Assembly (NCBI GenBank): GCA_011389575.1
Contig: JAABUB010000035.1
Coordinates: 1-33,706 of the forward strand
From: Desulfotignum sp.
GTDB taxonomy: Bacteria > Desulfobacterota > Desulfobacteria > Desulfobacterales > Desulfobacteraceae
Reading direction: 5' to 3'
Length of the DNA: 33,706 nt
This document shows positions 1-33,706 of the stretch, one piece after another. Made by a program: the position numbers and the translations under genes. The notes beneath the pieces were generated by a model, which saw only the letters and a list, made by a program, of their open reading frames with translations, ran no database searches and was not told where the DNA came from. The first letter of the stretch is position 1, and every line of letters starts with the position of its first letter.

Positions 1-1
1 G

Positions 2-811
2 CTGCGCATGGTCATGGCCCCCAACGGCACCCTGCTCACCCGGGAAAATGTCCAGAAACTCAAAAACAGCGGCATCAAGCGGATCAGTGTCAGTCTGGAC
101 GGTGCCGACGCCCGCACCCATGACAGTTTCAGAGGCCTTGCCAACGCCTTTGATGATGCCCTCCGCGGTATTGCAGTTGCCAGAGATGCCGGTCTGGAAT
201 TTCAGATCAACACCACCATCACCAAGACCAATCTTGATGAAATTCCCAAAATTCTGAAACTGGCCGAAGAGCTGGGAGCGGTGGCCCTGCATATTTTTCT
301 GCTGGTTCCCACCGGCCGGGGCAAATACATTGTGGATTCAGCCATTGATGCCGAAGAATATGAACAGACCCTGAACTGGTTCTATGACCAGCAGGACAAA
401 ACCCCACTGCAGCTCAAGGCCACCTGTGCCCCCCATTATTACCGGATTCTGCGCCAGCGGGCCCATGCAGAAGGCAAAAAAGTCAGTTTTGCATCCCATG
501 GCCTGGATGCCGTCACCAGGGGATGTCTTGCCGGAACCGGTTTCTGTTTTATTTCCCATGTGGGCCGGGTGCAGACCTGCGGGTTTCTGGATGTCACCTG
601 CGGGGATATCCGACAGCAGTCTTTTGCCGATGTCTGGGAAAACTCCCCTGTGTTCAATGAGCTGCGGGATTTTTCAAAACTCGAAGACAAATGCGGGCTC
701 TGTGAATACAAACAGGTGTGCGGCGGATGCCGGGCCAGGGCCTATGAAGCCACTGGCAGTTATCTGGCCGAAGAGCCTTTGTGTTCCTATCAGCCCCGCA
801 AAAAGGGGTAA
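2..811 (+). CDS. ahbD: AhbD-like radical SAM heme synthase, 5'-truncated
   Basis: This is the C-terminal part of a radical SAM/SPASM-type protein; the reading frame is open to the left edge, so the N-terminal CxxxCxxC cluster motif lies outside the window. The core barrel segment (VSLDGADARTHDSFRG) is followed by a cysteine-rich tail: CLAGTGFC, TCGFLDVTCG and CGLCEYKQVCGGCRARA, ending in EEPLCSY. This tail resembles AhbD, which in the alternative heme pathway of sulfate reducers and archaea decarboxylates the two propionates of Fe-coproporphyrin III to give heme b. The related AhbC and NirJ enzymes have similar tails, so AhbD is the best but not the only reading. The first visible methionine at position 8 is internal. 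The stop codon touches a heptamer repeat array. Confidence 0.75.
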   Translation: MRMVMAPNGTLLTRENVQKLKNSGIKRISVSLDGADARTHDSFRGLANAFDDALRGIAVARDAGLEFQINTTITKTNLDEIPKILKLAEELGAVALHIFLLVPTGRGKYIVDSAIDAEEYEQTLNWFYDQQDKTPLQLKATCAPHYYRILRQRAHAEGKKVSFASHGLDAVTRGCLAGTGFCFISHVGRVQTCGFLDVTCGDIRQQSFADVWENSPVFNELRDFSKLEDKCGLCEYKQVCGGCRARAYEATGSYLAEEPLCSYQPRKKG

Positions 812-848
812 GCTTTTAGCTGTTGGCTTTTAGGTGTTAGGCTTTTAG
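811..848 (+). repeat. GCTNTTA heptamer array, copy 1
   Basis: About five degenerate copies of a 7-bp unit (GCTTTTA, GCTGTTG, GCTTTTA, GGTGTTA, GCTTTTA, with one extra G) begin at the last base of the ahbD stop codon. The unit reads GCTNTTA on the ahbD coding strand, the same sense as the three other arrays relative to their upstream genes. Confidence 0.75.
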
Positions 849-929
849 TCCTTCTTTTTTCGAAAAGAATGAACACACGTTGATTTTGTGATATATTTTC
901 ATCTTTGAATCCGAAAGATGGATTTAGGT

Positions 930-957
930 TTTTAGCTAACCGCTAACCGCTAAAAGC
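930..957 (-). repeat. GCTNTTA heptamer array, copy 2
   Basis: Read on the minus strand, this holds units GCTTTTA, GCGGTTA, GCGGTTA and GCTAAAA. The pfp reading frame runs into the array, and its TAG stop (943-945) is formed by one of the units, so the last codons (A-F-S-G) are repeat sequence. TTTTAGC at one end and GCTAAAA at the other can pair. Confidence 0.75.
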
Positions 958-3027
958 ATTCAATACCAGGGTGATGGGTCTGTCATCTTCTGTTCTGCCC
1001 TTGAACCGCACCGGCCCCGGTTTGCGGAAATGGTCTTCTCCTGCATCTGCTGCCAGCCATTTTTCACGACAGGCTTTAAAGACCTGGAAGGCATTGGAAG
1101 ACAGATCCACCATGCTTTTTTCCATGACCAGCTCCAGTCTGCCTTTGCGTTCTTCCAGGTGCATGAGCCTGGCAATAGGAATGCCCATGGCTTCCCAGTT
1201 TTCAAATGTCTGTTCCAGGTTTTTGATGGCCGCCATCTGACCGGTGGCCCCGTTGGCAACAAGATGAAAAGCTGTCAATCCCAGATTATAGGTATAATGG
1301 CAGTCAAAGGCAGTGGGGTCCCCTCCCCGGCCGTCATATCCGAAAAAATGGGTCTGAATCTTGAACCGGGGTTCTGACCGGCGAAAAATTTCCGTGACCG
1401 GGCCGGGAATCTCATCTTCCGGGTTCAGCAGCCCGGCGCTTACCAACGCCTGTTTCAGGGTTTTTAAAGAAATGATTTTGGGCTTTACCAGCAGAAATCG
1501 GGCAGCCGGGTCTGTGAACAAAGCAGCGGCATACGTGTCCGGGTCCATATCCCGAAAAGCCATGAACGACTGGTAATAGGACTGTTCAATCCCTATCTTA
1601 TATACGCCCTGCTCTTTTAACACCCCCAGATAGTCTGTGACCATGTCCATGATGATTTTTTCGGTTCTCACCTGGGAAAATTGAAAATTGCCGTGGAGAT
1701 CACGTTCCACCAGAAGTCCTTCCTGGAAAAACCCGGGAAGCTGGTTGAACAGTTCATCATCGCGCTGGTTCCATATGGGAAAACCGTTCCTGTCCAGCAT
1801 GCCTGTGCTGATGCGCCGCAGGTAATCCAGTTTTTCGTTCAAAGAAGGAAAGGACCGGTGAAAATCCAGATCATGGATAGTGTTGAAATCAGCGATGATC
1901 TTATTGAGCTTGATGATAAACACCTGGATTTCATTGATGGATTCCAGAATCCCTTCCGGTATGATCATCACCCCGTAATTTTTGCCGAATGCGGCCCTGC
2001 GCACGATGGCATCACAGATAATCCGGGACAGATGCCGCAGGGTAATACCATAAGCGGTATAGTCGATTTCCCCTTTTTCCGCGGCTTTTTCCAGACGTTC
2101 CGTGTCCACGTATTCAGCCAGTTCTTCTCCAATGAACGCCAGGTTGGCATGGGTCTGAAGCACTGCCTCCAGAGTCAGGTGGCTGGCCACCCGGCCCATG
2201 ACCTTGCAGACATGCCAGTATTTCACATCTGATGCCGCATCCGAGGCCAGGTTGCTGATGTTCTGGGAAAAAGCCCGGGCAGCCGAATGGAATCCAAAGG
2301 ATGCAGCCAGCAGTTTTGTGCCGTCATCACTTGACACCTGAATATCACCGTCAATGGTTTTGGGGACCCCGATAACGCTGATGCCGGCAGATATGAAGTG
2401 CTGGGCCAGAAATGCGGCATTGGTGTTGGAATCATCACCGCCGATGACCACCAGACCTTCCAGGCCCAGGGTCTGGCAGGTCTTCAGGGCCTGAGCCATT
2501 TTCTTCGGGGTGTCGATTTTGGTTCTCCCGGTTTTGATCATGGAAAATCCGCCCATGTTCCGAAGGGCATCCACCATTTGTTTTTTTATTTCCACATACC
2601 GGGACTCCAAAAGTCCGTCTGCTCCCAAAATAAAGCCGAACAGCCTGGATTCGGGATTGCAGGCTTTGAGCTCGTCAAACAGCCCGGCAATGACATTATG
2701 ACCCCCTGGTGCAGGCCCCCCGGAAAACATCACCCCTATACGTCTTTTTTTTAAAAATGCTTTTTTTTCACCCGGAGAGATATCATTTTTTCTTACCACC
2801 TTCTGCACGGGATTTTTCATAATATCAGGCAGAACGGTTTCTGCTTCTTTATTAACGGCAAACCTGTATTGGGGCTGGTCAGATAACCGGGTATATACGG
2901 AGTCAAAGATTTTTATACGGTTGGGAACAAAGCCTTGTCTTTCCAAAATTTCCGGATTATTGTTTGCGATCACCCTGCCTGCTGCCGGATGATCCAGAAT
3001 ATGTTTGTGCACATCTTGAGAGCCCAT
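943..3027 (-). CDS. pfp: diphosphate-type 6-phosphofructokinase
   Basis: Phosphofructokinase-family enzyme of about 694 residues, making fructose 1,6-bisphosphate in the cytoplasm. The phosphate-donor loop VMFSGGPAPGGHN (about residues 99-111) is followed by GGDDSNTNA (about 196) and PKTIDGD (about 222). GGDD, in place of the GGDG of ATP-dependent enzymes, is typical of the PPi-dependent (PFP) class, which is reversible; PPi use is inferred from this motif. It is longer than the usual ~550 residues of long PFPs, with about 95 extra residues before the catalytic core. The ATG at 3027 is preferred over an in-frame GTG at 3033, because AGGGGG (3038-3033) sits 5 nt before the ATG and overlaps the GTG. 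The stop lies in a heptamer repeat. Confidence 0.85.
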   Translation of the reverse strand: MGSQDVHKHILDHPAAGRVIANNNPEILERQGFVPNRIKIFDSVYTRLSDQPQYRFAVNKEAETVLPDIMKNPVQKVVRKNDISPGEKKAFLKKRRIGVMFSGGPAPGGHNVIAGLFDELKACNPESRLFGFILGADGLLESRYVEIKKQMVDALRNMGGFSMIKTGRTKIDTPKKMAQALKTCQTLGLEGLVVIGGDDSNTNAAFLAQHFISAGISVIGVPKTIDGDIQVSSDDGTKLLAASFGFHSAARAFSQNISNLASDAASDVKYWHVCKVMGRVASHLTLEAVLQTHANLAFIGEELAEYVDTERLEKAAEKGEIDYTAYGITLRHLSRIICDAIVRRAAFGKNYGVMIIPEGILESINEIQVFIIKLNKIIADFNTIHDLDFHRSFPSLNEKLDYLRRISTGMLDRNGFPIWNQRDDELFNQLPGFFQEGLLVERDLHGNFQFSQVRTEKIIMDMVTDYLGVLKEQGVYKIGIEQSYYQSFMAFRDMDPDTYAAALFTDPAARFLLVKPKIISLKTLKQALVSAGLLNPEDEIPGPVTEIFRRSEPRFKIQTHFFGYDGRGGDPTAFDCHYTYNLGLTAFHLVANGATGQMAAIKNLEQTFENWEAMGIPIARLMHLEERKGRLELVMEKSMVDLSSNAFQVFKACREKWLAADAGEDHFRKPGPVRFKGRTEDDRPITLVLNAFSG

Positions 3028-3085
3028 CAACACCCCCTGTTTTTAATGATTTTATGCAGATATTTATATGAAAGCCGTCAGTACT

Positions 3086-3112
3086 CAGCTAACAGCTAAA
3101 AGCTGATAGCTT
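3086..3112 (-). repeat. GCTNTTA heptamer array, copy 3
   Basis: Minus-strand reading gives GCTATCA, GCTTTTA, GCTGTTA, then GCTG. It lies about 45 bp past the stop of the diguanylate cyclase gene and before pfp, in the same sense as that upstream gene. Confidence 0.7.
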
Positions 3113-3157
3113 TCATTCTTTCTTGTGTCCGTCAGGGCATGGCCGTTATATGAAGAA

Positions 3158-4570
3158 TCAATATATCTGCACCTGGTTCCGCCCGTTTTCCTTTGCCTTG
3201 TAAACTGCGACATCCGCTCTTTCAAATACGTTCTGGTGGGTGGTTTCCCCTTGTTTTACCTGGGAGACCCCGATACTCACGGTTATGCGGACAGTTTCCT
3301 GTTTGTATAAAAACTCAATTTTTTCAATGGTCTGCCGAATTTTTTCCGCAACATTTCTGGCACCTGCTTCATCGGTCTCCGGCATGATCACAGTGAATTC
3401 TTCCCCGCCATAGCGTGCCAGCATATCATTTGCGCGCAGCAGCGGAAGGGTCCGCCGAATCAATTCTTTAAGACAGCGGTCACCAATGCTGTGACCGAAC
3501 CTGTCATTGATGGTCTTGAACTTGTCCGCATCAATAACCAAAAGAGAAAAAGTGGTACCATACCGCTTGGACCGTTCCATTTCCTCAGTGATTTTTTTGT
3601 CATACGCACGGCGATTATAGGCACCGGTCAACTGATCCAGGTGGAGTTTTTTCTCCAGTTCTTCAGAATACCGGGTGGCTGCATCCAGTTCATGGCGCAA
3701 TTTTGCAAACCCGGTCTTGAAGATATACTGATCTTTTTCCACCTCCTCGCGGATGGCCTGATCTGTCATCTGCTTTTTGGAAAGGGCATTCTCAATGGAA
3801 GCCAGACGCTGGGAAACCTGGCGCTTTAAATTCTCCAGGCTTTCTGTCACATCTGCAGATGTCTGCAACTGGTTCATTTCATGATGTAATACTGTTTCAA
3901 ATCCTTTGTTGGATGCCACCATTGAATGGGTATGTTCATAGGAATCAGCCAGTTTGGTTTCAATTTCCAGAATTTTTCCCACGATTTCCCGGATAAAAAC
4001 AGTGACTTTTTCCCGCTCCTGGCTGGTATCGGAAATATACACAAAAACAAGGTTGAAAATACTTTCCCGTATATCGGAAATATCACTGGCGTTACCCGCC
4101 TTTGTCAGCATCTCCAGGATATTGTCCAGACGGGGACCATATTTTTTTTCCAGAGCAGATCTGAGTTTGTTGAGTATTTCGTGGTAATCTTCTTTAAATT
4201 TGTCGATGAAGGTGTCTCCGGACGGTTTTAAAAAAGAAGCCAGCATACCTTTTTTCTTTTTCACAGGCACAGGCCCGGTATCTTCCTGAATAACAGCGGT
4301 TTTCACCTGCTCGAACACATAGGCCATTTTTTCAGGAGATGCCCCTTTTTTAAAGGCCTGGCTTAGATTTTGGCAGGCTTTTGAAAAAGCAGTGTCCCCG
4401 GTCCCCATCACATCCAGAATCATGGGCATGTATCTGCGGTACATCCGGTCGGTCCGCTCCAGCCGTTCCTCAAGGGCATCGAGTTCCTTGATCAAATTAT
4501 CCTTCTGGGAATACAGTTTTTTGATCTGTTCCTGCAACAGCTCATTTTTTTCATCTGCTGGTATTTTCAT
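3158..4570 (-). CDS. GGDEF diguanylate cyclase with coiled-coil N-terminus
   Basis: 470-residue protein that should make cyclic di-GMP from two GTP. The C-terminal GGDEF domain covers about residues 300-470. It has the active-site loop ARYGGEEF, the substrate-side motif DADKFKTINDRFGH, and an intact inhibitory I-site, RAND, five residues before GGEEF. Together these suggest an active enzyme with product feedback. The N-terminus (residues 8-45) is a charged heptad-like coiled coil, followed by helical regions of unrecognised family; there is no transmembrane segment or signal peptide, so it is probably cytosolic. The start at 4570 has AGGA seven bases upstream. It may share a transcript with pfp (131-bp gap containing a heptamer array). 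Confidence 0.9.
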   Translation of the reverse strand: MKIPADEKNELLQEQIKKLYSQKDNLIKELDALEERLERTDRMYRRYMPMILDVMGTGDTAFSKACQNLSQAFKKGASPEKMAYVFEQVKTAVIQEDTGPVPVKKKKGMLASFLKPSGDTFIDKFKEDYHEILNKLRSALEKKYGPRLDNILEMLTKAGNASDISDIRESIFNLVFVYISDTSQEREKVTVFIREIVGKILEIETKLADSYEHTHSMVASNKGFETVLHHEMNQLQTSADVTESLENLKRQVSQRLASIENALSKKQMTDQAIREEVEKDQYIFKTGFAKLRHELDAATRYSEELEKKLHLDQLTGAYNRRAYDKKITEEMERSKRYGTTFSLLVIDADKFKTINDRFGHSIGDRCLKELIRRTLPLLRANDMLARYGGEEFTVIMPETDEAGARNVAEKIRQTIEKIEFLYKQETVRITVSIGVSQVKQGETTHQNVFERADVAVYKAKENGRNQVQIY

Positions 4571-4788
4571 GGCACAGTCCTGATTATGGGTTTAACTGCC
4601 CTATAATTTAGCGGTCTGTCCATGGAAAGTAAAGGTTTTATGATTACCGGGCGCGCCAATCTGTGTAAAACCATACACATGCTCCGGAACCATTGGTTTC
4701 TTGGCTTGATTTGGTCATGGAAAAATTGTAAAACAGGCCTTATACGAAATCAAACCTTAAAAAAAGCAATACCAAAGGAGACATACGG

Positions 4789-5748
4789 TTGGCTTTTACC
4801 CTGTTTAAAAAAAAAGAAAAAGAAAAAACACCTGCTGAAACCGGAATTTTCAACCGGTTGAAAACCGGTCTAAGCAAAACCCGAAAGGTATTGAATACCG
4901 ATATCAACGAGTTGTTCACATCCACCAGGAAAATCGATGACACTTTGTTCGAAGAACTGGAAGAACGGCTGATCACCTCGGATCTGGGCATGGACATCAC
5001 CATGGACATGATTGATCGGATCAAAAAACGCGCCGGCCGCCTATCCAGTGCAGACCAGTTAAAATCCGTACTTAAAGAAGAATTGATCGCCTTGTTCCCT
5101 GAAATGCCGGAACAAAAGACATCTCCTGCAGTCACCAAACCCCGGGTGATCATGGTGGTGGGGGTCAATGGCACCGGCAAGACCACCACCCTGGGCAAAC
5201 TTGCCGCCCGTTTCACCCGCGAAGATAAAAAAGTACTCATTGCCGCTGCCGACACCTTCAGGGCTGCAGCAATTGAACAGGTTGAAATATGGGCTGAAAG
5301 GGCCAAAGCTTCCATTGTCCGGCACAAACAGGGTGCAGACCCGGCAGCAGTGGCCTATGATGCAGTGGAAGCAGCCATGGCAAGGAATATCGATGTGCTG
5401 CTCATTGACACGGCCGGCCGTCTCCATACCCAGAAGAACCTTATGGAAGAATTGAAAAAAATCAAGCGCACCGTGGCCAGGAAATTGCCCGAAGCCCCCC
5501 ATGAGGTGCTGATGGTGCTTGATGCCACCACCGGCCAGAACGCCATATCCCAGGCAAAGATCTTTCATGAGGCAGTACATTTGACACAACTGGCCGTAAC
5601 CAAGCTGGACGGCACAGCCAAGGGCGGCATTGTGGCTGCGGTGGCCAGCACCATGAACCTGCCCATCCGCTATATCGGTGTGGGAGAAAGTCTGGAGGAT
5701 CTCCAGGAATTTGATCCGGTCCGGTTTGTCAATGCATTGTTTGACTGA
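4789..5748 (+). CDS. ftsY: signal recognition particle receptor FtsY
   Basis: 319-residue SRP-type GTPase that docks ribosome-SRP complexes at the membrane. The NG domain is complete: helical N domain (about 25-105), P-loop GVNGTGKTT (125-133), DTFRAAA, the G3 motif DTAGR (207-211), TKLDGTAKGG, and a C-terminal GVGESLEDLQEFDP typical of FtsY. The acidic A domain is absent and replaced by a short lysine-rich N-terminus (FKKKEKEK). The start is TTG at 4789, supported by AAAGGAG (4774-4780) eight bases upstream. The gene stands alone on the plus strand, divergent from the diguanylate cyclase across 218 bp. An inverted-repeat element lies 48 bp beyond its stop. Confidence 0.97.
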   Translation: MAFTLFKKKEKEKTPAETGIFNRLKTGLSKTRKVLNTDINELFTSTRKIDDTLFEELEERLITSDLGMDITMDMIDRIKKRAGRLSSADQLKSVLKEELIALFPEMPEQKTSPAVTKPRVIMVVGVNGTGKTTTLGKLAARFTREDKKVLIAAADTFRAAAIEQVEIWAERAKASIVRHKQGADPAAVAYDAVEAAMARNIDVLLIDTAGRLHTQKNLMEELKKIKRTVARKLPEAPHEVLMVLDATTGQNAISQAKIFHEAVHLTQLAVTKLDGTAKGGIVAAVASTMNLPIRYIGVGESLEDLQEFDPVRFVNALFD

Positions 5749-5796
5749 CCGCAGAGCCATCGCAGGTAACCACATCCTGTTACGCTGCGTATACCC

Positions 5797-5870
5797 GCCT
5801 CCTGAGGGTGCTGTGTGACCGGCCCGAGATTGGCATCTGACGGTCCTGTCACACAGCACCCTCAGGAGGC
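5797..5870. repeat. inverted-repeat element, short form (copy A)
   Basis: The arms 5797-5818 and 5849-5870 are perfect 22-nt inverted complements (left arm starts GCCTCCTGAGGG). The 30-nt centre holds CCGGCCCGAGAT and TCTGACGGTCC, which are the two ends of the interior of copies B (12397-12556) and C (14568-14730). This looks like an internally deleted or minimal member of the same family. It lies just after ftsY and could act as a terminator or 3'-end structure, though no U-run follows. Confidence 0.8.
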
Positions 5871-5987
5871 TATGGCAATATACGGGACCCTGCATCTACA
5901 AGCGATTACCCTGTGACTAACCGGATATAAATGTGAAAATGTCAGACCCGGCAGGGCTGACATTCTTACCTGCTGAAAGGAACCATT

Positions 5988-6620
5988 GTGTTTGGTATTG
6001 AAAATTATGCCGGGTTTGTGGCAGCTGCCATTATTTTAAACCTGACCCCGGGGGCGGACACCCTGTATATCTTGACCCGGAGTATTGCCCAGGGCAGCCG
6101 GGCCGGACTGATGTCCGTGGCCGGTATCATGTCCGGATGTGTGGTCCATGTTCTGGCCGCAGCCTTTGGCCTGTCTTTGATCCTGTCCACATCTGCAGTG
6201 GCTTTTTTTCTGGTAAAATGGGCCGGGGCCCTTTATCTGATTTTTTTAGGGATCAGGGCCTTGACCAGCACCACGCCGGCATTTGAAGCCAGGGTCAGCC
6301 GGTTTACGCACAAAGATCTGATCACCATCTACAAACAGGGGGTGATCACCAATGTGCTCAACCCCAAGGTGGCCCTGTTTTTTTTATCTTTTCTGCCCCA
6401 GTTCATAAATCCGGCAAATGCCAGAGGCCCGCTGCCTTTTTTGCTGCTGGGGGGCACATTTCTTTTCACCGGCACAATCTGGTGTCTGATTTTAACCCGG
6501 GCCGCAACCCGCATGACACTGACTTTTCGGGAAAATGCCCGTATCGGTATATGGATGCAGAAATTATCCGGGGTTGTTTTTATCGCCTTCGGCCTGAAGC
6601 TGGCTCTGGATACCAGATGA
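5988..6620 (+). CDS. LysE/RhtB-family amino-acid exporter
   Basis: 210-residue membrane protein with about six hydrophobic segments. The family signature near the N-terminus (LNLTPGADTLYILTRS) and the segment VKWAGALYLIFLGIRAL are typical of RhtB/LysE exporters, which move amino acids or their analogues out of the cell by proton exchange. NVLNPKVALFFLSFLPQFI is the conserved central motif. The start is GTG at 5988 with GAAAGG seven bases upstream. The substrate cannot be told from sequence. It is convergent with the following GntR gene. Confidence 0.9.
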   Translation: MFGIENYAGFVAAAIILNLTPGADTLYILTRSIAQGSRAGLMSVAGIMSGCVVHVLAAAFGLSLILSTSAVAFFLVKWAGALYLIFLGIRALTSTTPAFEARVSRFTHKDLITIYKQGVITNVLNPKVALFFLSFLPQFINPANARGPLPFLLLGGTFLFTGTIWCLILTRAATRMTLTFRENARIGIWMQKLSGVVFIAFGLKLALDTR

Positions 6621-6706
6621 CAACATGACTGAAATTTATGAATTAGGTTTTCCTGAAGTTACTTGTCCGGGCTGCACACGCTCAGGGGCGAGCCCCTAAA
6701 AAATTT

Positions 6707-7351
6707 CTATAACGCACTATTGAAAAATTTCTGGCGCAGGCGCTCAAAATGTATTTTTATTCGGTTTTGCCTTACCGCACCAAATTGTTTTGTGTTTCCG
6801 GTAACAATCAAATCCGTCAACTCATCAATTTCATCTGACATGCTCCGGACTTCTTCATTCCAGTCTCCTTTGTCCATAACCACATACCACAGCCGAAAGC
6901 TCTGGGTGTACAACCGTTCAGTCACCTCTTTCAATACAGGATTGCCTGCTGCATCATGGATGATGTCCCTGATGGCAAAATCCACTGCTGCCAGTGCTTT
7001 GCGATTTTTATTATCAAACAGGGTATCACATTCTTTTTTCAGATCCCGGAAAATATCCAGATGATTCCCGGTCATTTGGTCACCGGCAAGCTGGCTTTCA
7101 AAGGGTTCACACTCAAAGCGCACCTGGAATATATTCATTATTTTGCTGAATTCAATTTCCGTCACCATACTGCCGGTTCTGGGTATTATCCTGACAAGCT
7201 GCTCCCATTCCAGACGGTTGAGCACATCCCGCACAGGAGACCGGCTGATGCCGAACTCCTCTCCCAGAATTTTTTCGTTGAGAATCTGTCCGGGTGGATA
7301 TTCCATATACAGAATCCGGTCCCGCATAATCTCGTAGATGGTGTTGTTCAT
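6707..7351 (-). CDS. GntR-family (FCD) transcriptional regulator
   Basis: 214 residues. The N-terminal winged helix contains NEKILGEEFGISRSPVRDVLNRLE, shorter than many GntR heads because the protein starts almost at the first helix. The all-helical remainder (about 75-210) fits an FCD effector domain, which usually binds a small carboxylate, often through a metal. The gene is divergent from the racemase-TRAP operon across 212 bp containing a TGGTATACCA palindrome, so it is probably that operon's regulator and autoregulated. It is clearly distinct from the two similar GntR proteins later in the window. Confidence 0.9.
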   Translation of the reverse strand: MNNTIYEIMRDRILYMEYPPGQILNEKILGEEFGISRSPVRDVLNRLEWEQLVRIIPRTGSMVTEIEFSKIMNIFQVRFECEPFESQLAGDQMTGNHLDIFRDLKKECDTLFDNKNRKALAAVDFAIRDIIHDAAGNPVLKEVTERLYTQSFRLWYVVMDKGDWNEEVRSMSDEIDELTDLIVTGNTKQFGAVRQNRIKIHFERLRQKFFNSAL

Positions 7352-7436
7352 CGTCTTTCTGCTTTTTATACTCCCTTGTAATACCGTATCGCGTTGTTTT
7401 GTGCGTTAATTAAAAAAAAACACAATAAAAAAAAGC

Positions 7437-7466
7437 TTGACAGGAATTTTCACTCACTGGTATACC
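7437..7466 (+). promoter_or_regulatory. sigma-70-type promoter of the racemase-TRAP operon
   Basis: TTGACA (7437-7442) is followed after 18 bp by TATACC (7461-7466), upstream of the racemase gene. The -10 box is inside the TGGTATACCA palindrome. Confidence 0.55.
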
Positions 7467-7467
7467 A
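7458..7467. promoter_or_regulatory. GntR-type operator palindrome
   Basis: TGGTATACCA is a perfect 10-bp palindrome of the kind bound by FCD-class GntR proteins (compare the ExuR/UxuR-type TTGGTATACCAA). It overlaps the -10 box, so binding would block transcription. A second, weaker copy, GGGTATTACCA (7534-7544), follows about 20 bp before the racemase start. Both are followed by ATTAACA, suggesting duplicated sites. Confidence 0.55.
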
Positions 7468-7563
7468 TTAACAAGATTATTAATATAAATAAAGGCATTT
7501 CTATAGAATTTCAAAATTTTTACAAATTCCGGCGGGTATTACCATTAACATCAATGGAGAACA

Positions 7564-8298
7564 ATGACGGTTTATCACATCCATAAAAAAACCCAGGCCT
7601 GGTACGGAGAAAGCATCGGTATCCTGATCCTGGATGCTGCGTATCCCTGTGTTCCCGGCAATATCGGTAACGCCAGCACATTTCCCTTTCCTGTCCGGTA
7701 TGAAAAAGTTACCGGCGCATCCATTGACAGGCTGTTGAACCGCCAGGATCCGGAACTGGCCGCCCCTTTTATCCAGGCTGCGGCAAGACTCCAGGAAGAC
7801 GGGGTTCACGCCATCACCGGTGCGTGTGGTTTTATGGCACTTTTTCAGCAGGAAGTGGCCCAGCATGTTGATATTCCGGTTTTTCTTTCCAGTCTTTTAC
7901 AGATCCCGTTTATCCACCAGATAACAAACAAAAAAATCGGTATCATTACTGCCAACGCCGCCTGCCTTCAAGCCAGACACTTCACCGCAGTAGGTGTCTC
8001 CCAAAAAACGCCTGTGGTCATTGCCGGCATGGAAAATCAGGTGGAATTCAGGGATGCAGTCCTCAAAGAAAAAGGCAGCCTGGATTCTGCAAAAATTCAA
8101 AAAGAGGTTGTGGCCGTGGCAGAGGAAATGACAGCGGCCCACCCTGATATCGGCAGTATTCTTCTTGAATGCAGTGATCTTCCGCCTTATGCCCATGCAG
8201 TACAATCGGCAGTGGGTCTGCCGGTTTTCGATTTTTTCACCATGATCAACTATGTGCATACCGTGCTTGTCAGAAAGCCGTTTACAGGGTTCATGTAA
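7564..8298 (+). CDS. Asp/Glu/hydantoin racemase-family protein
   Basis: 244 residues. It carries the two catalytic cysteines of cofactor-independent racemases, Cys88 in TGACGF and Cys203 in LLECSDLPP, and a central KIGIITAN strand-loop motif. Such enzymes invert the alpha carbon of amino acids or related compounds, or act as maleate isomerase or arylmalonate decarboxylase relatives. The substrate is unknown. It is the first gene of the operon, with GGAG ending 4 nt before the ATG. Its place before a TRAP transporter and a proline-racemase-family enzyme suggests catabolism of a D- or epimeric amino-acid-like carboxylate. Confidence 0.8.
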   Translation: MTVYHIHKKTQAWYGESIGILILDAAYPCVPGNIGNASTFPFPVRYEKVTGASIDRLLNRQDPELAAPFIQAAARLQEDGVHAITGACGFMALFQQEVAQHVDIPVFLSSLLQIPFIHQITNKKIGIITANAACLQARHFTAVGVSQKTPVVIAGMENQVEFRDAVLKEKGSLDSAKIQKEVVAVAEEMTAAHPDIGSILLECSDLPPYAHAVQSAVGLPVFDFFTMINYVHTVLVRKPFTGFM

Positions 8299-8397
8299 AA
8301 ATATTTTTAACAAAAGTATCAATAACAAGGTTGGAAGAGCAGCATAAATATGTTACCTAAATGTATGTGCTGATAATTTTAAGCTAAGGAGGAAAAA

Positions 8398-9456
8398 ATG
8401 TTGAAAAAAAGACTGTGTATTCGAGGACTGGCAATTTCACTGATCTGCGGGTTGATGCTGGTTACCGCACCCCCCCAGGCACAATCCAAGGACGAAGTAT
8501 TTAAATGGCAGCCCTCATCCTGGCTGCCGTCAGGCGTATCCTGGGACACCATTGGTTACGTGTCGAAAAAAGTAGAAAAGATGTCCAACGGCCGTCTGCA
8601 GATGACCCCGAGTTCACCCGGCGCCATTGTGCCGGTTGCCGAACAGCTCAGTGCCGTGGGCATGGGCATAATGAAAGCCACTTTTATCTGGCCGGGATAT
8701 TTCCCTGGTGAGCTGCCGGTTGCATTCATGCATGGCGATTGTTTTGCCGCTCCCAAAACCATAGGAGAGCTGCGCTACCTTTATGAAACCTATGAAGATG
8801 GCAGAATCATGGAACTTCTGCGGGAAGAATATGCCAAACACGGGGTACACCTGGTGGGCAACATGTACTGGACACTGGATAACCTCATGATTTCCAAAAA
8901 ACCCATTAAAGGTGTTGATGATATCGAAGGCATGAAATTCAGGACATCTGAATTGATCGCGCTGCAGCTGGCTGATCTGGGTGCCGGCACCATCTGGGTG
9001 CCCGGAGACGAGATCTATACCATGCTGTCCACAGGCGCTGTGGATGCCATCACCTTTTCCCATGCAGCAGATATGGTGGATATGGGATTTCATGAAGTCA
9101 CCAAATACTGGGTAAAATATCCCAAAGCTGTAGGACCAGCAGCAGATGCCCTGATTGTGAACCTCAAAGAATGGAACAAACTGCCGGATGACCTGAAAGC
9201 CATTCTGGAAACAGCAGTGGAAGCCGGTACAGCAAGAAACGATTACGAGGCTGAGCGCAAAATAGCTGAAGCATGGGAATACGTTGAAGGACAAGGCATT
9301 GAAATCATCAAATGGTCGGAAAAAGATGCCAAAATCCTGGCAGGTAAAGCCAGAGAAGTAGTGCCGGAAAAATACCTGAAAGATCCTGCATTTGCCGAAA
9401 TTTTCAGTATCGTTGACAAATGGGCTGTTGAAATGGGTTACTGGGAAAAAAAATAA
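8398..9456 (+). CDS. dctP: TRAP transporter substrate-binding protein (DctP)
   Basis: 352 residues with a signal peptide: KKR, then a hydrophobic stretch LAISLICGLMLV, with likely cleavage after AQS near residue 30. The mature protein has the DctP fold, and Arg182 in GMKFRTSE is the residue that in this family usually bonds the substrate carboxylate. It should therefore deliver an organic acid or amino-acid-like carboxylate to the DctQM permease. AAGGAGG lies just before the ATG. The 99-bp gap after the racemase gene and the terminator-like hairpin after dctP fit higher expression of the binding protein than of the permease. Confidence 0.93.
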   Translation: MLKKRLCIRGLAISLICGLMLVTAPPQAQSKDEVFKWQPSSWLPSGVSWDTIGYVSKKVEKMSNGRLQMTPSSPGAIVPVAEQLSAVGMGIMKATFIWPGYFPGELPVAFMHGDCFAAPKTIGELRYLYETYEDGRIMELLREEYAKHGVHLVGNMYWTLDNLMISKKPIKGVDDIEGMKFRTSELIALQLADLGAGTIWVPGDEIYTMLSTGAVDAITFSHAADMVDMGFHEVTKYWVKYPKAVGPAADALIVNLKEWNKLPDDLKAILETAVEAGTARNDYEAERKIAEAWEYVEGQGIEIIKWSEKDAKILAGKAREVVPEKYLKDPAFAEIFSIVDKWAVEMGYWEKK

Positions 9457-9471
9457 ACATCCTTAAATGAT

Positions 9472-9506
9472 AAAGACCTTTCTGCTAAGCCGGAAAGGTC
9501 TTTTTT
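9472..9506 (+). terminator. intra-operon terminator after dctP
   Basis: AAAGACCTTTC (9472-9482) and GGAAAGGTCTTT pair across a short loop and are followed by a T run (to 9506). It sits between dctP and dctQ in an otherwise continuous operon, so partial termination or RNA 3'-end protection is likely. Confidence 0.75.
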
Positions 9507-9550
9507 ACGTTTAACTTCCAATCCCGGATAGAAAAAAGAGAGGATTACGG

Positions 9551-10057
9551 ATGAAAAAAATCCTGGCCGTCATTGACGGTATCAGCGAATGGAGCGGGAA
9601 AATTGTCAGTTTTCTGATTGTTTTCATCACGGCGATTCTTCTGTATGAGGTTGCCATGAGATTTGTGTTTAACGCCCCCACCAACTGGGCCCATGAGTTG
9701 ACGATGCACATGTTCGGGTTTTTGTCGGTGCTGGCCGGGGCATATGTGCTGCGTTATGATGAGCATGTGAAAATAGACATTATTTACAATCTTTTTTCTC
9801 CCAGAGCCAGGGCCATTATCGACTCTTTTACCTATCTGGTTTTCTTTTTGTTTGTCGGTTTACTGCTCTGGCATAGCACAGCCATTGCCATGTGGTCCAT
9901 AAAAATTGGACAGACTGTCTCACCTTCCCCCTGGGGATCGCCTTTGTGGCCCACCAAGAGCGCTGTGCCGGTGGCTGCCCTGCTGCTTCTTCTGCAGGGA
10001 ATCGCCCAGTTCATAAGGGTTCTCACCTTCGCAATTACTGGAAAGGAATTAAAATGA
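9551..10057 (+). CDS. dctQ: TRAP transporter small permease (DctQ)
   Basis: 168 residues with four hydrophobic segments, roughly 18-40, 52-70, 88-110 and 135-160, as expected for DctQ. The motif YDEHVKIDIIYNLF between segments 2 and 3 is characteristic of the family. It forms the membrane complex with DctM. The stop overlaps the dctM start as ATGA. Confidence 0.9.
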   Translation: MKKILAVIDGISEWSGKIVSFLIVFITAILLYEVAMRFVFNAPTNWAHELTMHMFGFLSVLAGAYVLRYDEHVKIDIIYNLFSPRARAIIDSFTYLVFFLFVGLLLWHSTAIAMWSIKIGQTVSPSPWGSPLWPTKSAVPVAALLLLLQGIAQFIRVLTFAITGKELK

Positions 10058-11370
10058 CTGAATGGATCCCGATGGCGGTTTTGATCACAGGGCTTATGAT
10101 GGGACTCATCTCCGGGTTTCCCATGGCCTTCACCCTGGCAGGCACATCGGTTATCGCCGCCGTAATATTTTTAGGTCCGGACAGCCTGGGTTTTGTTGCC
10201 ACCAACATATTCGGCATGATGTCCAACATGATTTTGATCGCCATGCCCCTGTTCGTGTTCATGGCATGTGTTCTGGAAAAATCGGATGTGGCCCATGACA
10301 TGTACGCGTTTATTCACCAGATGCTGGGTCCTTTGCGGGGCGGCCTGGCCATGGGAACCGTGTTTATCTGTGCCATTATTGCAGCCATGTCAGGTGTCAG
10401 CACCACAGGGGTTGTCACCATGGGCATCATTGCCCTGCCCATCATGCTCAAGCAGCGGTATAAAAAAAGCATTGCCATCGGTCCCATACTGGCAGGGGGG
10501 GCTTTAGGTCTTCTGATTCCCCCCAGCGTATCTCTGATTATCTATGCCATGATCGCACGGGTTTCCATCGGCAGGCTTTTTGCCGGGGCCATTGTTCCGG
10601 GACTGGTACTGGTTTTCGGCTATGTTCTCTATATCGGCATCAGAAGCTATTTACAGCCCAGCCAGGCACCGGCACTGCCGCCTGAAGACCGGCTGCCCTG
10701 GCGCCAAAAGCTGGCCCTGGGAAAAAGTCTGATTTTGCCGGTACTGATCATTATTGCGGTGCTTGGTTCCATTTTCAAGGGCATTGCCTCTCCCACAGAA
10801 GCCGCTGCTGTCGGCGCTGGCGGCGCATTGATCAGTGCATTCTTAAACGGCAAACTCAACTGGCAGATGCTCAAGGAATCGTGTTACCGGACCATGGCCA
10901 TCAACGGCATGATCATGTGGATTCTTTTTGGTGCCACCTGTTTCACCAGTGTGTTTTTCCGAACAGGCGGGCAGGAAATTATCAGTGAAATGATGCTGGG
11001 CCTTGAAAACCCGGTGTATATTTTCGGCATCATATTGCTGACCATGATTGTGCTCGGTTTTTTCCTGGATGAAATCACCCAGATCATGATCACAGTGCCG
11101 GTTTTTCTGCCCATTATTGTGCAGTTGGGCTATGATCCTGTGTGGTTCGGTGTTCTATTCATGACCCAGGTGCAGATGGATTACCTGACACCGCCCTTTG
11201 GGTTCTGTTTGTTCTACTTAAAGGGGGTGGCCCCGCCTGAGGTCAGTATGGGGGACATCTACCGGTCCATTCTCCCGTTTTTGTGCATACAGGCGTTTGT
11301 TGTACTGTTGATTTTATTTTTCCCGCAGATCGTTCTGTGGCTGCCTGACAGCGTATTCGGCATACGGTAG
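10054..11370 (+). CDS. dctM: TRAP transporter large permease (DctM)
   Basis: 438-residue integral membrane protein with about 12 hydrophobic segments. Family motifs include GFPMAFTLAG near the N-terminus, GGALGLLIPPSV in the middle, ASPTEAAAVGA, and the C-terminal LTPPFGFCLFYLKGVAPPEV. It is the ion-coupled channel of the TRAP system. The reading frame is open upstream into dctQ, but the ATG at 10054 is chosen: it follows AAAGGAATTAA and overlaps the dctQ stop by 4 nt, which implies translational coupling. Confidence 0.93.
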   Translation: MTEWIPMAVLITGLMMGLISGFPMAFTLAGTSVIAAVIFLGPDSLGFVATNIFGMMSNMILIAMPLFVFMACVLEKSDVAHDMYAFIHQMLGPLRGGLAMGTVFICAIIAAMSGVSTTGVVTMGIIALPIMLKQRYKKSIAIGPILAGGALGLLIPPSVSLIIYAMIARVSIGRLFAGAIVPGLVLVFGYVLYIGIRSYLQPSQAPALPPEDRLPWRQKLALGKSLILPVLIIIAVLGSIFKGIASPTEAAAVGAGGALISAFLNGKLNWQMLKESCYRTMAINGMIMWILFGATCFTSVFFRTGGQEIISEMMLGLENPVYIFGIILLTMIVLGFFLDEITQIMITVPVFLPIIVQLGYDPVWFGVLFMTQVQMDYLTPPFGFCLFYLKGVAPPEVSMGDIYRSILPFLCIQAFVVLLILFFPQIVLWLPDSVFGIR

Positions 11371-11378
11371 GAAAAAAA

Positions 11379-12386
11379 ATGCAGTTTACCAACAGCATCA
11401 CCACAGTCGACACCCATACCATGGGAGAACCCACCCGGGTGGTTACCTCGGGCATCGCCCATATCCCGGGAAAACAGATGGTGGACAAAAAGAACTGGCT
11501 TTCTGAAAACCTGGATCACATCCGGCAAATGCTTATGCTGGAGCCCAGGGGCCACCAGGACATGTTCGGGGCTGTTCTCACCGAACCCGTATCTGACACA
11601 GCCTGTGCCGGGGTAATTTTCATGGACAGCGGCGGATATCTGGACATGTGCGGTCACGGCAGCATGGGGGCCGTGACCGTGCTGCTGGAAACCGGGATGC
11701 TGAACCTGAATGCCCCGGATAAAAATGGAGAAAAGACTTTGTATCTGGATACCCCGGCCGGCCTGATCCATGCCCGGGCAGTCATGGAAAACAACCGGGT
11801 ATCCCGGGTGACCATCCGCAACCGGGAGTCGTTTTTTTGTGCATCACTGGAAATATCCATACCCCCCATAGGCACCATCCCGGTGGATATTGCCTATGGG
11901 GGAAATTATTTTGCCCTGGTGGATGCAGCCCTTCTCAAGCTGTCTGTGGAGCCGGCCAATATCGATGCATTAAAAGCCCTGGGACTTGCCATCCGCAGGG
12001 CTGTCAACCAGCAGTTCACCCCGGTGCATCCCGGTACCGGCATACCCGGTCAGGTGGCGTTGACGGAAATATATGAACACACCAGCCCGCCGCGCAACAT
12101 AGTCATATTCGGTACCGGACAGATCGACCGCTCTCCCTGCGGCACCGGCACCAGTGCCAAAATGGCATTGCTGCACCACAAAGGCCTGCTGAAACCCGGC
12201 GAACCTTATGTGTACCACAGTGTTTTCGGCACGGAATTTACCGGGGAAATCGCTGCACAAACCCAGGTGGGGGACCTGTCCGCCATTGTACCGGAAATCA
12301 CCGGAAAAGCCTTTATCACCGGATTCCACCAATTTGTTGTGGATGACACCGATCCGTATAAACATGGGTTGAATATTTACGAATAA
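11379..12386 (+). CDS. proline racemase / hydroxyproline epimerase family enzyme
   Basis: 335 residues. Both active-site cysteines are present: Cys91 in MCGHGS and Cys254 in DRSPCGTGT. This is the two-base pattern of true racemases and epimerases, unlike the 3-hydroxyproline dehydratases, which lack the first cysteine. The reaction should be inversion at C2 of proline, hydroxyproline or a close analogue such as a betaine; sequence alone does not decide. It starts 8 nt after dctM with AGGA upstream, so it is the last gene of the TRAP operon. Together with the first-gene racemase, the operon carries two different racemase folds. Confidence 0.88.
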   Translation: MQFTNSITTVDTHTMGEPTRVVTSGIAHIPGKQMVDKKNWLSENLDHIRQMLMLEPRGHQDMFGAVLTEPVSDTACAGVIFMDSGGYLDMCGHGSMGAVTVLLETGMLNLNAPDKNGEKTLYLDTPAGLIHARAVMENNRVSRVTIRNRESFFCASLEISIPPIGTIPVDIAYGGNYFALVDAALLKLSVEPANIDALKALGLAIRRAVNQQFTPVHPGTGIPGQVALTEIYEHTSPPRNIVIFGTGQIDRSPCGTGTSAKMALLHHKGLLKPGEPYVYHSVFGTEFTGEIAAQTQVGDLSAIVPEITGKAFITGFHQFVVDDTDPYKHGLNIYE

Positions 12387-12396
12387 CCAATCCTCC

Positions 12397-12556
12397 GCCC
12401 CTGGTGGTGTCCTGTGCCCGGCCCGAGATCTTTCGGGGCCGGTTACCGTAACTTTTTCAGTTAAGGAACTGATCACCTGTATCCGGTTCTGTCATCTCAG
12501 CATGTCTGCTGGCCCCTCCGGCTCTGACGGCCCGTTCACAGGACACCACCAGGGGC
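12397..12556 (+). repeat. ~160-bp inverted-repeat element (copy B)
   Basis: The arms 12397-12416 and 12537-12556 are perfect 20-nt inverted complements (left arm starts GCCCCTGGTGG). Inside the left arm is a hairpin, CCGGCCC, a GAGATC-containing loop, then GGGGCCGG. Inside the right arm is GGCCCCTCCGG then TCTGACGG. The interior matches copy C read on the opposite strand. It lies immediately after the proline-racemase-family gene. I see no clear target-site duplication. Confidence 0.85.
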
Positions 12557-12610
12557 TCCCCATAGCGCTCACGCTAATATGGCAAATATCCAGACATACT
12601 AAAAAAATCA

Positions 12611-12640
12611 TTGACATATGTCACCTGTCGGTGATATAAG
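12611..12640 (+). promoter_or_regulatory. promoter and operator of the tetR gene
   Basis: TTGACA (12611-12616), an 18-bp spacer and TATAAG (12635-12640) form a good sigma-70-type promoter. Most of the spacer is the dyad TCACCTGTCGGTGA (12621-12634). A closely related dyad lies before the nitroreductase gene, so TetR autoregulation is likely. Confidence 0.65.
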
Positions 12641-12678
12641 CAAAGAATTACAGGATATAACCCGTGAGGACGTAAGAT

Positions 12679-13305
12679 ATGGCCGCAAAAAAACAACCAC
12701 CCGTTCGTGACAGGCAGATCACCAGCCGCATACTGATTTCTGCTGTGGGCAGCCTGCTGGCAAAAAAAGGATTCAAAGGACTGGGGGTGAATGCCGTAGC
12801 CAGGGAAGCCGGTGTGGACAAGGTGCTCATCTACCGGTATTTTGACGGCCTGCCCGGCCTGATAGCTGCATTTGCCCAGCAGGAGGATTTCTGGCCCTCA
12901 ACTTTGGAAATGGCCGGCGGCGATCTTGCACGGTTCTCTGGCCTGCCTTTGGATGAAAAGCTGTCCATGTTTGCAGCCAGTTTCATCCAGGCGTTGAAAA
13001 AAAGGCCCCTGACCCGGGCCATCATGGCCTGGGAGATGATAGAACCCAATGAATTGACCGAGGAACTCGAACGGGTCAGAGAAGAGAGCATAATGACCTT
13101 TTTTCAGATGTTTTTTGCAAAAGACCATGCCGGCATTGATCTGCAGGCCCTGGTTATGCTGGTGGGCGCTGCTTTGAGCTATCTGGTCATCCGTTCAGAC
13201 AACATCGATGTTTACGGCGGCCTTGATCTGGCCACAGACCAGGGGTGGGAAAGAATTTCATCTGTCGTGAACATGGTTATCCAACGGGTCATACCCCAGG
13301 AATAA
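12679..13305 (+). CDS. TetR-family transcriptional regulator
   Basis: 208 residues. The N-terminal helix-turn-helix (about 15-60) contains LLAKKGFKGLGVNAVAREAGVDKVLIYRYFDG, the standard TetR DNA-binding pattern. The C-terminal ligand domain is helical and not assignable to a ligand. It is transcribed toward the nitroreductase gene 55 bp downstream, and matching dyads in front of both genes suggest it controls both. Nothing links it to the neighbouring transporter operons. Confidence 0.9.
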   Translation: MAAKKQPPVRDRQITSRILISAVGSLLAKKGFKGLGVNAVAREAGVDKVLIYRYFDGLPGLIAAFAQQEDFWPSTLEMAGGDLARFSGLPLDEKLSMFAASFIQALKKRPLTRAIMAWEMIEPNELTEELERVREESIMTFFQMFFAKDHAGIDLQALVMLVGAALSYLVIRSDNIDVYGGLDLATDQGWERISSVVNMVIQRVIPQE

Positions 13306-13324
13306 TATTTTTTTACCCAAAAAA

Positions 13325-13340
13325 GTCACCTTATAGTGAC
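13325..13340. promoter_or_regulatory. TetR-type operator before the nitroreductase gene
   Basis: GTCACCTTATAGTGAC has 5-bp inverted ends and shares GTCACCT....GTGA with GTCACCTGTCGGTGAT at 12620-12635. It lies 20 bp before the nitroreductase ATG and contains a possible -10 (TATAGT). Confidence 0.55.
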
Positions 13341-13360
13341 ATAGTATCAAGGAGAAAACA

Positions 13361-14497
13361 ATGAACCGCAGACATTTTTTAAAAACAGGTGCAGCTGCTA
13401 CAGCTGTTTTGGCAGGCATGCCGATGCTGACCACAGGATGCCGAACCAGTTTACGGACCCGGTTGATGGATGGACAGCCATCCACAGAAACCAAAATCCC
13501 GGAAATGACCGCAGATGGATACCGCATCCTGCATTACGCATCCCTGGCCCCCAGCGGCCATAACTCCCAGCCCTGGTTTGTGAGGATTAAAGATCCCGAC
13601 CACTGGATCATCGGGCTGGACACTGACCGTCGGCTGCCGGTGGTGGACGGCAACAATACAGAAGCACTTTTGTCCATTGGCGCATTTCTTGAAAACCTGG
13701 TGCAGGCAGCGGCTGCCCATGGATATCGGGTCCATACCACAATAATTGCAAAAGACCGGTTTGATCCGGATTTTAATCCGGATCTGGTGTCCATCAGACT
13801 GGAGAAAACCCAGCCGGAAAATATGGACCTGCACCGCCTGACTTCCCGCAGAACGGTAAAAAGCCATCTGTCAGACAGGCCTTTGACACCCGGGGATGTG
13901 AGCGCGCTTTCCCGCCTTGCAGACGGACACCTGTTTTATTTTCCAAAAAACACCACCCATGCAGACCACATGGCAGAACAGGCAGTGGCCAACTATATCA
14001 TCCAGATGAAAAACAGGGCAGCTGTACAGGAAATGGCAAAGTGGACACGGCTCAAAGACAGCACCATCAAAGAACACAGAGACGGCCTGACCCCTGCCGG
14101 CATGGAAATTCAGGGGCTTGCCAGCTGGTATGTCAAATACCTCATGGACCCGGAGGATGTGACCGGCCAAACCTTTATCGACAAAGGCATTGAAAAAACA
14201 CAACACCAGGCCAAAGAAGGGGCCGGATGGCTGGTGATCACCGGGGATGGCAACTCGGTTGCAGATCTGATTGCCAGCGGCCGCAGGTTTCAGCGCATGG
14301 CCCTTGAAGCCAAAAACCGGATGATCGCCATTCACCCCATGTCCCAGACCCTGGAAGAAACCAGCGGCCGGAAAAGCATTACAGAAAACCACTCCCCCGG
14401 CACCATCCCCCACTTCATGCTCCGGGTGGGATATCTTGACAAATACCCGGAACCGGTATCTGTCAGAAGACCGGTGGAATGGTTTGTAAGGGCGTAA
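13361..14497 (+). CDS. Tat-exported Acg-like nitroreductase-family lipoprotein
   Basis: 378 residues. The N-terminus combines a twin-arginine motif (NRRHFLK), a hydrophobic core and a lipobox-like LTTGC, indicating Tat export and lipid anchoring. The rest fits the Acg-type FMN-binding nitroreductase family: LAPSGHNSQPW is the flavin-side motif, SRRTVK is in the middle, and GRRFQRMALEA and HFMLRVGY are near the end. Export by Tat fits a protein that folds with its flavin in the cytoplasm. The natural substrate is unknown. The gene follows tetR, has its own operator-like dyad, and is preceded by AAGGAG. Confidence 0.82.
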   Translation: MNRRHFLKTGAAATAVLAGMPMLTTGCRTSLRTRLMDGQPSTETKIPEMTADGYRILHYASLAPSGHNSQPWFVRIKDPDHWIIGLDTDRRLPVVDGNNTEALLSIGAFLENLVQAAAAHGYRVHTTIIAKDRFDPDFNPDLVSIRLEKTQPENMDLHRLTSRRTVKSHLSDRPLTPGDVSALSRLADGHLFYFPKNTTHADHMAEQAVANYIIQMKNRAAVQEMAKWTRLKDSTIKEHRDGLTPAGMEIQGLASWYVKYLMDPEDVTGQTFIDKGIEKTQHQAKEGAGWLVITGDGNSVADLIASGRRFQRMALEAKNRMIAIHPMSQTLEETSGRKSITENHSPGTIPHFMLRVGYLDKYPEPVSVRRPVEWFVRA

Positions 14498-14567
14498 CCG
14501 GTGCACCGGAACTGAATCTGTATCCATACCACAAGGCCGGCATCCGTCAAAGCATGTACTAGGTCGA

Positions 14568-14730
14568 GCCCCGGGTGGTGCCCTGTGAACGGACCGTCAG
14601 ACCCGGAGGGGCCGAGCCGGCATGCTGTGATATCATGCCCCTGCACCCAAGATGCACACCTGCATGCCATACGTTTCATGACCACCGGCCCCGCAGGATC
14701 TCGGGCCGGGCACAGGGCACCACCCGGGGC
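14568..14730 (-). repeat. ~160-bp inverted-repeat element (copy C)
   Basis: The arms 14568-14587 and 14711-14730 are perfect 20-nt inverted complements (left arm starts GCCCCGGGTGG). On the minus strand the interior matches copy B: CCGGCCC, a GAGATC loop, GGGGCCGG, a variable middle, then GGCCCCTCCGG and TCTGACGG. Relative to copy B the arms differ at two positions, and both changes are compensated in the opposite arm. It lies between convergent genes. Confidence 0.85.
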
Positions 14731-14790
14731 GGGTTCATGGGACATCCAGTGGCGGGTTCACGTCTTCATGCGGCATCCCGGATCAAAAAA

Positions 14791-16224
14791 TCACTGCGCT
14801 TTTTTCTGTTCCAGGGCCCTGTAAACTATATCATCAATGGCTGCGCCCTGTTTGTCCGTCACAAGCATCTGCGGTTCTTTTTCCAGCATGGCCAGGGTCT
14901 GTTCCAATGCCTTGTCCCGGATGGTTTTCGCCCCTTTCGCTTCCCATTTTTCCCAGTTGTCATGGTCGAACAGATCAGAATGCCACAATTCAGTCTTGAA
15001 ATGCGTAAAGGTGTGCTGCGAAGCCAGCAGATTGCCGCCGGGACCGGCCTGGGCAACAGCATCCAGAGCAAGGGTGTCTGCATCGATAGAAATGTCTCTC
15101 ATGGCATGGCGGATAAAGGCCATGCATTCGTTGCAGAACACCATGTCGGCATAATCCACCACCATGTCCGTGTCCAGCTGCATCCCATCCATGAGATCCG
15201 CCTTCAGGGAAGTCAGGGTCCCCACCATCCCTGTCTCGAACCCGGCCTGGGCATCCAGGATTTTTGCATCCCGCAGCATGGACGGCATGCGCACCGGCAG
15301 GTCCAAATACTGCCCCATCTGGGCCATGGCCACCTTTAATACGGCAAACTCCGGCCCTGCCATGGAAATATTGGAAGTCTGCATGTTCATACCCCTGGCA
15401 AAACTGGTGTACACAATGGGTGCACCCGGTGACACCAGCTGGGACAGGGTGATACAGGCCAGTATTTCCGCATGGGCCTGGGCCACCATACCGGGAATGG
15501 TCACAGGCCCTGTGTTGCCCTGGATCGGCCCGGAACTGAGCATGATGGGAATATGGTGCTGGTTCATGGCCATCATGGCTTCCAGAGATTCCAAGTCCAT
15601 ACCCAGGGGCGGCAGGGTCAGCACCCACCCGGAAATAAAAGGCCGTTTTAAAAATGCTTCTCTGGAGCCGGCCACCACCGCGCCCATGTCAATGGCGTCC
15701 GATACCCCCTGCTCTCCTAAGACCCCGCCGGTGATATGCTTGGTGGTGTGCTTCAGGCATCCGGCCCAGGTGTACCAGTCACACACCCGGTGGTCCACAT
15801 CCTGGGGGGTGACAGGCCCGCCGGACACCCGGATATGTTCCAGTTTATCCGACAGGTGTACCAGCCGGGCCAGATCCGCCATGGTGGCGGACCGCTTTTC
15901 CCCGGACCAGGGATCGATCACGTTGGTGGCCATGGTCATGCAGGTCAGGCCCGGATCATGGTTTTCAAAAGTCACATCCCGGTCCGGATCAAGGGCGCAA
16001 AGGCGCAGTTCTTTTCGCTTGATGGTAGTATCCAGTGCCTTTGTAACCAGATCCTCTCCTATGGACACAATATCCTTGTCCCGGATTTTTGCCCCGGCCC
16101 TGTCAAATATTTCCAGGGCTTTTGGGGAAGGAAACCGCATGCCCACATCCTGTAAAATTTTCAAGGCGGTTTTATGGAGGGTGTCAATTTCTTTTGCAGA
16201 CAGATAATCTATGGACAGTTTCAT
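14791..16224 (-). CDS. MttB-superfamily methyltransferase, non-pyrrolysine
   Basis: 477-residue relative of trimethylamine methyltransferase MttB. Recognisable segments include LHKTALKILQDVGMRF at the N-terminus, the GGPVTPQDVDHR region, HITGGVLGE and PMMLSSGPIQGNTGP-like sequence (here PIMLSSGPIQGNTGP). No in-frame amber codon exists, so it belongs to the non-Pyl group, whose characterised members demethylate quaternary amines (glycine betaine, proline betaine, carnitine) onto a corrinoid protein. No corrinoid protein, methyltransferase II or activase gene is in the window, so its partner must be elsewhere or its chemistry differs. The frame is open to 16350, but the ATG at 16224 overlaps the upstream stop as ATGA, which sets the start and implies coupling to the FAD subunit. 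Confidence 0.88.
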   Translation of the reverse strand: MKLSIDYLSAKEIDTLHKTALKILQDVGMRFPSPKALEIFDRAGAKIRDKDIVSIGEDLVTKALDTTIKRKELRLCALDPDRDVTFENHDPGLTCMTMATNVIDPWSGEKRSATMADLARLVHLSDKLEHIRVSGGPVTPQDVDHRVCDWYTWAGCLKHTTKHITGGVLGEQGVSDAIDMGAVVAGSREAFLKRPFISGWVLTLPPLGMDLESLEAMMAMNQHHIPIMLSSGPIQGNTGPVTIPGMVAQAHAEILACITLSQLVSPGAPIVYTSFARGMNMQTSNISMAGPEFAVLKVAMAQMGQYLDLPVRMPSMLRDAKILDAQAGFETGMVGTLTSLKADLMDGMQLDTDMVVDYADMVFCNECMAFIRHAMRDISIDADTLALDAVAQAGPGGNLLASQHTFTHFKTELWHSDLFDHDNWEKWEAKGAKTIRDKALEQTLAMLEKEPQMLVTDKQGAAIDDIVYRALEQKKAQ

Positions 16225-17162
16225 TTCAGGGCCTCCCTGCAGGCAAGTATGGACCGTTTCACCAGGGTCTGGGCCACATCTTTTCTGTATTCTTTTGAAC
16301 TGCGCAGATCGGAAATCGGGGATATGGCATGGGCTGCCATTCGGGCGCATTCAGCGATCACCTGGTCATCCAAAGGTTTTCCCGCCAGAAACTGTTCCGC
16401 CTCAGACACCCGCACCGGGGTGGGGGCCACAGATCCCAAAGAGATTCTGGCGGTTTCACAAATACCGTTGTTCACACTGACCCGCACAGCCGCCGATACA
16501 ACGGAAATAATTACTGCGGTCCGGGTACCGATTTTCTGGAACCAGGCAGCTTCATTGGATTTTTTCACCGGAATGCAGATATGGGTCAGCACCTGGCCCC
16601 GGGTCAGCACTGACCGGCCGGGTCCTGTGAAAAAATCAGTGAGCAGCACCTTGTGTTCTCCTCCGGCATCCCGGATAACCACCCAGGCCTCCGACACCAG
16701 CAAAGGCGGCACTGTGTCTGCGGCCGGAGAGGCCATACAGATATTGCCGCCCATGGTGGCGGTATTGCGCACCTGCAAAGAAGCCATCTGTTCCACAGCC
16801 TGTGCCAGTACCGGACAGTGGGCTTTCACCTCCGGCGACTCCAGGATCCGGGTTAAACTGACACCGGCCCCGATTTTCAGCACATCATCTGTTTTTTCTA
16901 TCTCATTGAGTACCGGCATTTTTGATATATCAATGAGATTGAGTTCCTGGTCAAAGCACCACCGGCCGGTCCTGACCGACGGAATAAAATCGGTGCACCC
17001 GGCCACCACCCTGGCACTGGTCCCATGGGCATCAACCAGGGCCAGAAGATCTTTCATCTCTTTTGGAGAATGGTACACCAGATCCGGCATGGCCCGGGAC
17101 CCGATAAAATTTTTCATGACACTGTTTTTCATGGCATTGTTTCCTGCGCTGTAGTCCGGCAT
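16221..17162 (-). CDS. molybdenum hydroxylase FAD-binding (medium) subunit
   Basis: About 313 residues, of the CoxM/XdhB/NicA-type FAD subunit family. VVAGCTDFIPSVRTG is the first FAD-binding segment and ATMGGNICMASPAADTVPPLL the second. It passes electrons from the 2Fe-2S subunit to an external acceptor. Several in-frame starts exist up to 17210; ATG at 17162 is chosen because AAAGGGGG lies six bases upstream. Starting at 17210 would overlap the small-subunit gene by 10 nt. Its stop overlaps the methyltransferase start by 4 nt. Confidence 0.88.
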   Translation of the reverse strand: MPDYSAGNNAMKNSVMKNFIGSRAMPDLVYHSPKEMKDLLALVDAHGTSARVVAGCTDFIPSVRTGRWCFDQELNLIDISKMPVLNEIEKTDDVLKIGAGVSLTRILESPEVKAHCPVLAQAVEQMASLQVRNTATMGGNICMASPAADTVPPLLVSEAWVVIRDAGGEHKVLLTDFFTGPGRSVLTRGQVLTHICIPVKKSNEAAWFQKIGTRTAVIISVVSAAVRVSVNNGICETARISLGSVAPTPVRVSEAEQFLAGKPLDDQVIAECARMAAHAISPISDLRSSKEYRKDVAQTLVKRSILACREALK

Positions 17163-17200
17163 ATTTTTCCCCCTTTGTGAAACGAGCTGTTTCATTTTTT

Positions 17201-17689
17201 CTACCACCATTCACCGGCAAGTTTTGCCTTCTGGGCGGTGTGCACCGATTTGATGATGTTGACATACCCGGTGCACCGGCACAGGTTTCCCTCCAGGGTT
17301 TTGCGGATGACCTGGTCGGTGAGCAAATTGTCCCCTGCCCGGTTGATGAGGGCATAGGCGTTCATGAGCATCCCCGGGGTGCAGAATCCACACTGGATAC
17401 CCAGCTCGTCTGTAAAGGCTTTCATCAGGGGATGGGGTTTCCCGTTTTTCACCAGACCTTCGGAGGTCATAACAGTTGCCCCCTGCACCGAAGCAGCCAG
17501 CACCAGACAGGCGTTCACCGGTTCCTCATTGAGCAAAACGGTACAGGCCCCGCATTCTCCTTCTTCACAGCTGCGGTGGACACTGGTCATGCCCCCCTGA
17601 TTTCTCAGTACTTCCAGAAGGGTCTGCCTGGCATCTACCTCAAGGGTTGTCTGTTGATTATTTAACATAAATGTCAATGGCATTTTCAT
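17201..17689 (-). CDS. molybdenum hydroxylase 2Fe-2S (small) subunit
   Basis: 162 residues with both 2Fe-2S motifs of xanthine-oxidase-family small subunits. The plant-ferredoxin-type motif is Cys41, Cys46, Cys49 and Cys61 (CEEGECGACT...C). The C-terminal four-helix motif is Cys100, Cys103, Cys137 and Cys139 (CGFCTPG...CRC). It relays electrons between the Mo centre and FAD. The order large-small-medium on one strand is a normal operon arrangement; a 96-bp gap separates it from the large-subunit gene. Confidence 0.95.
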   Translation of the reverse strand: MKMPLTFMLNNQQTTLEVDARQTLLEVLRNQGGMTSVHRSCEEGECGACTVLLNEEPVNACLVLAASVQGATVMTSEGLVKNGKPHPLMKAFTDELGIQCGFCTPGMLMNAYALINRAGDNLLTDQVIRKTLEGNLCRCTGYVNIIKSVHTAQKAKLAGEWW

Positions 17690-17785
17690 GGGTTGGTTAT
17701 CTCCATATACAGGGGGTGTTTTTTTACTACAATCTTTTTTGACGGGTGGTTTCTCATGGGTTGTATCACTTATGGTTTCAAGATA

Positions 17786-20140
17786 TCATCGATTTTTTTT
17801 TGTGGCCTGCCTGATCCATTTTCTCACCTTTTCCGGGGTGGCAGGTGCATCATTGACCCGGATGCCAAAATCCGACAATGCATCTTCGATGGCATCCAGG
17901 ATAACAGCCTTGGCTCCGATAATGGGGGCCTCGCCCATACCCTTACTGCCGGTTTCAGAAAACGGTGACGGGGTTTCCAGGTGAGCGATCTCTATGTCCG
18001 GGGCTTCCACGGCCGTGGGAATCAGGTAATTGGAAAACGAGGTGTTCATCAACTGGCCGTTTTCATCATAATTGAGACCTTCGTACAGGGCTTCCCCAAT
18101 GCCCTGGACAATCCCGCCCTGGATCTGCCCGTCCACCACCTGGGCATTTATTATGGTACCGGCATCATGCACATGCACATATTTGACAATCTGTGTCACA
18201 CCGGTGTCGATATCTACCTTTACCACGGCAATGTCCGCTGATACACAAAAAGAGGTATAGGAGGATCCGCTTTCCGGGGTGGTGGGGCTGTACCAGGTGG
18301 TGGTCACATCCAGCAGGTGGTCATGGGCCTTTAAAATCTCAGGGTCCAGGCCCCTGGGACCGGGAAAGAAAAACATCTTGTCTGCAAACTGTGCATAGGA
18401 GATCTTTTTTTCCGGTGCATCCGTAGGATAGATATATCCTTTTTCCAGCACCACCTGGTCCGCAGGAATCTTCATTAAAGAACCCGCACACTGCACCACT
18501 TTTTTTCTCAGCAGTTTGGCAGCCTTGGCCACGGCACTGGCCGGATACACCGCCCCTCTGCTGGACAAAGGGCCCTGGCCGATAAAATCGGATGTCACCC
18601 GCTTTACATGAATATGGGCCATATCCATGCCTAAGATGTCCGCCACAATGGTGGCATGGGAGATTTCCGCACCCTGCCCGATCTCGGTGCGGTCGGAGTG
18701 CACCTCGACACTGCCGTCCGGCGTGATCAGAACCCGGGCTTCTGTGATGCCCCCCATCTGGCAGTTGGGCACTGCCACCCCGGCGGGCTCGATGGCGGTG
18801 ACCAGGCCGATGCCCAGGTACCGCCCCTGGCCGGCCAGTTCCTTTTTGCGTTTCCGAAATCCCTCCAGATCCGCCATTTCAATCGCTTTGTTTAGCAGGG
18901 CCGGATAATCCCCGCTGTCCAGGACATAATTGTTGATCTGGTGATAGGGAAATTCATCCGGTTGGATAAAGTTTTTCATCCGGATCGCTTCCGGGGTCGT
19001 GTTCAGTTTTTTTGCCACCTGGTTGATGGCCGCTTCGATGAACTTGATACCCTTGTCCTTGCCATAGCCCCGGTAGGCGCAGTAAAAGGATTTGTTGGTC
19101 ACCGTGCCGATGCCTTCCACATGCATGCCCACCCACTTGTACATGTTGGTTGGCGAGGAGCAGGCCGGGAAGATGCTTAAGGCGGCAATGCCCTTGTTGG
19201 TACTTTCTACCCCCAGGTCATGATATACGGTGGCCTTGAGCCCCAGCAGGGTGCCGTCGTTCTTGAACGCAATCTTCCCGTCCCAGAAAACATCCCGCTG
19301 GTGGGGGCCGGTGGCCATAAAATCCCGGTGGGGCTCCATCCATTTCACAGGACGGCCCGTGAGCTTTGAGGCCAGGGCCACCACATTTTCCTTCCACGCA
19401 TGGATCTTCAGGCCGAATGCCCCGCCGATATCCACGGCATTGATTTTGACCTTTGCTTCGGGCATCCCCAAGGTGGCGGCAATGTTGTGTCGGGACAAAA
19501 ACGGGGTCTGGAATGATCCCCACATCTCCAGGGTATCATTTTTTGTGTCATACATCCCCACACACCCCCGGGGTTCGATGGGCACACCCGTGACCCGGTC
19601 TTCCCGGTTGAAGACCTGCAGCACCTGGTCTGCCATGGCAAACGCCTTGTCCGGGTCCCCGAAATCAAACACCAGGTGCACCTGTTTGTTGTCTTCCCAG
19701 TCATCATAGACCTTGGGGGCTTCGGGTGCCAGGGCGGTGCGCAGATCCCCTGCCAGGGGCAGGACTTCATATGCCACCTCAACCAGATCCGCTGCCTTCC
19801 GGGCGGTTTCTTCATCTTCAGCCACCACTGCCGCCACCGGCTCCCCGTGCCACCGCACCTTATCGGCAGGAATGGCATACACATCTGCCAGGCGCCAGGT
19901 CCATCCTTTGGAGGTGAAATTGGCCTGCACCGGCAGGGGCCGGGTATGGGCCGCCACCTCTTTTCCGGTGATCACCCTCATCACCCCGGGCAGGGCAAGC
20001 GCCTTTTCAATATTGATGGACACAATCCTGGCATGAGCATGGGGACTTCCCACAAACACCAGGTGGGCCATGTTGAAAAATTCCAGATCATCAGCATATT
20101 GACCTTTTCCCAGGATGAGGCGTTCTTCTCTTTTTTTCAT
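17786..20140 (-). CDS. molybdenum hydroxylase catalytic (large) subunit
   Basis: 784-residue xanthine-oxidase-family subunit that binds the molybdopterin cytosine dinucleotide or related cofactor. Seen in order: the N-terminal LGKGQYADDL, GGAFGLK (239-245), FYCAYRGYG (352-360), EIGQGAEISH, and the C-terminal GSKGMGEAP with the catalytic glutamate at 737. The CoxL-type active-site loop of CO dehydrogenase (AYRCSFR) is absent, so this is a hydroxylase of an aromatic heterocycle, purine-like compound or aldehyde, not a CO dehydrogenase. The substrate is unknown; neighbours suggest an N-methylated heterocycle. The start is preceded by AAGGAG. Confidence 0.93.
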   Translation of the reverse strand: MKKREERLILGKGQYADDLEFFNMAHLVFVGSPHAHARIVSINIEKALALPGVMRVITGKEVAAHTRPLPVQANFTSKGWTWRLADVYAIPADKVRWHGEPVAAVVAEDEETARKAADLVEVAYEVLPLAGDLRTALAPEAPKVYDDWEDNKQVHLVFDFGDPDKAFAMADQVLQVFNREDRVTGVPIEPRGCVGMYDTKNDTLEMWGSFQTPFLSRHNIAATLGMPEAKVKINAVDIGGAFGLKIHAWKENVVALASKLTGRPVKWMEPHRDFMATGPHQRDVFWDGKIAFKNDGTLLGLKATVYHDLGVESTNKGIAALSIFPACSSPTNMYKWVGMHVEGIGTVTNKSFYCAYRGYGKDKGIKFIEAAINQVAKKLNTTPEAIRMKNFIQPDEFPYHQINNYVLDSGDYPALLNKAIEMADLEGFRKRKKELAGQGRYLGIGLVTAIEPAGVAVPNCQMGGITEARVLITPDGSVEVHSDRTEIGQGAEISHATIVADILGMDMAHIHVKRVTSDFIGQGPLSSRGAVYPASAVAKAAKLLRKKVVQCAGSLMKIPADQVVLEKGYIYPTDAPEKKISYAQFADKMFFFPGPRGLDPEILKAHDHLLDVTTTWYSPTTPESGSSYTSFCVSADIAVVKVDIDTGVTQIVKYVHVHDAGTIINAQVVDGQIQGGIVQGIGEALYEGLNYDENGQLMNTSFSNYLIPTAVEAPDIEIAHLETPSPFSETGSKGMGEAPIIGAKAVILDAIEDALSDFGIRVNDAPATPEKVRKWIRQATKKNR

Positions 20141-20174
20141 GTGTACATCTCCTTATAGGCGCCTGCCTGTCGGT

Positions 20175-21734
20175 TTATTCCGGGTTCTGTTCCTTGTACA
20201 GCATTTTTGCCATCTGCGGTCCGCCCCACAGGGTGGGCAGCATGATAAACCCGACGGGCACGGCCGTGATCACGATGAATGACTGCAGGGCCCCGATTCC
20301 GCCGGCCCCCATTTTGATGAGAATGGCTGCCACCGCCCCCATGGTAATGGCCCAGAACACCCGCATTTCTCTGGGAGGATCATCTTGTCCGGTCACACAG
20401 ATGGCAATGGACAGGGACATGGAATCCCCGGTGGTGGCCAGGAAGATGAAAATCAGCACCAGAAACACTGGAATGAGCAGGCCTGCCATGGGCAGCTGGC
20501 CCACCACGGCCAGAAGCGCGGCTGGAAGCCCGGCATCATTGAGCGGCCCCGAGATCACACCAGGGTTGTTCATTTCAAAGAAAATTCCGGTTCCACCCAG
20601 GATGGTAAACCAGAAATGGGTGGCCAGCGGTGCAATCACTCCCACTGCCAGCATGATCTGGCGGATGGTTCTTCCCCGGGAAATCCGTGCCACCAGCACG
20701 GCCATCAACGGGCCATATCCCAGAAACCAGCCCCAGAAAAACACGGTCCACCAGGACAGCCACCCGGTATCTCCCCGGAAAAGGCTGAGCATGGTGAAAT
20801 CCTTGATATAGGTACCCATGGACTGGGTAAAAGTATCGATGATAAACCCGCCCGGACCGATGAGCAGAATCAATGCAACCAGGGCTACGGTCAGCAGGAC
20901 ATTGACCCTGCTCAGCATTTGGATGCCTCTATGCAGACCGGTGACAGCAGAGATGGTGTATACAATGACCAGGGAAATGATAATGGCCAGCTGGGTGATA
21001 TAGGCATCCGGGATCCCGAAAATCTGGTTCAGGGCGTAACTGATCTGGAGACCCAGAAACCCGATGGGTCCGATGGTGCCGGCAGCCACAGCCAGGATGG
21101 AACATCCTTCCGCCACCTGGCCCAGCCGGTTTTTCATGATTTTTTCTCCGAACACCGGATACAGAAGTGCCCGGGCCTGGAGGGGATGGCCTTTGTGGTA
21201 ATGCACATACATCAGCACCACCGCCCCTAACGTTCCCAGAATAGACCAGGCCAGAAACCCCCAGTGCAGAAAACTCTGCTCCATGGCCGGTACCACCGCC
21301 GCTTTGGTGGCGGATTCCACCCCGTCAAATACCGGCGGTGTACTTAAAAAATAATACATGGGTTCGGCTGCCGACCAGAAAACCCCGCCCCCGGCCAGCA
21401 GGGTACACATGATAATGGAAATCCAGCGGAAGGTACTCATCTCCGGGGTGTCGATGTTTCCCAGCCTGACACGCCCGTATCTGGAGACCGCAAGCCCCAT
21501 GGCAATAAGAAAGTTCAACAACAGCAGCCACTGCCAGTAAGCCCCGAAATAGGTGCAGGCCAGGCCGAAAAACTTATTGACCTGGCCGGACACAAATTCA
21601 CTGTTTATAAGGGAGGCAATCACAAACAGGAGTAAAAACCCTCCGCTGATCAGAAAAACAAGCCACTCCATGTTTTTCCATTGAAAACTGTTTTCTGTGC
21701 TGGCGCTTTCATTCACCGTCATGTTCCCGTCCAT
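20175..21734 (-). CDS. BCCT-family betaine/carnitine/choline-type transporter
   Basis: 519-residue membrane protein with about 12 hydrophobic segments. The BCCT signature is clear: WWTVFFWGWFLGYGPLMAV followed by ARISRGRTIRQ, and earlier GGVFWSAAEPMYYF. The family imports quaternary ammonium compounds, using sodium or proton gradients or substrate exchange. The tryptophans of WWTVFFWGW form part of the binding cage for the trimethylammonium group in characterised members. AAGGAG lies six bases before the ATG. It heads the transporter-hydroxylase-methyltransferase part of the cluster and points to a betaine-like substrate. Confidence 0.95.
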   Translation of the reverse strand: MDGNMTVNESASTENSFQWKNMEWLVFLISGGFLLLFVIASLINSEFVSGQVNKFFGLACTYFGAYWQWLLLLNFLIAMGLAVSRYGRVRLGNIDTPEMSTFRWISIIMCTLLAGGGVFWSAAEPMYYFLSTPPVFDGVESATKAAVVPAMEQSFLHWGFLAWSILGTLGAVVLMYVHYHKGHPLQARALLYPVFGEKIMKNRLGQVAEGCSILAVAAGTIGPIGFLGLQISYALNQIFGIPDAYITQLAIIISLVIVYTISAVTGLHRGIQMLSRVNVLLTVALVALILLIGPGGFIIDTFTQSMGTYIKDFTMLSLFRGDTGWLSWWTVFFWGWFLGYGPLMAVLVARISRGRTIRQIMLAVGVIAPLATHFWFTILGGTGIFFEMNNPGVISGPLNDAGLPAALLAVVGQLPMAGLLIPVFLVLIFIFLATTGDSMSLSIAICVTGQDDPPREMRVFWAITMGAVAAILIKMGAGGIGALQSFIVITAVPVGFIMLPTLWGGPQMAKMLYKEQNPE

Positions 21735-21764
21735 TTTTTACTCCTTAAAAATGTTTGAAGTTTA

Positions 21765-21775
21765 TGGTGTTACCA
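21765..21775. promoter_or_regulatory. GntR-type operator before the BCCT gene
   Basis: TGGTGTTACCA fits the TNGTNNNACNA pattern of FCD-class GntR proteins and is extended by one base pair on each side (A...T). It sits in the 68-bp gap between the PreA-like gene and the transporter, about 30 bp upstream of the latter's start, so an internal regulated promoter is likely. Confidence 0.45.
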
Positions 21776-21802
21776 TTATCTTATGGTGGTATATTTACAT
21801 GA

Positions 21803-22996
21803 TCAAACCTGCTGCATTTCTATGGTTCCCGTGACCGGGCATACGGAAAGACACCCGCCGCATCCCACACAGTTTTCTTCGTTCACATACACGGTCTCAT
21901 CCCCCTGCTGCATGGCATCGGCAAAACACACCTTCAGGCACATGCCGCAGTTGATGCATTTTTCTTTGTCCACACCGGCTTTTTCATGGGGCATATCCCC
22001 GTATTCCATGCACGCATCCGTGGCAATGCCCAGCATCTGGTCAATGGTGGCATACCTTTTTTCATCCATAAAGGTTTCCAGTCCCGCCACCTGCTTTGTC
22101 AGCCAGTCATACCCGTAGCACATGACAGCTGAACACATCTGCACGATATGGGCCCCGCTCATGATGAACATGACCACATCCCGCCAGTCATAGGCCCCGT
22201 TGGTACCGGTAATGTCCAGTTTGTCCCCCAAAGCGCACCTGACCTCATTGATCCACCGCAGGGTCAACGGTTTGGTCCAGGGACCGCCCACCCCGGCCTT
22301 GCCGTAAATCAACGGCTTGCCGGTCTCGATATCCGGCACAAACCCGATGAACCGGTTAGTGAGGGTCACGGCCCTGGCCCCGGCTTTGTGGAGCATGTCT
22401 GAAAACAGCACCAGGTCTGTCACCTGGGGAGTGACCTTAATGATGATAGGTACATTCACCGCATCAGCGACCTTTTGGGTGATTTCACACCCATAATCAA
22501 AATCCTGTCCCACGTTCATGCCGGTTCTCACCCCGGGCATCAGCTTGGGATGGGGGCAACCGAAATTCAGCTCGATCAGCGGCACCCCGCCGTCCTCCAT
22601 CTGTTTTCCCAAATCCACCCAGCCGTCCAGGGTGGTGGAGGCGATGGACCCGATGACCTGGGCATCGTGCTGACGGGCATAGGCCATGGTTTCAGTGATC
22701 TCCTTCATGAAATCTTCGGGCGGTTCCAGGGCCAGGCCCGAGCGGCTGTAAAGGCTGAAGCTTCTGGGGACCTTGCCGTGGCACACCTCGTGTCTGGCAT
22801 TGAGAAACCGCCATTTGGCCCGCTGGGTCAGCTCCCGCATGGCAGACGAGTCAGTCATGGTTTTGGCGATCACTGCTCCGGCCCCGGCATCAATGCATTT
22901 TTTCATGTTGGCGGCATTGAGGGTGGGTTCGGCCGAGGCAGCTGCCAGGGGATTTTTGAATGTTACGCCGCAAAAGGTTACACGTGTATCAGCCAT
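21803..22996 (-). CDS. PreA-like dihydropyrimidine/dihydroorotate dehydrogenase-family protein
   Basis: 397 residues. The N-terminal part is a flavin-binding TIM barrel of the PreA/dihydroorotate dehydrogenase group, with NPLAAASAEPT, LIELNFGCPH (the cysteine of this motif is the general acid/base in dihydropyrimidine dehydrogenase), IIIKVTPQV and ITGTNGAYDW. Two C-terminal 4Fe-4S motifs follow, CINCGMCLKVC and CVGCGGCLSVCP. The family reduces or oxidises C=C bonds in uracil-like rings. No PreT partner is adjacent, so electrons may come from ferredoxin. In this cluster it could reduce a hydroxylated ring made by the molybdenum hydroxylase. This is inference. Confidence 0.88.
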   Translation of the reverse strand: MADTRVTFCGVTFKNPLAAASAEPTLNAANMKKCIDAGAGAVIAKTMTDSSAMRELTQRAKWRFLNARHEVCHGKVPRSFSLYSRSGLALEPPEDFMKEITETMAYARQHDAQVIGSIASTTLDGWVDLGKQMEDGGVPLIELNFGCPHPKLMPGVRTGMNVGQDFDYGCEITQKVADAVNVPIIIKVTPQVTDLVLFSDMLHKAGARAVTLTNRFIGFVPDIETGKPLIYGKAGVGGPWTKPLTLRWINEVRCALGDKLDITGTNGAYDWRDVVMFIMSGAHIVQMCSAVMCYGYDWLTKQVAGLETFMDEKRYATIDQMLGIATDACMEYGDMPHEKAGVDKEKCINCGMCLKVCFADAMQQGDETVYVNEENCVGCGGCLSVCPVTGTIEMQQV

Positions 22997-23042
22997 GGTG
23001 TTTATCCTTGTTTTTTATGAAAGTGTTAAGTTTAGTACCTGG

Positions 23043-23088
23043 CAGCTGACAGCTAAAAGCTAACAGCTAATAGCTAACAGCTGTCAGC
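23043..23088 (-). repeat. GCTNTTA heptamer array, copy 4
   Basis: Minus-strand reading gives six units: GCTGACA, GCTGTTA, GCTATTA, GCTGTTA, GCTTTTA, GCTGTCA, then GCTG. The TAG stop of the carbon-nitrogen hydrolase (23076-23074) lies inside it, so that protein's last residues (A-D-S-C) are repeat-encoded. The outer units GCTGACAGCT and AGCTGTCAGC can pair. Confidence 0.8.
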
Positions 23089-23871
23089 CATTCCCGGGTT
23101 TAAAAACGCTTTTCTGCCGGCCAGTCCCGGAAATGTTTTCCGGGCTGCATCTGTTTTGTCAGGGTCGATAACTGTTTGAACAATTGCTTCCTCATCCCCG
23201 GCCCCGGCCACAATCGTGCCCCAGGGATCCACCACCATGCTGTGTCCCGCAAACTGAATACCGTTGTTCATACCGCAGCTGTTGGCACAGACCAGGTAGC
23301 ACTGGTTCTCCAGGGCCCGGACCCGGTTGAGCATGGTCCAGGCCGGCAGCCGGGGATAGGGCCAAGCCGAACATACGAGAAACATGGTTGCCCCCTGGTC
23401 CACCATGGCCCGGAACAGCTCCGGAAACCGCAGGTCAAAGCAGGTGGCCATGCCCATATTGCCGAACCGGGTCTCCACCACTACCGGGGTGTCCCCGGGG
23501 GTCAGAATCTGTGTTTCCTTTGAATTGTAACCGAACAAATGGATTTTCCTGTATGTGGCCAGAATAGTCCCATCCGGAGAAAACAGCACACTGGTGTTGT
23601 AGTAATTGTCCCCGTCTTTTTCCACAAAACTGCCGGTGTGCAGATAAATCTGATATTTTCCGGCCAGTTTGCCCATATTACCCACAAACGGACCGTCCAT
23701 GGTCTGGCCATCAGGCACATACCGGTCAAAACTCATGAAACCAGTCTGCCAGATTTCCGGCAGCATCACCAGATCTGCCTCCCGGCACTGATCAATGGCT
23801 TGTTGTGCTTTGTCAAAGGTGGCTGCAGGATCGTTTTCAATCACACTAAGCTGGATTGCGGCAATTTTCAT
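23074..23871 (-). CDS. carbon-nitrogen hydrolase (nitrilase superfamily)
   Basis: About 265 residues. The Glu-Lys-Cys catalytic triad is intact: Glu39 in MLPEIW, Lys109 in YRKIHLF and Cys144 in ATCFDLRFPE. The overall pattern (DLRFPELFR, NRVRALENQCYLVCAN, GHSMVVDPWG) is closest to omega-amidase/Nit2-like enzymes, which cleave amides of dicarboxylates or carbamoyl groups. In the cluster it could open or trim an amide left after ring reduction. The ATG at 23871 is chosen over 23910 because AAGGAG lies nine bases upstream. The stop is supplied by a heptamer array. Confidence 0.9.
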   Translation of the reverse strand: MKIAAIQLSVIENDPAATFDKAQQAIDQCREADLVMLPEIWQTGFMSFDRYVPDGQTMDGPFVGNMGKLAGKYQIYLHTGSFVEKDGDNYYNTSVLFSPDGTILATYRKIHLFGYNSKETQILTPGDTPVVVETRFGNMGMATCFDLRFPELFRAMVDQGATMFLVCSAWPYPRLPAWTMLNRVRALENQCYLVCANSCGMNNGIQFAGHSMVVDPWGTIVAGAGDEEAIVQTVIDPDKTDAARKTFPGLAGRKAFLNPGMADSC

Positions 23872-23917
23872 GAAAAATATCTCCTTGTCATTATCTTTGT
23901 CAAACCTCACTCACCCA

Positions 23918-24610
23918 TCAGACCATATAGTTCATGGGATGGATGCTGTAGGCAAAAGACAGTTTTCTGTCCAGAACCGGGTCGCTCAAGCTGCCTGAAA
24001 ACCGGTCCGCAAATACAAACTCCGGGGTTTGCATTTTCACGGTGCCTGAAAAAATGGCCATGTCTGTCAACGGCCCGGTCACTTTTTTTCCGACAAAGTC
24101 CAGCAGTTCAGCCGGGGACATCAACAGACCGACGGCGCCTTTCTGATAAACGATATCTCCTCCCCCTTGTTCCACCGTACATGCCATGACCAGATCGTCC
24201 CAGTGGTCTGACACATCCTGTAAATCCCAGACAACCGGGGAAACAATATTGGGGCAAATCTGCTTGGCCCGGGGAATGTCGGTTTCCTCCAGTTTTCTGT
24301 CTGTGTGGTCACTGCCGATGCCCACGTAGACCTCATTCTCATTTTTCACAAACAAAACAAACTCGATCTCTCCGGATGTCTGCTGCCCGTAAACAACGAT
24401 TCTTTCATCCGTGGTCAGAGTCGCGGGTATGACCGGATAGATCAACGGGGTTTCATCAGGCACACCAATACCTTTAGCAGACAGTTCATCCAGATGATGC
24501 CGCACCTCTTCCTGGTCCCTGCCGGTGAACCCGGCATTGACCATGCGGTCCACATGAAAATGCAGCGGGGTCTGTTTTTTATCCTTTTCAAGAAATAGCT
24601 GTATATCCAC
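23918..24610 (-). CDS. DUF2848-family protein
   Basis: About 230 residues. It matches my memory of the uncharacterised DUF2848 family, distantly like fumarylacetoacetate hydrolase folds: GFTGRDQEEVRHHLDELSAKG, SGEIEFVLF, and the hallmark IGSDHTDRKLEETDI..AKQICPN. The function is not established. The GTG at 24610 is taken as the start: AAGGG lies upstream and the stop of the cupin gene is only 14 nt away. A longer frame to 24685 would overlap the cupin gene. Its place between a cupin and a carbon-nitrogen hydrolase suggests a lyase or hydrolase step. Confidence 0.75.
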   Translation of the reverse strand: MDIQLFLEKDKKQTPLHFHVDRMVNAGFTGRDQEEVRHHLDELSAKGIGVPDETPLIYPVIPATLTTDERIVVYGQQTSGEIEFVLFVKNENEVYVGIGSDHTDRKLEETDIPRAKQICPNIVSPVVWDLQDVSDHWDDLVMACTVEQGGGDIVYQKGAVGLLMSPAELLDFVGKKVTGPLTDMAIFSGTVKMQTPEFVFADRFSGSLSDPVLDRKLSFAYSIHPMNYMV

Positions 24611-24623
24611 ATTGCACCCTTGT

Positions 24624-24968
24624 TTATTTTTTGTGATATCTGATTTCAAACGTGACACATCCCTGGGGGATACTGTAGGGACCATGGGTCATTCCCGGCG
24701 GGCGGCAGGCATAATAGCCCGGCAGATAGGTTTCTTTTTTGGCGATATCGTGAAGCGATCCTTCCACCAGGAGCACCTCTTCCCAGAAATCATGCACCAG
24801 GGTATCAGCGGTCTCAATGCCCGGGGGAAACTTAAGCATACGGGTGTAATCCCCGGTATCCGGGTCATAACTCAATATTTTCTCTTTGATGCCTAAGGTA
24901 TCGCCTTCCACATCTTTCCATTCATAGTGGGTATCATAGTCTGTAAATTCAATTTCCGGTTTTGCCAT
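24624..24968 (-). CDS. small cupin-domain protein
   Basis: 114 residues forming one cupin barrel: FPPGIETADTLVHDFWEEVLLVEGSL, then PPGMTHGPYSIPQGCVTFEIRY. The histidines near the centre (LVHDFWEE, MTHGPY) could bind a metal. It resembles small ChrR/DUF4437-type cupins. An isomerase, lyase or sensing role is possible, but none can be assigned. AGGAGG precedes the ATG, and the gene overlaps the GntR gene by 20 nt, so the two are co-transcribed. Confidence 0.72.
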   Translation of the reverse strand: MAKPEIEFTDYDTHYEWKDVEGDTLGIKEKILSYDPDTGDYTRMLKFPPGIETADTLVHDFWEEVLLVEGSLHDIAKKETYLPGYYACRPPGMTHGPYSIPQGCVTFEIRYHKK

Positions 24969-25635
24969 TGGTTTTTTCCTCCTGTTTGCTTTGTTTGACA
25001 GCCAGTTTGCTGTATTCCAGATGGGTTTCCATCAACTGCATAGCCTCTGCGACCTGTCCTTTTATTACTGCAGCCAGTATGGCATCATGCTCTGAGACAA
25101 CCGTCTGCATCCGCCCGGCGATCCCTAACGCCTTGAACCCCATCAGGTGCATGATATCTCTGATATCCTGCATCATCTCCATAAGATATGCATTTTCTGT
25201 CAGCCGGGTAAACATGATATGAAAATTGCGGTCCGCTTCCATGAATGCCACTGCATTTTTTTTCTGCGCCGCATCTTTCTGGGCCTGTAAGAAATTGTTC
25301 AGCCCGGAGATATCCAGGGTTTTATGGTTGATGCAGGCTTTTTTAATGGAAAAAACCTCCAGCGCTGTCCGGATCTCAAACACATCCTCGATCTCTTTGT
25401 CAGAAAAGGTGTTGATGATCACCCCTTTCTGGGGCAAAAATTTAATCAGACGCTTTGAGGAAAGTTCCAGCAGGGCTTCTCTCACCGGGGTCCGGGAGAT
25501 CCCCAGATCTTTTGCCAGACTTTTTTCATTGTACACTACATCTGCGGTGAGTTCATTGGTGAGAATGGAACGGCGCAATACCTTGAGGGCGGTTTTTGCC
25601 AGTGGCTCAGATTTTCTGATTTTGGTCAACCCCAT
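24949..25635 (-). CDS. GntR-family (FCD) regulator of the betaine-like cluster
   Basis: About 228 residues. The winged helix (NEKSLAKDLGISRTPVREALLELSS) is followed by an FCD domain with EADRNFHIMFTRLTENAYL. It is strikingly similar over its whole length to the GntR protein at 31979-32653 (shared stretches include LGISRTPVREALLELS and DIRDIMHLMGFKAL), so the two are paralogues. The start is set at MGLTKI, conserved in both and nine bases after GGGGAG; an ATG at 25641 is too close to that site. It is the first gene of the minus-strand run and overlaps the cupin gene. Confidence 0.92.
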   Translation of the reverse strand: MGLTKIRKSEPLAKTALKVLRRSILTNELTADVVYNEKSLAKDLGISRTPVREALLELSSKRLIKFLPQKGVIINTFSDKEIEDVFEIRTALEVFSIKKACINHKTLDISGLNNFLQAQKDAAQKKNAVAFMEADRNFHIMFTRLTENAYLMEMMQDIRDIMHLMGFKALGIAGRMQTVVSEHDAILAAVIKGQVAEAMQLMETHLEYSKLAVKQSKQEEKTNGKTGN

Positions 25636-25641
25636 GCGCAT

Positions 25642-26138
25642 ATGCTCCCCAAAATGTTCAATACTCTATGATATGTGTAATTACGTATTGTGCATGTGAT
25701 ATATTACATAAAACATGAAGTCAAGCCCAAAAATCAAATTTTTTCGTGTGGTGTGCAGACCCCTTTGTCAGAATAATTGTCGCATGAGCTAAAAACCTTT
25801 TTTAGGGATGCAGGAACCAGGATTGTTTCGGAAAATAACATGATTTACATGAAGGAAGTGTATAATACTCCGAATGCGATGGCTTATGTTATCGGCGTTA
25901 TTTCCCTTGAAGGTGACCTCACCCCATTTCACATTTTGATTGACAAAAAGCGTTGTCCTATCCTAAGTTGAAATGACGTCGAAAAATGTAAGGCTGGTGT
26001 ACCTTGAAAAAAAATTACACTGGCAATTAAGGGGGGGAGACCAGAGGCTTTTGTGGAAGCGGTTGGAGGCAAAGGCAATTTGGCGAAAATCAGTGGATAT
26101 AAAATTAAAATCTGAAAACTGAAAAAGGGGAAAGAACA
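25642..26138. other. AT-rich intergenic region with a degenerate reading frame
   Basis: This holds the promoters of the leftward GntR cluster and the rightward TRAP operon. From 25777 to 26115 one plus-strand frame looks partly protein-like (NTPNAMAYVIGVISLEGD, then GGRPEAFVEAVGGKGNL) but is broken by TGA at 25969 and 26005, has only a TTG as possible start and lacks a good ribosome site. I read it as a decayed gene fragment; I do not recognise the family. GTAATTAC near 25678 is a possible GntR half-site pair. Confidence 0.3.
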
Positions 26139-27239
26139 ATGAAACATACCATTAAAACCATTTCAAGTTTCCTGTGTGCGATTTTTGCGGTCGGCCTGAT
26201 TTTTTCAGCGGCAGACAGCCATGCGGCCAAGGATGTTATCAAGTGGAAATATAACTCCTTGTGGCCCTCGGGCTTTGCTCTGTATGAGGCTGATAAGTAT
26301 TTTGTTGAAACGGTTAACAAATTAAGCGACGGACGTCTGCAAATCAAGCTTTATCCGGCCGGACAAATGATAGCGGGCCACCAGAATTTTGATGCCGTCA
26401 AAAAAGGGACCATGGAATTGGCTGGGGACTTTGGACCTTACTGGGCGGGCAAAAATACTGCGTTCGATCTTCTGGGCACAACCCCCATGGGAATGACATG
26501 GATTGATTACATACTGTGGATTTATCATGGAGGTGGCCAGAAAATTTATGATGAACTTTACGGGGAACACAACATCAAATGGCTGCTTGAATCAATGACC
26601 CCGGTGGAATCAGGCTTCCGCACCAATGTTCCGATCAAAAGCTTAGAGGATTTTGAAGGACTGAAGCTTCGTATGGGGAGTCTTTTCGGCCAGAGGATAC
26701 TCGAAAAATTAGGAGCTTCACCCATAATGATGGACGGCAGTGAGATATACGAAGCTGTATCCAGAGGGGTAGTGGATGGAGCGGAATTCAGCGTTCCGGC
26801 GGTGGACTGGTCGGCAGGCTTTCAGGAAATTGCTGACTACTGGTGCGCTCCGGCCTGGTATCAGACGGCAATTGTTCTGGGCATCATGATAAACAAGGAT
26901 GCATGGGAAGCCCTGCCTGATGACCTTAAAGAAGTCGTCATACAGGCAAGCCGTGCCAGTACGGCTTATATGAGCTCATGGTTTGAGTATCAGAATATAG
27001 AGGCGACCCAAAAATTTTTGGAAAAAGGAATCAAGATAACCAGCCTGGATGATTCAGCCATGCAGAAACTCCAGGGAATTATCAACGAAGTCCTTGCCGA
27101 AGAAGCCAAAAAAAATCCTGATTTCGCAAAAGTTTTGAAATCCCAGATCCAGTATATGAAAGACTTTGCACCTGTGCGTGCTTATGAAAAACCTTATACT
27201 TTCGGTTTCAACCCTGAAAGCTATCCGGAACTTCCTTAG
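26139..27239 (+). CDS. dctP: TRAP transporter substrate-binding protein (DctP), second system
   Basis: 366 residues with a signal peptide: hydrophobic IFAVGLIFSAADSHAA, cleavage near residue 30. The DctP fold is shown by LYPAGQMIAGHQNFDAVKKGTMEL-type sequence and by Arg178 in GLKLRMG, the usual carboxylate-binding position. AGGGGAAAG precedes the ATG. Downstream DctQM and a GlcD/GlcF-like pair suggest a 2-hydroxy acid such as lactate or glycolate as substrate. It is only distantly similar to the first DctP, so a different ligand is expected. Confidence 0.93.
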   Translation: MKHTIKTISSFLCAIFAVGLIFSAADSHAAKDVIKWKYNSLWPSGFALYEADKYFVETVNKLSDGRLQIKLYPAGQMIAGHQNFDAVKKGTMELAGDFGPYWAGKNTAFDLLGTTPMGMTWIDYILWIYHGGGQKIYDELYGEHNIKWLLESMTPVESGFRTNVPIKSLEDFEGLKLRMGSLFGQRILEKLGASPIMMDGSEIYEAVSRGVVDGAEFSVPAVDWSAGFQEIADYWCAPAWYQTAIVLGIMINKDAWEALPDDLKEVVIQASRASTAYMSSWFEYQNIEATQKFLEKGIKITSLDDSAMQKLQGIINEVLAEEAKKNPDFAKVLKSQIQYMKDFAPVRAYEKPYTFGFNPESYPELP

Positions 27240-27262
27240 TATCTGCAAATTTCTCGGTGATG

Positions 27263-27300
27263 ATATGGATTCCTGGAAGTATTTGTCCGGGAATCCATAT
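27263..27300 (+). terminator. hairpin after second dctP
   Basis: ATATGGATTCCTGG (27263-27276) pairs with CCGGGAATCCATAT (27287-27300), 14 bp with one G-U, across a 10-nt loop, followed by TTATTT. It is placed exactly as in the first TRAP operon, between dctP and dctQ. The T tract is imperfect, so it may be a weak terminator or an RNA-stabilising stem. Confidence 0.65.
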
Positions 27301-27337
27301 TTATTTAAAGATATAGAAGACTGGAAGGATAACTCGT

Positions 27338-27847
27338 ATGACCATGGTTAACAAACTGCTTTCACTCATAGATACGACAAATGAGTGGATAGGAAGAATC
27401 TTTGCCTGCCTGATTATTCCGCTGATGTTTCTGATTGTTTTCGAAGTATTCACAAGACGTATTCTGGGCAATCCCACAGTCTGGACCTTTGAAGTAATCA
27501 TTCAGTTATATGCTGCGCTTTTCATGATGGCGGCCCCGCTTACCCTGCTGTACAACAAGCATGTCTCTGTTGATATTTTTGCCTCGAAACTGTCTCCGAA
27601 AAAACGGGCGGTTATTGATATTTTAACTTATCTTATCTTCTTTTTCCCTTTTGTACTGATTCTGTTTAACGAGGGCTATGAATATGCGATGCTGTCCTGG
27701 GAATTATTGGAGAAAAAACACTCGGCCGGCTTTGCCATGCCCATATATCCCCTTAAAACCGTGATTCCTGTCACAGCTTTTCTGCTTTTTCTGCAGGGAA
27801 TCTCTATTGTTATCAAAAAAATTATATTTTTAAAAACTGCGAGGTAG
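27338..27847 (+). CDS. dctQ: TRAP transporter small permease (DctQ), second system
   Basis: 169 residues with four hydrophobic segments, starting with FACLIIPLMFLIVFEVF and including ALFMMAAPLTLLYNKHVSVDIFASKL, the family's conserved loop after segment 2. It pairs with the DctM that follows without a gap. The start ATG at 27338 follows GAAGGA at a suitable distance. Confidence 0.9.
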   Translation: MTMVNKLLSLIDTTNEWIGRIFACLIIPLMFLIVFEVFTRRILGNPTVWTFEVIIQLYAALFMMAAPLTLLYNKHVSVDIFASKLSPKKRAVIDILTYLIFFFPFVLILFNEGYEYAMLSWELLEKKHSAGFAMPIYPLKTVIPVTAFLLFLQGISIVIKKIIFLKTAR

Positions 27848-29176
27848 ATGATGTCACCAGAAACGATTCTTCCAATTCTCATGTTCGTTCTGCTCATCAT
27901 AGGATTGTTGATGGGGCACCCTCTGGCCTTCACGCTGGGCGGACTGGCGGTTATCTTCGGATACGTGGGCTGGGGACCGGAAGCTTTCGGCATGTTTATA
28001 AACCGCATATATTCCTCGGCCATGAACAATTATGTTCTTATTGCCGTGCCGCTGTTTGTCCTGATGGCCAACTTCCTGGACCAGTCAAGAATAATGGAAG
28101 GTCTTTTTAATTCCATGCGTTACCTTTTCGGTCCGGTGCGCGGCGGTGTTGCCATAGCAGTTATCGTGCTGGGTGTGATTTTTGCCGCATGCACCGGTGT
28201 AATAGGCGCATCCGTTGTAACAATGGCTTTGCTTGCCACGCCCCCGCTTCTGCAGTACGGCTACCGCAAAGAGCTTATCGCAGGCACTATCTGTGCAGGC
28301 GGCACTCTCGGGATACTTATTCCTCCGAGCATAATGCTCGTTCTGATGGGTTCCTACAGCGGCATACCCGTGGGAAAGCTTTTTATGGCTGCCATAATCC
28401 CGGGAATGCTTCTTTCATCCCTCTATCTCATATATGTTATTGCCAAATGCTGGATAAATCCGGACTGGGGCCCGGCCCTGAGTAAAAAAGAAAGACAGGA
28501 TATAACAACAAAGCAGATTCTGATAGACTGTCTGAAAAATTTAATCCCCCCGGTTTTGCTTATCCTCTCTGTTCTGGGCTCAATTTTTGCCGGCGTTGCT
28601 ACCCCTACGGAAGCTGCGGGAATGGGTGCCTTTGTTGCTTTTTTGATGATGATTTTCTACGGCCGTTTTTCCTGGAAGGCCCTGTGGCAGTCTATTGTTT
28701 CAACAACCACGGTAACCTCTATGGTTCTTATGATCGTTGTGGGCGGCACCTGTTTTACCGGCGTGTTTATTGGCCTTGGGGGAGATGAACTGGTCTCTTC
28801 CATGATACTGGGCATGGGCAGCAAATGGGCATCGTTTGCACTTATGATGATCATCGTTCTGGTTTTGGGCATGTTTATCGACTGGATCGGCATTACAATG
28901 ATATGTCTGCCTCTGTTTGTACCCATAGCCGCTGATCTGGGCTTCAATCCAGTATGGTTTGTAATGATGATTGCCATCAATCTGCAGGCCTCCTTTCTGA
29001 CTCCGCCGCTCGGATATTCATTTTTCTATTACAAGGGTGCCGGCGGGGCCACCGATAAAATCAGCATGATGGAGATTTACCGCGGTATTATGCCGTTTAT
29101 CTTCCTCATGATCATAGGCCTTATGCTCTGTATTCTGATCCCCGGGCTCACCTTGTGGCTGCCGAGTCTGATGTAG
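27848..29176 (+). CDS. dctM: TRAP transporter large permease (DctM), second system
   Basis: 442-residue protein with about 12 hydrophobic segments. Motifs are GHPLAFTLGG, GGTLGILIPPSIML, GVATPTEAAGMGA and the C-terminal FLTPPLGYSFFYYKGAG. The gene begins directly after the dctQ stop. Two tandem ATG codons at 27848 and 27851 could both serve as the start. Confidence 0.93.
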   Translation: MMSPETILPILMFVLLIIGLLMGHPLAFTLGGLAVIFGYVGWGPEAFGMFINRIYSSAMNNYVLIAVPLFVLMANFLDQSRIMEGLFNSMRYLFGPVRGGVAIAVIVLGVIFAACTGVIGASVVTMALLATPPLLQYGYRKELIAGTICAGGTLGILIPPSIMLVLMGSYSGIPVGKLFMAAIIPGMLLSSLYLIYVIAKCWINPDWGPALSKKERQDITTKQILIDCLKNLIPPVLLILSVLGSIFAGVATPTEAAGMGAFVAFLMMIFYGRFSWKALWQSIVSTTTVTSMVLMIVVGGTCFTGVFIGLGGDELVSSMILGMGSKWASFALMMIIVLVLGMFIDWIGITMICLPLFVPIAADLGFNPVWFVMMIAINLQASFLTPPLGYSFFYYKGAGGATDKISMMEIYRGIMPFIFLMIIGLMLCILIPGLTLWLPSLM

Positions 29177-29246
29177 ATGCAAAACCCTGTCAGGCTGCAA
29201 TTTTTGAAACCACCGCGGCACTGCCCTGCCGTTTGAGGAGAATAAA

Positions 29247-30620
29247 ATGATTAATGAAGAAAGCAAGTCGCAATTAAAGCAGGTCGTGGGTGAAGAAAGA
29301 TTCTTTGATGACCCGGAAGAGATCCTGAGTTTTTCCTATGATGCGTTTATCCTTACAAGTGAACCGGATGTGGTTATTTATCCCATAACAACCGAAGAAG
29401 TCTCCGGTATTATGAAGATCGCTGACAGGGAAAATATTCCTGTCACCTGCAGGGGAAGCGGAACAAATATCAGTGCTGCCTCGCTTCCGGTGAAAAAGGG
29501 AATTGCACTTTGCTTCACAAAGATGAACAGGGTCATAGAGGTCAACACCCAGGACCGTTATGTAATAGTCGAGCCCGGACTTATAAACGGCGAACTCCAG
29601 AAAGTTCTTGCCCAAGAGGGGTTTTTCTATCCCCCGGATCCGGGAAGCATTAATGTTTCAACCATCGGGGGGAATATCGCCCAGAATGCAGGGGGACCCA
29701 GATGCCTGAAATACGGAGTTACCAGCGACTATGTCCTGGCAATGGAGGTGGTTCTGGTTTCGGGCAAAATTGTGCGCGTCGGCAGCAGAAACGTAAAGGA
29801 TGTGACCGGATATAAACTTTCCAGCCTTTTTTGCGGTTCAGAGGGCACCCTGGGAATTGTCACCGAGGCCACCCTCCGGGTCGTGTCGATTGCTGAATCC
29901 CACCGGACCATACTTGCCACTTATGACGACCTTGAAGATACTGCAAATACTGTGGCCGATATTATCGGTTCCGGCATTCTTCCGGCAGCAATGGAGCTGA
30001 TGGACAAGACGGTTATAAACGTTGTTGCAGATGCTTCCGGCATGTCGCTGCCCCGGGAGGCCGCAGGCATGCTTCTGATCGAGATCGACGGCGTGGAAGA
30101 AGCCGTGGAAAAAGAGATGAACAGGATTGCTGAAAAAGCCCGCGACAACGGCGCCCGTGATGTAACGGTGGCCCACACCCAAAAGGAAAGTGACGATCTG
30201 TGGGCCGCACGCCGGCTTGCATACGGGGCATTTGCACGGCTTGCCCCCAACTGCATTGTAGAGGATGTAACGGTTCCGGTGAGCAATGTGCCGAAAATGA
30301 TCAAGGCCACAAGAGAGATTGCAGACAGGTACAAGCTGCATTTGGGCATACTGGCCCATGCCGGTGACGGAAATATGCACCCGCTTATCGCCCATGATCC
30401 AAATGACAAGGATGAGCTGAAACGCATAGAACAGGCGGCAAAAGAAATATTTGAAACAGGGGTCTCTCTTGGCGGCACCCTTTCGGGGGAACACGGCATC
30501 GGTCTTGCCAAGGCTGAATTTCTGCCTCTTGTGATGAACCAGGACACCCTGGATCTTATGGCGGATATTAAAAAAACCCTGGACCCCAAGGGCATTTTGA
30601 ATCCGGGAAAGTTTGTATAA
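29247..30620 (+). CDS. glcD: GlcD-like FAD-linked 2-hydroxyacid dehydrogenase
   Basis: 457 residues. The FAD-binding PCMH-type N-terminal domain has CRGSGTNISAA, PPDPGS and STIGGNIAQNAGGPRCLKYG. The C-terminal FAD-oxidase domain contains HAGDGNMHPLI and GEHGIGLAKAEFL. The family oxidises glycolate, D-lactate or related 2-hydroxyacids to 2-oxoacids; the exact substrate is unclear. GAGGAG lies before the ATG. The following Fe-S gene, 15 bp downstream, would take the electrons to the quinone pool or another carrier. It belongs to the TRAP operon. Confidence 0.9.
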   Translation: MINEESKSQLKQVVGEERFFDDPEEILSFSYDAFILTSEPDVVIYPITTEEVSGIMKIADRENIPVTCRGSGTNISAASLPVKKGIALCFTKMNRVIEVNTQDRYVIVEPGLINGELQKVLAQEGFFYPPDPGSINVSTIGGNIAQNAGGPRCLKYGVTSDYVLAMEVVLVSGKIVRVGSRNVKDVTGYKLSSLFCGSEGTLGIVTEATLRVVSIAESHRTILATYDDLEDTANTVADIIGSGILPAAMELMDKTVINVVADASGMSLPREAAGMLLIEIDGVEEAVEKEMNRIAEKARDNGARDVTVAHTQKESDDLWAARRLAYGAFARLAPNCIVEDVTVPVSNVPKMIKATREIADRYKLHLGILAHAGDGNMHPLIAHDPNDKDELKRIEQAAKEIFETGVSLGGTLSGEHGIGLAKAEFLPLVMNQDTLDLMADIKKTLDPKGILNPGKFV

Positions 30621-30635
30621 GGAATTTGGCCTAAT

Positions 30636-31871
30636 ATGGATGTCAATGATATAGATAAATGTGTAAAATGCGGCCTGTGCCTGACCTCATGTCCTGTTTA
30701 TTATGAAATCTGCCGGGAACCTGTAAGCCCTCGGGGAAAAGTGCAGCTTGTCGCGGCCAGCAACCGGCAGAATCTGTCCATCTCCAGAAACCTGGAAAAT
30801 ATTTTTTCCCAGTGCCTGATGTGCGGGACCTGTACACAGAACTGTCCCAGCGGCGTCAGGCATGATATGCTTTTTATGCGGATGCGCTCGCAGATAGTCC
30901 ACGATTTTGGAAGAGACTGGAAAAAGCGGGTCCTGTATCATTTCCTTTCCCACGAGCACCAGTTGCAACTGGCCGCAGGATTCGTAAAATTCGGCAGAAA
31001 TACCATACTTGAAAAACTGGCCCGGGATACAAAGCTTGGAAACATACAGATAAAAAACATGCCCAGGCTGAATAAGGTGCCATTCAGACAGCAGGTCCCG
31101 GGCGTTGTCGAGCCTGAGGCAAAACCCCGGGGAACTGTTCTTTACTTTACCGGATGCGCTACAAATTATGTGTACGATGATATAGGCCGCGCCCTGGTAA
31201 GGGTCCTTACCACAATGGGCTACAGGGTAGAAATTCCCGGGGAACAGGTCTGCTGCGGTCTGCCCATGTTCTCTCAAGGGGGTTTTGAAACCGCAAAAAG
31301 CAATATACTTAAAAACACAAAACTTCTGGACCGTCCGGATGATACTGCGGTCATCGTAGACTGCGCCACATGCGGATATGCGCTGCGCAAGGGGTATGTG
31401 GACATATTGGAAGAATTACAAGCCGATTCTTCCGCAGCCCGGCGCTTGTCTTCAAAGGTCAAAGACATTTCCGAATTCATCTGGCAGCATTTTGACAAAT
31501 TAGAACCCTTCCTTGATCAGGAAAAACCAAAAACAACGGTGACATATCATGCGCCATGTCACCTGAGAAACAGCCAGGCAGTGGGAACGGATCTTATTGA
31601 ACAGCTTCTGGAAAAAATTCCCGGGGTGGATTACATCCGGGCTCCTGATACAGATGCATGCTGCGGCGGCGGCGGCACTTTCTTCTACGATCATCCCGAC
31701 ATATCAAAGAAAATCGTGGACAGAAAAATCAAAAATGCCACTGGAACAGGTGCCAGCCTCTGGGTTACAGGCTGTCCGGAGTGCCGGGTCAATTTATCCG
31801 GAAATCTGAAAAATCCAGAATCTCTTCAAGTGATACATCCCGTTCAACTCATAGAGCAATCTTTGAAATAA
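30636..31871 (+). CDS. glcF: GlcF-like iron-sulfur oxidoreductase subunit
   Basis: 411 residues. Two 4Fe-4S motifs lie at the N-terminus, CVKCGLCLTSCP (Cys9-Cys19) and CLMCGTCTQNCP. Two CCG domains follow, with CCGLPMFSQGG and CCGGGGTFF, the cysteine-rich motif shared by GlcF, LutA, GlpC and HdrB. It should accept electrons from the GlcD-like protein and pass them to the respiratory chain. It is the last gene of the operon; I see no strong terminator in the 107 bp before the convergent GntR gene. Confidence 0.9.
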   Translation: MDVNDIDKCVKCGLCLTSCPVYYEICREPVSPRGKVQLVAASNRQNLSISRNLENIFSQCLMCGTCTQNCPSGVRHDMLFMRMRSQIVHDFGRDWKKRVLYHFLSHEHQLQLAAGFVKFGRNTILEKLARDTKLGNIQIKNMPRLNKVPFRQQVPGVVEPEAKPRGTVLYFTGCATNYVYDDIGRALVRVLTTMGYRVEIPGEQVCCGLPMFSQGGFETAKSNILKNTKLLDRPDDTAVIVDCATCGYALRKGYVDILEELQADSSAARRLSSKVKDISEFIWQHFDKLEPFLDQEKPKTTVTYHAPCHLRNSQAVGTDLIEQLLEKIPGVDYIRAPDTDACCGGGGTFFYDHPDISKKIVDRKIKNATGTGASLWVTGCPECRVNLSGNLKNPESLQVIHPVQLIEQSLK

Positions 31872-31978
31872 CACCCGACCCCGTTTTCCACAAAAACTTG
31901 ATCATCTATTTTCATAATTTGTTTTTCGGGGCAGGGGATGGCCGCTATTACAAAAAATCAGGGAAATGATGGAAGAGA

Positions 31979-32653
31979 TCAGACAGGAATCTGTGCCCCG
32001 TCACAGACTGTCTTGACCCCATCCCGGCTGTTTTCCAGATGCACCCGCATCTGGTCCATGGCCAGTGACACATTTTTCTGCTGCACAGCAGCCAGAATTT
32101 TTTCGTGTTCTTTGACCACTGCCTCCATTCTGCCGGTGATGGCCAGGGCCTTGAACCCCATCAGATGCATGATATCCCGGATATCCTCCATCATATCGAT
32201 CAGATAATCATTTTTTGTCAGCCGGGTAAATCCGATATGAAAATTTCTGTCTGCTTCCATGAATTTTATTTCATCTTTTGAAGTGACGGCATTTTTCTGG
32301 TCTGTCAGACATTTTTCCAGGGATGTGGTGTCCAGATCATTGGCATTCAGGCACAGTTTCTGAACGGAAAAAACCTCCAGTGCTGTGCGGATCTCGAATG
32401 CATCATCAATGTCCTGAAGACTGAAGGTATTGATGACCACCCCTTTCTGGGGAAGAAATTTCACCAGCCGTTTTGCAGACAACTCCAGCAGGGCCTCTCT
32501 GACAGGGGTCCGGGAGATTCCCAGATCCTGGGCAATGCTTTTTTCATTGTAAATGACATTGGGTGTGAGTTCATTGTTTAAAATGGACTGCCGCAAAGCT
32601 TTTGTAACTTGTTTTGCCAGAGATTCCGGTTTTGTGATCTTGTTCAGGCCCAT
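31979..32653 (-). CDS. GntR-family (FCD) regulator, paralogue of the one at 24949-25635
   Basis: About 224 residues, with winged helix NEKSIAQDLGISRTPVREALLELSA and FCD domain EADRNFHIGFTRLTKNDYL. It differs from its paralogue mainly in the C-terminal effector domain and tail, which fits divergence of ligand with conserved DNA binding. The start is set at the conserved MGLNKI (32653); an upstream ATG at 32671 would add six residues, and GGAG lies 12 nt before the chosen start, so this is uncertain. It is convergent with glcF and probably controls that operon or the genes to its right. Confidence 0.9.
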   Translation of the reverse strand: MGLNKITKPESLAKQVTKALRQSILNNELTPNVIYNEKSIAQDLGISRTPVREALLELSAKRLVKFLPQKGVVINTFSLQDIDDAFEIRTALEVFSVQKLCLNANDLDTTSLEKCLTDQKNAVTSKDEIKFMEADRNFHIGFTRLTKNDYLIDMMEDIRDIMHLMGFKALAITGRMEAVVKEHEKILAAVQQKNVSLAMDQMRVHLENSRDGVKTVCDGAQIPV

Positions 32654-32684
32654 ATGTCTGTCATTCTCCATAATTGGTGTTCAT

Positions 32685-32740
32685 TGCTGTTAATAGCATT
32701 TTTCACCTGATTCTATCAATTATAATTATAATTAACAGCA
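32685..32740. promoter_or_regulatory. spaced inverted repeat before the GntR gene
   Basis: TGCTGTTAAT (32685-32694) and ATTAACAGCA (32731-32740) are perfect 10-nt complements separated by 36 AT-rich bases, in the promoter region of the GntR gene. It may be a pair of operator sites or a DNA loop site. Confidence 0.35.
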
Positions 32741-32798
32741 GGGCAATTGCATGTATGGCCGGGATTTCATCCCCGCTTACCACTGCCATCAGCGCCTA

Positions 32799-32988
32799 GT
32801 GCCGGGGGGTTCCTGCGGGTTGAATCCCATTCTGACGCGGTTGTTACAGTGTGTTGGGCATGCGAAGCGGTAAAAACGACAAACTGTCTGAGGACATACC
32901 TGCCCGCAGTTTTTGGCGTTCAGCGCAGCATGCCCTACACACTGTCAAATGCGGCAGACGGGTGAGACCCACAGGAACCCCCCGGCAC
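32799..32988. repeat. ~190-bp nested inverted repeat (element D)
   Basis: The outer arms 32799-32820 and 32967-32988 pair at 21 of 22 positions (left arm GTGCCGGGGGGTTCCTG...). The inner arms 32847-32863 and 32928-32944 pair at 16 of 17 (CAGTGTGTTGGGCATGC). The centre contains AAAACGACAAACTG and CAGTTTTTGGCG, which can also partly pair. It is unrelated in sequence to elements A-C apart from a TTCTGACGCGGTT resembling their TCTGACGG. It fills most of the 473-bp gap between the divergent GntR and sensor genes. Confidence 0.75.
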
Positions 32989-33144
32989 GGGTCTTTTGAT
33001 ACGCCTGTGCCGGCCGGAAGGGAATTTTTGATCAGGGCTGCCTCCCGGCAATTGTAATTTTCAGGGACAGGTGTTAACATTGCAGTAAAGATACTGATGA
33101 ATATGAGAAACACCTTTGGCAAAAATTCATTTTAAAGCAGGGCC

Positions 33145-33706
33145 ATGCATTTTTTTTCCACCAGAACCAAATTAATATTTATTCTCAGCCTGATTCTTTT
33201 GTCCGGTTTTTTTGTCACCAACGTGATTTCCTACCGGGCATCCAAAAAACAGATTCATTCATCCATTGTTGAAAACAGCCTTCCCCTTGCCCGGGACAAT
33301 GTATATTCCGAGATTCAGCGGGATTTGACCCGTCCGATCTTTGTGTCGTCCCTCATGGCCAATGATACCTTTCTCAAGGACTGGGTGACCGGCGGAGAAA
33401 AACAGGTCCGGCAGATTATCCGGTATCTGAACGAAATTCAGGAAAAATACGGATTTTTCTCTTCATTTTTTGTTTCCGATATCTCCCGAAATTATTATCA
33501 CTACAAAGGTATTCTCAAACAGATCCATCCGGATGACAGCCATGATGTCTGGTACTACAACTTCAAAAATAAAAATGTGGAATATGACCTGGATGTGGAC
33601 ACCAATGAAGCGGAACAAAACCATTTGACCATATTCATCAATCACCGCCTCACCCTTGATAACGGCAAATTTTTGGGGGTGGTCGGGGTGGGCCTTGATT
33701 TTGACC
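33145..33706 (+). CDS. membrane-bound sensor protein, 3'-truncated
   Basis: 187 codons are visible and the frame is open at the right edge. Residues 8-30 form a transmembrane segment (LIFILSLILLSGFFVTNVI), followed by an extracytoplasmic region resembling a Cache/double-Cache domain (LARDNVYSEIQRDLTRPIFVSSLMAND, later WYYNFKN and DNGKFLGVVGVGLDFD). Such proteins end in a histidine kinase, diguanylate cyclase or chemotaxis output domain; here that lies outside the window. The region upstream contains element D. The ATG at 33145 has only a weak AGGG nearby. Confidence 0.75.
   Translation, partial: MHFFSTRTKLIFILSLILLSGFFVTNVISYRASKKQIHSSIVENSLPLARDNVYSEIQRDLTRPIFVSSLMANDTFLKDWVTGGEKQVRQIIRYLNEIQEKYGFFSSFFVSDISRNYYHYKGILKQIHPDDSHDVWYYNFKNKNVEYDLDVDTNEAEQNHLTIFINHRLTLDNGKFLGVVGVGLDFD

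Follow-up and report, generated by a model that had tools for sequence, protein, structure and literature searches.

The window analysed here, the whole 33,706-nucleotide stretch of a Desulfotignum sp. contig (JAABUB010000035.1), carries ten consecutive genes on the minus strand between positions 14791 and 25641, with short gaps or overlaps between them. The one-strand run and all ten family names given in a first-pass annotation of the sequence are borne out by Pfam and by the ORF positions, the Pfam order being GntR/FCD, cupin, DUF2848, CN_hydrolase, PreA-like, BCCT, Mo-hydroxylase large, small and medium subunits, and MTTB:

24949..25641, minus strand: GntR/FCD regulator, first in the run (Pfam FCD and GntR; 74–96% identity across four Desulfotignum loci)
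24624..24968, minus strand: small ChrR-type cupin, conserved companion of the ring module (Pfam Cupin_7)
23918..24685, minus strand: DUF2848 protein, candidate for a ring-opening or hydrating step (Pfam DUF2848)
23074..23910, minus strand: carbon-nitrogen hydrolase (Pfam CN_hydrolase)
21803..22996, minus strand: predicted PreA-like flavin and iron-sulfur ring reductase (Pfam DHO_dh and Fer4 (4Fe-4S))
20175..21734, minus strand: BCCT-family transporter (Pfam BCCT, 491.8 bits, cut-off 27)
17786..20140, minus strand: molybdenum hydroxylase large subunit (Pfam MoCoBD_1/2)
17201..17689, minus strand: molybdenum hydroxylase small [2Fe-2S] subunit (Pfam Fer2, Fer2_2)
16221..17210, minus strand: molybdenum hydroxylase medium FAD subunit (Pfam FAD_binding_5, CO_deh_flav_C)
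14791..16350, minus strand: MttB-superfamily methyltransferase, longest ORF (Pfam MTTB, 311.8 bits, cut-off 25)

The true start of MttB is likely Met43 of the window ORF (giving 14791–16224), because several relatives begin at this methionine in alignments. The DUF2848 start probably lies near 24610, downstream of the longest-ORF start, and that of the hydrolase is probably also downstream of its longest ORF. The window also holds a proline racemase-family gene at 11379–12386.

In a scan of genome contigs, four of eight loci (L009, L012, L013 and L015; Desulfotignum) had the identical ten genes in identical order. Three others (L010, L011, L016) were contig pieces in which the order matched over the genes held, and one (L014, Desulfobacula) had a variant arrangement. 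This recurrence of the ten-gene order exceeds chance. The neighbourhood is conserved in relatives, and parts of it are kept in other families of the same order; a lack of conservation in any relative, which the first-pass annotation had named as a refuting outcome, was thus not seen. The gene set is not universal within the genus, since neither PreA (at E≤1e-60) nor MttB (at E≤1e-100) had a match in G503, a genome of the same genus.

Candidate ring-modifying enzymes

Large, small and medium subunits are all encoded, giving the make-up of a xanthine-oxidase-family hydroxylase. The best PDB match of the large subunit was quinoline 2-oxidoreductase (1t3q, 391 bits), then CO dehydrogenase (361 bits); aldehyde oxidase (163 bits) and xanthine dehydrogenase (129 bits) were far lower, and solved nicotinate dehydrogenase chains also scored low (107 and 105 bits). 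The best NCBIfam model was glyceraldehyde dehydrogenase alpha, at 486 bits against a cut-off of 790, followed by CO dehydrogenase (475 bits) and xanthine dehydrogenase (360 bits), none over its cut-off; for the small subunit, glyceraldehyde dehydrogenase was again the best model, below cut-off. On a place among heterocycle hydroxylases, as first proposed, these scores are mixed: the best solved relative speaks for the pathway favoured below, the sub-threshold aldehyde-type NCBIfam models and the low nicotinate dehydrogenase scores against it. Plasmid relatives of the large subunit reached at most 34.6% identity in the best 20 of 943.

The PreA-like protein has the Pfam domains and the likeness to dihydropyrimidine dehydrogenase (its best PDB match) expected from its first assignment, but scores 235.8 bits against the NCBI PreA model NF006183, short of the equivalog cut-off of 335. 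Cys671 and Thr737 of dihydropyrimidine dehydrogenase, which we take to be catalytic and substrate residues, align with C147 and R215 of the window protein. In 14 of the 14 aligned rows printed, window included, the cysteine is kept and Thr737 is replaced by Arg. We rejected a changed catalytic cysteine, which would place pig Cys671 in the GQD loop; Cys671 is the conserved cysteine of NxxCPH, a placement fixed by aligned variant chains with Ala or Ser at that position. Plasmid PreA relatives, many of them annotated preA, showed at most 32.9% identity in the best 20 of 171.

For the hydrolase, the best PDB matches were 1f89 (130 bits) and 2w1v (127 bits). Its nearest solved relatives are thus YLR351C (NIT3) and nitrilase homologue 2, which is of the omega-amidase type. 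PDB entries named beta-ureidopropionase gave only 90 and 25 bits, and the best NCBIfam model, deaminated glutathione amidase, gave 138 bits, short of its cut-off of 355.

The DUF2848 protein matched no PDB sequence even at E values as high as 10, and an open-access literature search found no papers on the family. It is probably a remote fumarylacetoacetate-hydrolase (FAH) relative: in hhalign its profile matched 21 FAH-family sequences with a probability of 80.9 (E 1.3e-5), which was only 18 with three FAH sequences, whilst seven control families gave at most 0.8. DUF2848 occurs in 56 plasmid records; in five neighbourhoods it lay with an amidase (4/5), a cupin-type protein (3/5), GntR (2/5) or an HpaB-type monooxygenase (2/5), and these are useful only as an aerobic parallel.

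PreA and nitrilase-superfamily enzymes pair in pyrimidine breakdown, the reductive form of which comprises PreTA, hydantoinase and ureidopropionase. The same pairing here, and a PurH-like (AICARFT) gene in the L044 run, would suit another N-methyl azolium or purine-type betaine as substrate, with the PreA-like and Nit-like proteins acting much as in that route. We consider this improbable given the Arg at Thr737, the sub-threshold PreA score, a hydrolase nearer Nit2/NIT3 (127–130 bits) than beta-ureidopropionase, and the lack by Pfam of an amidohydrolase-family (dihydropyrimidinase-type) gene among the ten. The operon also differs from reductive pyrimidine degradation in its added Mo-hydroxylase and in having neither PreT nor hydantoinase among the ten genes.

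Linkage of the methyltransferase, transporter and ring module

The MttB frame has no in-frame stop, and so no in-frame amber codon, which makes the protein a non-pyrrolysine member of the superfamily. Its closest PDB match was glycine betaine methyltransferase (9yce and 2qne, 191 bits), and it scored 326.4 against the trimethylamine methyltransferase model TIGR02369, below the equivalog cut-off of 525. The window-type MttB clade (12 rows, support 100/100) shares only 22–31% identity with the other host MttBs compared in the tree. In this tree, row L066_G000par belongs to G436 and not to the host, one host MttB is present twice (L004, L071), and the L062 row is a fragment. Plasmid MttB relatives showed at most 28.9% identity in the best 20 of 195 records, and 195 of 195 were below 60%.

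An order-level PreA search placed the window MttB clade at PreA in four of five non-own genomes, adjacent in G371, G406 and G485 and with TRAP genes intervening in G380. Three other families, with four genomes between them, therefore have it at PreA, as does Desulfobacula. The PreAs linked to MttB group together in a single clade of 10 rows (95/89, one change). Fragments L064, L065 and L067 were dropped from the PreA tree, the G007 PreA (L043) is absent from it, and the L063 PreA was counted as MttB-linked, since L064 carries its other half together with MttB; outlying rows carry long-branch warnings in both trees. When the search was anchored on MttB, PreA was present in the same four of six non-own genomes, whilst G453 and G469 instead had GntR, MttB, BCCT and a BenE transporter (242 and 247 bits by Pfam). 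For these two the PreA search reported no match, and the stretch read contained no ring genes. The MttBs of these two genomes interleave with the ring-linked ones inside the 100/100 clade.

The best PDB relative of the window BCCT is a trimethylamine transporter. BCCT relatives at 59–67% identity adjoin MttB in G371, G453 and G469; across these genomes and the host, 12 further BCCT matches reach just 31–38%. At L107 and L061 MttB has no BCCT but is accompanied by Liv-type ABC genes and TRAP genes, respectively, and there the Mo-hydroxylase belongs to a different clade (28–29% identity to that of the window, against at least 72% where BCCT is present). The MttB, BCCT and hydroxylase clades thus do not always travel together, which counts against the explanation we favour below.

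A corrinoid protein or MtgA gene was not found by Pfam among the ten window genes, a further point against that explanation. Elsewhere, however, the host has MttC and MtgA as a pair on contig C154 (54% and about 50%), and the G371 cluster is followed by an MtgA-like gene (69%). MttC- and MtgA-like genes lie in the same run as MttB in G453; in G469 the distance is about 8.6 kb.

Other members of the phylum have the ring module (cupin, DUF2848, hydrolase, PreA-like reductase and sometimes the Mo-hydroxylase) but neither MttB nor BCCT beside it; TRAP transport genes often accompany it there. In the PreA comparison set, MttB was absent from the PreA neighbourhoods of all 14 non-own genomes, and the cupin was present in 10 of them (50–87% identity). 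At L040 the cupin is fused to DUF2848; L039, L042 and L050 are without DUF2848 and hydrolase, and L037 has a PreA at 70% identity with no module genes around it. The MttB-less module adjoins 2-oxoacid oxidoreductase genes at L038; at L049 its neighbours are similar to nicotinate-fermentation genes, namely those for Mii, DmdA and a lyase. Several MttB-less clusters carry two Mo-hydroxylase sets or other genes, and substrates therefore vary. The L038 and L049 neighbours speak for the favoured explanation, the varied clusters and the exceptions at L037, L039, L042 and L050 against it.

The gene set divides into this ring module and a putative demethylation unit. These could be two separate, merely co-located functions, with MttB and BCCT acting on an aliphatic betaine and the ring module on an unmethylated N-heteroaromatic acid; glycine betaine methyltransferase as the closest solved MttB, the 14 MttB-less genomes and the incomplete pairing of MttB with BCCT would all fit. 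We think it unlikely, though not negligible, because the MttB clade recurs at PreA across families and in Desulfobacula, is distant from the host's other MttB rows, and has in BenE a companion that suits an aromatic acid.

A candidate pathway for N-methylated pyridinium carboxylates

In the two genomes where the ring module is lacking, BenE, a benzoate-type transporter, accompanies MttB and BCCT of these clades. Demethylation of the imported betaine therefore probably yields an N-heteroaromatic acid resembling benzoate, and the ring module would go on to degrade this acid. BenE membership leaves the cargo unfixed, and this counts against the proposal. The explanation we favour, with somewhat better than even confidence, is that the operon serves the oxygen-independent breakdown of an N-methylated pyridinium carboxylate, with homarine slightly favoured and trigonelline possible. 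A proline betaine or hydroxyproline betaine substrate, hinted at by the racemase gene, was set aside because it leaves the Mo-hydroxylase, ring reductase and BenE unexplained.

From the gene content, conservation, clade coherence and linkage described above, we infer each reaction, the reaction order and the substrate as follows. BCCT would import the betaine, and MttB would transfer the N-methyl group of this betaine onto a corrinoid protein, so that the pyridine carboxylic acid is set free; an MtgA-like enzyme would convert the corrinoid-bound methyl to methyl-tetrahydrofolate. The Mo-hydroxylase would then add oxygen adjacent to the ring nitrogen, and the PreA-like enzyme, whose Arg could bind the carboxylate, would reduce the ring. 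Opening of the ring and release of ammonia may fall to DUF2848, together with the cupin, and to the Nit2-like amidase, giving 2-oxoadipate in the case of picolinate; the resulting acid would join central metabolism.

At the level of compound class, this agrees with the first-pass proposal of N-methyl heterocycle breakdown, which BenE beside MttB-BCCT in two genomes supports; its order, with hydroxylation ahead of demethylation, fares less well, demethylation most simply coming first. The MttB of methanogens takes a methyl group from a tertiary amine, and N-methylpyridinium compounds are substrates of some Mo-hydroxylases. The same ring pathway could accordingly run with MttB acting late, on a tertiary amine formed after hydroxylation and reduction. 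This seems very unlikely to us, as G453 and G469 have MttB and BCCT with no reported PreA match and no ring genes in the stretch read, so that in these two genomes the compound brought into the cell is itself the simplest substrate for MttB.

The nicotinate fermentation genes of Eubacterium barkeri encode nicotinate dehydrogenase, 6-hydroxynicotinate reductase and enamidase, then Mii, DmdAB and Dml. The fermentation proceeds by hydroxylation beside the nitrogen, partial ring reduction and hydrolytic opening (PMC9304392). The proposed pathway shares this logic, and the L049 neighbours recall its later genes. It differs in the PreA-type reductase, Nit2-like hydrolase, DUF2848 and added demethylation, in having no amidohydrolase-family gene among the ten, and in 3-methylitaconate isomerase (Mii), which at E≤1e-20 was found in none of 12 MttB-carrying genomes against three of nine others (the host being 83% and G485 79% complete, and five genomes of unstated completeness). 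That this nicotinate-fermentation enzyme was not found in any of the 12 genomes is why homarine is slightly favoured.

Non-pyrrolysine MttB systems (MtgB, MtpB, MtcB, MtyB) share the MttB family and, in relatives of the operon, linked MttC- and MtgA-like genes. Among those named in the literature searched, the substrate is glycine betaine, proline betaine, carnitine, gamma-butyrobetaine or choline. The window MttB clade is instead tied to the ring module or BenE.

Homarine is known from marine animals. It is an osmolyte at high concentration in a marine diatom, according to one report (PMC12817926), and Mgd takes part in its aerobic catabolism by environmental bacteria, according to another (PMC13390433). 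The aerobic route (Nat Microbiol 2026, as cited in PMC13390433) possibly has the same substrate as the operon. The open-access literature searched described no genes for homarine's anaerobic fate, and no anaerobic gene set of this kind was found there, in keeping with the first-pass annotation, which knew of no described pathway with these genes.

A bolder reading, which we offer tentatively and with well under even confidence, is that this is the first anaerobic homarine gene set. A new MttB subfamily would demethylate an aromatic N-methylpyridinium, and a new PreA/DUF2848/Nit2-like module would replace 6-hydroxynicotinate reductase and enamidase; in sulfate reducers, the carbon would then pass through 2-oxoadipate whilst the methyl group ends up on methyl-tetrahydrofolate. 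As part of the same reading, the module would also serve pyridine carboxylates elsewhere in the phylum, where MttB is lacking. If true, corrinoid demethylation would extend to aromatic N-methyl compounds, DUF2848 and a PreA-like reductase group resembling pyrimidine enzymes would gain roles, and a defined operon would make homarine turnover in anoxic settings directly testable.

Conservation of the operon

The first-pass annotation had described ten genes on one strand, and all are present where it placed them and with the families it gave, on the minus strand from 25641 down to 14791: GntR, cupin, DUF2848, carbon-nitrogen hydrolase, PreA-like, BCCT, Mo-hydroxylase L-S-M and MttB. The window is contig C96 of the host genome (83% complete, 163 contigs). 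In a genome contig scan, its close relatives were Desulfotignum metagenome genomes. Four of the eight scan loci (L009, L012, L013 and L015) carry the ten-gene set in identical order; three more, being fragments of contigs, keep that order across the genes that they retain, and one, Desulfobacula L014, has a variant arrangement. The operon is accessory, because G503, of the same genus, had neither a PreA nor an MttB match at the thresholds used. The genome of L013 also has a second, diverged hydrolase-PreA-BCCT-MoL-MoS-MoM-MttB copy (L106, 1-7928), with 85% (PreA) and 53-57% (MttB piece) identity to the window.

At window positions 26139-32671, TRAP transporter and GlcD/GlcF-type dehydrogenase genes face a second GntR (31979-32671). 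By cross-comparison with relatives, this is ~65% identical to the operon GntR, and thus both may sense related ligands. Positions 7564-12386 hold Asp/Glu racemase-like, TRAP DctPQM and proline racemase-family genes, which also follow the operon in L012, L013 and L015.

MttB and BCCT as a probable demethylation unit

An order-level search found PreA in 6 of 242 genomes, host counted. The MttB clade lies at PreA in four of the five non-host genomes, being adjacent in G371, G406 and G485 and separated by TRAP genes in G380; in G436 it is not at the PreA. A single G371 contig carries the PreA end, MttB, BCCT, Mo-hydroxylase L-S-M, TRAP and an MtgA-like gene. Anchoring the search on MttB instead gave seven of the 242 genomes: the host, these four, and two for which the PreA search reported no match, G453 and G469. 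In these last two, MttB adjoins BCCT, and a transporter of the BenE family (Pfam 242 and 247 bits) accompanies them. MttC-like corrinoid and MtgA-like genes lie in the same run as MttB in G453, and as a pair ~8.6 kb from it on the same contig in G469.

The ring-linked and BenE-linked MttBs interleave within one clade (12 rows, 100/100), which is 22-31% identical to ten host MttB rows (nine distinct) and one G436 row. The MttB-linked PreAs also form a single clade (10 rows, 95/89; 94% of bootstrap trees). Four genomes gave 16 BCCT matches; those next to MttB, four in all, are 59-100% identical to the window BCCT, and the remaining twelve 31-38%. In a wide phylum draw of 395 genomes, few of them from the order, the MttB clade was found only in the host (E<=1e-120). 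Elsewhere MttB occurs without BCCT and without the window-type hydroxylase, with TRAP at L061 and Liv-type ABC genes at L107, the Mo-hydroxylase clade being 28-29% identical to the window's; BCCT and the window hydroxylase are therefore not strictly tied to MttB, which weighs against the proposed pathway.

A corrinoid gene is missing from the window, which likewise counts against the proposal. Across the host genome there are 11 MTTB and three corrinoid-domain matches; one of the latter shares contig C154 with an MtgA-like gene and a fragment of MttB. An MttB paralogue on host contig C85 (L004, 16396-17811) has one in-frame TAG within a long MTTB match and is possibly a pyrrolysine-type enzyme. 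In G436 (L067, 9200-12153), a BenE-like gene (~35% identity) stands between two pieces of PreA, one N-terminal (73%) and one of C-terminal type (34%).

The ring module and its enzymes

Across the phylum, 15 of 297 genomes, host counted, have the PreA-like protein (E<=1e-60). We examined its neighbourhoods in the 14 non-host genomes. MttB and BCCT were found in none. DUF2848 and/or the hydrolase were nearby in ten (both in eight), cupin in ten, Mo-hydroxylase L, S and M in ten, and TRAP DctP and DctM in eight (L039 at only 24-25% identity). DUF2848 and hydrolase were both missing from the stretches around PreA at L037, L039, L042 and L050, although the L037 PreA is 70% identical to that of the window. 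Because some of these stretches are no more than short contigs, absences from those carry little weight. The L038 PreA is sister to the MttB-linked clade (91/88); its locus carries, on one strand, two Mo-hydroxylase sets (the second recognised by eye in split ORFs), followed by TRAP, cupin, DUF2848, hydrolase and PreA, then two 2-oxoacid:acceptor oxidoreductase subunits, each below the cut-off of its best NCBI model. Extra genes in other clusters are ProC (above cut-off) and ornithine-cyclodeaminase-, FAD amino-acid-oxidase- and glutamate-dehydrogenase-family genes. At L044 (15542-16867), a PurH-like (AICARFT) gene lies inside a ring-module run where DUF2848 was not found. A PreT-like protein (Fer4_20 and Pyr_redox_2; L046, 2-1252) near DUF2848 and a PreA-like gene may be the electron donor absent from the window.

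Comparison of the Mo-hydroxylase large subunit with heterocycle hydroxylases, as the first-pass annotation proposed, gave a divided answer. Among solved structures, quinoline 2-oxidoreductase scores best (391 bits); CO dehydrogenase reaches 361, and nicotinate dehydrogenase chains reach 107 and 105. Among NCBIfam models, however, glyceraldehyde dehydrogenase comes first, alpha for the large subunit and gamma for the small, both below cut-off. Given this disagreement, the comparison does not fix large-subunit specificity. The catalytic Cys of dihydropyrimidine dehydrogenase is conserved in the PreA-like protein. Its Arg215, at the position of Thr737 in the pig enzyme, is Arg in all 14 alignment rows listed, window included, and may contact a carboxylate. 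The carbon-nitrogen hydrolase is closest to Nit2/NIT3. By profile comparison, DUF2848 matched the fumarylacetoacetate-hydrolase family with probability 80.9 using 21 sequences, against <=0.8 for seven control families, and with probability 18 using three. Cupin and DUF2848 are fused in one 359-aa protein at L040 (5138-6217), which suggests joint action. On plasmids, loci L018 and L020 place DUF2848 with an amidase, a cupin-type gene, an HpaB-type flavin monooxygenase and genes for a branched-chain ABC transporter, which may be the aerobic equivalent of the ring opening.

Proposed substrate of the pathway

At L049, three genes lie opposite the ring module:

Genes opposite the ring module at L049
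Gene 1: PrpF-family; best solved relative 3-methylitaconate isomerase 3g7k, 345 bits (next 217)
Gene 2: aconitase-family large subunit; exceeds the NCBI 3-isopropylmalate dehydratase LEU2 cut-off (649 vs 611)
Gene 3: PEP-mutase/isocitrate-lyase type; petal death protein 256 bits, dimethylmalate lyase 211

The trio resembles the lower part of nicotinate fermentation, a likeness that is suggestive only. The top NCBIfam model for gene 1 is 4-oxalomesaconate tautomerase (326 bits vs a cut-off of 440), and since gene 2 exceeds the LEU2 cut-off, leucine synthesis is a possible role.

The enzyme families are individually known; searches of open-access literature found no description of this gene combination with the proposed substrate. 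An aerobic homarine pathway published in 2026 is cited in PMC13390433.

In the genomes where no ring module was found, the simplest reading is that MttB acts on the compound imported by BCCT, and BenE there suggests a benzoate-like product. Demethylation of an N-methylpyridinium carboxylate would fit both. Homologues of 3-methylitaconate isomerase (E<=1e-20) were found in three of nine other genomes searched and in none of the 12 MttB-carrying genomes (host 83% and G485 79% complete; no completeness figure for five of the 12). This result, the L038 oxidoreductase genes and the Nit2-like hydrolase point indirectly to a picolinate-type ring, and hence we lean slightly towards homarine rather than trigonelline as the substrate.
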